Assembly: GCA_030272585.1 (NCBI GenBank)
Contig: BSYQ01000008.1
Coordinates: 992,001-1,056,000 of the forward strand
DNA: 64,000 nucleotides
From: Bryopsis sp. KO-2023
Lineage: Eukaryota > Chlorophyta > Ulvophyceae > Bryopsidales > Bryopsidaceae
Direction: 5' to 3'
Part shown: one piece after another, positions 1 through 64,000 of the stretch
Layout of the letters: the number at the start of each line of letters is the position of its first letter
Numbering within the stretch: position 1 is the stretch's first letter
Translations under genes and position numbers: made by a program
Notes under the pieces: generated by a model
What the model was told of the DNA's origin: nothing
The model's input: the letters and a program-made list of their open reading frames with translations, nothing else
The model's database searches: none

Positions 1-1200
1 AGAAGTGGAGCTGGCTCCAGGAAGAACTAACTTTCCCAGCTTGCACGTGTTCGGCTTTGGTCGCTGGCATACCCTAGTTCCCCCCTACCCTGAGGGGTTT
101 TGGAGAAAGGAGTGACAGAGGTGTTTGTGTGTTTTGCTATGAGTTGTTATGAGTGCCTGAAAGTGGGTGGAGCCAATGGTGTCTGGAGAGTTTCTTCGAT
201 ACGCTGGATCCTGTAACGAATGAATGCTGAAATGTGGACCAGCCTGAGGGTAGGCTGGACGGGGCAGAATGTCTTGAAAGTGAGTGGACTGCTTATCTTA
301 GTTGAGTTATTATCCTGGGGAGTGCCAGAATTCAAAAAACCAGTTGAAGAGATCAGTTTTAGTATAAACTGCAGAATGAACAGGCCGGATTAACCTACCG
401 TAATCAAACATGTCCACTCTTTGGGCATTGTTCAATATTTTCTCAGGGGTAAATCTAGAACTGGTCTGGAGGAATGCCCAAAAGTGGGTGGGAAAGTGGG
501 AGGGTTCTGTAAGGTGACCTTGTCTGAGCTCGAGGGAGAGTAAAAAGGAACATTGGACCTAGTTTAGGCATCCTTCACCGCCTATCCGTCGCCTGCTTCA
601 CCCACATATTATCTCACACATTCAGTCAGGAGGAGCGAAAAAAAATCCAAGAAATCAACAGGGAGGAAAACGAAAAATCGATCAAAGGACCCCTCGAACA
701 AACATAACCAAGAAGAAGACACACCACACGAAAATGGGTGATTTACTCTGGAAGAGTAAGGGTGTAGTACCATGTCACTATAGCTTGCTGAGGTCGATGC
801 TTGCAGGGGGTAGAAGTGGAGCTGGCTCCGGGGAAAGTAAACTTTCCAGCCTGCTCGTCTTTGGCTTGGTCGCTCGCGTATCCTAGCCCCCCCGTCCTGA
901 GGGGGTTTTGGAGAAAGGAGTGACAGACGTGTGTGTGGGTTTTTCTGTGAGTTGTTATGACTCCCTGGGAGTGGGTGGAGCCGAAGGGAGGAGGTGGTTT
1001 TTGTTCTAGGTAGTTGGATGGGTGCTGAAATGGAGAGTAGGCCAAGTGAGGGGTGGAGTGGTCAAAATGTCTTGAACGTGGTTGAGGCTTTGAACCACTG
1101 TGATGCAAACTGCCAGAATTCCTACTGGGAAACAATGGAAGAAACCGGCTTCACTCATCTGCAGAATGAACAACCCGTTGTAACCGACTATAAAGACAGA
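1..1200. repeat. Direct duplication, period about 811 bases
   Basis: The first roughly 400 bases recur from position 812 to about 1200 with scattered changes and small indels. Shared landmarks are the opening agaagtggagctggctcc, the stretch around ggttttggagaaaggagtga, gagttgttatga and gggtggagcc, and later cagaatgaaca. The left copy starts at the window edge, so the unit may extend further left. No reading frame is conserved between the two copies, so I read this as non-coding duplicated DNA. The segment between the copies (about 400-811) is unique in the window. Confidence 0.75.
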
Positions 1201-1389
1201 AATGCAGACCCTAAAAAAACAGACATATGGAAAAGAAGCCCAATAACCTTCAATAGGCTTCAGCCTTGGAGCCCTTTCTTAAGCTTTGAATCAAATCTTT
1301 CACGGCCCTTATCAAAGTGGTTCCCACCAAGGCGTCATCCCATTCGGTTCCTCCCTTGTTTTCATGGAGTTGCGGTTGATCTCAACTAG

Positions 1390-3150
1390 ACTTTTTTTTT
1401 CTTTTTCCCACAGCTTTATGCTTTTGGTGAGGGCCCTTTGTATTCACATTCTCTTTTATGGGTGATTGATTCATGGGTATATGATTTCGACTGATTTCAT
1501 CATCCCCTGAAGCGTTGATATCATCATCCCCTGAAGCATTCATAAACATCTAAATCTGAAGTGTTGTGTTGTTTAATGAAGCGTCCAAAGCCCCCACCAA
1601 AAAAGCACATCCACCTCTTGTTGCTCCATTGACACTCCGCTTAAAAACTTGGAACTTAACATGATAATCTGTAGATACTCCTCTTTTTTAATAGAAAACC
1701 TATCGACACAATGAAAGTATTTTTTTCCACGGAGGAACCTCGCTTCTGCCACGGCATCCCCACAAACGCCCGTCTTAATTCCATGTGAAAATATACATTC
1801 ACCCTCTCCTCTTTCATTCCATTGAAAGAGCCTTTCACCAAGTCTATTAAACCTGCAGGTCTTGTTATCGAAGAAACGCTGATTTCGCCCCCGGCCCCCC
1901 CCCCCCAAATAAAAATAAAAGAATATCTTTTCTTGCAGGGTAAAGTCTATCAAAGAGGAAGCATGACAAATTGAGCTTTATGCATCTTTACCTATCTCCT
2001 TGTGCATCCTTGCTTGTTTGTATATTGATGAAAAATTGCACTTAATGGGGCTGGGGAGGGCTTTAAAAGCACTTTTTAATAGTTATCGAGATCGCGAAAA
2101 GTTACGATCTTTCGTGAGAAGATAAGATCAATGGAATTGCTGAATAAAACAACAGTTTTTGCCGCGTTGTGTCCGTGTGTGCCCCTGGCTGAACCTCTGC
2201 AGGGCCATACGTGGGGAGAAACAAATTGAGGAGATTTCAACTGAAGGTTGGCAGGATCTGGTCGTGCTAGAGGAGGATGTTCTCAGCTCCCCCCCCCCCC
2301 CCCCGCCCCCCTTCATGTTTCCCGCCATGTTTCCCCCTTCATGTTTCCACCCACGCCACGTTGTCTTTGTAAATTCCAGTTCGAGAGGAATTAAAAAAAA
2401 AATCAAATTAAACCAAAAGTAGCCTCAAAGACCTTGAAGAAATGCTGAATCTGAATCCACCTAGTATTCTCCCTGTAGTGCCTTCCACTAAAACTTTGCA
2501 GTAGCCAGAAAATTACCAAAAAAACCTATTGAAGGAATAGTCCCTTTAGTGTTAAAATGCTGCAGTAGAATGAACCTAGTGCCTTTTGGTGTGCAAACAA
2601 ACAATCCTGCAAGTGCATTCCTGAAAGAAAAATAAAGTATACTATAAGTTGTTGAAGAGAAGGCCGGGCTTACAGCATTGCACTGCTTGAAGGATAGGGG
2701 AGTACTATTTGCACTGGGCTTGTGGCACTTCAAATCGCCGTCAGACCGGACTATTTGCACCGGGCATGAATTTTCGGCGGGCCTCTAGTCAGCAAGTCAC
2801 GGTAGATTTAATAGTCCCACTATCGGACTCCCACATTTATTAGCTTGTTCTTGTCTTGAAATCATCGAAAACGGGTTTAAATTGTGGATAATTAGGATTC
2901 GCCCATTAACTCCGACCACACTCAGATTTTGGCCCCGAAAATGTGTTTTTGTGTGGATGGTGCACTCAAGTTTGTGTGGTCCAAGAATCAAGGAAAAATT
3001 CTGTCCGAGGAAGCTGTGACACCGGATTTTAGTTTTGATGACAAAAACTAGTTGAAGGAAATCCATCACAGAAGGATTCGCCCATAACTCCAAACTGTGA
3101 GGATGTTTTATGTGGAGGTGTTGTGCACATTTAACTTGTGGGTAACGAGG
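1390..3150. other. Intergenic stretch, no recognised gene
   Basis: Nothing here can be assigned. The minus strand at 1573-1953 is open for 126 codons with mixed composition and could be an exon of an unknown gene, but it has no family signature. A run of C and a run of G/C tracts occur near 1895-1910 and 2287-2310. Near 2890-2975 and 3072-3130 a short motif beginning aggattcgcccat appears twice, about 180 bases apart, so the right part is also repeat-derived. Confidence 0.4.
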
Positions 3151-3154
3151 GGGC

Positions 3155-3720
3155 GATAACCCCTGCAGGGCGGTCGATAATGCGAGGGGCGTTAACGGCC
3201 CGATGTCGTACGACGCTTCACGTCTGACACGCACCCGTCGCCCTCAGAACGATTCCGCAGTTTCCGGCGTCCCGTGGCTCTGAGGGACGGGAGGTCGAGC
3301 GTCCCAGCCGAGTTCTCCTGCGCAGCCGCGCCGGACGAATGCGCGTCCGGCGCGATGGACGTAGCTTGGTAAAAGCCGGACGGACTCGAAGCGTTGAAAA
3401 CTGGAGCCGCGAGGGTCAAGCGTCGAGCGTCCTCGAAAAAAAAACAACAGGCGAAAAAAAAAACGGTCGAGAGAGTCCGCGCGAAACGAGCGAGCATAGG
3501 CATTGGAAGTCGCGCTGCGGACGGCGTCTTTTGGCACGTCACTGTCGCACTCGATCCGCCCCCTGTCAAGCCAAAGTTCAAACCCGTCGACAACATTCGA
3601 TGTGGCCTGGAAACTCTTTTCGCTCGCGTCTCACAACCTCAACCTCGTCCTTGATATCTCGAAAGCGCTAGAAAAAAACCACGCTACAGCGATTCTTCCA
3701 AAAAAAGGCCATATAAGTCC
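3155..3720. other. CpG-rich block left of the satellite array
   Basis: This block is rich in CG dinucleotides and contains the motifs gcgataac, tcgataatgcg and gcgttaac near 3160-3195. Several overlapping frames are open only because of the high GC content. None looks like a known protein. A related block in apparent inverted order lies at about 7480-7960 on the other side of the array. Confidence 0.5.
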
Positions 3721-4210
3721 AATATGAGACTTATGGGCGATCCTTGATTTTCCTAAAGGGAATTTCCCCACCAAACTGGAATCCGACGTGGCAGCCCACA
3801 TATACCTTGTTTTGGCCTGATTTTTGTAACACTAAGACTTTGGAATGTGCCAAGCACACCATCCAAGTTTCGGAAGAAAAATCACCTTGAAGTGGGACTT
3901 ATGGGCAATCCAAGAAAATACCTGATTTTCCTAAAGAGAATTTCCCCACCAAACTGAAATCCGACGTGGCAGCCCACATATACAATTTTTTGGCTTGATT
4001 TTCGAAACACCGAGATTTTGAAATGTGTCCAGGACATCATCCAAGTTTCGGAAGAAAAATCACCCTGAGGTGGGACTTATGGGCAATCCAAGAAAATACC
4101 TCATTTTCCGAAAGGGAATTTCCCCACCAAACTGGAATCCGACGTGGCAGCCCACATATCCATTTGTTTGACCTGATTTTCGGAACACTGAGATTTTGGA
4201 GTGTGTCAAG

Positions 4211-4676
4211 CAGAGATAGGACTTGGGCCAAAATTCTGGTCCGGCTACGGTCCGGTCCGGTTACGGTCGAGTTACGGTTCCGTATTACGGCCGTAACTCC
4301 GTACCGTAACCGGAGTAATATGTTGTTTTTACGGTACGGAACAGGTACGGTATAGCTACGGTAGCCCCTAAATCATCGTGAAGTAGTGTGGTTCAGTGCT
4401 AAAGCGTTAGGCTGTAGTCTGTAAGGTCGTGGGTTCGAATCCCCCTGGGTTCCTTTGGGTTCTCGGGACCCTGCGGGGGTTACTATTTACGGTGTACGGT
4501 TGGTACGGTGGTTACGGTCGGTACGGTCCGGTACCGGAGCAGTACGGAGTGGTACGGTGGTCCGGTTCCGAGCACGAAAACCACTCCGGTCCGGACCGTA
4601 ACTACCGTAACCGTAAGTGACCGGAGTGGGGTTACGGTACGGTTTACGGTACCGTAACCGGAAAGTCCTATCTCTG
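4211..4676. mobile_element. Non-autonomous hAT-like DNA transposon (MITE)
   Basis: The element is 466 bases long and interrupts one satellite unit. It has perfect 14-base terminal inverted repeats beginning cagagataggactt, and it is flanked by the 8-base direct repeat gtgtcaag (4203-4210 and 4677-4684). An 8-base duplication with T at position 2 and A at position 7, and ends of the form CAGNG, are hallmarks of the hAT superfamily. The interior is made of many tacggt/accgta steps in both orientations and encodes no transposase, so it would need a transposase from elsewhere. Removing one duplication restores a normal satellite unit, so the insertion is younger than the array. Confidence 0.88.
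4383..4455 (+). other. tRNA-like segment inside the hAT-like element
   Basis: The stretch resembles a tRNA. It has an A-box-like tggttcagtgctaa, then ggctgtagtct in the place of an anticodon arm (GTA, tyrosine-like), and then a good B box gtgggttcgaatccccc. The T arm pairs at four of five positions, but the anticodon and acceptor stems pair badly. I read it as a tRNA-derived core (SINE head or captured tRNA), not as a working tRNA gene. Confidence 0.55.
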
Positions 4677-6506
4677 GTGTCAAGAACATCATTCAAGTTT
4701 CGGAAGAAAAATCACCCTGGGGTGGGACTTATGGGCAATCCTTGATTTTCCTAAAGGGAATTTCCCCACCAAACTGGAATCCGACGTGGCAGCCCACATA
4801 TACAATTTTTTGGCCTGATTTTCAAAACAATAAGATTTTGGAATGTGTCAAGCACATCATCCAAGTTTCGGAGGAAAAATCACCCTGAGGTGGGACTTAT
4901 GGGCAATCCAAGAAAATACCTGATTTTCCTAAAGAGAATTTCCCCACCAAACTGAAATCCGACGTGGCAGCCCACATATACATTGTTTTGGCCTGATTTT
5001 TGGAGCACTAGGACTTTGAAATGTGTCAAGCACATCATCGAAGTTTCGGAAGAAAAATCAGCCTGAGGTGGGACTTATGGGCAATCCAAGAAAATACCTG
5101 ATTTTCCTAAAGGGAATTTCCCCACCAAACTGGAATCCGACGTGGCAGCCCACATATCCATTTGTTTGACCTGATTTTCGGAACACTGAGATTTTGGAGT
5201 GTTCCAAGAACATCATTCAAGTTTCGGAAGAAAAATCACCCTGGGGTGGGACTTATGGGCAATCCTTGATTTTCCTAAAGGGAATTTCCCCACCAAACTG
5301 GAATCCGACGTGGCAGCCCACATATACAATTTTTTGGCCTGATTTTCGAAACACTAAGATTTTGGAATGTGCCAAGCACACCATCCAAGTTTCGGAAGAA
5401 AAATCACCTTGAAGTGGGACTTATGGGCAATCCAAGAAAATACCTGATTTTCCTAAAGAGAATTTCCCCACCAAACTGAAATCCGACGTGGCAGCCCACA
5501 TATACAATTTTTTGGCTTGATTTTTGGAACACTGAGATGTTGGAATGTGCCAAACACATCATTCAAGTTGTGAAAGAAAACACTGCCTGGGGTGAGACTT
5601 ATGGGCAATCCAAGAAAATACCTGATTTTCCTAAAGAGAATTTCCCCACCAAACTGAAATCCGACGTGGCAGCCCACATATACAATTTTTTGGCTTGATT
5701 TTCAAAACACTGATATTTTGAAATGTGTCAAGCACATCATCCAAGTTTCGGAGGAAAAATCACCCTGGGGTGGGACTTATGGGCAATCCAAGAAAATACC
5801 TCATTTTCCTAATGGGAATTTCCCCACCAAACTGGAATCCGACGTGGCAGCCCACATATACATTTGTTTGGCCTGATTTTCGAAACACTAAGATGTTGGA
5901 ATGTGCCAAGCACATCATCCAAGTTTCGGAAGAAAAATCACCCTGAAGTGGGACTTATGGGCAATCCTTGATTTTCCTAAAGGGAATTTCCCCACCAAAC
6001 TGGAATCCGACGTGGCAGCCCACATATACAGTTTTTTGGCTTGATTTTTGTAACACTGAAATTTTGAAATGTGTCAAGCACATCATTCAAGTTTCGGAGG
6101 AAAAATCACCCTGGGGTGGGACTTATGGGCAATCCAAGAAAATACCTCATTTTCCGAAAGGGAATTTCCCCACCAAACTAGAATCCGACGTGGCAGCCCA
6201 CATATACATTTGTTTGGCCTGATTTTCGAAACACTGAGATGTTGGAATGTGCCAAGCACATCATCCAAGTTTCGGAAGAAAAATCACCCTGAAGTGGGAC
6301 TTATGGGCAATCCTTGATTTTCCTAAAGGGAATTTCCCCACCAAACTGGAATCCGACGTGGCAGCCCACATATACAATTTTTTGGCTTGATTTTTGTAAC
6401 ACTAAGACTTTGGAATGTGCCAAGCACATCATCCAAGTTTCGAAAGAAAAATCACCCTGAGGTGGGACTTATGGGCAATCCAAGAAAATACCTGATTTTC
6501 CTAAAG

Positions 6507-7145
6507 TGTAAGGATTCGGCAGAATCAAAGGCGATTCAGGCAGACCTGCAGGCTTGCAGAACTGGCAGTGATTGGGCTGACAGATTAGGCTGCAGGTTGA
6601 CTGCTATGATTCGGCAGAAGCAGGAATGGCTCAGGTCCTTTAGACCTGCAGACTGATAGACTGGTAGTCAGCAGATTGGCAGACTGACGAAGTGGCAGAG
6701 TAGTCGGGCTGACAGGTTGCTGACGACAGGCAGGTGCTGGCAGCGCTGCAGAACGTGGGCTGCAGAGCTGGCAGGCACAAAGTTCTAGAAGGTCTTAGGT
6801 GGCAGACTCAGGACCGCGCAGTACCCTGCAAGTGGACTGAGCTGCATGAATGAAAGGGGACTGAAAGGGACTTGGCAGTTTGATGGTCTGCAATACTGAT
6901 GCAGACTGATGTTATGGCTTAGGATCAGTTTGGATCAGGGTTGGCAGAAACGGTATAAGTTGTGGGGGCTTGGACATTCTTGTAACCTTAGTTTGGAACC
7001 TGATCTCGTCCTTGAACCTTGCTAGGTTCAAGTGTCTCTCCCATGGTCGTTCAATAGAACGGCAGTTCAGACTGGCAGACCGGCAGGGTCGCAGTCTTCA
7101 GTGTATTGAAGCAGAAAAAGCGATCTGCAGGGCAGAGTCGTTACA
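6507..7145. mobile_element. Solo LTR of an LTR retrotransposon
   Basis: The insert is 639 bases long and lies in the satellite array. It starts tgtaa and ends ttaca, giving the TG...CA termini and short inverted ends of long terminal repeats. The 5-base direct repeat taaag flanks it (6502-6506 and 7146-7150). There are no internal genes, so it is a solo LTR left by recombination between two LTRs. The interior is rich in gcaga and ctgcag steps. The intact target duplication suggests a fairly recent insertion. The exact family cannot be named from an LTR alone. Confidence 0.82.
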
Positions 7146-7345
7146 TAAAGGGAATTTCCCCACCAAACTGAAATCCGACGTGGCAGCCCACATATACAAT
7201 TTTTTGGCTTGATTTTTGGAACACTGAGATGTTGGAATGTGCCAAACACATCATTCAAGTTGTGAAAGAAAACACTGCCTGGGGTGAGACTTATGGGCAT
7301 CCAAGAAAAAATCTGATTTTCCCAAAGGGAATTTCTCCACTTATA

Positions 7346-7965
7346 CAACAGAAACAATAACAGGAACACAGGAACACCAACAACAGCAATAAAAAAGACA
7401 GCAACAGAAACAATGAATGAGAGGACTGCCCAGGATTTCAGACCCTCTCTACCACCCACCCCTCCCCCTAAAAAATAAGGAAACACGAAGTTTCAACAGA
7501 CGCTCGTGTTCCCTTGGCGTTCCCTGCACAACGCCCTTTGGGCTGGGTTCGTCACGATCACCTGCCCTTGCGTTCCCTGCGCCAAACACACCTTTGATCC
7601 CCAACCCACTCCACGCCACAGAACGCCCCAGCCGATCCCAACGCCTCGCTCATCACTCTCGGAGCCATGGTCCTCGCGCTGCGCCAGTACACGGGGGACG
7701 AGACAACGAGACGCCGAGACGCCGAGAACGCGCGTGCGCAGGCAGGGGTGGGTCGGTGGAGAGGAACGCCTTATATCGGGTCGGTCGCGCGTTGAAATCG
7801 CCTCGTACGACGCGACAATGTGACCCCCCCTTGGATGCAAGGAAAAGGGGTCGATAACGCCTCGCGGGCGGACGGCGGCAATGTGACGTGACGGCGACCC
7901 GTTATCGATAATGCCTCATCTGCCCCACAGCCGTTATCGACCCCCCGACATGTGCTGGTTTTCAA
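7346..7965. other. CpG-rich block right of the satellite array
   Basis: After a short A-rich stretch the sequence becomes rich in CG, with tcgataacgcc, gttatcgataatgcc and gttatcgacc between 7848 and 7945. These words match, in reverse complement and similar order, the block at 3155-3200. Open frames on both strands overlap each other and show no known domain. I see no gene. Confidence 0.45.
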
Positions 7966-8333
7966 CATCCTTTGTTGGGGAGTGTAATGCTAAATGACCC
8001 ACTTAGCAATCAAGTATTTCAGACTCATATTTTACACTCAAACTACTGATCACACCCAATATTTTACATGAGCACCCCAAACAAAACCCCTAAACACAAA
8101 CGTGTCCCCTGATTTATACCCCACCAGGGTGCCTTCTAAGTCCCATGCAACCCCGTCAAACACCCTCGTCCTAGGAGCATGTTTTTGTTTGATCAATCAT
8201 CAGCACTTCTGTCTCTCTCTCTCACACACAAAACACAAACGTTAATACCCTTTCTGGGACTTGTTTTCAAATTGTGAAAGAGGTGGGCTGGCTGACGTAT
8301 GGTGTGTAGGTATGGTGGTCTGGACTGGCTGAG

Positions 8334-8512
8334 GTGGGTATGGTGGGTTGGGTTGGCTTGAGTGGGTGGGTTGAGTGAGGTGGGCATGGTGGGTTGGGTT
8401 GGCTTGAGGTGGGTTGAGTGAGGTGGGCATGGTGGGTTGGGTTGGCATGAGGCGGGTTGAGTGAGGTGGGTATGGTGGGGTGGGTTGGCTTGAGTGGGTG
8501 GGTTGAGTGCAC
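8334..8512. repeat. Minisatellite, four copies of 43-46 bases
   Basis: Four imperfect copies of a G/T-rich unit occur in a row, with landmarks tggtgggttgggttggc and gggttgagtgagg. Copy length alternates by a few bases through gain or loss of gtg steps. The minus strand reads as Pro/His/Thr/Asn repeats, which are a by-product of the repeat. Confidence 0.85.
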
Positions 8513-9128
8513 CGACTTTGGGGTGCGTTCAACACAAGGGGAAAGGAACTACCTGATTAGGTTCACTCCCAGGTCATCCTAGGATAGCATCTTCGATTCA
8601 AATCGATCGCTTGTTGGCGATGTGGAGGAGTTAGACCCAGCGGGGGAAGGGAAGGACTCTGGGAAATAGGTAAGGAAAAAGACATTCAGTCAAAAGTCAA
8701 TCAGTACCAATAAACTCTGCCGTTTGTGCAAATCAAGATTGATTGGATGGTCGATCAACCAGACCCCATCATGGCAAAGTCTGTTCAAAGAAAGACAAAC
8801 AACCAAAAGCTCACCAAAGGTTTCCTCAAGGGAAGAGGAAATCAATTGGCGGAGAGAGCCCAGCATCACATTGTCGAGGGACCTTCAAATCCAATACGCC
8901 GGCGGTGGCTGGAGCTCTGGAAAGCACCCCTTCTGGCCCAGCCAAGACTTTCCTGGTGGTGCAGAAGAGCAGTGACAGGCTGTTTAAATTGCTGGACATC
9001 CTGCTGATCGTCGAGGAAAGATTGGGCTCCGAGTAGAGACTCTGAGAAGAAAAAAAACAACAGAAAAATCCAAAAAGGGTGGGAGGCAAATTCCTACCAC
9101 TGATTGGATCACTAGGTCAGTTACACAC

Positions 9129-12100
9129 CTGACAACAACTTGAGACACTTCCAGATGGCAGGGCCCCAGCTCTTCTCGGGATTGAGCAACAGGCATGCAA
9201 GCCTGCAAAGAAAACCATGCCTTTTTTTTTCTATTCTTTGTTGCGAGCTGTGGGTGGTGGGTTGGTTGAATGACATGGGTGGAGGGTTCTATTCTTTGTT
9301 GCTGGCTGTGGGTGGTGGGTTGGTTGAATGAGGTGGTTGGTAGGCTTTCTTCTTCCTGTTCCTTTCTTTTTTTGTTTCTCTTTTCTTTTCCTACTTTCTG
9401 GCTGGGGGTGGTGGGTTGATTGAATGGAGATTGGAATGTTCATGATAGTGATGTCTGTGATTGCGGTTGTCTTACCACATCCATGCAAGCCACTCCCTAT
9501 CAATGGGCTTCTAAACTGCTGCAAGTGAGGGCCTCAATCGTCGCAAGTGTATCCGTGTGCAATGTCCCAAGCATGTCGCACTCCATCCCCATCCAGTCTG
9601 AGTTTATAGCAATTCAAAGCTACAACGCACACTGCACACAAGAGTTGATGGATGAAGGTTCTGCCAAATTCTAGCAAAATCTTACCAAGGATTCACTTTT
9701 CATGAGCAATTGAGAACACGTGTGGAAACAACCAGCACCCACCTTTTGAACAACCACCTTCTGAACATAGAACCTTTGAGCATTGTCAGCAGGTCAGCCA
9801 GCAGCCACGGGAAATCGTGGTACGGCATGGTGAAGTTTCCAGTGGTAGATACGATCCACCACGGTACCAGGCCTCCGACGCCTTGATTACCTTGATTACC
9901 GCAGATTTTGTCAATGTTGGGCAGAATCACGTGGAGCGGGTTCCAGCAACAACCCAAGCTTTCTTGCACACACTGCAGAACATACCCCCAAACTTTGCAA
10001 ATTCTCCACTATGCCTTTGCTAGAGCAATTTGTGCCAAATTTTCTTAAAGCGGTAACACCGATGGAAATTTTCAGCCTGCCTCTGTAGATCATCCCTACC
10101 TTCTTTATGTTCATATTCTGAACTCATTTACAATTGGAGAAGAAGGTGATTCAGAATAGTCTTCAGCATCGGGCTGATGACCTCCGCCCTGAGCTGAAAT
10201 ATCCATCTCCAGGATTTTGTGCAAGATGGCATGTCTCTCACCAGCCTCATGGTGTCTATTGCCACTCGTTTCTCCAATCTGTTATTCCGGCCTGCACCAC
10301 CTTCAGCACAATCCCATGCGCACAATGATCTGCAGAGAGCATTTCTGCTAATCAACAGGAGAATAATGTCAGCTCACAAGCATGCACACGCAACGCCCTC
10401 TCCTATAAGCTCAAAAACCTCAATTACAATTAGGAAACTCATCCATTTATCAGCGTTCGCACAAACACACATTCTAGAATACCTCCCCTTTGCTCCACAT
10501 CGCGGCTGATAATGAGAGTCAAGACCAGCAGCCACTACAGGGGCAGCAATGCTTCCTCGTTAAAGGCAGCACGTGCTTCTTCACGAAGTCAATCAGACTG
10601 CAACGCCCAAAGTCAAGTGTCCTCAGAACCTCCAGCGCTGTCAGCTTCGCCTCTATCAATTTTTCCCTGCACGCGACATGTCCAATAAACTACGATCGAC
10701 ATGGACCAGCCACATTATCTAATGTGCATGTCTAGGCAACTGCACCGATATCATACATAAGCTTGCCGAGTTTTCAAAAAGAGATCTATCCTTCTATCAG
10801 ACATTTGTTCCTTAGCATTAATATTGGGAGAACCCAACCTGAAGGCTTATGAGCTGCCGTTTGACTTTTCCTGGGAGATACTCCTCTCTGACCACAGCAG
10901 TCATCAATGAGACCACCTCCTTGTGTTTTACCTGCACCACATGAGACCAGAAAAAATATATCAGGAAAACAATACTTGATACATCAAGCAAGCAATGAGA
11001 GTGGCCTCCTCTTCTACCCGTTCGTGGTCTGGGCTGAACTCCTGATCTTCCGTTATCAATGTCACGCCTTTCTCTTCCTCTGGTTCGGGACTACTGTCCG
11101 TATCTTCAGCAAGCAAGGCAACATCAGGTGCGGCATCTTCAATCTCTGCTTGCTCTCCCTCAGTGGAAGGGCTCAATGAAGGCACCTGGTGGGTCCCCAC
11201 AAACCCATCAGAATACTTGATTAAGGTCTGTTTCCCACTTCGAAGTTGAGAATCGCCTTCAATGGAAAACAAGAGCGGGATCTTCTGTCTGCATCTCCTT
11301 TGACCAATCAGGTGGGGCATAATCAGGTGGGGCGTAATATCATATTTTTGCTCATATTTTCCAGAAAACCCACATATCTCCACATACCCACATACGTCGG
11401 GCTCAAGTGCAGGTGCTTCTGAACCTTCCACATCACTACCCTCAGCATCAGGTTCGGGTGCAAGCACCCTCACCTCATCGCTGGGTCCAGCTCCCTCCTC
11501 GTAACTGAGCAACCCCACCACAGGTATCTCCTGCTTTCGTGATGAACTCCTCTGTGGTGGACGTAGCATCACCCTTGCAATCACTCTGCAATGACTTCAT
11601 CTCCCTCTGGAATTATCAAACCAAAAGAAGACCCTTCAATTTTGCGAACCAAATCTTAGAATGTTGCAACAAATATTCTGAAAAATTTGTGGTTCAAAAA
11701 ACCACAAAGGAGTCCTGTATGTATATGACATGAGAACAACACGAACCTTGAAAAGATGCAAACTGTCCCAGCACTTCCATCCCCTGTATTCAGGAAAAAA
11801 GAATCTCCATGAGAAAAACAAGTAGGAAAAACTGTGGGCAATAGTAAGGCAATGGGGTTGAATCAATTTATATAAGCCAGATCTAGAGTATTACGTTGAC
11901 CAAGACCTCAATGAAGACACATTGAAAGCTGAGAGTGTTATGCTTTTTTATGTCATGCTGACCTTTTCAGTGTCCATGTCATGACTTTACTCTCTTGATG
12001 CCTCAGTAAACGCTGCTTGTTTGGCACTTGCAGCAGACTCAGCAGTGGCAAACTGCATAACTACCTCCATCAGATGCAAATTAGTTGCAAGGTCGACCTG

Positions 12101-13021
12101 TGGCACAAAGACTGCACCACCATTTCCAACTCCACTTATAGAACCTCCCTGAGTTTTTCCTTGGATTGCTTTGTATCATCTGAATGCATGAATCCGGACG
12201 AAATACACTGAATGTTAGCCCTCCAACCCCACATTACAAACAAAAAAAGTCTACCAAAACAATGAGGCACACCACCTCTCCCTCCATGGACTTCAGCAGC
12301 CTCCACCTTTGCATGAGTGTGGTGAGGGACTCTCTCCTGATGCAATTCTCTGGGGCGATGTGCATCATCATGGCGTCAAAAAACTGGTATCGTAGTCAGC
12401 TCCAGCACATGAAAAAAAGGGAAAAAACAAACCTTCAAAAGTTAAAAATTAATGGTGTTGAGAAAACTTCTTTCCATTGTAGGCATTCGGTGGTGGTGCT
12501 TGTGGTTGTGGTGCTTGTGGTTGTGGTGCTTGTGGTTGTGGTGGCGGTGGTGGCTGTGGTGGAGGTTGTGGTGGTGATGTTTTTATTTGTTTGGTCATTT
12601 GGTTGTTTTGGATTTGGTGGTGGTTTAGGCTAGCCAGCCCATGGGTTTGATTGAATCCTTGATGTGCTTATCTTTTAAGCTCCCCTCGATTGCACTGAAA
12701 AGTTGACAGAACATGTACAATGACTAAGTTATCAGCACACCAAAACAGACTCAATAGTTGACAGGCGTCGCACCTCATCATTTAGCACAAAACACACAAC
12801 AGATGCCCGTTTTTAAGAGAAACACATGTACACCCTCCACCGATTTCAGAGCCTTCATTTTCTCCCCGCAAGGGTGGCACTCCAAAAAGAAACCAACCTG
12901 GGAATGATGATCTTTGCTTCGCAATGTCTGCCACGAATTCGTTGAGGAATCTATCCATGAGATCGGCGCTGGCAGCCTTTTTGTTGTTCTCCACTCCTGC
13001 GCTAAGTAACTCCAATCTCTA
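9129..13021 (-). CDS. Unidentified spliced gene, alpha-helical repeat-like (partial model)
   Basis: Several short minus-strand segments look like true exons because they are open, have amphipathic helical composition and are bounded by splice sites. They are 12898-13021 (contains ENNKKAASADLMDRFLNEF), 12307-12383 (FFDAMMMHIAPENCIRRE), 11991-12097 (LATNLHLMEVVMQFATAE), 10839-10931 (VKHKEVVSLMTAVVREEY), about 10540-10666 (EKLIEAKLTALEVLRTLDF) and 9129-9202 (LACLLLNPEKSWGPAIW). A further exon starts at 9041 after an excellent polypyrimidine acceptor and continues to about 8900. An acidic segment on the same strand (10961-11584) probably belongs too. Phases do not join throughout, so exons are missing from my model or parts have decayed. 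The pattern of paired helices suggests a HEAT/ARM-type scaffold, but no family is recognised. The first exon and the stop were not found. Confidence 0.4.
9229..9426. repeat. Three imperfect copies of a 58-base G/T-rich unit
   Basis: The words ttctattctttgttg and ctgtgggtggtgggttggtt appear twice, 58 bases apart, and a third diverged copy follows near 9398. A pyrimidine run separates the second and third copies. The segment lies between candidate exons of the minus-strand gene and is probably intronic. Confidence 0.75.
12484..12580. repeat. Simple tandem repeat, 18-base gtggtgcttgtggttgtg unit
   Basis: About three exact copies followed by diverged gtggtgg steps. It lies in an apparent intron of the minus-strand gene and has no coding signature of its own. 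Confidence 0.85.
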
Positions 13022-14337
13022 CAGCCAAGGTATCACCTCGTTCATCATGAGAGCTCTGTCACTGGAATCCAGGTCCTCATCTGGCAAATTAGAAATCCTA
13101 CAGCACAGGCCAGCAATTCACATCTGTTTGGACTAGGAATCTCCATGTGCTAATCTCCAGCAGGGAAGCAATTTCGACCTACCAGCACGCGAACGCCAGT
13201 ATCACCCCACAACACTCGCTGGGTTCGACAGGGCACCTCACAACCGGCTTCAGCTTCGCCTAATTCCCAGTCGTCGTTGGATACGAAACGACGAAGCAGC
13301 AGCAGCACAACCTTTTCTATACAATAAAAAACAACAGACGTCGCCGAGCGGATGCTCCGTACCACAAGGCGTTCCACATTCGAACCGAATTTTCTTGGTC
13401 AGGTATCGCGAAGTGCGTCAAAAGCACACCTTCGACAGCGATAGCTCCTGTGGAGGCACCTCTTTTAAAGCCACCCTCCAAACCTCGCGACGACGCCTCA
13501 TAAAAGGCTGGGCTCCAGAACAGAGCCACCAACACTATCCTCTTAGCCAGCTTCACTGGCGGGACAATCCGCTGCAGCGGCGCACCCTGCGATCGCAAGC
13601 ACCCGACAGCGGAATCCTCCTCTAAAACACACCAAACAGAAACTCCCTCTAAGACAAGGTTTCGAACTGCCAGCACACGAACGCCAGTATCATACGACAA
13701 CACACCTTGTAGCTCCAGAACAGAGCTCCACGAGATCCACCGTCTCCTCCTCCTTTCGTCGACCTTTCCCTGCCTCTCCGCCTATCCCTGCCTACCTTTT
13801 CTCTCCCTTCCCGAAAAATCCACGAATAGTAACGATTACTCACCACTTTGTTGTTCCTCCTCCCTGAGATCCACAGTCGCTCTTTCCTGCTCGTCGCCCG
13901 CTCTCGTCTGCTCCTCCATGGCGATCCCTTCTTTTTCTCTTCCTTCGCTTCCTGGAAGAGGATCACTCCCCCTCGCGCTTTGTTCCTCCTCCTTGAGATC
14001 CACCGTCCCTCTTCCCTGCTCGTCGCTCGCTCTCGTCTGCTCCATGTCGAATCCTTGGCTTTCTTAGCTTCCTTTCCTTTTTTTCCTTCGCTTCCAAGAC
14101 GAGGACCACTGCCCCTCGCGCTTTGAGGGGCAAGGATATGCGGTCCAGGATTCGTGGGTGGTCGCGTCGGATCCGCGGCTCCCTGGATGACCGACATGGG
14201 CGATGTCAATTTCCCATCGCGCTGCTTGACGAGGATTCGGGGACAGATTTTGTCCGCCGAGCCGTCCCATCCACGAATCCTGTCCCCGCGCTGTCCCCCA
14301 GTCCGACGGTGGCGTCCCCGAAACCGACACAAGTCTA
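13022..14337. other. Repeat-containing intergenic stretch
   Basis: A block near 13175-13215 (ccagcacgcgaacgccagtatca) is repeated near 13672-13715. Between 13845 and 14125 a roughly 134-base unit occurs twice; landmarks are gagatccac, ctctcgtctgctcc and ccctcgcgctttg. The minus strand is open for 247 codons across this region and reads as Arg/Glu/Ser-rich repeats. I regard that as a by-product of the duplication because it has no domain and ends in unrelated sequence. Confidence 0.5.
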
Positions 14338-14765
14338 CCATTTGGGATGCGAAAAGTTCGTCAGTCGTGCTCTGAATTTTTGGCTGAAACAATGGGGGAT
14401 GAAGGGACTGAGGATGCTGAGTTGGCAGAAGGAGTAAATGGTCTGGAATGTGTTATTATTTTTAAGATATTCACTACAAATTGGGAAATGATGTGAGGAT
14501 TGTTCTATGGATTGTTCTGTGATATTCACTGACAGCGTGAATACCCTTCTTTATGATCAACTTCGTCCCCAAAGGAAAAGCTTCAGCATTCTTTAAACGA
14601 AACAGCCCAGAATGAACACAGGCTGTTACCATAACTGTTGCTGTTACAGACTCTCAGCACTCAGGGAAGGAATCTAAAAAGCAAAAGCTCGTTTTCTGGG
14701 CACACACGTTGGGACCGCCAGAAACCGGTCCCGACTCCGGTCAACTCTCGGCACACTCCAATCTG
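14338..14765 (-). repeat. Dispersed repeat, copy 1 (inverted partner at 49.76-50.25 kb)
   Basis: Read on the minus strand this segment matches 49763-50253 almost throughout. Shared words are gattggagtgtgccgagag, gctgagagtctgtaacagc, aaagaatgctgaagctttt, gtcagtgaatatcacagaa and cagccaaaaattcagagca. Copy 2 is a little longer through small internal expansions of taacag-type steps. No protein is conserved, so it is a non-coding dispersed element of unknown class. Confidence 0.85.
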
Positions 14766-15593
14766 CTTCAATTTTCAGGTTCTTCCATCATTGTTGCAGG
14801 AAGTAGCGTGACGAATCCTTGGCCTTACTTGCTATTCGATACCATGCTTGAAATCAATATGAACGATGAAAAAATATTTTCACGCACTTCAGTTGGGCCA
14901 AAGCGCCGCCACATGTAGGAATATTAAATTTATAAATAAAAAATAAATTATTCCAAACTACCCACATCAGTGATGGACAACACAGAAAACACTGGACTGG
15001 ACAAGTGCAACATATCCTTTACCTTTGACAGTGCAACATATCCTTACAATATCACCAAGGCGGAACCAATATTTTCACTACAAAGTTCGAATCGTCAAAA
15101 CTACTTACAGCACTATAGTAGAAAACAAAAAGGAAGAAAAGCTAAAAAAAAAACACCCCTTGCATTGGTAACACCTGAACTAAAAAATGTGACAACACAT
15201 TTTGAATTTTTGTTCAGGAATACAAGATCACGAATATCTGGTCCAGAGAAAACCACCAAGCTTTTGTTTGACCTGCTGGACTTTAAACAGAATTTTGCTT
15301 TTCTTCCAAGAAAAAAAAAAAAAACTGAAAAGAAATAGAAAAAAAATAACCCAAACACCACACTTGTATGTACGCCAAGTGTTACTTGAAAAAAGTGGTT
15401 AATGTCCAAAAATGGCGAGCGGTGGGTCCACTCACTTTCAAAAATACATGTCTAATAATACTATGTTGCAAGCATGTGTCGTTTTCATGGCAGGTACTGA
15501 TAAATGAGATCACTGGATCGCACAGCAACCTGACTGAAAATCGTAAATTTCTGTACCAAGGGGCTCCACAGCATTGGTTTTGATTTTCAAAAG
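14766..15593. other. A/T-rich intergenic stretch
   Basis: This lies downstream of the first trypsin-like gene (which runs leftward to 15594). Open frames on both strands overlap an A-rich tract at 15308-15345. I see no exon that I can support. Confidence 0.4.
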
Positions 15594-16759
15594 TTATGGA
15601 AGCCGCTGGCATTTTGTGCAGCCATCAGGGCGGTAGGCTCCAAAAACATATTGGCAACAAACTATCCAGACGAAAAACACACATACACACCGTAAAAAAA
15701 AACGAAATTTTGGCTTCACTGAAAACTTTGCTTTGGTTCCAAATAAATGACCTCATATAACGTTTATGGAGCACAATAGCTCCTGTGTCGTAAAAGGATT
15801 GACCAACGAGGAAGCAATGGACAGTCAATTTTCTCACTTTTTTCATCAGCTGGCTCACTCTTTTCTGGATCCTCTGTCTGCAGACACACAGGAGCAGAAA
15901 AAAAAAAACATGTCAATAATCAGGTGCAACCCGATCACCTGGAAAAAACCAAAAAAGTCTGAAATCGGGAAGCCCCCCCAAAAAGCACCTTTCCGTCCGT
16001 CCCCAGGATTTCTGTTATCCACTGGTGAACCCGCGCCACGTTGGAATATACTCCCGGGTAATCGCCACCGCAGCCTATCCCAAACGAAGCCAACCCCGCC
16101 AATTTCCGATTTATCAAGACAGGAGACCCCGATGAACACATATCCTTCCCAGGTCCCCCAGCGCACACCATATCCTCCTTGATGTCCACCCTTTTGTATT
16201 GTGCGTCGCACACACTGCGGGGAACCAGCGGAAGTTCGACTTTAAGAAGCCGTTCCGTGAAAGAACTCCTGCTCCTGATTCTGTCCCACCCTACAGCCAC
16301 CCCATCACCACATGGCGATCCTTCCTGGAAGCATTTTTCGTCTTTGTGGATCTCGACCGGCTGGTGTTTGGACTCCCCATCCAACACCAGCAACGCGAAA
16401 TCGAAACCATAAACCCCACGCACGCTCCCAAAGAAGGGGTGCACGATAGCTTCCTTGACTTCGAAACGTTCGAAGCGCGTTTCGTCCGCCCCCGTCAGCA
16501 TGAATCTATTTATATCGACGGCAAGTGCTGGTTTGCGTCCGCCTCGACGGATCAACGATGTTGAGCACCACCCTGTGGTTAGGACGACGTTTTGTGCTAC
16601 CAGCACACCTCCACAAACGTGCCCGCCTGGATGTTTTCTGGTTCGGGGGGCTCTTATGGAGGCGATGAACGGGAATTCACCAGGCTCCGATTCTGTGCCG
16701 CCGATCGGTTGCGCCGCCGGAATCCAAAACAACACCAGTGCGATTCCCAGTAACCTCAT
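15594..16759 (-). CDS. Secreted trypsin-fold protein without catalytic His (S1A homologue, copy 1)
   Basis: The model has three exons: 15989-16759, 15859-15877 (19 bases) and 15594-15661, with phases 0 and 1, giving 285 residues. The start ATG at 16759 opens a signal peptide (MRLLGIALVLFWIPAA), and then IGGTES resembles the mature trypsin N-terminus. The body is an S1 protease fold. In place of TAAHC it has TTGWC (His57 to Trp). The Asp of DFALLVLD is kept, and the GDSGGP loop is replaced by CSSGSP. It should therefore not be a normal protease. The last two exons add a tail with the pattern VFGAxRPxGCxKC that is shared with copy 2. Non-catalytic S1 homologues act as binding proteins in other eukaryotes (for example glucanase inhibitors of oomycetes); a similar role here is inference. 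It is divergent from the lipase gene across about 405 bases. Confidence 0.85.
16289..16402 (-). repeat. Gene-conversion-like tract, donor or acceptor in copy 1
   Basis: This 114-base stretch is identical to 21438-21551 except for one base (a to g, cccatcac/cccatcgc), whereas the flanking parts of the two genes are clearly diverged. It encodes the part from the catalytic-Asp motif DFALLVLDGESKH to GDGVAVG. Confidence 0.85.
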
Positions 16760-17164
16760 TCTCAGAAACGCCTCCCCAACAAGCCGCAACGATTCTCACA
16801 AGCAGCGTTGGGAAGAAAGAAAAGCGTTCCTTTTCCTCGGACACTGAAGAAACGTGGTGGGCTTTGTTCGTTGGTCGCAAAGTCACTTCAATTCTGGACT
16901 TCGTGAAAGAGGGGTCAGTTGCCAGAATTTCGTCTGCTTGGACAACTGCGGGATTGAATCGCTTTTTTGGGGGGAAATGAGACCTAGCTGCGGAATGGGC
17001 GAGCCCATCAAGAAACTGCACGCTGGCATTTTTTCTTTTGAGGATCGTTATTCGCTTTCTTCACAATTCATGTTTGCGAACGTCCTCTCCCCGAATCGAG
17101 ATCTGGAACTCCTGGCGCAAACTACGAAGGTGCTGGTGCTGCCTGCATTCTCAAGAATCGCTGC

Positions 17165-19576
17165 ATGGAGCAAGAAATCGTCGGACACACGCTCTACGAC
17201 GTTGTCCCCGATTCATCAGACGCCCGGGTGCCTGACGGCGGTCTGCGACAGCCTTTGCTGAGATGTAGTCCCAGTCTTGGCCGTTCGGCACCGGCACACC
17301 AAAACGAAGTGTCCAAAGACGTCATTTTGCAGTCGGAGCTGGCGTCAGAAGGGGCAATCAAATGGCTGTTGTGTGCGGTGTACGTTTCGGTGGCTGTAGG
17401 GACCACGGTCCTGGTCGGTCTGGCTGTTATGAAGATGAAGGTTTCTACTACGCTGGATTCTCTGGAGGCTTGGGAGACGTACGTTCAGGTGAACGTCGCC
17501 GTCGCGTCGCTGGACACGCTCGCGATGTTCGTCGCAACGAGCTTCTACGTGATTCGCGTGGTCCAGGTCGCTCGTCGAGGTCTTCGGTGGAGTCTACGGA
17601 GGAAACATGAGGCCACTCTCCAGGGAATCCTGTTCGTTTCACACACCTTGAACTGCCTCTTTTACCTCGTGGCGAACGTTTTGGTGTTGCGCAACAAAGA
17701 CGTCGTCTTGACGCCTACGTTTTTCTGGTTGGGCGTCGGGCGGGACTCCATGTGGAACACCATTTTCCTGATTTTCGTGCTAAAATCACGCTCCCTGAAC
17801 CTGTTGCTGAACGACGATAATCGTCCTGGGGGGGGAAATGATGCCATCTTGCTGGATAGGTTTTGGTTATCAAACTGGTGGGTGTTCCTCATTTGGGTGG
17901 TTCTGGAGGCAATCTTTGCTGTGTCCATGTACCTTTGTCATTTCAAGCCTGAGTTGCTGTTCGGGGAGGAAGATTTGAGTCCAAAACAGGTTATGTGCAA
18001 CATGTCCCCCACAATCGTTGTGCTGGTCGGCACATTGACCGGCATTTTTGGATTTTATCACATTCTGGGGACTTATTTCATATATCGAGGTTACAAACAG
18101 CTGACTAAGAAGCCGTACCATAAATATCGAGGGATGAATGTTCAGTTAAGGTATCATTTTCTGTGTTCGGGGACGGTGGGGGATTTGGTTGCATTCTCCT
18201 TCCTGTTTTTGTTTTGGCTTCGGTATGACTCATGCGCAACTGGGATTTTGACCATGTTTGGTATCTTGCCTTGTCAATTCGTCATGACGGTTTTGGCTGT
18301 GGTGATGTGCATTCTGGATATGCCAGTGGAGCCTGGGAAAAGATTGACTCTGGCAGTCCATCCAAACCCACTGGTCTGGCGAGAGGAGCAAAAGGATTGC
18401 TTAGGGAAGGATGCTGATTTCGGTGGGACTGATGCCCCTCCATTCTGTTTTGAAACATCGCTGAAGCTATGGTATTGGAGTTTGGTGGTGTATTTCTTCG
18501 ATCCGGCCACTGAGAAGTGCGTTCATCCAAACCACCCAGAGCTGTCGTTCGATCAGGCAATGGCGATGTACGATTTGGACCACTACGAGAACATCGTGGA
18601 GGAAACCTGCGACACGAATGTGTTTGTCGCATGGAACGATGCAACCATTTTGATTTGCTTTCGAGGGACGTACAGCGCCAGCAATGTTTGCACAGATCTC
18701 CAGCTGTGGAGGGTGCCCCATTTCCCGAAAAGGTCCAGCAATTTCATGCGCACCCACCCCCTGGTTCACAGGGGGTTCATCAAGAGCTGGAAGGCACTCA
18801 ACGATCGAATCATCGCCAAGGTCGACAAAATCATGGATTCGGGTGGCTTTGACGTGGGGAATGCACGAGTGCTGGTGACGGGGCATTCGTTGGGGGGTGC
18901 CTTGGCAGTCCTGGCTTCGCTTGACATGGCTGTGCACTGTGGAATTGACAAACGCAGGATCACATGCTATACTTATGGGGCCCCTCGAGTTGGGAACCGC
19001 ACGTTTGTTTCGGAGTATAATTCTATGGTGCCTGACACTTGGCAGGTGGTCAATGATGAGGATGTGGTACCACGGGTTCCCAAATTCCTGAAGTTTTTCA
19101 AGCATGTCGGGCATAAGGTCATCATCAACGGGGTTGGGGATTTGATCGTGAAGCCCCACATGGTGGAGGTGTCGCTGTACAAAATGTTCACCTTCTTCAA
19201 ACGATCGTCCTCCCTCATTCAGCATTCGTTGTTCGACTACCAGAAATCGTATGTTGCGATTTGCAAGGGTCAATTTGTCGAGGGGAAGGCGATGGAGGGT
19301 GGCATGGAAGCTCTGTCGATAATGTTTGAGGAGAATGAGGGGTTGTTGGCAAGGTCGCTAGGGGTGGAGTTGAGCAAGCTTCAAACATTGGAGTGCTTGG
19401 GTGGTGGTGGTGTTGGGTCGATTGAAGAAGCAAAAGGAAAGCGGGAGAGGTGCAGGGTGGTCCTTCGGAGATTAGTAATGGAAGCCTGGGGTTTTGTGAC
19501 TTGTTCAAGGTTGCCAGCAAGTGGTGGTCCGGAGTGGTACAGTATCGACAGTGTTGATGTTTCTGATACAGTGTAA
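17165..19576 (+). CDS. Membrane-anchored class 3 (triacylglycerol/DAG-type) lipase, intronless
   Basis: A single exon encodes 803 residues. The N-terminal half holds seven or eight hydrophobic helices (about residues 66-90, 106-133, 154-175, 190-205, 240-260, 281-307, 335-356, 362-388). The C-terminal half is a Lipase_3 domain with the nucleophile elbow GHSLGG (Ser575), the acidic residue in NDEDVVPRVP (Asp633) and a His in FKHVGH (647 or 650). The oxyanion-side motif is seen as ILICFRGT. Lipases of this type hydrolyse acylglycerols or lysophospholipids at membranes, and animal DAG lipases also combine membrane helices with a Lipase_3 domain. The substrate here is not known. Lack of introns over 2.4 kb contrasts with the intron-dense neighbours. 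Frames upstream of the ATG show no continuing homology, so I keep this start. Confidence 0.92.
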   Translation: MEQEIVGHTLYDVVPDSSDARVPDGGLRQPLLRCSPSLGRSAPAHQNEVSKDVILQSELASEGAIKWLLCAVYVSVAVGTTVLVGLAVMKMKVSTTLDSLEAWETYVQVNVAVASLDTLAMFVATSFYVIRVVQVARRGLRWSLRRKHEATLQGILFVSHTLNCLFYLVANVLVLRNKDVVLTPTFFWLGVGRDSMWNTIFLIFVLKSRSLNLLLNDDNRPGGGNDAILLDRFWLSNWWVFLIWVVLEAIFAVSMYLCHFKPELLFGEEDLSPKQVMCNMSPTIVVLVGTLTGIFGFYHILGTYFIYRGYKQLTKKPYHKYRGMNVQLRYHFLCSGTVGDLVAFSFLFLFWLRYDSCATGILTMFGILPCQFVMTVLAVVMCILDMPVEPGKRLTLAVHPNPLVWREEQKDCLGKDADFGGTDAPPFCFETSLKLWYWSLVVYFFDPATEKCVHPNHPELSFDQAMAMYDLDHYENIVEETCDTNVFVAWNDATILICFRGTYSASNVCTDLQLWRVPHFPKRSSNFMRTHPLVHRGFIKSWKALNDRIIAKVDKIMDSGGFDVGNARVLVTGHSLGGALAVLASLDMAVHCGIDKRRITCYTYGAPRVGNRTFVSEYNSMVPDTWQVVNDEDVVPRVPKFLKFFKHVGHKVIINGVGDLIVKPHMVEVSLYKMFTFFKRSSSLIQHSLFDYQKSYVAICKGQFVEGKAMEGGMEALSIMFEENEGLLARSLGVELSKLQTLECLGGGGVGSIEEAKGKRERCRVVLRRLVMEAWGFVTCSRLPASGGPEWYSIDSVDVSDTV

Positions 19577-20277
19577 TCCGGGCCGAGGCAGGGTGACACT
19601 GTTAGACTATGTGTAGAATTCATTCCTTTTTGAAATTAATTATTTCTTAGAGTAGAGGATGGCTTTTGTAGGATTCATATAATTGTGGAAGACTCCAGAA
19701 AAGCAGATTTTGCACAGATTCAGTGTTGCTAAAATAGTGCTGATAATCGATGGGGGGGAGGATATGGATGCTGAGGAGGACTGCTGAATGTCGGTTTTTT
19801 GGGGGGTGTTGCACTAGTGGGAATCAAACACCCCATCATAACAATGATCACCACTCACAATTCAAAAAACAATCTAAAGACTGGACAGCATTAACCAGTA
19901 CCAAACTGAAAAATCCAAAAAACAATCAATAACTGAGGAAGCTGTGGCAATCTTCATGAAAATTGACAATGCAAAAGAAGAAAGAAAGAAGCCACACAGA
20001 AAGCTTCATGAACAATATACGAAAAGTAATATCTTGCAAAAAAGAAAACCAGTTCAAAAAAAAAGTAACAAAATTTGATGCCGAGCATCTTATCTAAATC
20101 GAGATCTTGAATAAAACAACCCCACCTTTTTTTCCCTTGATCTTTTCACAAAAATAGTTGCTGGCTACTTTTGCTGACCATTGTTGGGATAAAAAATAAT
20201 AAACACACTGCGACAATGTCAAAAGGGGGGGGGGGGGGGTGCTCACAAGTTGAATTTCTTGAGAAAATTCAAAATCG
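19577..20277. other. Intergenic, convergent 3' ends
   Basis: This lies between the stop of the lipase gene and the stop of the second trypsin-like gene, which run toward each other. A-rich and G-rich runs occur (for example a long G run near 20226-20239). No gene is seen. Confidence 0.5.
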
Positions 20278-21917
20278 CTAGCATTTTTTGCAGCCTGCGG
20301 GGCGATCGGCTCCAAATACCGTAACACAACACTCTGACGAAAAACACATGCACAAAAGCAAACACAGTTTCTTAGTTGGAGTTTAAATGAAGTTCTTTTC
20401 AATAAATATAGATATATAAACAAAAGGATGCTGGATATTTGGCGGCAGCCAACCAGAAACAAAAAGGATCAAAGGATGAACAAAAAAAAAAAAGATTCAC
20501 AATATAAGCATGGAAAACAGGTCTCCGCATGGAGAAATTCTTTTGACCAACCCTGTAAACAAATAGAATTTTTCAAAACTGAATTCCTAAAAAACAAGGG
20601 ACGCTTTCAAACTCAATCATATTCTCGTTTTTTAAATAAATATGCAACTTTGCATACTGAATTTCAGGATTCAGTTCTCTCCAAACAAAGTTTCCAGAAT
20701 ACGATTTCGATGGCTTCCAAAAGGAGTCCATATTTTTTTCTTTTTTTTTCGTGTTTAATGAAGACTATCTTCCACAATTATTTTAATTACTTTTTTATAA
20801 ACATTGCCACAGAAGCCTTACCTTTGCTTGCATCCGTCTGCAAACACCAAACAAGCAAAAAAAAAATGTGTCAGTTGTCGATTCTTGGCAAAGATCACAG
20901 AAAAAAAATGCATGTTTGGATATAAGCATTTGCCTCTATAACGCCCAAAAAAACCAGTCTAATGATAAAAGACATACGCCCACGTTTCTGTTGCAACAAT
21001 AAATACATCCTGGGCAAGAAACCTCAGAAATCAAATTAAAAACAAACTTCAAGTTATTATATCTCCACCCTTTCCCAGGCATACAACAAAGCCGCCCCCA
21101 CGCATAAAGGAAAATGAACTCACCTCTTCCTCCTCCTCCTTTATCTTCTCAAGGCTTTCCTCGATCCAGTCTTGAACATGTGCCACATTCGCATAAACGC
21201 CAGGATGCTCCCGACCGCAGCCCAGCCCCCAAGAAGACAACCCCGCTAATTTACCCTCCACGAAAAGGGGAGCACCCCCAGAACAAATATCTTTGCCAAC
21301 TCCCCCAGCGCACACCATATCGTCCGCGATTTCGATCTCGGTGAATGTTGCGTTGCACTCGCTGCGGGGTACCAACGGGACTTCAACTTTATGGAGTTTT
21401 TCTGACAGCGAAAACCGATTGCCGGGCTCGAGAAGATCCCTACAGCCACCCCATCGCCACATGGCGATCCTTCCTGGAAGCATTTTTCGTCTTTGTGGAT
21501 CTCGACCGGCTGGTGTTTGGACTCCCCATCCAACACCAGCAACGCGAAATCAAACCATGTCACCCCGGTCTGTTTTTCTTGACGGAATCGGGGATGGAAT
21601 ATCGGTTCCCCAAGCGATTTAAACGATTCGAAACGCCCCTCGTCGTTTCCATCCCTCATGAATCGATTGATATGCACGACGGTTTCTCCTTGGCGTATCC
21701 TGCTATTTTGGATACACGCGCCTGATGTGAGGATCACGCTCTTTGCGACGAGGACACCGTTGCAGAAATGCTTGTTAGCCAGCCGCCGCGTCCTCGCTGT
21801 TTTAGGATATCTGAGGGAGACCACGGCCGGAAATTCACCAGGTTCGACTGGTTGGCCGCCCACCGATTCCGCCGGCGGCACCCCAATCCACAACAACAAG
21901 AGTGCGAGCAATAGCAT
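20278..21917 (-). pseudogene. Trypsin-fold protein lacking His and Ser, with a frameshift (S1A homologue, copy 2)
   Basis: The exons parallel copy 1: 21124-21917, 20822-20837 (16 bases) and 20278-20333. A signal peptide (MLLLALLLLWIGVPPAES) precedes VGGQPVEPGEFP. TAAHC reads TSGAC (His57 lost), DFALLVLD is kept, and GDSGGP reads CSGGAP (Ser195 to Gly), so catalysis is impossible. Four bases are missing just after GDGVAVG compared with copy 1 (expected gggtggga, seen ggga near 21434-21438). This shifts the frame, which continues as DLLEPGNRFSLSEKLHKVE. With that gap restored the length would be about 289 residues. The donor after the Glu run (gaggtgagt) is strong, and the tail exon again ends in VFGAxRPxGCxKC. 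Either this is a young pseudogene or the gap is an assembly error, because the rest is intact. Confidence 0.8.
21438..21551 (-). repeat. Gene-conversion-like tract in copy 2
   Basis: This is the partner of 16289-16402. Its low-coordinate edge (the downstream edge in gene orientation) coincides with the four-base gap that shifts the frame of copy 2. Confidence 0.85.
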
Positions 21918-22735
21918 TCTCGAAAACGCCTGCCCAACACAAACGCAACTTTGTCCCTAACGCACGTAAGGTTTCCAGAAGGGAAAGAGGAGCGTTAAGG
22001 AGATGAGCAACGAGCACAGTTTCTGAACTTTCCCACCAATTGTGTCGATGAACACGATTTTGTCCTCCAGCAGGCTGCTTGGTGGCTTGCGTCACCCGAC
22101 CGCTTTAAGAATGGTTGTAGTTGCTGAAAACGCCAAGAGGTCACGTATCAGGGTGGGACATGGTCATCGCACACCCCAAATCCTCCAAGGTTGGCGTTGG
22201 CGTTCTGGGGTCCTTTGCGACAATATCAGGGCAGCTGGTGGGAATTTGTTATGGGCTCACTTTCGTAAAAAAGCGAAAGAAAAAGAATGGGGGCCAAGGA
22301 AGGGAGGGGTGTATTTTTGCAAAAATATTTTACATGTAGCAGATGCTTCCTGGTGGAAGCAACCCCCCCCCCCCCCCTCCAGAACAAATAAACCGACATG
22401 TTTCTCAACACATTTTGTCTATGTAATATGCTCTCAGCTTTGCACAACAACATATGACAGACTCATTCGACAACAGAAGTTACACCTTATCCAACTCCAT
22501 CAGAAAACCTGTGAAAAAACATGCTAAAGAGTTTTGATTCCCCCGTCCCCCCCCAACCGAGCTCTTCCTCATCCAGCTTCACACCACCCTCTTACAAAAC
22601 CGTGCATTCAGATATCAAAAAGCAAAAATACTCCAACCGACCATCCCAACATCATTGTTTTTTCCTCTTTTCCTTCTTTCAGCTCCCCCTCCCCCCATTT
22701 TTCTTTTAATCTTGTCGGGTCGGTTTTTTCATCCA
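21918..22735. other. Intergenic between trypsin-like copy 2 and the charged-protein gene
   Basis: This holds the putative promoter side of copy 2 (just above 21917) and the 3' flank of the gene ending at 22736. A run of C occurs at about 22363-22378. A 161-codon plus-strand frame at 22042-22527 has no recognisable domain and I do not call it a gene. Confidence 0.45.
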
Positions 22736-25700
22736 TCAAGTCCTTTTTCCCATAAATTTTGCCACCCTCCTCTTTCTTGCCTCCAGGTCCAGCACACCCT
22801 TCAAACCCCCGAAGGTTTTTGCATACAACTCTTCAATGAGACGACCACCAGCTTTTTTCGATCTCTTTTTTCTGTTCGCTTCGCTCAGGACCTCGCTCAC
22901 TTTCCCAGTCATTCTCTTCCTTTTCGATTTCCTTGAAGCTTCAGCAACAACCTCAGTATCTTCAGAGGGGGATTCTGTTGCACCCATTTCTCTCTGTGAT
23001 TTCCTTCGAGATTCGGTGGCGACACGAGTCTGCTCAGCAGGGGGGTCCTCCGTATCGGTTTTCTTCTTGATTCTTTTCCTTTTCTTGCTTCCTTTTTTAG
23101 CTGTGCAAAAACAGAACATAATCTTAGCGGCAAAAAAGAAAGACGGGAGAAAATCATAATTCATTGGTCAAAATCATACTGCCTGAATAAGATAAAACAC
23201 TGCCAACCACAGTGCCGAGTGATTTCAATATGCAACGTTATCACCCCAAATTCCCTTCCCAATCAGTAATTTAAAAAATTCCAGCTAGTTTCCCTTCTCC
23301 CAATTGAGAAAGCCCACATGCATCCTCACACAAAACAAAAATCAAGCACTACATATTTCCTGCAGAGAATATCACAACACCTGGACCCTGATCGATCATA
23401 AGTCTACTCAGTCTTCGTTTTGAAAATTGAAAAAAAACAAAGTGAACATACCAGCATCTGTTTTCTCGTCGCCGAACGGATTTCCGATTGAGCCATCAAG
23501 GTTTCGATGGAAAGCAGTAGCCATTTCCTCTTGGACATCGTTTCCCCCTTCTAAACGATCAACAAACCTCCGCCAAGCCTACAATAGAAAAAATAGGCAA
23601 CACCCCCAATGCATGCAATCAGCCAGATGCAGCAGAACATTTCCAAAAGAAAAATTTTGAATTTAAAAATACAAAATTAAAGTTAAAATTTTGGAAAGAG
23701 AAATCTAGCGCTGGGGATGGTTAAATCCGCTATAACCAACCCACACAAGAGATTATGAAAGCCAGAGACCCCCCCCCCTTTTTCTTGCCACAGAGCAAAT
23801 CCTTGTTTAGATTTTGCATTAAACTTTACTCCAATTAACAACAATGAGTCACTCAATTGTTTCACACCTTTTTCTTCGGAGGCAGGGCAGCTTCAGCTGG
23901 GATCGACAAATCGGGAAAATCAAACAGTGAAGTCGGTGCCTTTGATGAACTGGGTTTGGCTCTTCCATCCTTTTTCGATTCCTTTTCGGCATCTTTCTTC
24001 TTTTCGGAAAAAGCCTTTTCTTCCTTCTTTCTTTCTTTCTCTTTTTTCTTTTCGGCCTTGCTTTGTTTCTTTTTATGCAACTTCTTCCCAGAATCTTCAT
24101 GTTCGATTTGCAGGTATGGTAACGGTTCAACATTTTCCACATCCTGGGGGGTCTCCTCCTGCAATCGCTCCTATTTACACAATCGAGACGTCAAATTTCA
24201 GTGGGGGTTTGCAACTACCTAATCAGCAGCGATTTCTCCAAATCAACTAGCACTGATCTTGCTCCATTTAATTTGGAAGGAGCCTTTATTATTCTATTCT
24301 TTTGTTTTGTTTCATTTCATTTTGTATTATTCTCTCTTTTTTCACCTTTTCCTCTGTCTTGCGACGCTTTGATGTTTGGGGTACAGCATCTATGGCCGTC
24401 TCTGTACGCTTCGTTCGTTTTTTCTTCTTTTTCTTGCTTGCTTTCTTTTTTTCAGCCGGTTCCTCAGCTTCCTCCTCCTTTGCCTCCTCCTTGTCCTCTG
24501 CATAAAATATAAAAACATATTCAAAAATAAACGAAAAAGAAAAAATGAGAAGAAGAAAAAACCCGTCAGCAGCCAATTTAACAAAGATCAACCCTGAAGG
24601 ACAGGAAGGGAACTCCATTCGCTAATATCTGTTTTTTTTGGGTTTTTTTTTTTTTTCCTCGGGGGGGAGAGGGGACTACGGAAAGGGAAGGTTGAAGGTA
24701 AAAGAAAAGAAAGCAATTTACCAAGCAAGACGCATTGGATGCCCATGTCACAGACTTTCGGCACCATCACTGGACTCTCAATTTCCGCCTGAACCCCAAC
24801 ATCGGCGCATTCCTCTGCATGAAATAGAATCCAGTCGAAAAAACATCAATAACACTTAGTATAAACACAAGGTCACAAATTCACGAAGTGGATTGGCTCC
24901 AAGAGACCTCGAACCTCACTGTTATACATTCGAAAGAAACAGAATCAAAGCACCCCTGCACATCCCACCCCCACAAAATTCAAACCATCGACCACTTCCT
25001 GTTTCAACTGGGGAAATCCCCCCCCCCTCCTTTGATAGGTACGAACCTCTCAAACGGCAGCCCACTCCGAAATCCTTGACAGCAATCTCAGGGGGCGTAG
25101 CTTGCGTCAGTTTAGATCGCTGCTTGACTTGGGTCTGGATTCTCACATGCTGTTGTTTCAACCTCTTCGTTTGGACCGCCATAGTTGCTGATGAGACCAT
25201 GTTTTGACTGAACACGGAACGAACTTCCGGCTTTGCTTGAACAGAAGATTCCATTTGATTGGTGCTGGGGTCAGTCTGGGTGAGAGCGACCGATTGCTCC
25301 ACAGCCTCGGTCACTGTTGCGATGTCTTTCTGCAAATTCTCCTTCTCGTTTTGACCTTGAGCCGATATTTGGGGTGAACCGCTGGGGCCATCTTGAAGCT
25401 GCACCTGAGCCGAGAAGTTGAAAGAATCGATAAGAAACCATAGAATGATGCCTGGAATTAAAACAAGAGAGGAAGCACTGCTGGAGGCGATTCAAGAAAC
25501 TGAAACTTTAGATATTACCTCCTCCTCCTCCTTCTCCGTCTGACTTTCGAGTTCATCAGCAGCTTGCTGAATTTCACCACCACCATCGGATTGATTTTCA
25601 CCCCCTTCGCAATCCTCAGACTCTTTTTCCCCCTCCTCTTCCACATCCATGGCCGTCTCAACTTCTTTTTCTGGGACCTCCTCTTGATTTCCCTTGCTTG

Positions 25701-28700
25701 TTGCATCCATTTCCATCTCACCGAGCTTTGCCTCGACGACGGGCTGCACCTGTTCAGCCTCATCCAGCCGCAGTGGGGATGTTTTTTCTGAGACCTGTTT
25801 GCTTCCTGCTCCATCGCTGATGTCTGTTTGGACAGTCACATCGAGCTCACTGGTGGGAGGAGACTCTCTCGGCCCAGTTTCAGTTTCTTCCTCGTTCTGG
25901 ACTTCAGTTTCGTCTTTTTCCATCATATTTTCTACTGCATCCGTTGCTTGACTCTCTCCCTTCTCCGTCGTGTCATTTTCTGAAGGGACATCTTCCTGTA
26001 CAGTTTCCGAGGTGGGCGGCAGCTCACCATCTCCCTTTGCAATGGTACCCTCCGGCAAACTTTCTGAGGGGGCGTCGGCCACTACAGTTGCGGGCTCAGT
26101 GTCTTTGTTTTTGTTCATGCTCTCTTCAATTGCATTTTCTGAGGGGATATCGTCTTGCACTTTTTCTGGGGTGGCTGCTTGAATCTCACCCTCTTCTGCA
26201 GCACCTTCACTTACGCTCTCAGCAGTGGTTCCTGGCTGACCTTCTTCAACTGTTCTGGCATCCCCATCATTCTCTTTCGTTGGGCTGCCTCCCTATTTCA
26301 TCCAATGCAGGGAAAAATCAAGCCAGGACGTGGATGTTTTTCTTTTTTGCACAGCAGATACCAAAAAGGAGAAAGGGGTACGGGGCGCGGATGAAAAGAA
26401 GATTGACTTTGCCATGCTCTTCGTGAAGCAAAAAATAGGGGGTAAAGAATAACAACTGATGATCAGCTGGTACGATTGCCTCACCGAGTTCTGCCCTTCT
26501 AGAGTTTCATCAATATCCATAGCCTCACCCACAGTCAGATCTTCAGTGGAAACTGCAAGGCACCCAAAAAAACCAGTGAATCTTTGATAAAAAACACACA
26601 CCCAGGGGGGGGGGGGTTGGGAGGGAGTGAAATCCACAGCAACCCAACCGCTGCTATCGCAGCCTTAAGGGGCGGTCTTGCTAAACGTTTATCGCACTGA
26701 CCTTGAGTGTCAGGCAATTCTACGGCATCCGTGGGCGGTTGCATTTCTGCAGCAGCCTCCGCGCACTCCATATTCACCCTTTCTTCGCTATCCTCAGCCT
26801 GAGCGTCTGACTCCAGGCACTTGTCAGGCTTTGATCTGCTGTTCCCATTGGAGCCTCCCGTCACCACTTCGCCTCTTTCGCTAGATTGGCCTGTCGCATT
26901 GTCCCCAGCAGGAGGGATATCTTTCACATCCTCTGAAGCCGCCGCCGTTTCCCCATCCACCTGATCTTCCACCACTTCATCACTGCACTTATCCATAACT
27001 GGTGGCTCCAATGCATTCACCTCGCCAGGTATTGATGTAATGCTGTCTGCAGGTTCCAGACCATCATGGGACCTCCTGGGGAATAAGGCAATATCCGGTG
27101 CTGAATTGTTGTTGCTGCCAGTGGGTGATTTCCCAGTAGTTCCATCCGGCCCCTCCCTCTCAGGAATGTCAGTGTTTTCTAGGGGTGGCTGTTGAGGGTC
27201 GGAATCATTGACAGAGTTTGGGACTGCATCATCCTTTTGGGTGGCAACCTGTTGTTGGGGCTCTGCGCAGTGCATGCCAAGAAAGGAGTCTTCGATCAAA
27301 CAATACATCATGACTCTAATTGCCTTGACACACATTGGGCTGCATTACAGGGTGGTCCAGTCAGTCAGTCAGTCACCCACAGTCACAGGGCAGGGAATTT
27401 GTTGGAGGAAATGCAAATCCATAGCGAAAGGACTGTGAGCACACACCGGAAGGTTGCTGGCGAGAGGTTGCCTCCTCCCCCTCACCATCTCTGGGCGAGT
27501 TGAAGAAGAAATCCAGAGATTGCTCCCGGTCGTCATCATCGGATGAGTTTTCGACAATAATCCTCTCCTGCACAACGTGGCCTCCATTTCTGGGTTCGCT
27601 TCCCACACACCCCGCCAGTGGAATATCGCTTTTCCAGGGTGAGTTGCCCTGAGGAGCTGTGGTTGGATCGGCTAAGGTGGGGGGTGCTGAGCGGGGTGCT
27701 GAGAAGATGGGCCCGACATCACGAAAAGTTTCAGACTCCCTCTTTGTCTCAGACAAAGGTGCGGGTGGATTCGCATGCTCCTCTGATTCCTTCGAAGGGC
27801 GCTCTGTGAACAGAAAAGCAAAGGTGCTATTGATGCACTACCCACGCAGAGGGATATTGCTGGCTTGAAAAGGGAGAAGCTAAAGACTGCATTTTCACTC
27901 GAATGTAGACCCCCTCAAATTCCCACAGGTAAAACTGAATAGACATGCTTGACAGGGCAACATCCTCGATGCATCCAAGAAACACAATCCAAACCAGATT
28001 TTCGGATTCACATGTTTTGTAGCGTTCGATGGAAATCGGATCAATTGGATCAAACAATTAAAGCTCAAAAATGTTTCCAAAAATTGGAATCGAAAGAGTT
28101 CTTCCCTTTCAAACAAGTCGAAAAAAAATATCGACTCAAAAAAGAAAACCTAACAAAAAGGAAAAAGAGCCATTGTTTGAGTCCCCCTTTCGTCTGCACA
28201 TAATTTCATGTCTCCTGGGGATCCTGCTCACCAGGAGAGGAGGTCAAATCGATCATTTCGCTTTCGGGATTCTCCTTGCTCCCTTCCTGTTCGGTCGTCT
28301 GTTTCACAGGCAGAGCATCCAAACTGACCCCTTCAGTGGAAAGAAAACAAATCCCAATCAGCTTGAACCATCCACACAAGTTCACTCCACATTGACCATG
28401 TGCTGCAGATCAAAATCAGAAGGACAAACTTCCGTTTTCCAGCATTTCTTTCAATTCTTCTTCTTCTTCTTCTTCTTATTATTATTTATCTTTGTTGCAT
28501 TGGGGTATTCCGACTGTGGATGGCGGCTCACCACCAATGTTTGCGGGACTGCCTTGGGGTTGCCCTTCTCCTTGCGATTGGATGAAGAGCAACGTAGACA
28601 TTTCCCGGTTGTTGTGCCGGTCCTCTGCTTCGGCAGCAGCCACCTTCTCAGCAGCTTTCATTGTCGCGCACCTTGTCCAATTCTCCTCCCCACAGACCTT

Positions 28701-29891
28701 GGAAAAAAATCCCACCACGAAACCGGTCAATCCCCAACAAAACAAAAGACAGCCACCCACCCTGGCTTCCAATGACACACTGAACCATTCAACAGAACAA
28801 GACTGGAAATTACATTGAGCATTTCTGTCAAGTCAGGATGTCTGCAGCCCACTGAATTTCATTACCAAAAAATCCCTAAATGAAGAGCTTTTTTACAAGG
28901 AGTCAGCGGTATTCATCTACATTTCCCCCCCCAACCCTGAAGATAAAATTCCTTGGATTAAGCAAATGGGTGGAGATCATCATATTCACCTTGCAAATCC
29001 TAAGGATCCCAGGATGCCCACCTCCTGGCTTGTCTTCCTGTCTGACTGCAGCCTGGACACTACATATATAGGGAAACAAGAAGTAGGCAGTTTAGCCCCA
29101 TGCCAGACCTTTGTTTCATTATCTCCCTGACTTTGTGTATTTTCTCCCTGACCTTTGTTGCATTTTCTACCACTCAAAAAGTCGAAAAAAAAAAACATGA
29201 GCTGCCCTGTACAGGAGAGCAAAGGGTCTGAAACGGTCATGAACAACGAACGTGATTCACCTCGAGCAATTACAAGGCTTCAAAGGAACGCCACAACGGC
29301 TGCACTGGGAAGCCAACTCCCTCTTTTGGACGTCGAGCCGACAGTCCAACACGCACTGCACACAACTATTCCTCAGTCCCCACAAAGAAAAAACAAGACA
29401 AGCGAAGAAAACCCGCCGACCAGTATCAGTTGGGGTAACCACGCGACGACTGCTGTTTATAGTTGTGAACATCGGAAAAAAAACAAAGCAAAACCATAGC
29501 CACCACTTGAAACAATATCGTAGCAAACACACTAGAATCCAAACTCCCTTCACATTGAAACGTTGACATTCAATCGATGGGGATACCTGTCGCCATCGAC
29601 GTTACAAAATACAACTACGTGCGCCTAACCCCTGAAGGCAAAAAATTACGACTCTTCGAAACCATGGGCTACAACTGCCCAAGTCGCGAGCCCCCCCCAT
29701 CTCACCTGAGTTGCTTTGCCACCCAAGTAAGCGGCCAAATCGGTGGAAGTGTCGGAAACCGTCTCGGCTGCAGTCCTGAGGAACTGATACCGAGCGAAGT
29801 GCGGACCCTTCTGCACTTCCTTGCGAGTCAAAGCCTTGAGCGGTGCTGAGGTCCCCTCCTCTTGAGGCTTTTGTTTCCACTTCTCGGCCAT
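22736..29891 (-). CDS. Unrecognised highly charged, probably nuclear protein, 14 exons
   Basis: The exons, 5' to 3', are 29706-29891, 28990-29052, 28532-28697, 28232-28330, 27486-27803, 26702-27262, 26485-26552, 25519-26292, 25047-25404, 24722-24814, 24346-24497, 23868-24170, 23452-23578 and 22736-23100. All junctions are GT-AG and keep phase, giving about 1,210 residues. The start MAEKWKQKP has a helical segment (FARYQFLRTAAETVSD), then a lone CKVCGEENWTRC. A long acidic Glu/Ser/Asp/Pro region follows (exons 4-9), with MIDLTSSP and VENSSDDDD as SUMO-interaction-like patches. The end is very basic (exons 11-14; KKKASKKKKKKRTKRTE). An acidic middle and Lys-rich end suggest a chromatin or nucleolar protein, but no family is recognised. 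It is divergent from the bromodomain gene across 940 bases. Confidence 0.75.
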
Positions 29892-30831
29892 GTGCAAATT
29901 ACAACCCTTGAGAAGCGAATTTAGTTTCTGGCAACAGGGTTGCGTGTCTGTCGCACGGACAGGACAGATGCGCGAATCGGATGGATTTGGACACAGCTTT
30001 GTCTGGATGTCTGACCGTGGTCCAGAGCCGAGGATTGGGAACAGAGTTTTGTTGTTTTTTTCTTGCTTTCAGTGACAGAGAATCCAAAACTGGCAAACCA
30101 ATGACTTCTGAGAAGACATCAATTCAACACCTCCACCTCCACCACCCAAACCACCACACATTTTCACCGCAGCAAATTTTCTATAATTTGGTTCAAGGCA
30201 CTGCCATCTTGGAGAATTCGTTTTCCGGCATCAACGAAAAGCTCGATCATTCAGCTCGGGTTGTTTGTGATCCAGACGCACCCATATGCAAACAGTCTAA
30301 AAAGATAAAAAAACATATATGCAAAGAGAGCGGAGCCAGGAGCAAATTGTGGCGTCAAAAACATGTTGGTTTCAAACAAGTTTCAAACACTTTTCGAAAA
30401 GGGATCCGTTCCCCGTCTACTGGAGACGAAATCTTGTGTCTTGTGCACCAATGTCTCCCTCTGCCTGGTTTGCCAGCTTGCACCTATCGCAGCAGTCACA
30501 ATTTTTTGCCACAGTATCAGAAAAAACCATTCCTGCGCTTGAAGAACAAGCCAAAAAAAAAAGCTGGTTGTCTTTTGGGAAGGAGTGCCGATCCAACAGG
30601 AAAAGTGGGAAGAGTGACAATGGGTTGAGTCATCTCGGCAGCTGATGCGGGTTGTGCGCTGGGAAGAGCAGCACGCCAAATTCTCCCCAAGGCAAACCAG
30701 CGAAGAAGAGTCGTTTGCATTTTGGTGCTCTGCCAGCAACGCCAGGACCGTCATTTTCGTGTTCATCCAGCATTCCACATATCTGAAGACGTCCCCTAGC
30801 GCGCAGCGCTTGACCCTGGTGGTTCGCCGAC
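29892..30831. promoter_or_regulatory. Shared upstream region of two divergent chromatin-type genes
   Basis: These 940 bases separate the start codons of the minus-strand charged protein and the plus-strand bromodomain/RFTS gene. The region must hold both 5' untranslated parts and probably a bidirectional promoter. I see no clear TATA box in a convincing position and no conserved gene inside. Confidence 0.45.
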
Positions 30832-31315
30832 ATGGACGAGGTCGACCGCGTGGGTCTCGCGAAAGCGAAACGAGCCGTCGCTGCAGTGATGCGCACCAAA
30901 GGGGCCAAGATGTTGTTCAACGAGGCAGTGGACCCTGAGGCCCTGGGGTTGCCTGATTATTTTGACGTAATCGCCAACCCTATCGACTTGGGGACCATCA
31001 GCAGGCGGTTGGATGAGGGACACAATTCCGGCTGGACGCGCGGGTGGTACAGGCGCACGAACGAGGTGTTGGCGGACGTGTCGTTGGTGTGGGGGAATTG
31101 CTACACGTATAATTGCAGGGAGTGCGACGCACCCACGCGTGGTTTTTGCGACGAAGTGAAACGGTCGTTCGAGAAAGCGTGGAGGGACGCAGGGCTGGCG
31201 ATGGAGGAGACTGGGTCAGGGAGTTGGGTCGGGGGAAGCAGTGCGCTCGGTGGAGCGGAAGCGCGACCGTGTGTACGAGAGGAGGATGTTCCGGAATCTC
31301 TATCCGTTCGCGCTG
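30832..31315 (+). other. Bromodomain exon (first exon of the composite gene)
   Basis: Residues about 8-125 form a bromodomain. The ZA loop reads VDPEALGLPDYFDVIANPID followed by LGTISRRL. The acetyl-lysine-contact Asn is Asn94 in NCYTYN, and a C helix (FCDEVKRSFEKAW) completes the fold. The ATG context is gacatggac. Two phase-1 donors follow, at 31315/31316 (ctg|gtgagc) and at 31372/31373 (gag|gttaag). Confidence 0.9.
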
Positions 31316-34300
31316 GTGAGCATTGTCTGGCAAAACAACTCGCCAACGAAAGAAAGACATTCTGGAGAGGTTAAGTTGGACGGTCGTCGTGGTCGTACAG
31401 GCGCCCCGGTCGAAACGCACCTCGCGGGGGGAAATTCCTCGGGGGCGCTGCTCGCTTCTGTGCGCAGCGAAACGGTTCGGTCGGTGTTGCGTTGATTACG
31501 TGAAATTAAAGGAAGCCACAGCATTCCACGCAGGACGTTTTTTTTCTTGCGTTCTTGCGACCCAACTCGAGACGACATTGAAACAGCGAAAGGGTGACTG
31601 CCGGCGTAGTCGTTGAAACTTGTGTTCGAGTCCTTCTCGAATCTCTCTTTCGTTTGAGGCGTGGTTAGATTCCCGTTCGCCGTAAACGCGCGATGGTATC
31701 GTTACGTCAGGGTTCGTTTGTCATTGGTTTTCTGGAGTTGCACCAGTTTTACGGAACGCATGCGCGAGCGCTCGTCGACCGAACTATTGTTGCTTTGGTT
31801 TTCTTTTTTATTTTTTTCTTCCCACTTTCTTGGTTTGACTCGAAAGCCTCGTTCAAGCTGAATATTTTTTTGGTTATTTTGGTTTTTGAAAACTGATTTG
31901 CAGCATATTGTTCTGTTCATGATATTTTTAGTCATGCCTAAGTCCAAAAGGTTTCGTCAAATGTCAAAAAAAAAGGCAAAAAGGGCATTTGCTGATATGC
32001 AACCCCTGTCCCCCCCCCCCAAAAAAAAAAAAAAAAAAAAAAAGTAAAATAGCAAAATAACAAGAATAAAACTATTCAATTGTTTTTTTAAAAATTCAGA
32101 CAGGGAGTTTGCATATCTATATATAAATATATGCTCTTCCGTTCTTCCGTTTTTTTTTTTCATTTTCTGGCATTCTTTTTGCAGAAACCGTTTTTCAAGG
32201 GTTTTTTTATGTCAATTATTTCCAGAGCATCTTACTTTTTTCTTTTCTACACGAAATTTGAATTAAATCAAATTCCGCCACCTTTTCCAGATGGAATGGA
32301 TTTGCCGTTGCGACTGCTTGACGATTTTTCAATCAGTATTGGAGGGAAATTTGTTTCTTTGGATAAAATGGGATCGTCAGAATTTAACGGAATGACGGCC
32401 AGAGGAGTGGTGGTGTCGGAAGACTCGCTTGCAGATGGAAGCCTGAACGGAGGTAAGTTTTTTTTTTTCAGTTATTTGTTTAAATATCCCCTTGTCCAAT
32501 TGAATTTATCATTTGAAATTGCAATCATCAAATCTTGCTATGTTGAGAAAAAATCACACCTCAATAAGCATTTTTGGTTTCAGTGCTTTTGAGGCCTCTT
32601 TTTTATTGCTTAGACAGTTTTACTTGGTTCGGGTTTTTTGGCGCAGATGAATTGAAAATTTCAATTTTGAATTTTTTACTTCATCATGTAGAAATATTGG
32701 CTATCAAAAAATTTTGAGGAAAAAAAACTGGTGTTTGTGTTGCACAGGCGATGGCGAAACATGGGTGCAACTCAGTCGGCTGTTGGACTGGTCGGTGCAG
32801 TATGGAGATGCCCCAGGAATTTGGATTGTAACAAAACATGCATGGTGGGTAAAAAAAATACAAATTCTAGATGAAAGAATTAAAACTGGACAGCCTTCTG
32901 GTAAAGGATAAAAAAACCCAGCAACAACAACAAAAAAAGGGTAAATCAATGAACATTATTGTAAGCCCGAACCTCAGTTTGTGGAATGGCACCCCTCTAT
33001 ACCTATATATATCTGTTGCCATATGAATATATTTATATTCAATATTCAAGATATTCATATTTCGGTTTCTGTTTTAAAAAAAAAAACCCACAGGTATCGA
33101 CTTTTGAGGCCCTCCGAGGAATATGAAGAATATTTACGAGGTGCCTTGGATAAATTTGAGCTTTGCACCAAAGCGACCGAAGCTCATCAGAATGGGGTTG
33201 AAAAGCACGGTGTCGATATCGTTGAAAATTTGGTCAAAAACGTCGTGTCTGGCCAACGTGATTTGACAGCAGCCATAGAAAACGGAAATGTGGAGTTTGC
33301 TAAAAAACAATTGACCTCCTGGTTGAAGGTGAGGGGTCGAGCCGAAAACAAGACAGCACACACTTACTGTTATTTTTTTTACTTTTGCTCAGAAAAATAA
33401 CAACTGAGCTATGTGTTTTCCTTTTTTCTTTTTAGGGGGGGGGGGGTTCGTATTGTGGAAGATTTTTGAATTTTTTTTCCTAGCCGTTGCGGTTTCTGTT
33501 TGTGAGGCTTCCTCCAGCATGAGCGTCAACGCTCTATGTCTGTCATTGTTCATTTTTTCGGTGTTGCTGAATGTAGGCTGGCGATTCGAGTCAACGGAAG
33601 GTTCGAATCGCAGGGGGTGGAAAACCAGGAAGGCAGCTACCTGATAAAGGTATACATAAAAATTACAACAACGTTTGTTGGGCCAAGATAAGCACATCGA
33701 TGCAGCGTAATTGAATTTCCATTCTTGGATGAGCCTGCTGGTGGTTCATTGATTTGTTTTTGTTTGATTTTGGTTTTTTTCGGTTTCGTGCTAGGCTTGC
33801 CATCGGAAGCTTCTCCGCCAGCCAGGGGTCGACCGTCTTCCAGAAAACGTCCGAGGCAGCAAACTGTCGCGGTCAAGGTATCCTTGTTCGTTACATCCAT
33901 TTTATTTTTCACTCCAAAAAAAAACGAAATTAACAAAATTTAAAATGGCGCGTGAAGATTTTGAGAGAACAAACCCCTAAAAACAAAATATATATAAAAT
34001 ATTAGACCGCAGGCACATGAGGGGGGGGAAAAAACAACTGACCAGCTAATTGTTTGTCACTTCTTCTTAGGAATTTGTGCTTCAGTTTCATCCATTCTTT
34101 TTTGGGGGAGCGGATGCTCAGAGTTTCTTTGCTTTCTTAAAAAAAATTCTAAACCAGTACAAAAATAACCGTTTTTGTTTCGTTTTCTTTTTTGAAACAG
34201 AAAGAGACGGACAGAGGCACGCCCAGCTCGTCTGGAAAGGGTTCTCCATCAAGGGTAAATTTTTCATCGAGATACATCGCTGATCGAACAATTCATGGTT

Positions 34301-37300
34301 TTATTTTCCTTAGAGAAAGAATAGAATGTTTACAAAATGCTTGTGGTGCAGTTTTCTCAGCAGGAAAAGCGAGTGAAGAATGTCCATGACGAGCCCAGCT
34401 CTCCGGTACAAGACAGTGACAGCTACATGGCAGGTAATTTTTTGGAGTTGTATACATCAGAAACCCCCCGAAAAGGAATTTTTCTTTTTGCAGAGTGCAT
34501 CCCTTGTCGCAAACATTGGTTCTGGGGTGTTTTAACATTTACTTATGCTCAGAATTTGTGAAATGTACATAAGGGCTCTTTTCAAAAAGAAAGTTGGAAG
34601 GGGGTCTGAAAAACCTGTGGCAGTAGTAAGTAGTCTGAGAGGTCCGTATACATTTGTATATTGTATCGACTTTATACGTGATGCTTTTTTATTTTCTTTT
34701 TTTACGTAATTTTATTTTTGTTCGTTTAAAAAAAAAATGTGTTGGCAGTAATTAATTCCAACAGGGATTTTTTTTCCACAACTGTGTTATTTCTTACCCT
34801 GACTTTTCGCAACTAAGGTCTGTAGCACTAGTCAGACTGTGGATGCAGTGGATCGTTTTTGGTTGCTTGTTATCAAACGAAGGGGCCCTCTGCTCTAAAT
34901 TTTTTTCCCTCGGTAAAAGAAAAAAGGTTTTGTTGCAGAGAAAAAATCCCCTGGTAGAGCTACTCGTTCGTCGACCAGGCAGCGGGCCACCAGTGTGAAA
35001 TTTCGTGCGGGAAAAACAAAAGAACCCAAAATCGTGTTGGAAAAACCCAAGCAATCGACGAGAAAACCTAATCATTGGATCGGAGATGAGGCAGAGGGCT
35101 CTGGTGGTAACAATAAGGTTCGAAAACCAGAAAATGAAAATCGAAAGAAAAAAGATCGATGACATATATATACATGATATACATATTTTTTTCTCTTTCT
35201 TTGCCCCAAGGACATCCCAATTTAAGTCTGACATCCAAGTTATTGATATTGGACTGCCAGGGGGACAAAAAAAAGACTATCCTCTGTTCAACATTTGTTC
35301 GGGTGTTAATAACAAGGTCATAAAAAAAACTGCTGTGTTGAGCTCTATTTTTTAATTTTATTTGATTTTAATTTTAATTTCTTGTTGTGTGTGTGACGCA
35401 GTCTCGCTCGCAGCGGCTTCGAGTGAAAATCACCACTCAAATGAAAGTTTCGTCGGTCCCCACTTCAGCAAATGTTTCACCGGGGCCGAGTCCAGCAACG
35501 TCAGAATTTGTGGAGCGATCTTCACATCTTACACAGGGCCACCCCTCAGACTCAGAAGGTACTGAAAAGAAAATATAATGAACTTGAGCAACTTGTGAAT
35601 CCGGAAATGCAGAGGAACGTTGTTTCCCATTTTTTTCGAGTTTTTCTCCAGAATTATTTTTTCGATTCAAAGGTCAGGAAAAAGAATCCACCTCATGGAC
35701 AGAGCGAATAACCGACTCGCTCGTCAGCTTCTTTTTCTTTTTTTTTTGGGGGGGGGGGGGAAATCAGTTTAAAGAGGAAGGGGGGGGATTTCTTGTGGAA
35801 ATTGAATGCATTGATGATTTGTGTTTTTTTGAAATGATAGGGGGAACTGAAAGCTACGATCCTTTGTTTCAACCAGCCAACGATGGGGATGTTCGTTTGA
35901 GTCGAAGGCGTGGGTCTGTCATAGGTTTGGTGGATTTGTCGGACAGCTCGGATTCCGAAGAAGTTGTGATCGGGAGGAAGAAAAAACGGCTGAGCGAATT
36001 TGAAAAGAAACGCTTGAGGCGAGCGAAAGAAGATAGGTGTGTCTGTCTGTACGTCTGTTTGTCTGTCTGTCTGTCTGTGTTTTCAACCAACAGAAAAAAC
36101 AAGCAAAAAAGAACTGGTATTAGTTCATTTACTGATTCTCGCCTAATATTGATACTGTACAGGGCCAGGTTGCGGAAAGATCTGAAAAAGGATAACACAA
36201 GAAGGGAAGCTCCAGCGCCAACCAGGGATTTTCGGACTCCGGAGAAATACATTGGGGATGTGCTGAGTCTCTGGGAATTCGTGATGGTAAGGAAAAAAAA
36301 AAGAAGCTAATCTTGAACCTCCGACCTGTATGTCTGCGTTTTCTGCAGTGAAATGTTGGACGTATGTAACAGCTGCTGTTTTTTTTCATTTGGATTTGGA
36401 GTCTTCTGCAGTTTTTTGTGTTGTTTTCTTATTGAGGGTCCCTTTCTTCGTTTCCTCCACAGGCTTTCCCTAACGTATTTCAAATACCCCCGTTTCCTTT
36501 GTGGAGACTCGAGGCTGCCATGTCTGCCTTGCCCCGAAGAGATAACGACGGGAACTCCATGATGGTGATTGCTAATTGCAATGGATTACTAATTCTTGCC
36601 AGTTGATGATGCTCTTTCCCACCACTCTTGTCGATAAAAAATGACTCCCCACCCCCTCCCCCCTGAAAATTTTTATTAATAATTGATGATAGGTGAAACA
36701 TTTACAGGCCGTTTTGGCTACAAAGGGCTTTTCGAAGAAAAGACATACCCTTCTTTTGTGGCAATGCTTCATTTTCCCATTGCAGCTCGTATTGAAGTTT
36801 GTTTCTGTTGAATGCAGGGCGATGGTATTGGGCCTTCTTTTCGGCGGTCGTCCCCTTCTGTAATAGATCGGCAAGGGCTGGCTTCCGGAGTTTTACTGAG
36901 GGACATTCACATCGGGCTTTTGAGGGTGGTGGAGGGAAAAGGGGCTGTGACTACCTCGGAAGCCCCAAGAACAGCGAAAGCTCAGGTGTGTGTGGGTGGG
37001 TGGGTGGAAATATCCACAGAAGACTGGATACTCAGCAGACTGTATTTTCCTTGTCGGATTATGTCCCAAAGTCCTGATTTCTGTCGATATGCTGGTGTTT
37101 TGGGGAAGATATCTTTGAAATGTACATACGAAGAAAAAAAAAGCATCTTCTATGAAGTTAACATTGAATTGAAATTATTTTACGCAAGGCCAAAAGGCCG
37201 AGTGCAGCCCATTCACGGAAATGTGTTATATATTCAACACATTTGAAAACATGGCTGAAGTTAGCATTGCACCAACTAATTTTCGGTCATTTTTGACCTC

Positions 37301-40300
37301 AGGATGAGGATCGAAATAATCATGGACATTGGTTTCAACGGATCAGTCTCTGTCTTTTGAGGGCCCCCATCGAAGAAGTGGACGACGAAACCAGGGTAAG
37401 CGTCTTTCACTCACCCTCACTTTCCATTGGGTCACAAAACAGGGGCTATTTTTACATCTTCTTTTCATCGGGTCGTAATTTCGGACCATCACATTCAATA
37501 TAATGGAGTGGCATAAGGCCCTCTTTTTGTTTCCTTATATCTTGAATCATCTCTTTTTCCCCAGGATTGGTTGAGTGTTGCTGACGTCTTCTTTTTTTTG
37601 TATAGATGCTTGCCCAATTTCTTCAAACTCATGACTACGTGGAGTTGGACATTCATGGCCGCCTAAAAATCTTGCAGACCCTTGTGGATATGGCACTCGG
37701 AACGGAGCTCATGAGGGACAAAATCAATGGGTGGGCCAACACACATAGATTCTTGTTATTATTATTAATAATATTATTTTTTATTTTATTTTTATTTTTT
37801 TTGGGGGAGGGCGGTCATCAGGTCGTAGACGGAATGAAGTATTAGCAGTGGGAAGAAAGGAAGAAAAAACGCTGCTGTGTGTGATTGGCCCAGTTGATAA
37901 ATTCATGGAAAGTGGAGGAATATGGAGGGAGGCATGCAATGCAATGGGTGGTTGCATTATCTTGCTTTGATATGAGCATTTTGAGATTCGATCAGGGATT
38001 TCATTTTGTTTCTATTTTTGGTTTCAGGGATATTGAGGGTGGGGGGGCGCAGAAGAAAAAAGCAGATGGGAATGAGTCAGGCAGAAAGGCTTCTCAGGAA
38101 ATGTCAGACCCCAGCAGCAAGAATCTGAATATCGGAGTGGAAGCTTCGGACAAATGGATGGAATGGCTGCAATCTTGCAGGTCAGTGGGGTATCTTGCAC
38201 TGATAATTGATTTTTGCAAGGGAAAATTTTCTCTCTTCATCACTTTTGTTTACATTTTGACATTTTTTGTTTTGTTTTGGCTAGGTTGGGATTCATGAAG
38301 ATTTTAGGAGAGGATATAAGAGGTCGCAGATATTGGGCGATCGGTGGCCGGGCTGGAGCCTGGAGGATATTTGTGGAAAGCTTCCCTGAGTGTTATGCTG
38401 GCAATGAACCTGACGACGAAAACCCACATGGCGGACCTCGATCTGAATGGGGATGGTGAGTTGCACCTCCTATCATCTCCACAAATTATATATCTTTCTA
38501 GTATACATATATATACCAAAATGAAGCAAAATCCCTTCCAATTTTATTTTTTTTGATTTCCTCTGTTTTTTTCGATGTTTGGACAGGTATGAAGGCAGTG
38601 CCTTGGAGGATTTGATGGAATGGCTGCGAGAAGGGGGCCTTCACAGTGAAAAATCCTTGCTGCACTTTCTGGAGAGGATTCCAAAACTTCCTCAGATCCC
38701 CGTCATTTCGACGTCCCCCCAAGTCGACCTGGACTCGGGACTGATCGGAATGCCAAGCACCACAGGCACGCATCTCTGATTTAACTTCCCAGCAGTTTTC
38801 CTTCTCCATTTCACTGAGGGCTGAGCCGACACTCACAGGTCGCTTTTTTCCTGTTCGTTGGATGGATTCGATCGAAGCTTTTTCTGCCTGGTTTGTTCAG
38901 GAACTCTGCAAACGTTATCGTATCGAACACCGGTGGCTCCGGGTGATTACGATATGCTGAGGGCAGACGGCTACTCTGCCATCGTGGCTCCCTTTTTGAG
39001 GGGAGAGGGGGAATGCCCAGAAATGTCTTATTGCAGTCCGTTGGAGCACCGGGTTGTCTTGTGCATTCAAACGCTGCTGGGTCTGACTCCCTTCTGGATA
39101 GATGAACAAGGCCATCTGCTCAACAAGATTTGCCGAGTCATCGAGGAGCTGCAGGTGCGTTTTTTTTGCCCCGGAAATGAAAAAGGAAGAATTACCTTTG
39201 CTAGGTTGTTTATGGTTTTTTGTTAGGTGCACAGCTGGGTGAGGGAAGCCGATCAGTTTTCGAAACATCTGTGGGCCCAGTGACATGACCTTGTCAATTC
39301 GTTATTCTGACACCAAAAAATAGAGCTGCCTGTAATCTTGCCTGGGTCGTCGATGCCCTGCTTTTTTCAACTAATCCTTCTCATTTTGAATCATTTGCCT
39401 GATATATACTTATCTTTATTATTTATTCAATTAAGTAATCGTTTTTTTTTATTTTCCATTAATCAGAGTGCCCAATCTCCGTTCGACATGGCACGCGAGC
39501 TTTTGAATGTGGAGCAGATTCTGTTCGAATCCGACAGCCTGATTTCTGATTGGGGCCTTCATTGGCGGAATAATTGGAAAACAAGCACTGTGAGCAGTCA
39601 GACCATAGAGGACGTCGCCTTGCACATCACCACCCTCCAGGTTAGCCTCTAAAAAAAAAGCCACCCCCCGATATATTCTCAGGCACTGCGTGTGGACTCT
39701 TTTCTATTGAATCAATCAGTGGCCCCTTCTCGTCTGTGACTGTTGTGTTATTGGACCTGGAAGAAGTTCCAGGGTTGCTTAAAAAAATCACAGGGTTAAT
39801 TTTCCTGGCACAGTTTTCCCGGAGATCTACTCATTCCAGTGAACTGTTTGTTTTTGCTCCTTTGCGTCAGCCCGATTTCTTACGCATGAAATTTTGCTGT
39901 TATCAAGGAATTCACGAAAAAAGATGCCCACAGGCTGCACAGGGTCGCGTTCAACACCGTGGTCGGAGAAGCAAGGTGAGCGTCAAAAATGCACGTGAAT
40001 GCCCCCGCTCATTTGTGGTTTTTCTCAAATGGGGGGGCTGCAAAAAATAAGCACCAAACCCCGTGTGTGACATATATCCCCTCCAAAATACTGGGCTGGC
40101 AGGTCATCACCCCACCTGGAAATATCCCATTCGATTTTTCTATTTTTATTTTTCATCTTTTTCAGATAAAATCTAGGGTTGAAGGAGCTTTGTTTTCTTG
40201 TAGGTGTCCGCTTTATTTCCCTTTGTCGACAGAGAGCGTGGTGTTTTTGCGGACCGGCTGTTTGTTGCACTTGCAAAAATTCTTGGGGTTGGCTAACCCA

Positions 40301-43300
40301 CCTCCGACTGCCACCCCTGCCGCCAAAACGGATGTGACTATGACAGACATGCAACCACCTCCTGTACAAGAAGTTGACCAGGTGTGTGGGTCTACCATTG
40401 CTTTGCTGGGTTTTGGTGTGGGGGGAAGGGAGGCACTTGGTGTTATGTTTTTGGACGAAAAACAACTGTTGTATATTTATTTATTATTTTCATTTTGCCT
40501 CACCTCATTGCCCCTTTTTGTGCAAACTTGGCCTTGCTGGAGTTTTTTGCTCATCGATATTTTGGGGTGTTTTGTTTTGTTGGGGAAAGCAGGTGGCCGG
40601 CTCCAGTCCAATCATGCTGGAGAAGCCCGATGACCTCAGAATCGCAAAGGAGCGAGTGTCTAATTTAAAACCAGTTGAAAGATTCAAGATCGTTTGTATA
40701 GCATACAGAAGGTGACTGCAAGGGTTCGACCCCAATCGAATCAACCATAGCCGTAACTGACACTGGCACCCTAATTTTCTGTTGTTGTTTTTTTTCCGGG
40801 GGAAAGTTTTTTTTTTGTCAGGAACACTCGTTCACTGAATGGGAGTTTGCTTTTTTGCCCCTCAACATGATGCAGCCCTTTCGCATGTGACTATTCTTTT
40901 GACAAAACGGCGAGGAGCACCCAGTCTCCAGCTTCCCCGCCGTTCCTCCATTGCATGTGGCTGTTGATGCAACCCATCAGACCTCGACCGGGATTCAACT
41001 CCTCAGCCATCGCCGTCCCCATTCACATCGACAACTCTCTTCCGGATTTCGTGGTCAAGATCGGGCCCTACGACCAGGGCACCCGAAAGCAATGGAAAAC
41101 TGGGGAGCGATTCAGGATGTTTTTTGGAGGGAAAGCATCCAGAGGTGGGCAAGGCGGGGTGTATTACAAGGGAACGGTGGTTTCGGTGGAAGAGGTCAGA
41201 CCTGGGGAGTCCTACGATCCTTGGGAGAGTTTGACGGTGGAGTGGGACAATGACACCTCGGAGTCGCCCCTGATGAAGGTACCTCCAGCTTGTTGAATTC
41301 TCATGAAAGGGGTCATGTTGATTTTTCGATTGATTTATATACGACAGTGACACGTTTTCATGAAGAGGACTGCACTCTGAAAATTAATATACAGCAACGT
41401 TTTTCAGTGAAAACCTCAACAAAACCACTCCCTACATTTGCATCATTCTGCTTCCCCAAACCAGAACAGCGATATCCTCGAAATCATTTGAGCATGGCCT
41501 TTCACAGGTGTCGCCCTGGGAAATCGAAATCGACCCCGAAGAGGAAAAACGGCTCGAAGAAGAGAGGAGACGGGAGGAGGAAGCCAAAGCTAGGGCAGCT
41601 CGGGCAGCAGCAAAACAACAGAGGACAGAGTACATTGCAAGTCTGGGTGCTTACGAAGGAGCATCTGGCTCACCAAATGACCCCGATTTTGATCCAGAAA
41701 TGGATATCCCTGGCTTGAACAGAAGCCGTCGGCGTGGGACCTCACTCAACGTACGCACCCATAGAACAAAGGATGCACACACACAATACATCTAATAACC
41801 TTTCTTTTCTGCTTTTTTCTTTTTTTCCCTTCCTGTGTCGATTTATGAGAATTTTGTTTGTGCTGTTCCTTTTCATTTTCTCAAATTTTGGTCAAATTTT
41901 TTTGCTTCAGTGCATCTTTATGACTACTCCGTTTGAATGTTCGTTTTTTTTTCTTTTTCTTTTTTTTTCTTTTCAATTAGAACTTTGCCCTCCTGCAGGA
42001 AATGGTTTACTATGACCCCTCCAATCCAGTGGGTCCTGTGTCGGCCGACGTGATCCAAGCTTTGCCTGAAAGGGATGGTTTCACCGTTTTGATTTACAAC
42101 TTCATGCGTCGACTCAAAGGAAAATTTAAGTGCCCCATTTTTGCCGGCCATGAACTCGACTTGCACAGGGTATGTTCGGACCTTTGGAAATTTTAATAGG
42201 AACTGTTTTTTTTGGGGGGGGGGCTGTTTGAATTTCTTTATGTGGAGTGGTTTTTTTTCGTGGTGTATTCTTGCTTGGCTAAAAGATCAAGTGGAATGGA
42301 AGGTTACTTAGGATATGGATATGAGCGAGAAAAAGAGTGAGTTGCGAAATCAAATGTGTGAGAATTGCCACACACTGTTGATTTCGTGTCTGCAAGGACC
42401 TGGCATTGCTGCAGGTCACCCTTAACTTTTGTGCTATAGTTCTGTGTGCATGTATTTTTTGGGGGCTCCCGGTGGGACCTTTTGACTCAAAAGTAAACAG
42501 TGTGTTTTGTATATTTGGAAAAGTGTTTTTTTCTCTCCAAGCTAAAAGAAATGCTGTATATTGAATGGGGTCGGTTGTGCATCTGTGAAGGTTTTCCATG
42601 AGGTTCAGAATCGAGGGGGCTACGACAGAGTGACTCAACTGAAACTCTGGAAAGAAGTGTGTCGAACCTTGAACGTCAATTTGACCGGCCAGACATCGGC
42701 CTCCTACAACATGCGATTGAACTACGAAAAATGCCTGCTGGATTTCGAGCATTATTTGGCAAAGGGAGAATACACTCGTGAGGTACACCCCTTTATCAAC
42801 GTTTTCATCAAAACCACAAAACAGCATCTTGACAGCTGAACTCTTGGACATGGCTGAGGCACTGTATGTGGTTGCTACAGGGCAGATTGGCCCTATGCAT
42901 TTCATCTTATTTCTGTTTCTGTCTTGATAGCTTTTCGCTCAAACGAGGGTTTTATTTCATATGTTTTGGGATATGGATGGCAGGTCGCCCAGGGAACAGC
43001 TCCATCTTGTTCGAAGCTGGACAGCGCCCCTGTAGCAGCTAAGCCAAGGCCAGCGATGAGCCCTGGACCTCTCAGTACAAGTCTTTTGCCACACAACCAC
43101 AATCCAAACTCCAGCCAACAAGCTCAGCAGCTTCTGCCGACATCAATGAATCTTGGGGTCGGTGGGCATCAGCCTCCTCTTGCTTTCGGCCAAATCCCCA
43201 CGACTGGCTTCTCCATGACTGAGCTGCTGCTTGCAGATGAATTGGGGCATGAATTTGGAGTTCCTGCTGCTCTTGGGCTTGGCAATGGTGAATAATGCTT

Positions 43301-46300
43301 CCTTAAGCTTCTGGATAGTTTATTCAGGTTATTTTAGTGTTTCTTTATTTCTCAATTTTGTTTTTTTGTGTTTGGTCGTTTATTTCTGCATTGAAATGCT
43401 TAATATTGAAAGAACCGAAAACATGCACCGGATTGGTTTCATTGAGGTAGGCTTGATCTCTTTTCTTTTCTCTTTTTTTTCCAGATTCGCTCACTACAAA
43501 ACCTGTGGATGGTATGCCTGGCTCCTCTGAGGAATGTAAGTATTGCATCAACAGAAAAAGGCCGCTTCTAGTGTCATAGAGATTCCCCCCCCCCCAAAAA
43601 AAAAAAAAAAAATCATTCGGCTCCCTCTCCCCCCCCCAAAAAAAAGGAAAAAATGCTGGACTAGACGATTACACTGCAAATTTCCTGAGGGTTTAGTCAT
43701 GAGCCCACCCTGACACGTGGAAGCTCGATTGCTGTCCAGATTGTTTGACTGGTGCAAATGGCTCTCCAGTGAATCCTGCTTGGTTGCGAATGCTAGCACC
43801 CCGAAGCAACCCTCAGACCAGCCGGACGCCGACCTCAGAGAGCCAAACATCGCTGTCTTGGGTTGATCATCCTCAGGTGGGTGGACCTACAGTGCTAATC
43901 AAACCCGAATGGCAAATTTCACTCATTTTTCTCGAAGATTTTCCTTCTCTCTTTGCGGGATCGCGACATTCTATGGAAACCAAGGAGCTGATTCGTGTCC
44001 TGCATTTCAGTTAGGTTTTCTGACGGGTGTGTTTTTCTTCTTGTATTTTTTTTTTGGTCTTCCAGCCGACACCCCCAGTCGAGGCTTGCGACAATGAGCA
44101 AGCCTACACCGCTGCTTTGGGCACCCCGAAATCTCCAATGGTGGAAATTCAACCTGGGGAAAGCATCGGCATGGCGCTGAATAGAATGGGGAGGGCTCTG
44201 GTGGGGGCGGATGTGTGGAGGAGGTGGCCTGAGTACGGTGCAGGGGGCTGGTTCAAAGCAGCCGTCACAGATTTCAGACACTCGGAAAATGAGCACTGTC
44301 TGACATACGAGCAGGGAACCGAAAACGAAAAGAATGAATGGGTCGATCTAAGGTATGCCGGGGTCGAGAAAGTGGATGAAAATAATAATGTTATAATAAA
44401 TCGTTGAATAATTTTCAAAAGCCTGTCGAAAAGGTTGGGAACCCTTGATCGATGGAGGTCAAGGGCTCATTTGTGTGATTTTTTCGGCACTTGTGTTTGG
44501 TTTCATATATTGATTTATTCTGGATGGGTGCTTGAGCAACTGTAGCGCCAGGTTGCAGAAAAAGTCCTCATCAAAAAGACGTTTGAATGTTTTTTTACAT
44601 TGTGTGCCTTTTTTTGGGGGTGTTGTTCATACAAGGGAGCTGGAATCGGAAGAATTGAGCCAGTACGATCCAGACCCACCCCCTCAGCCACCAACGGCCA
44701 CTGTGGAGTCGAGCGGACCCCCTTTGCTTCCCCATGCTCCAAGCATGCAAACGATCATCCAGCCTCAGGTTTGTGCGTGGATCTAAAAATATCTGTACAT
44801 GGTCTCCCTTCAGTTTTTCCCACCATGCTGAAAAAAGCCAGAAACAATGTGGGGGTAGTTTCGGTGAAAGCAACATCATCTTGAAAAGAAATCAAGATAA
44901 TAATTAGTTAGTCTGTTTAGGAGGTCGCTGTCTCAAAAGTTAGTTAAATGGAGGCATGCATTCTTTCGCCAAACACAAAAAGCTTCATAAAGCTTGCTTT
45001 CTGGTCAGCTGAATCTTTGGAATCGTGGCAGGTGGGGATGCAGCTCTTGGGGACGCCACCTCCGATTCATTTCGGGCAATCGAACGTGAATTTGCAACAA
45101 ATGGTGGGGTTGATCCCGGGAGGAGCTCGACAAGATGGGGCTCCAGCCAGGTGAGTAAAATTCTCTCTTCTAGAATTGCCTAGATCAAACATCCACAATT
45201 TTCCATCAGAAGAAGGTACTATTTTTTACACTGTTGATCCTTTTTCATATGGGATGATGACTGAACAAGAAGCATGAAGTCCCGCTCAATCAATCGGTCA
45301 TTGTGTCTGCGAATGGTGGCATTTTTTGGAACAAATGATGGTTTTTCAGGAAAAGAAAATAGCTCGAGTTTGTTGTTTCTCTTTTGACTCGAACAGGGCT
45401 TCCAATCAGGTGCCATCAGCGAACGGGAATTCATGGTAAGGGGTCGACTGTCTTTAACTCAAACAAAGCATCATTACAAAACTCACTTGAGGGTGTATAT
45501 ATGGGTTGCTTCGTTTTTGGCAGTCATAGCATACACCACCAAGCTACTGGCCTCCAGCCGCCAGGATGTACGCCCATTCAGAATCATAGCTCTTTGGGAT
45601 CAATCTTTTCTGTTGTGGTGTGTACCAGGGAGCTGCTTTCCCAAGTGCTGCAGGGCCGGCTGAATTCAGATACGATCAAAGTGTTGGATGGCAGTCGAGG
45701 CTCCCTCTTCCCTCAGCAATCCAGCAACCCCTCGTATCCACAGGGCCAGCCCTCCCAGACTCAGCATGACCACGGTTTCGCCGCAGCCCCTGTCGTTTCA
45801 GTTCAGCCCGAATTCCCCCCACCCCAACAGCAGCCCTTCAGCCATTTCACGAGTTTGAGCAATTTTTCCGGCCCGATCGAACTGTCGGGTGGTTGCGGGG
45901 TGCTTCCCGGATTCGAGGGACAAGCTGGCAACTTGACCTCACTGCTCTTCGATCAGTCCCCCCCGAAGGATGGCGTAGAGAAAGCCCAACAACTTCCTGC
46001 GTCCGATTTGCAGATTTCGTTGGCCTCAGAGGGGGTGCGGTTCCCGCCAGATTTGGACTCTTTTGCTGAGAAGAAACCCATACGAGTGGTGCTTAACAAC
46101 GAGGTGGACTTCGGAGAGGGGTCAGCATGGGCTGGAGGGTTGGGTGAATCTAACGGGCATGCAATGCAGCCGGGGTTGCCGGTCGAGGAAGCCAACCCGG
46201 GGGAGGGAAGTCTTTATGGTAAAATGGCAGCTGAGGATGCCTATCCTTCTGGGATTAGCGGTGTGGAGCTGGTTGGAATGAGGGGGGATACGAAAGGGGG

Positions 46301-46388
46301 GTTGCCGATGCATGCATCCGAGATGGAAAAGGACATTCGGCGCAACGAGTCTTTCAAGATCAAATTTTCTCTGCCCCGAAAAAAATAG
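30832..46388 (+). CDS. Composite chromatin protein: bromodomain-RFTS-DDT-WHIM-ARID-EMSY Tudor
   Basis: Thirty-seven exons can be chained with phase kept at every junction, giving about 2,249 residues and the stop at 46386-46388. Exons are 30832-31315, 32291-32452, 32748-32844, 33094-33328, 33577-33649, 33795-33877, 34201-34254, 34361-34433, 34939-35117, 35402-35558, 35841-36036, 36163-36286, 36463-36564, 36818-36985, 37303-37395, 37606-37730, 38028-38180, 38285-38455, 38587-38765, 38901-39154, 39227-39238, 39467-39640, 39871-39975, 40166-40381, 40593-40711, 40876-41278, 41508-41750, 41981-42169, 42591-42782, 42984-43287, 43485-43535, 43740-43876, 44066-44352, 44636-44768, 45032-45150, 45397-45435 and 45524-46388. 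Modules predict binding to acetyl-lysine, ubiquitinated histone H3, remodeller partners, DNA and histone tails. The first join (donor 31315 or 31372, both phase 1) is the weakest, so the bromodomain might be a separate gene. Acceptor 45629 is an alternative for the last exon. Confidence 0.82.
32291..33328 (+). other. RFTS (DNMT1 replication-foci) domain exons
   Basis: Three exons encode LPLRLLDDFSISIGGKFVSL, then GIWIVTKHAWYRLLRPSEEY after two splice junctions. The last motif is the signature of the replication-foci-targeting sequence of maintenance DNA methyltransferases (usual form W..T..AWY+L..PS..Y). In DNMT1 this domain binds ubiquitinated histone H3 and inhibits the enzyme. No methyltransferase domain is present in this gene, so here it is probably a reader only. 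Confidence 0.88.
33577..36036 (+). other. Basic linker exons with a SUMO-interaction-like patch
   Basis: Seven small exons encode a Ser/Pro/Lys/Arg-rich linker (for example RGRPSSRKRPRQQTVAVK, which may be AT-hook-like or a nuclear localisation signal). Near the end comes VIGLVDLSDSSDSEEVV, a hydrophobic patch followed by acidic and Ser residues as in SUMO-interacting motifs, and then a second basic helix. Confidence 0.75.
36037..36085. repeat. TGTC microsatellite in an intron
   Basis: A run of tgtc/tgtt steps starts immediately after the donor at 36037 and extends through about 45 bases. It is intronic and has no effect on the exon frame. Confidence 0.85.
36163..37395 (+). other. DDT domain exons
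   Basis: Four exons encode VLSLWEFVMAFPNVFQIPPF, then PLWRLEAAM, and after a linker LLRDIHIGLLRVVEGKG. This is the three-helix DDT pattern of remodelling-factor proteins (BAZ/ACF1, RSF1, MBD9 and plant DDT proteins), which bind ISWI-type ATPases. Confidence 0.88.
37606..39640 (+). other. WHIM-type motifs following the DDT domain
   Basis: The first part, LDIHGRLKILQTLVDMALG, fits WHIM1. The second, LGEDIRGRRYWAIGGRAGAW followed by RIFVE, fits the WHIM/WSD motif (LG.DR...RYW.fgG). WGWYEGSALEDLMEWLREGG follows as WHIM3. Then come FDMARELLNVEQILFESDSL and a Trp-rich segment that match the post-WHIM region of BAZ/DDT proteins. The intron 38766-38900 begins with GC, and a 12-base exon (39227-39238) fits the phase; both are predictions. 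Confidence 0.82.
40876..41750 (+). other. ARF-like / BRWD-like beta module ending SPWEIE
   Basis: The segment WKTGERFRMFFGGKA, then YYKGTVVSVEEVRP, then DPWESLTVEWDND and VSPWEIEIDPEE matches the ancillary beta domain of plant auxin response factors (RF+M.FE...G.+VG....W..SL.VQWDE...SPWEIEP). It also resembles the module before bromodomains in BRWD/PHIP proteins. It is followed by a long Glu/Arg/Ala helix. Confidence 0.8.
41981..42782 (+). other. ARID (BRIGHT) DNA-binding domain exons
   Basis: Two exons join at HELDLHR|VFHEVQNRGGYDRV. The parts FTVLIYNFMRRLKGKFKCPI, LWKEVCRTLNV and SASYNMRLNYEKCLLDFEHY are the helices of an ARID domain, including the conserved GGYD..T/V...LW. ARID domains bind DNA through a helix-turn-helix. 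Confidence 0.93.
44066..44768 (+). other. EMSY-like Tudor module
   Basis: The exon pair encodes VWRRWPEYGAGGWFKAAVTD, then HCLTYEQGTENEKNEWVDLR and EL after the junction. This is the Tudor/Agenet-like fold of plant EMSY-like proteins (VW.RWPDD..FYEAVI.DY....HALVYD....NE.WEWV.L.EI), which read histone H3 tails. Confidence 0.88.
45524..46388 (+). other. Gln/Pro/Ser-rich C-terminal exon
   Basis: The last exon encodes a low-complexity region (PEFPPPQQQPFSHFTSLSNF and similar) and ends in a basic stretch, SFKIKFSLPRKK. Such regions are common in transcriptional co-regulators. An internal acceptor at 45628 (tgtaccag) could shorten it by 105 bases in frame. Confidence 0.75.
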
Positions 46389-47026
46389 GCTGACGGTTTT
46401 GTCGGGGGTGGGGTATTATCGATATGGTCGTTTACAGCAGGGGTCGGTTGTGAAAGAAGGGAGGGATGGGATTTAAGAAAGGAAATCAAAACACTTTATT
46501 CAAGTTCGCTCGAAAAAGAAGTCGGGAGGTTTGGGAAGTGGGGTGTGTGTGGAAATAGGGAACTAGCCGAGCGAAAAGAATCAAAATAGCAGCTGACGAA
46601 AGAAAGAAAAAAGGGAAATTTTCTTCTTTTTTTTTTCATGAAAGAAGTAACTGACAAAGCAAAAAGGGGAGGGAGGGGGTACGCATCAAGTGAGAAAATT
46701 GAAAAATCATAAGGTAAAAATGTGAGGACGAGTGAAAGGGTGGGGTAAAAAGTTGTCTGCAGGATGTCAAATGAGATTTTTTTTTTTTTGTTGCTCCTGT
46801 TCTGTAAATGGAGGTTCGGTCGAAAGGAGGTCATATATTACACGATTGTATTCTAGGGGTTCGTTCCCCATGGTAGTTTGGGGGGGGAGCGGTAGGTTTT
46901 GATGCAATGTTGAATATGTAACCAATTTGACTGCGTAGGATGACTATTGGCATTTGAAAAAAAGGGTGAATACCAAAGGGGAATGGCCCCAGCCCCTATA
47001 TAAGTAGAGTGTTAAATTCACATTCT
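46389..47026. other. 3' flank of the composite chromatin gene
   Basis: No gene is seen. A TATA-like tatataag lies at 46997-47004, about 30 bases before the hairpin series. On the minus strand the 46496-46834 segment is open but T/S/F-rich and featureless. Confidence 0.45.
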
Positions 47027-47218
47027 TACATGAAAGTATGACCTCTGCTCCAACCAAAGTCTCTTCAAATACGAAAACTTAAAAGTCCTGGCTGTTCAAA
47101 CTGCCAGCAACTACCCAACTGAATCACTTTGTTCCAGTTATCTGTTCTGGGTCAAACTGGATTTTAACCATCCATCTTCAGGGTATTCTTCAGGGCATCG
47201 ACCCTGAAGAATTTTTTT
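47027..47218 (+). ncRNA. Candidate small structured RNA with three hairpins and a terminal T run
   Basis: Three hairpins lie in order: ctggc/gccag (47088-47107), tccagtt/aactgga (47133-47161) and a perfect 11-base stem attcttcaggg/ccctgaagaat with loop catcga (47185-47212). A run of T follows at once (47212-47218), and a TATA-like box sits at 46997-47004. A TATA box, a compact structured body and a final T run would suit a polymerase III transcript such as a small nuclear or nucleolar RNA. No known RNA family is recognised, so this is a hypothesis from structure alone. Confidence 0.35.
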
Positions 47219-47276
47219 ATTATCATTTGATTCACGGACCCCAAACGTTGGATAGAGGGACTTGTAGCCTCATGAT

Positions 47277-47308
47277 TTCAAGAAATATGTATATATACAT
47301 ATCTTGAA
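47277..47308. repeat. Long AT-rich palindrome
   Basis: The outer arms ttcaag and cttgaa enclose a perfect 18-base palindrome, atatgtatatatacatat, with two extra A on the left. The arms can form a cruciform or hairpin. The function is unknown. Confidence 0.8.
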
Positions 47309-47839
47309 TTATGCATCGTTGACAGTTTTTTCAAAAGCAAAAAGGGAACGAAAGTCCAAAGCAAGTTACAGACGGTCCCTCCCTTAACTCAAACCCATTG
47401 CCACCCTCCCATCCAGCCTGACCAAAAATTCAATAATCATTCACATCCCCACCAATAATAGTCGATCCTCCATTTGATTCCAGATTTTCCCAAACCAGAC
47501 TGTCAAGTCCATTCAGCAACCAAGCCCTGCAACTCTATCCAGGCCCATAACATCATTCAATAAACGACCTCATTAAATTAAACACCAATGTGGTCATTAA
47601 AAAGAATTAAGAGTAACCATAACCACAACTATTCCAAAACATCATCCACTGACACGAGGTCGGAATTTCTTTCCCCCATCTGACTAGCAAACTCCGTTCG
47701 AACACGCAATCTTCAATAAACAAGAAAAGCGATTAAACAAAAAAAAGTATAAAAAAAAAGTTGATTCAATAAACGAAAGTAAAAAAAAAATCTTTTTGGA
47801 AGACATCATTGCTTGAACTTCGAAGACATACATCATCCC
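47309..47839. other. 3' flank of the sulfotransferase gene
   Basis: The region is A-rich, and I see no gene. It holds several aataaa-like words on both strands, as expected near transcript ends. Confidence 0.4.
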
Positions 47840-49163
47840 TTAAACCTCGCTCTTTTTCATGCCGAATTTCCGACCAAACTCTTTGTTGACCCCCTCTCTC
47901 ATTTCCTTGTAGTTGCCATAACCTGACACTGACTTGACCGTGGCGTCCCATTTCAGGTTGAACTTCTCTTGAACAGCATCCGAGAATTTGACCGGAGCTC
48001 GGTTTCCCTTGCTGACTTTCGCGTTCTCGCCACCGATTCCGGCAGTTGGAGGCCGACCCCAAGAAGAGTTGAAAAGCACCTTCAGCGGGCGGTCATCGAA
48101 CTTCTCCCAGTGCGTTCTCATGAACTCAAAGCTGGACTGAATCACAACCACACCCAATCTGTTGTCAGGAGGGGAAAAAAAAAAGCTACCAATTTCCGAG
48201 TGCATCCACATAGATAGTGCCATCCTTGGAAATTTTCTCAGAGGGGGGGACGGCAGCTAACCCACAAAAGAAAACCGGCTCATGTACAGAATCCCTTCGC
48301 CAGAAACCATGAAAGACGTCATTTACCAAGAGTAAGCCACACCTGTTTCACCACTAGATCAAGCAATTCGGCATCCCCCACTCCAATTCCGAGGAATTTT
48401 GACACCAGTTCGATACACGCTGGCAAATCCTTCACCATGTCTTCGTAGTGCAACCACAGCACGTTGGGGTCGTTTCGATGGGGGTACCAGCTTGCGACGA
48501 TGTCCCAATTGGATGACCTTTCCGCAAATGATTTGGCAGCCCCCCGGCCAAGAAACACCGATTCCAGGAAGTCATTCACCGACACGGAGTCCTTGTCAAA
48601 TAGCCAGCCGTTGAAAAAATTGTAATGTGAAATCCCCGCTCGCTCCGGGTCCCTGAACACATGTTCAGCAATCCACAGCACTAGAATCAAATAATCCAGG
48701 TGATATTCCTAAAAATACGGGCTGAATTGTTGTGGACCGCCTTTAATAGGCAAACTTGCCCAATGTAACTTAAATATTCATTTACTGTTAAAATACATGT
48801 CTTTTCCTAGCTATCCATAGCGTTTGGGTCAAATAATCCAGGCGATACTGTAATGATACATTCTTTCTCCATCAGCAAAGAACACATCCCGATGATCGAA
48901 AACAAGGGGCAAACAAAAAGGAAAACCCCTGTAAAACCGACTGACTGACTGAGAATCAATATTCACCTCACGACAAAGACATATTTTCCAGCCCCTTTCG
49001 GACAATGTGGATACCAGGAGTGCGTTTTGTACACCCTGGGGAAGTGGCCCTGATCTTTGTTCAAATCTGTATATCCATAATCATGTGCCATTTCGATGTG
49101 AGGAATCACATTTTCAATGGAGTCGAAGTCCATGCTCCCTCCACTGCGAAGTCCATGGATTAT
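47840..49163 (-). CDS. Sulfotransferase, first exon not visible (partial)
   Basis: Three exons join in phase: 48967-49163, 48343-48652 and 47840-48136, giving 267 residues and a stop. Family features are SGGSMDFDSIENVIPHIEMA, the acceptor-side KTHSWYPHCPKGAGKYVFVV with the catalytic His of KTH, and the 3'-phosphate-binding motif RDPERAGISHYNFF across a junction. VLWLHYEDMVKDLPACIELV and SFEFMRTHWEKFDD follow. Cytosolic sulfotransferases move sulfate from PAPS to an alcohol or amine and are usually about 300-340 residues. The N-terminal P-loop (YPKSGTTW) should lie upstream of ATAATCCATGGACTTC at 49163, but I find no such exon before the dispersed repeat and the kinesin array. The usual GDWK end motif is replaced by KGNRAPVKFSDAVQEKF. 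The gene is therefore either 5'-truncated or has a distant first exon. Confidence 0.78.
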
Positions 49164-49762
49164 CTTACCAAAAACAATACAGCAGTATTCCGCTTATTTT
49201 GCCATTGGCTAGTGTAGCCTGCCTGCCTGCCGAAAAGGGGAAAGGGGGGTGTTAATCAATCTGGACTTCGTGTAATGAATCATGGCTCTCGTGAATTTCA
49301 TAAGTGAGTCGTCGAACGGGAGGACGCGCGGTGCAAAGGGAGCGATACGGCCGAACGAAATGAACGGAATGCAAAGAAAAATTGAAACGGCTCAACAAAA
49401 ATGACCGCACTGCAGTGAGAATATACAACCGTCGAATTATTTTTCGATATGACGAATCGCAACCGATTCGTGCCGTTTCTCACACCACCCGTGAGAGTTC
49501 CTTCGACTGATTCCAAAGTTTGGTTCGAATGCGCACGGGTCTGGGAAAGAGGAGATGTCGGACTTCGTATTATAAATCTGCCGCGTACTAAAACGCAAAC
49601 CACATGGTTTGCATACACGGGTGAACCCGGTTCTGAATTCTTGACCGCGTCCCTATCTTTTTGCCTGTTGGACAATGTTTGCCCTTCAGTTGGTGGCACT
49701 CTCGTGGAATCGGTCTACAAGTCGCAGGGACGTTGAGAAGGGGCAGAAAAGAGCTGGCTGCG
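49164..49762. other. Upstream flank of the sulfotransferase fragment
   Basis: A plus-strand frame at 49449-49736 is open for 95 codons from an ATG. It reads as an ordinary mixed protein (FVPFLTPPVRVPSTDSKVWF), but no donor or family match makes it certain. It could be a first exon of an unknown gene. No sulfotransferase P-loop is present on the minus strand. Confidence 0.35.
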
Positions 49763-50253
49763 TGATTGGAGTGTGCCGAGAGTTGACCGGAGTCAGGACC
49801 GGTTTTTGGCGGTCCGAACGTGTGTGCCTCAGTTGTGGCGTGTTCGTGTACAGAAAACGAGCTTTTCCATTATAGATTCCTTCCCGAGTGCTGAGAGTCT
49901 GTAACAGCAACAGTGACAGTAACAGTAATGGTGATAGTCTTTTCTTTAACAGTAATGGTAACAGTTTGCGTTCATGCTGGGCTCTGATCTTCGTTTTGGA
50001 CCCTGTTTCGTTTAAAGAATGCTGAAGCTTTTCCTTTGGGGTCGAAGGTGGTCATAAAGAAGGATATTCATACTGTCAGTGAATATCACAGAACAATCCT
50101 CACATCATTTCCCCATTTGTAGTGAATATCTTGAAAACAATAACACATTCCAGACCATTTACTCTTCTGCCAGCTCAGCATCCTCAGTCCTTACATCCCC
50201 CATTGCCTCAGCCAAAAATTCAGAGCACAACTGATGAATCTTTTGCATTCCAA
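49763..50253 (+). repeat. Dispersed repeat, copy 2 (inverted relative to 14.34-14.77 kb)
   Basis: It matches copy 1 over its whole length. The extra length comes from a taacag-type expansion near 49900-49960 and small insertions. It sits exactly between the sulfotransferase fragment and the first kinesin-array unit, so it may mark an old breakpoint. Confidence 0.85.
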
Positions 50254-51060
50254 ACGAAACCAGTTCTTCCCTTTTCTTTTCTATTGAATTCAGTGAATCC
50301 TTGCACTGGTCACTTGGCATCTTATATTTCCCAATTGATTGATCCCCCATCCTTTCTCCTTTGTCCAACACTCGAAGGGGTCTGGAGCAGTCACTCCAGG
50401 AACGGGTGCTGGGTTTTCTGGGAAACAAGACAAACTCGGCGTGAGAACAATGCTCCATGGCTGCCCTATTTTTTCAAACTCGTTTTTGCATCGTGCAACA
50501 GTTTTATTTCTGTTGGTGCAAAATTGATTGCTACACACCAGAGGTATTCTGTACCAATGCTGGTGAATTACCTGTGACAAAGACGGGCAGGGGTTTTTAG
50601 GAAGTCAGTCATCGCCGTTTGCTTCATTCTGTGCATTGGCAAGTTTTTCGCACTCAACAGACTTCAAAGCATGTGCTTCTTGGTCGATACACCAGCACAG
50701 TTGTTCAACCGGGATCCCCCACGTCTGTCAGGCCATTGCAGTTTCGCGCCCATTTCTCACAAATCCTATTTTTGACAATACAATTCAATAACTCAAAATT
50801 ATTCCTTTCTTTCTTTATCATTTGCTAGGTCGATAACTCAGGGCACCCCACATCCACCCCCATCAGATCCAACAACACTCAAATCTTCCAGGAAATAAAT
50901 CTCTTGAAAAATTCAATTAAGAAGGAGTTCCAATCCCGAACGATGGATCCACAGAAACACATGTTTTCAAAAAGACCCCCAACAACAAAGTGTTGATCTC
51001 GCATCAATCGGTTTCCTTGGTAGAATTCAGTTCTAAAAATGTTATTCCCACAGTCATTTC

Positions 51061-51510
51061 TTACCTTAATAGGAAAAAAAGCAATGATTCCACCTTGCTC
51101 CCCACCCCTTGCTTTGGCTCCCCCCTCTTCCCCTTGAATGGGGGGATCCAGCACTGTGGCCACCAGCCGAGGGCCCCTCTCCTGCAGCACCCGGGCTTGA
51201 GGCTCCATCTTGGTCGGCTTCCTCTTTTCGACTTCTTTTGGGCACCTGGGTATTGAAGGGGGCAAGCCCCCGGACAACTCTAGCTGGTTAATAGATTGTC
51301 ATGTAAGAATTATCCAAAAAAAGCATCAAATTGATCCCCGCAAGTGCAACTCTCTTACCATAGGTTTTCTTTCCGGGGAGTGTTTTTGTCTTCCGGCGCT
51401 GATTGCTCCTTGAGGGTATTGCAGGAGGGTTCCACTCGACGGCACCCCCCGGCACCCCCCGGCATCGACTTGGGGGAGCAGGGGTGGGGGCACTGCAACA
51501 CAAAAATGGA
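51061..51510 (-). repeat. Array block R1 (Lys/Pro-rich exons of the kinesin unit)
   Basis: On the minus strand two exon-like parts are separated by a GTAAGA donor and an AG acceptor. They read CSAPTPAPP-type and then CPKEVEKRKPTKMEP-type low-complexity protein. The palindrome gggggcaagcccccg is kept in R1, R2 and R3. Confidence 0.6.
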
Positions 51511-52949
51511 CCACCCTGCCAAGTTCCTCAGTCCCCTTTGCATGTCGTTCCCCATTTCTTTTTCAACGATTCCAATAAAATTTTCAAAACGGGCCAACAA
51601 ATAAAAGCTTCCTTCCTCTGATGTTCCTTAAACCACTAATATCTTTCTTTTTTCTTTCTCTGGCGAGAAGGTTTCGTCACTTGGCAGGAGCATCTGAAAT
51701 CCAACCCCAAAACTGCGAGCCACATCTTGAGCCCCTGTCCTCAAGATGCCTACGTTACCCTGGTGCATTCACACATGAAATCACTTGTCAATATTCTTTT
51801 CCTCCCTCAAGGCACTGCTTGCACATCTGGCTGCACTCGAAAATGACAGGTGAAGGGAGCTGGCCTGGCAAGGGGAACGCACCCTGTCAATGTCGAATGA
51901 CAATAGAGCATCTGTGTGTAGAGGTTGTCTTATGCAGCTTCCTCACAGCTTCCTTGCAGTTTCCTCTCCTCTGTTACTGGGTTGGCACTGTTTTGTTCAG
52001 AGGCACATTGCTACTGAATGGCTCAACTATTGTTGATATTCTTCTTTTTCTTCTTCTGCTTCCTTCCCCCCCTTTAGGCGATCTCCCTACATGTACACAA
52101 TTTTCTGATCAGCATGGTCCTGGTCGGGACACAGGGGTGCCAGGGATTGCTTTGCTCCCTATGGTTTGAGAAAAACTATACACAAGGAGAAAACGGTCCA
52201 GAAAAAGTCATCAGCAACCCTCCTACATTCGATGACAACTACCCGTCCAACAAGTTTGGACCTCAGTGTACGATTAAATGCATCTTATATTATTATGTTG
52301 AATGAAGTCCTTAATTGTTGGGCCCAACAACCCCCCCTCCTCTCTGAAATAAGAGAAACCTCAGAGGAAAAAGCTGACGAGAAAGATGTGGCAATGCCCT
52401 TCCTATTTTTCAACCTCCATTTACATAATGTAACAGTTCTATTTATTGCAATGATGGTGGAAAATTCGAAATTCTGAGCACCCTAGGCAAGCATCATTTA
52501 AAATTACCTCTGTGATAAAGCTGGGTTAGGGTTCTTAGGAAGTCACCCGCTGTCCCTCACTCCAATCTGTGCATTGCCCAATTTTTTAAGCTTTTTGCAC
52601 TCTAAACTCTTCAAAACATCTGTTTCTTGGTCGATATACCAGCACAAACTGCGAGGCGATTATCCAGCCAGCATCCTCCAAACCTGTGCACAACAGGATG
52701 AAACTCCTGTCAGGCAATTATGTATTCAAATTCCACAGAGCGTCTTTCTGTCGATGCAATGAAAAGGACAGCAAGAATCTTCGAAAACAACCAAAGCAAC
52801 ATTGGCAGTCTCACGACCACAAAATTTTTCAATCACAACACCTAGTTTTCAGCATTTGTTTTTTTCAAAGATCAATTTTGGCATTTACCATGCAATTGTG
52901 AGTGGAGAAGACCCGAAAAGAATTCTGTTGGCATTCCTTCTCTCAATTC

Positions 52950-54640
52950 CCTCAGCTCATCGAGCTCAAAGCCGCCGAGGTCGACCCCACAGGAGCCGGA
53001 GTGGGAGTAGGACCAGGCATTGGAATGATGGCTTTGGTGGTGGGGACCCTGTTGTTTGAACAACAGAAAACAAAAGGAAGTGCTGCTACAGATGTGAAGA
53101 GATTTGTTCCCTCCCTCAAGGGCTTCAGGTCTTCCTCCATCTTTTGTTTTTCAGTCATGGATGGTGCTGACAGCCTCCGCTCCCTTCGTTTACACAACCT
53201 TGGCAACTCTTCAAGTTTTGGGTCCTTTTTTTGGCTGCACTAGGTCAGCTTAGGTTGGAGATGGCTTCATAGATCTTTCCACTTTTGGCATTTTCTTGGG
53301 CCTAACCAATAACAATCACAGGATCCAATCACCACATATTCCCGCAATTGAGAAATTGGACCATCGAGTCTAATTGGTTCTGTAATCCGAGGACAGCCGT
53401 ACAGAGTTGAGAGCCCCATTGAATAGGATTTTACTTGTGCATACCTGTCCGAGGCTGATCTGTGACACTCTAACTCCAAACATGGCTGTCCTGAGGGTTC
53501 CCCCTCTGGAAGACATTCCCGGGTCAACGTGCATGAACATTACTTCCACTTGCCTGAAAGACTGTCTTGGAGCAATCGAGTTGCTATTTTCGAAAGGCAC
53601 GTGGTTGCTTTTGGAAGCCAAAGCTGCCAACGCACTCAAACTCTTGTTAATGTGGTTGGCTTCTTTCAAGCAGTCACCTGTTATTCACACCAGGTCCACA
53701 AGAATTGGAATCATCCCTGGCAGCTAAAAGAACTGAAAAAACCATACCACCAGGCATTAAAAAAAAAATCGAAGTGATAGCTCAGCAGCTCCTTTTTGAT
53801 CAATAAATATCGATTGTATTCTTACAGCTGTCGAGGCTGTACATACAGGAAGCAGCAACATAACACCTTGTTGGGCAACAGGAAATGAAAAATATCTGAC
53901 AGCATAATTACATCGGATTTTCAGCAGCAAAATCACTCCCTCACCTGTCACTTGATTTCTGGGATGCGTTCGCTACCAGCCAACTCTGCCAGGTGAAGGC
54001 ACCCGTGAGTTTCAACCCAGTCAATCTATTGGTACTGGCGTCCACTCCAGTCAGAACATTGTGCATCCTACTGGACCTATCATTCATTTCGGTGCTGCCC
54101 ACAGCCCTGTCATTGTATTGAATGTCCATCACCTCCAAAGCATTCTCTTTGCATTACACCGATTTCTGGACGGCATCCCGGACATTGAGGTCGCTCTTTT
54201 CGGTGGGTCAAATAGGATTGTTATTTTTATTCTCATCGTCCACCAGGAGGTCGCGGAGAGAACCTCATTGTAATTTCCAGCATTTGGAGGTTGATTTGAA
54301 AATCGACCTGCAAGAATTTATTTTTGGTCAGGCTGGGATGTCTCTATTACTTCAATATCGACAGATGCTCAAATCAATGCCATTGAGCTGAACAAAGCGC
54401 TACTCGTTCATCCCCAGAGAGTGAGGCTTTGATGGAGAACACGTTTCATGGAGATTGTTTGAAGTTGAAAACAAGCATTTGATTCCTACCTGCCATTGAT
54501 GGGCCGAAGCTGTCATAAACAAAGTCAGGGATGCTAACTGTTCGATCGGGCAACTGACATGGCCCATGGAGTCCAGAAAGAGCATTTCTTTTAACCCCTA
54601 ATCCTGCAAGTATTATCTTGCCTGGAAAAGACAACACATG
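52950..54640 (-). pseudogene. Kinesin-14-like motor segment, copy A (decayed)
   Basis: Read in minus order: a possible motor start (DFVYDSFGPSMAGRNQ), then MNDRSSRMHNVLTGVDAST (the SSRSH switch I motif), then CLHLAELAGSERIPEIK (switch II, DLAGSE). KEANHINKSLSALAALASKS and MFMHVDPGMSSRGGTLRTAM (alpha4-alpha6 region) follow. Small frame changes break the part between SNHVPFE and MFMHV, where copy B reads LLQDSLSGQAKSM. No P-loop (GQTGSGKT) was found. I read it as a decayed or partial gene of the kinesin-14 type, because the motor lies at the C-terminal side of the unit. Confidence 0.7.
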
Positions 54641-54835
54641 CACATCATGCTGAAATCAAAGAATATGATAGGTCGTATTGCAATAGGTTTGCATATGAGT
54701 GTGGGGATGAGATTTTTTCAACTGAATTATGTCAAGGAAACCAATCAATGCTTCCATCTCAATCCCTTCTACCGTTTTTCTAGTTTTGCAATTTCCTTCA
54801 TGAGTGATTTCTTCGAGCATGTGCAGCTTACCTTA

Positions 54836-55290
54836 ATTTGATAATAAGAAAACCTTGTAGCCATCCCGCCTCCCACCCCTTGCTTTGGCTCCCCCCTCTT
54901 CCCCTTGAATGGGGGGATCCAGCACTAGTGCCAGTACTGCGGCCACCAGCCGAGGGCCCCTCTCCTGCAACACCGGTCTTGGTCGGCTCCATCTTGGTCG
55001 GCTTCCTCTTCTTGGTCTGCTTCGGGCACCTGGGTTTTGAAGGGGGCAAGCCCCCGGACAACTCTAGCTAGTTAATAGATTGTCATGCAAAAACTTACAA
55101 AAAAAAGCACCACAATAATCCCCGCAAGTTCAACTGTCTTACCATAGACTGTGATTGCAATGATGCGTTCGCTTTGGGCTTGCTCCTTGCTTCTTGTGGG
55201 TGTTGCAGGAGGGTTCCACTCGACAGCAGCCTCGCTGGATCCCCCCGGCATCGACCTGGGGGAGCAGGGGTGGGGGCACTACACGAAAAC
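54836..55290 (-). repeat. Array block R2
   Basis: A second copy of the conserved block, with the same order of landmarks: the cttgctttggctcccccctc region, the gggcacctgg step, the gggggcaagcccccg palindrome and a GTAAGA donor (minus strand) at its right part. It includes an extra cactagtgccagta insertion relative to R1. Confidence 0.85.
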
Positions 55291-56199
55291 ACCACCATCC
55301 ATCCCATTCAGATCACCACCAAATCTTATTTCCAAGTTTACAAAAACCGTTCAACCAATGCCAGAAACTATGGCAACATGGACTGCCTTGACATAGTTTT
55401 CCGGAGCAAGAGTTTTCAATCCTGAAATCGCTCGTCAGCTCCCACACATCGATCCCCTGCATGGAAGCGGTCTGCCAACATTGGGCAAGTCCTTTGCTCG
55501 TTTTTTCCGTTATAATCCAAAATGTACCCTGATCGAAAGATAGGCCAGAGTTGACACCAAGCCATCCTAGAAAACAAATCACCCTGTCAATCAATAGAAA
55601 TACCATGATTTGATAAAGTACAACTTCCTAATTCTGGAAGTCCGAATCAAGCCAACAAGCATATTCATACCTGCCTGTCTCCTTGAAATTTGCTACCTCC
55701 AAAGCCATAGTGATCAGAGCTCCTGTTTTCTTTTTGTTTGTTTTGCGCAACATGACCCTGTCCTCCATATATGAAAAAAAGCCGTCGTGCTTTTTCTTGT
55801 GGGGCAGGGCAGAAGTTCACCCAAGAATCGCAACATCTTTAGCAGTCTTGTGTTTACTTCTTCTTCTTGTGTTTCCATATAACGTTTCTTGGTGTCAGAG
55901 CTGAACTTTAGGTCAAATTCGAATCATGTAAGTGGTCAGAATATAAAGGATTTGCAGCAAACAGTCACTGGAAAAAAAGTTCCCTTTGAAAAAAAAAGGT
56001 TGAAGTTGGTAAACCAAGAGCTAAAACTGTCAATCCCGCAAGTAAAAAGAAACCCTCAGACGAGAAAGATGTGGCAACAACACCCTTCCTGTTTTTTCAA
56101 ACTCTATTTCATATTGTTCAAGTGTTCTGTTTCAATAATGCGGGGGAAATGATGGTGAAAGATTCTAACTGCTACACACCAGCAAAGAATTCTGTTGGG

Positions 56200-58200
56200 A
56201 TTCCTTTTCTCAATTCCCTCAGCACATCAAACCCAAAGCCGCTCACCACCGCTGGGGCAGAACTGAGGAAGGACCAGGCACTGGAATGATGGCTTTGGTG
56301 GTGGGGACACTGTTGTTTGAGCAGCAGAAAACAAAAGGAAGTGCTGCTACAGATGTGAAGAGATTTGTTCCCTCCCTCAAGGGCTTCAGGTCTTCCTCCA
56401 TCTTTTGTTTTTCAGTCATGGATGATGCTGACAGCCTCCGCTCCCTTCGTTTCCATAACCTTGGCCAGCTCTTTGAGTTTTGGGTCCTTGTTTTGCTTGC
56501 TCTTGGTCACCTAAAGCTTGGAGATGGCTTCATAGATCTTTCCACTTTTGGCATTCTTCTGGGCCTAACCAATATCAAAACACAGGAATCAATCCCCACA
56601 GATTGAGCAAGGGCAGCCGAGTCTAATTGGTTCTGCAATTCTACGACACCCGTGCAGCATTGAGGATCCTTGAATAAGCCTTTCCTTGTGCATACCTGTC
56701 CGAGGGTGATCTGCGGCATTCTGGCTCCGAAAATGGCTGTACTGAGGGTTTCCCCTCTGGACGACATTTCTGGGCCAACGTGCATGAACATCATGGACTT
56801 GGCTTGGCCTGAAAGGCTATGTTGGAGCAATTGAGTTGTTATTTCTGAAAGGCACGCAGTCAACGTACTCAAACTCTTGGTAATGTGGTTGGCTTCTTTC
56901 AAGCAGTCACCTGCCATTCACACCATGTCCACAAAAATTGGAATCATTCCTGATAGCTAAAAGAAATGAAAAAAAACAACACCAGCAGGCCTAAATCGAA
57001 GTGGTATTTCAGCAGGGCCCCATTGAATAAGCATTTCCTTGTGCATACCTCTCCGAGGCTGATCTGCGACACTCTAACTCCAAACATGGCTGTACTGAGG
57101 GTTTCCCCTCTGGAAGACATTTCCGGGGCAACACGCATAAACATCATGGACTTGGCTTGGCCTGAAAGGCTATCTTGGAGCAATCGAGTTGCTATTTCTG
57201 AAGGCACGTGGTTGATTTTGGAAGCCAAAGCTGCCATCACCCCCCCAACTGTCAATGTGGGTCACCTGCCATTCACACCATGTCCACAAGAATTGGAATC
57301 ATCTCTGACAGCTAAAAAAATTGAAAAAAACACGCCAGCAGGCCTAAGTCGAAGTGGTATTTCAACAGGAAATGAAAAATATCAGACAGCATTATCACAT
57401 CTGATTTTCAGCAGCAAAAGCACTCCCTCACCTGTCGCTTGACTTCTGGCGATGCGTTAGCTACCAGCCAGATCTACCAAGTAAAGGCTGTGGGTTTGCA
57501 CCTCAATCAACCTGCTGGTACTGGCTTCCACTCCAGTCAGACACTGAGCGGCCATTGCACCTATCATTCATATTCCCCACAACCCTGTTATTGAATGCAA
57601 TGTCCATGACCTCCAGATGATCCTCTGTGCATTCCATCGATTTCTGGATGGCATCCGACATTTAGGCTGCTCTTTTCAGTGGAGCGGATGGCCAGTTTTT
57701 ATTTCTCTTCTTGTCGCGTCCCGGAGAGCCTTATTGTAGATTCCCAGCATTTGGCTGTCGATTCGAAAATTGACCTGAATTAGGAGCAATAGTTGACAAT
57801 CATCAGGAATTGTTTTGGACAGTATCACTCCTTTTTTTCTTTTCATATCTGGGGGGACTTCGTCTGTTTCTGGAGGGTGGTTTCATTCTCAAGTCGTTGA
57901 ATAAAAACTTCTGGGATGCCTCTAATACTTCCACATCAACAAATGCTCAATAAAAAAAATTATAATAATAATAATAAAAACTAAAGGAACACGTTTCATG
58001 GAGCAGTTCCGAGTTTGGAAACAAGCATTTGATTCCTACCTGGCCATTGAAGGGTCGAAGCTGTTCGAAAACACGGACAGGATGCTGACTTTTTGATTGG
58101 GAACATGACATGGGTCATGGAGTCCGGGATCAGCCTTTTTTTTAACCCTTAATCCCTCCACAGTCGGTCATTTCATCTTGGAATGGCTGCCTGGAAAAGA
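56200..58200 (-). pseudogene. Kinesin-14-like motor segment, copy B, with a duplicated exon block
   Basis: The switch II exon near 57430-57560 reads THSLYLVDLAGS and then a stop codon in the place of Glu/Gln, so this copy is broken there. The next exon occurs twice in tandem. One copy is at about 56990-57255 (AALASKINHVPSEIATRLLQ, then DSLSGQAKSMMFMRVAPEMS). The other is at about 56640-56917 (EANHITKSLSTL, then HSLSGQAKSMMFMHVGPEMS). A further exon near 56400-56510 reads DPKLKELAKVMETKGAEAVS. The P-loop exon is not seen. Confidence 0.7.
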
Positions 58201-58309
58201 AAACACATGCACGTCGTTGAAACACGTATTAATGATGGCAGCAAGTATGGGTCGATTTCTTTAATAGAATTCATATGAGAAACTCACATCTCCACAGTCA
58301 TTTCTTACC

Positions 58310-58760
58310 TTAATTGGAAAAAAAGCAATGATTCCACCTTGCTCCCCACCCCTTGCTTTGGCTCCCCCCTCTTCCCCTTGAATGGGGGGATCCAGCACTG
58401 CACTGCGGCCACCAGCCGAGGGCCCCTCTCCTGCAGCACCCGGGCTTGGTCGGCTCCATCTTGGTCGGCTTCCTCTTCTCGACTTCTTCTGGGCACCTGG
58501 ATTTAGAAGGGGGCAAGCCCCCGGACAACTCTAGCTAGTTAATAGATTGTCATGTAAACATTTAAAAAAAAAGCACCACATTGATCCCCGCAAGTACAAC
58601 TCTCTTACCATAGGTTTTTTTTCCAAAGCGTGTTTGCTTTGGGCCCGTTGCTTGCTCCTTGCTCCTTGAGGGTGCTGCAGGAGGGTTCCACTCGACGGCA
58701 GCCCGCTGGACCCCCCCGACATCGACCTGGGGGGGGCAGGGGTGGGGGCACTGCAGCACA
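58310..58760 (-). repeat. Array block R3
   Basis: A third copy of the conserved block, very close to R1. It keeps the palindrome and both splice-like borders. Confidence 0.85.
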
Positions 58761-59186
58761 AAAAGAAACCACACACACACACATATATCCCCTGCCCAGT
58801 GCAATCCCTCAGGTTCCCCTCCTGCTGCCACATATAGCTCCCTCACAGCGAAAATCACTTATTTGGGCCAACCCCTGTTCTGCTCAATATGGCTCTGGAT
58901 GCCCACATTACCCTGGCACATTGAACACATAAAATCACTGGTCAGTGGTTTTTCTCTCCCTCAAGGAAGGAAAGTATTCCTTACTGGATGAAAAAAAGTT
59001 GCACACTGACCGGCAGCCACACAAGGATCACTCATGGATCTCAACACTCACCGGCCCCTGCAGCAAAAGGGGTTGCTATTGAAGTGCCCGACATTTCATT
59101 GGCCTGTGACTGAGCTGAATCCACCACCACCGTATACAGATTGAATCAAGCCTGGGGCACCGATGTCAGACTTCACTCTGCGGTCA

Positions 59187-60130
59187 GGTGTTGGGCCCCC
59201 CGAGGACAAATCCGCAATGTTGTCACAGGAGTATTTCAGATCCATTCGTCCAGTCAGACACCTTAACCACCTTCACCAAGACAAACAGCACAACATGTGA
59301 GTGTGGTCGAACAAATGTGCCAAAGCCACACCTTTCAAACAAACACAAACACAGGAATTTCCCATCTTGAATTCTACCAGCCCCCCCCCCCCCCAAAAAA
59401 AAAGAAGTTAGATGGAACTTAAGTCAAATCAAGTTGTTTTATGTCCTGCGTGGGTGTCAGGAATAAGCACGACTTGGATCATGGTCGACATAAAAGAGCG
59501 ACAGTGAAAAGTAGAACTCATTTTTCACTCACTTCTGTGATCTTTCCATCAGTCATCAAGGTTTCGACCAAGATTTTATAAGTTTCCACTCTATTCCCCC
59601 CTGAACGCCCTCGAAGGTTGATTTGATGTCAAAGTGGCCCCAACTGCTCAACAATTCCTTGCCTCCGTTGGGGTCGTGAGTGTCGCCACATATTTTGGAG
59701 ATAATTCCCCATAGTTCCCTCCCGCAAAAATCGGCAGGAAATCCGAATGCTCCCAGGTGAACTTATCCACCTCCGCAGAGAGCCCATTATAAACACTGGA
59801 GCGTTCGATCCCCATGAATCTGAGTGAATTGGGGCACCTTGGCCATAGGTATTCGGGGAGTGAAATTTTGACAGCTCCCTAGGAATGTAGATGGACCTGG
59901 AAGACCACTCCAAAAGAGGCCAGGTCAGACTTGGAGGACATAGCAGTGAGGATGATTTGCAGATGCAGACATCGAACGACGAACAGAAAATTACTGAACA
60001 TTTATAAATATATACTAAATATATATGAATGTTTAATTTGTAAAGGTTTAGCTTACAATTGGAAACTCTTAACAGTTGCATCTAAGATAAAGTAAGTCTA
60101 ATCGAGAATCCCTTGTGAGTATATATGTGC
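59187..60130 (-). repeat. Array upstream segment, repeated at 62935-63800
   Basis: Shared words are ggacaaatccgcaatgttgt, caccaagacaaacagcacaa, gttcgatccccatgaatctg and gacagctccctaggaatgta. The second copy begins at 62935 and runs off the window. The part near 59640-59720 (minus strand) could be an exon (KICGDTHDPNGGKELLSSWG), but no family is recognised. Confidence 0.8.
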
Positions 60131-60887
60131 ATGTATGTTAATTTGATATGTGCATCACATCAGCCCATCGACAGATTGTGGAGTCCTTCTTTGAGGCTAC
60201 GGAATAGTCACCTGGAATCGTCACCTCCAAGATTTATGAAAGAAACTCGAGCCTGCGGATCCACGCCACCATTTGCAGTTGCCTCAGGGTCTGTGTTGTG
60301 GTGAGGGTTTCCTAATATGGAGCCGGCGACATGGCTCTCCCATGCCCATCGATATCCAAAAAATCAGCAGTACTATCTGATAGTACTTCACTTTGCGATG
60401 TGCATGACTCTCGAAGAATCTCTTGCTTTCCCGATTTTTCTCTTTTGATGCGACAATCTACAAGCCAATTTATTGGAGGTGAGATTGAGCTCAGATAGGG
60501 CCGGAACAACAAATAACAACAGGGTACTACAACAGGCGGCCCCTTTCAGTGAATTGGCATACTGCATCAGCAAAATAAATAAATAAATGTCCATATTAAA
60601 AGACATTGAAACATAATTGTATATCTCTGTAGTGTTCAATCTACAGGACACTACAGATTGATATCTTGTTCTGGCCAAGACTATTTTCCCAGATATTGGA
60701 ATCTTTTGGAATTAGTCTTCCTCTGTACTCAAGCTGTGCTGTCTAACATGGTATATTTATGCATCAAATGCCAAAACTTCCTTCGCTGGGTGAACCAGTA
60801 TCAGAAACAACAAGGAGCATGCCACTGCTGCTTCCCTCCCTTTTTCTTTTGCGTGAAAGCAGCTCACCTTAATTCCATCTTTGAACC

Positions 60888-61990
60888 TCACAGCAGAATC
60901 GTAAAGGAAGCAACTGTCCACATCAATTCCACTATATCCACAACCGACGACTCGACCCTCTCCATGATTTCCAGCTCCCCAAATGGGATGTGTCGATGCA
61001 GAATCGACGCACCACTTTCGTCCTTGGGAGCCATGCCAGACTGTGTAATTCCACTAGCATGCAAATTGTGGAGCTGAGTATTCAGGGTGGATCCAGTGCA
61101 CTGATAATTGGGTTTCAAAGGGCTCTTGCGAGGCAGAGGACCTAGCAGCACAAAAAACCATCGATTCTAATTGGTTCTGTAATCCCACGACAGCCACACA
61201 GCGATTAGGGCGCCATTGAGTAAGCTTTTCCTTGTGTATACCTCTCCCAGGGTGATTTGCAACACTCTGGCTCCGAGCATGAATGCATTGAGGGTTTCCC
61301 CTCTGGACGACATTTCTGGGTCAACGTGCATGAAGATCATGGATTTGGCTTGGCCTGATGCAGTCTTTGAGGTTGCTATTTCTGAAGGCACGTGGTTGCC
61401 TTTGGAAGCCAAAGCTGCCATCACCCCCCAAATTGTTAATGTGGGTCACCTGTCATTCACACCATGTCCAAAAAAATTGGGATCATCCCTGACAGCTGAA
61501 AGAATTAAAAAACCACGCCAGCAAGCCTAAATTGAAGTGGTATTTCAACAGGAAATGAAAAATATCAGACAGCAGAATTACATTAAATTTTCAGCACCAA
61601 AAGCACTCCCTCACCTGTCACTTGATTTCTGGCGATGCGTTGGCTACCAGCCAAGTCTACCAAGTAAAGGCTGTGGGTTTGCACCTCAATCAACCTGCTG
61701 GTACTGGCTTCCACTCCAGTCAGACCACTGTGCATCCTACTGGACCCATCATTCATTTTCCCCACAGCCCCATCATTGGATCCAAAATCCAACCTCCAGA
61801 TCATCCTCTGTGCATTCCACCGCTTTCTGGACGGCATTCGGGACATTGAGCCCGCTCCTTACAGTGGAACAGATGGCCATATTGATGTTTCCACCGGAGG
61901 TCATGGAGAGAACCTTTTTGTAGATTTCCAGCATTTGGATGTTGATATGAAAATCGACCTGTAAGAATCAATTTATTGTCAGGCTGGGAT
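60888..61990 (-). pseudogene. Kinesin-14-like motor segment, copy C
   Basis: The best kept exon is at 61600-61846 and reads GKMNDGSSRMHSGLTGVEAS, then THSLYLVDLAGSQRIARNQV and TGE, which covers switch I and switch II. The next exon (61167-61424) reads AALASKGNHVPSEIATS and then ASGQAKSMIFMHVDPEMSSR; compared with copy B it lacks the residues RLLQDSLS. A separate open segment at 60888-61151 (ESGASILHRHIPFGELEIME) may be a following exon of the same unit; its family is unknown. Confidence 0.68.
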
Positions 61991-62069
61991 GTCTCTATTA
62001 CTTCCATATTAACAGATGTTCAAATCAATGCCATTAACCTTAATGCTCATTTTTTACCTCGATATTATG

Positions 62070-62520
62070 AAGAAAGATGCAGCCACCTTGCCCCCCACCC
62101 CTTGCTTTGGCCCCCCCCCTTCCCCTTGAATCAGGGGCCCACCCTCCCTCGATCTTCTCCCTCCTTCACACCTCTCCCGCAACACCGCACCCCGTCTTGG
62201 TCTTCTCTCGAGGCTACGGCTACGGCTTCGGCTTCGGCTTCGGGTCACCTGGTCAGATTGGGGCAAGGGGGCAATTCCAAAGAATCACCCCCTTGCCCCA
62301 CAAGGAGACTGGCTGGTCAGTAGAGTATTAACATGATTGCAAAGGAAAAGAAACTTTGTTAAGGAATCGTTTTAGGAGGGGATGATAGAAAGTGAACATA
62401 GTACCTTGCAGCAGGATGTCTTGAGCATTTGGGGCTCTTTCTTGCTCCTAGCAGTGTTGCGGGAGAGCTTCACATATAACCCCTTGGGCCCCCTTTAGCA
62501 CTGTGTTGGGGGGAGCAGGG
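62070..62520 (-). repeat. Array block R4 (most diverged)
   Basis: It begins with the same cccaccccttgctttggc stretch and has the same order of parts. However, the middle is replaced by an acggcttcggcttcgg-type short repeat, and the palindrome of R1-R3 is lost. Confidence 0.75.
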
Positions 62521-62934
62521 GTGGGGGCAACAATATACAAAAATAGAAAAAAACAGAACACATGAAATTTCAGAAAATTATAACACAAGGAATCTAGCAA
62601 AGAGAAGAGACCGGTGCTCCTCAGTCCCCACATGACCTTTTTTTTTGCCCCCTTTCTTTTCTTCTCATTTCCCTTTTTTTTTCTGGCCACTTGAATTTTT
62701 TCACAATTCATCACATCTTTTTTTTTGGGCTGGAATTTAGTTTTATTTTTCGGGAGTGATTCCTCACGCCAGTCTCTTCTCTTTCCATTTTTTTTTATGA
62801 TTCCCTTTTTTTTCTCATCAATTCCTTCTTTTTGCTTCTCTTTCCTTTTTTTCATTATTTTTTTTTTCTATAGACATTCCTGCAACAATCGAGCAATCTA
62901 TATATATATATATTTTTTTTTTCCTTTCTTCTGG
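62521..62934. other. T-rich spacer in the array
   Basis: Long T and C/T runs, a short tatatatata run near 62900, and no exon that I can support. Confidence 0.5.
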
Positions 62935-64000
62935 TGTTGGGCCCCCAGAGGACAAATCCGCAATGTTGTCACAGGAGTGTTTCAGATCCATTTGTCCAGT
63001 CAGACGCCTTAACCACCTTCACCAAGACAAACAGCACAACATGTGAGTGTGGTCGAACAAATGTGCCAAAGCCACACCTTTCATGTGCGCAATACAAAAC
63101 CCCGCAGAAAACTACAAACAAGCAATGAGTCTGAAAACCAGCAAGCGTGAGTGTTGCCAAGAAATTGGAAATCATATCAGACAATCACACCGAACTACAG
63201 AAGCTGATCTGAAAACAATAAATAAAACAACATTAATACGGAAAAAAAAAGCTTACCATCTCACGCTCCAGCTCCATCATTTCCCAAAGCTCTCGGCCGA
63301 TGCTGAGGGGAAACAGCCCCCATGGGGACGGTTAGATGACTCGTGGTCACATTTGATGTAATTTGAAAGTGGCCACGCTGGAAATTATCGGTGACAGCCA
63401 CTCCCAAGGCATTTCTCATCTTGGCATTCCGCAATTTGGTCCCAAACCTGCAGCGTTCGATCCCCATGAATCTGAGTGAATTCGCGCACCTTGTTCATAG
63501 GTATTCGGGGAGTAAAATTTTGACAGCTCCCTAGGAATGTAGATGGACCTGGAAGACCACTCAAAAAGAGGTCAGGTCAGACTTGGGGGACATAGCAGTG
63601 AAGATGGTTTGCAGATGCAGACATCAAACAATGAACAGAAAATCAATAAACGTTTGATAAATATATTTTTATGAATGTTCAATTTGAATGAATGTTTAGC
63701 TTACAATTGGAAACTCTTAACAGTTGCATCTAAGATAAAGTGAGCCTAATAGAGAATCCCTTGTGAGTATATATGTGCATGTATATCAATTTGATATGTG
63801 CATCACATCAGCCTGTTTCTGGCATCGACAGATAGTGGAGTCCTTCTCTGAGGCTACGGAATAGTCACCTGGAATCGTCACCTCCAAGATTTATGAAAGC
63901 AACTTGAGCCTGCAGATCCACGCCACAATTTGCAGTTGTACCCTGTATCCACAAAATCAGCAGTACTATCTGATAGTACTTCACTTTGCGATGTGCATGA

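Follow-up and report, generated by a model that had tools for sequence, protein, structure and literature searches.

The region between 30,832 and 46,388 on the plus strand of the window (the whole 64,000-nucleotide stretch of Bryopsis sp. KO-2023 DNA that was analyzed) raises the question of whether one gene encodes a chromatin protein that joins modules from several families, or whether neighboring genes have been read together. A sequence-only reading had proposed a single gene carrying a bromodomain, an RFTS domain, a DDT/WHIM unit, an ARF-like module, an ARID and an EMSY Tudor. Our analysis, which draws on domain analogies, suggests that the locus probably contains one gene at about 32.3-46.4 kb whose product, a DDT/WHIM subunit, would serve an ISWI-type remodeller and bears extra DNA- and histone-binding modules.

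Gene model

The plus-strand model begins with an ATG at 30832, terminates with a stop codon ending at 46388, and contains 36 exons encoding 2,218 amino acids with no internal stops. The proposed phase-consistent exon chain between these two positions was borne out in its main lines; the 37 exons and 2,249 residues given for it are close to our figures, and the difference in exon count lies within the uncertainty of the small exons. The 35 introns have a median length of 230 nt. All 24 of the post-first exons that are open in a single frame only meet the required phase, which is a sign of consistency and not an independent test, because the chain was selected to be in phase. A gene finder, trained for codon usage and splice sites on 20 exons from this same gene, scored the 30.6-46.6 kb region at 552 on the plus strand and 61 on the minus strand, and 20 dinucleotide shuffles of the region produced a mean of 14 and a maximum of 35. 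These shuffle and opposite-strand controls rule out chance open frames.

The starts of exons 24, 28 and 31 were set contrary to the gene finder; for exon 28, the reason was that the ARID would otherwise lack residues that it requires. The final model omits a 12-nt exon (39227-39238), short finder exons that appear at low penalty, exons upstream from 29197, and intermediate exons at 31401-31474 and 31669-31711. The last exon, containing the C-terminus and stop (45530-46388), is based on its open reading frame and coding score and had no Pfam match at E<=1. An Rfam scan of the window at gathering scores gave no matches.

Domain content

Seven Pfam families scored above their curated cut-offs in the spliced model: Bromodomain, DNMT1-RFD, DDT, WHIM1, WSD, ARF_AD and ARID. 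A separate scan of 183 residues outside the main spliced search gave no matches, and no family exceeded its cut-off in exons 20-23, between WSD and ARF_AD. Model introns interrupt each of RFD, DDT, WSD, ARF_AD and ARID. When unspliced frames were searched, Bromodomain (40.4 bits), ARF_AD (33.5 bits), ARID (41.4 bits) and, just above its cut-off, WHIM1 (19.2 bits) were already detected, while RFD (16.9 bits) and WSD (13.7 bits) fell below their cut-offs and DDT was absent from the list; these last three pass solely after exon joining.

The RFTS domain (DNMT1-RFD) at 32299-33199 on the plus strand is encoded by exons 2-4 (32291-32452, 32748-32844 and 33094-33328), with a spliced score of 43.9 bits (cut-off 22) over profile positions 3-127 of 144. 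In the PDB it matched four chains that carry the name DNMT1 (E 2e-4). Both of the DNMT1-chain alignments shown contain two RFD-like stretches each, which we take to be typical of plant MET1 rather than human DNMT1. The zinc site of the human RFTS is built on cysteines, and since the RFTS stretch here (aa 162-328) has a single cysteine, a zinc site of that type cannot be present. The suggestion that the protein reads histone ubiquitin finds no support. No Pfam match to C5-methyltransferase, BAH or CXXC was found in the plus-strand frames of 30.8-46.5 kb or in the spliced model; the lack of a methyltransferase domain match rules out a DNA methyltransferase identity and agrees with the earlier claim of an RFTS without a methyltransferase in the same gene.

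The next matched domain, DDT, is a putative one: its match (36248-36525, plus strand, exons 12-13) is partial and marginal, covering profile positions 2-35 of 58 with 22.3 bits against a cut-off of 22. It is followed on the same strand by WHIM1 at 37612-37728 (exon 16; 21.6 bits, cut-off 19.1) and by WSD, comprising WHIM2 and part of WHIM3, at 38298-38677 (exons 18-19; 28.4 bits, cut-off 25.4). By eye, the WSD contains a GxD-like G-E-D at 38307-38315 (aa 861-863), assigned using the GxD signature described in PMC11789628. A PDB sequence search with the DDT-WSD stretch found no relative. A DDT/WHIM unit of the kind present in ISWI partners, as had been proposed, is supported by the three scores, in the case of DDT barely.

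The module at 41048-41531 (plus strand, exons 25-26) matched ARF_AD with 51.2 bits (cut-off 27) and ARF1 in the PDB (E about 1e-7), with which it shares a 'VSPWE' end; BRWD_AD scored 23.4 bits in the spliced model, under its cut-off of 40. Pfam gave no match to B3, PB1 or WD40 for the gene. Membership of the ARF transcription factors is ruled out by the lack of B3 or PB1, and membership of PHIP/BRWD by the lack of a WD40 propeller together with the BRWD_AD score. The crypto-Tudor of PHIP/BRWD has a second Tudor, from which the ARF ancillary domain is described as deriving (PMC11685440). The "ARF-like" module stands as a domain, and its label is better given as that second Tudor. If exon 25 instead began near 40980, about 35 residues ahead of ARF_AD would be lost.

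The ARID DNA-binding domain (42071-42749, plus strand) occupies exons 27-28 with a 421-nt intron inside it. It is complete (profile 2-89 of 89; 68.1 bits, cut-off 24.1), and ARID4A in the PDB matches across the exon 27-28 junction with an E value of 1.2e-9. The ARID of the earlier reading is supported.

The proposed EMSY Tudor did not fare as well and remains a lead. Exon 32 (44171-44352, plus strand) yields sub-threshold matches: no Pfam family at E<=1 in the spliced-model search, LBR_tudor at 13.2 bits (cut-off 22), and in the PDB 7de9_A at E 0.91, outranked by an unrelated TPR chain (E 0.81). The 7de9_A chain is labeled 'Transcriptional regulator' and is presumably a plant Tudor. AlphaFold2 predictions of the exon were of low confidence (mean pLDDT 51 for 95 aa and 50 for a trimmed 59 aa), and Foldseek with both models returned nothing at E<=0.001. 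EMSY-like (EML) proteins are expected to have an ENT domain, and no Pfam match to ENT was found in the spliced model.

One gene or several

From the RFTS to the stop (about 32.3-46.4 kb) the sequence is likely one intron-rich gene. Outside intron 1, at most 556 nt separate a read-through stop from the next in-frame Met or, if the following exon has no Met, from that exon's end, and the 34 introns other than intron 1 contain only two AATAAA/ATTAAA hexamers.

The weakest join of the chain is that between bromodomain and RFTS, for which we consider one gene or a small separate gene about equally probable. The bromodomain itself is well supported (aa 26-94, 30907-31113, plus strand; Pfam 44 bits, cut-off 21.7), and its N94 aligns over the Asn of 'cyiyn' in BRD4 (PDB), which we take to be the acetyl-lysine residue; the acetyl-lysine asparagine is thus kept. 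The exon that contains it (30832-31315, plus strand) either opens the long gene or belongs to a separate small one. The part of the earlier claim that stands is accordingly the domain, while its membership of the same gene is about as probable as not. By eye, an unexplained protein-like stretch in another frame was seen at about 31240-31315.

That the bromodomain forms the N-terminus of a protein continuing through RFTS, DDT, WHIM, ARF_AD and ARID to the Tudor-like segment is a stronger claim, compatible with our preferred explanation, and we place it slightly below an even chance. A direct splice from 31315 to 32291 fits the phase, although such agreement would occur by chance one time in three. 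The donor at 31315 is strong, with only 0.2% of background GT sites scoring as high, but the acceptor at 32291 is poor, with 42% of background AG sites scoring at least as well, and better acceptors exist inside the gap. This putative intron or intergenic gap (31316-32290, plus strand) is 975 nt long, four times the median intron, contains three of the five AATAAA/ATTAAA hexamers found in all 35 introns, and ends at an RFTS start that carries an in-frame Met. Base composition favors the join, with 30.63-31.5 kb rich in GC and CpG and 29% GC at 32001-32250, just ahead of the RFTS exon. At two of three gene-finder settings the joined model was ahead by about 5 score units, but the finder makes the join through the small exons at 31401-31474 and 31669-31711 and not by the direct splice, and at a gene penalty of 10 it chooses two genes, the first a two-exon bromodomain gene at 30832-31495. 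Bromodomains are also known in DDT/WHIM proteins, such as ACF1, where the bromodomain is C-terminal (PMC12093815), and a rice protein with the order BRD-PHD-WHIM1-ZnF (PMC10030601).

The domain order might already be catalogued in related genomes, merely without a paper, which is compatible with the other readings and to which we give a somewhat lower chance. Every matched module belongs to a known family, and many algal and protist predicted proteins have been deposited without description. Scans for relatives found none of the RFTS or of ARF_AD-ARID in viral contigs, nor any of ARF_AD-ARID in prokaryotic genomes, but these collections are a poor place for eukaryotic relatives. Literature text searches found no paper tied to the full domain order, which is weak evidence of absence.

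A single polypeptide with all of bromodomain, RFTS, DDT-WHIM, crypto-Tudor, ARID and a second Tudor is rather unlikely. Two or three same-strand genes (bromodomain; RFTS-DDT-WHIM; ARF_AD-ARID-Tudor-like) are improbable as regards a break that would part WHIM from ARF_AD. Introns 19-24 are not bridged by any matched domain, and at a gene penalty of 10, where the finder separates the bromodomain, this split costs 3 units and a split immediately ahead of ARF_AD costs 5, but the stop-to-start spacing between the second and third genes would be only 239-271 nt, introns 21-24 have no AATAAA/ATTAAA, and five tested splits cost 13-37 units at a gene penalty of 20.

Possible function and comparison with known systems

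The function of a DDT/WHIM subunit encoded at 32.3-46.4 kb can be proposed from its families. By analogy to ACF1/Itc1, RLT and DDR proteins, the DDT-WHIM1-WSD core may grip the SLIDE end of the ISWI ATPase; in predicted Itc1-Isw2 models, DDT and WHIM touch the SLIDE domain (PMC12093815). The ARID would bind DNA and help place the remodeller, while the ARF_AD/crypto-Tudor, and possibly also the C-terminal Tudor-like segment, may read H3 methylation. In DNMT1, the RFTS acts through protein contacts in targeting and regulation; the RFTS here might target or regulate the complex in the same way.

If true, the single polypeptide would fuse modules kept on separate subunits of plant ISWI (RLT, ARID5) and GTE4-EML complexes, and would tie ISWI remodelling to a targeting domain of the maintenance-methylation type. 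Were this one protein, an RFTS outside a DNA methyltransferase would be joined to an ISWI-type partner, suggesting that targeting linked to replication or methylation could be physically and directly connected to nucleosome spacing, and the fusion would hint at which plant ISWI complex subunits cooperate.

The gene shares the RFD profile with the RFTS of DNMT1/MET1, and 'awyrl..ps..y' is common to its RFTS and DNMT1 chain 9peb; unlike those proteins, the model is without methyltransferase, BAH and CXXC matches. In the survey of PMC11685440, from which single-domain hits were discarded, 54% of 2472 hits were ARF and 45% PHIP architectures; the gene has their ARF_AD but not WD40, B3 or PB1, and, as one protein, would give this domain a third context and architecture relative to that survey. 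In Arabidopsis, the GTE4-EML complex pairs a bromodomain protein with an EML reader of H3K4me3 (PMC11749275), and EML1 is described as a single-Tudor reader (PMC8669150); those are two proteins, whereas here there would be at most one chain, in which both the attachment of the bromodomain and the Tudor assignment are putative. As with ARID5, described as an Arabidopsis ISWI component, an ARID would be tied to an ISWI complex, but ARID5 is named as a separate component and the ARID here sits within the DDT/WHIM chain. Finally, the order DDT, WHIM1, WSD and the GxD-like WSD residues are the same as in Itc1/ACF1/BAZ1A, Arabidopsis RLT1/2 and DDR1-3; unlike these, the gene has no PHD, WAC or zf-4CXXC_R1 Pfam matches, and it adds RFTS, ARF_AD and ARID.

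Exon structure of the gene

The region is eukaryotic in appearance and rich in introns. Stop-masked plus-strand frames across 30.8-46.5 kb were scanned first with Pfam, and these unspliced frames contained fragments of Bromodomain, RFD, WHIM1, WSD, ARF_AD and ARID. An exon list made by eye was resolved for 20 of 21 exons, all in the interval 32.3-39.6 kb and compatible in phase, and codon and splice tables trained on these 20 were then used in a small exon-chaining program (the finder). After editing, the model comprises 36 exons with a total of 6,657 coding bases (2,218 residues), starting at 30832 and stopping at 46388 on the plus strand. Among the later exons, all 24 with a single open frame had the required phase, and the chain of 37 exons described in the sequence-only reading was upheld in outline, in this slightly revised, phase-consistent form. 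The 35 introns have a median length of 230 nt (range 94-505 nt), the exception being intron 1 (31316-32290; 975 nt); one, after 38765, is a GC-AG intron.

At one setting the finder scored 552 on this strand versus 61 on the opposite strand, and 20 dinucleotide shuffles gave a mean of 14 (maximum 35), a contrast that is inflated because the tables derive from the same gene. Pfam scores are independent of those tables; RFD scored 43.9 bits after splicing against 16.9 before, ARID 68.1 against 41.4, and a DDT match was seen in the spliced model only and not in the unspliced frames. The main Pfam scan took in 2,035 residues of the spliced model, and the other 183, a linker between RFTS (the DNMT1-RFD domain) and DDT, were scanned separately and gave no Pfam match.

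Five split points other than the bromodomain-RFTS junction were scored with the finder at gene penalties of 20 and 10. At 20, the splits lay 13-37 units below the unsplit model; at 10, separating WHIM from ARF_AD cost only 3 units and splitting just before ARF_AD cost 5. Splits near ARF_AD are disfavored mainly because just 239-271 nt of space is available. Very probably, RFTS through to the stop is one gene.

The junction between bromodomain and RFTS

For all 35 introns we measured the distance from the read-through stop to the next in-frame Met, or to the end of the next exon when that exon lacked a Met, and counted AATAAA/ATTAAA hexamers. Intron 1 was an outlier, with 756 nt of room and three of the five hexamers found in all introns. 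Inclusion of the bromodomain in the same gene, as the sequence-only reading had it, is favored by the excellent donor of this intron (equalled or exceeded by 0.2% of background GT sites) and by the finder, which preferred the join at two settings out of three with a margin of about 5 units; its joined model runs through two extra small exons and not through the direct splice of the edited model. Against it stand the hexamers, an in-frame Met as second complete codon of the RFTS exon, and a poor acceptor (equalled or exceeded by 42% of background AG sites, while 6% of the other acceptors do no better), with better-scoring acceptors present inside the gap. At the third setting the bromodomain became a separate two-exon gene at 30832-31495. 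A GC- and CpG-rich stretch occupies 30.63-31.5 kb, and 32001-32250, directly before the RFTS exon, has a GC content of 29%; this pattern would be in keeping with one 5' end that lies upstream of the bromodomain. The chances that the two are joined in one gene appear nearly even.

Behind the bromodomain, at 31240-31315 on the plus strand, another frame holds a charged, protein-like stretch running to the same donor, with a phase that misfits the RFTS exon at 32291.

Domain content

Pfam recovered most of the modules claimed earlier (Bromodomain, RFTS, WHIM1, WSD, ARF_AD and ARID, with DDT marginal) and did not recover the EMSY Tudor. WHIM1 and WSD (WHIM2 plus part of WHIM3) were both above cut-off, and WSD contains a G-E-D that was assigned on visual inspection to the GxD signature given in PMC11789628. 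The ARID is complete, and its PDB match to ARID4A spans an exon junction. No family was above cut-off in exons 20-23.

ARF_AD (PF06507; 51.2 bits) aligned with Arabidopsis-type ARF1 and ARF5 chains across about 85 residues. PMC11685440 traces the ARF ancillary domain back to the second Tudor within the crypto-Tudor of PHIP and describes PHIP crypto-Tudors as binding methylated H3K4. It also states that PHIPs score below the cut-off for PF06507; the match here is above it. The Pfam matches of this gene included neither B3 nor WD40.

The bromodomain aligned with BRD4 and keeps the conserved asparagine that binds acetyl-lysine. Four of the eight PDB matches of RFTS at E<=10 were chains named DNMT1 (E 2e-4), and the remaining four were unrelated proteins; the two DNMT1 alignments shown comprise two stretches each, each weak singly. 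Two RFDs are a mark of plant MET1. Human RFTS has a cysteine-based zinc site; the RFTS stretch here contains one cysteine only, and a site of the human type is therefore absent. The sequence lends no support to the suggestion that this RFTS reads histone ubiquitin.

Exon 32 (44171-44352, plus strand) is a candidate Tudor, resembling an EMSY-like Tudor by eye. The tests yielded just a sub-threshold LBR_tudor match in Pfam and, in PDB, 7de9_A (a plant Tudor) at E 0.91, ranked behind an unrelated chain. Two fold predictions had mean pLDDT values of 51 and 50.

Neighboring genes

A Sulfotransferase domain (48346-48660, minus strand; 42.7 bits) lies tail to tail with the gene. Several kinesin motor-domain fragments occur on the minus strand (53457-54267 and 56708-57252), and the C-terminal part of the profile is present at three places in different frames, which suggests duplicated or broken copies. 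Also on the minus strand are a Subtilase family match (59147-59791; 28.8 bits), a trypsin-like protease split into two pieces that lie in different frames (21163-21863), and a finder reading from 16759 that is trypsin-like by eye. A Class 3 lipase (18653-19084; 109.5 bits) is on the plus strand.

Proposed function and comparison with known systems

By analogy, DDT-WHIM may dock an ISWI ATPase through the SLIDE domain of the ATPase, as predicted for Itc1 and ACF1 in PMC12093815. ARID would bind DNA, ARF_AD and perhaps the Tudor-like exon 32 could read H3 methylation, and the bromodomain, provided that it is joined, would read acetylation.

Text searches of the literature returned no paper that could be tied to this domain combination. 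It is credible that this is a large multi-domain chromatin gene. Arabidopsis ARID5 is reportedly an ISWI component. An ISWI partnership is reported for Arabidopsis DDR1/3 and RLT1/2 (PMC10538959, PMC11950633), rice has a protein with the order BRD-PHD-WHIM1-zinc finger (PMC10030601), and a table in PMC6814106 lists DNMT1-RFD for a single Brassica rapa PHD-finger protein. In the Arabidopsis GTE4-EML pair, a bromodomain protein binds to a reader of H3K4me3 (PMC11749275). Modules comparable to those found here sit on separate proteins in Arabidopsis, and we regard the Bryopsis gene as an ISWI-partner variant, new as a variant rather than as a kind.
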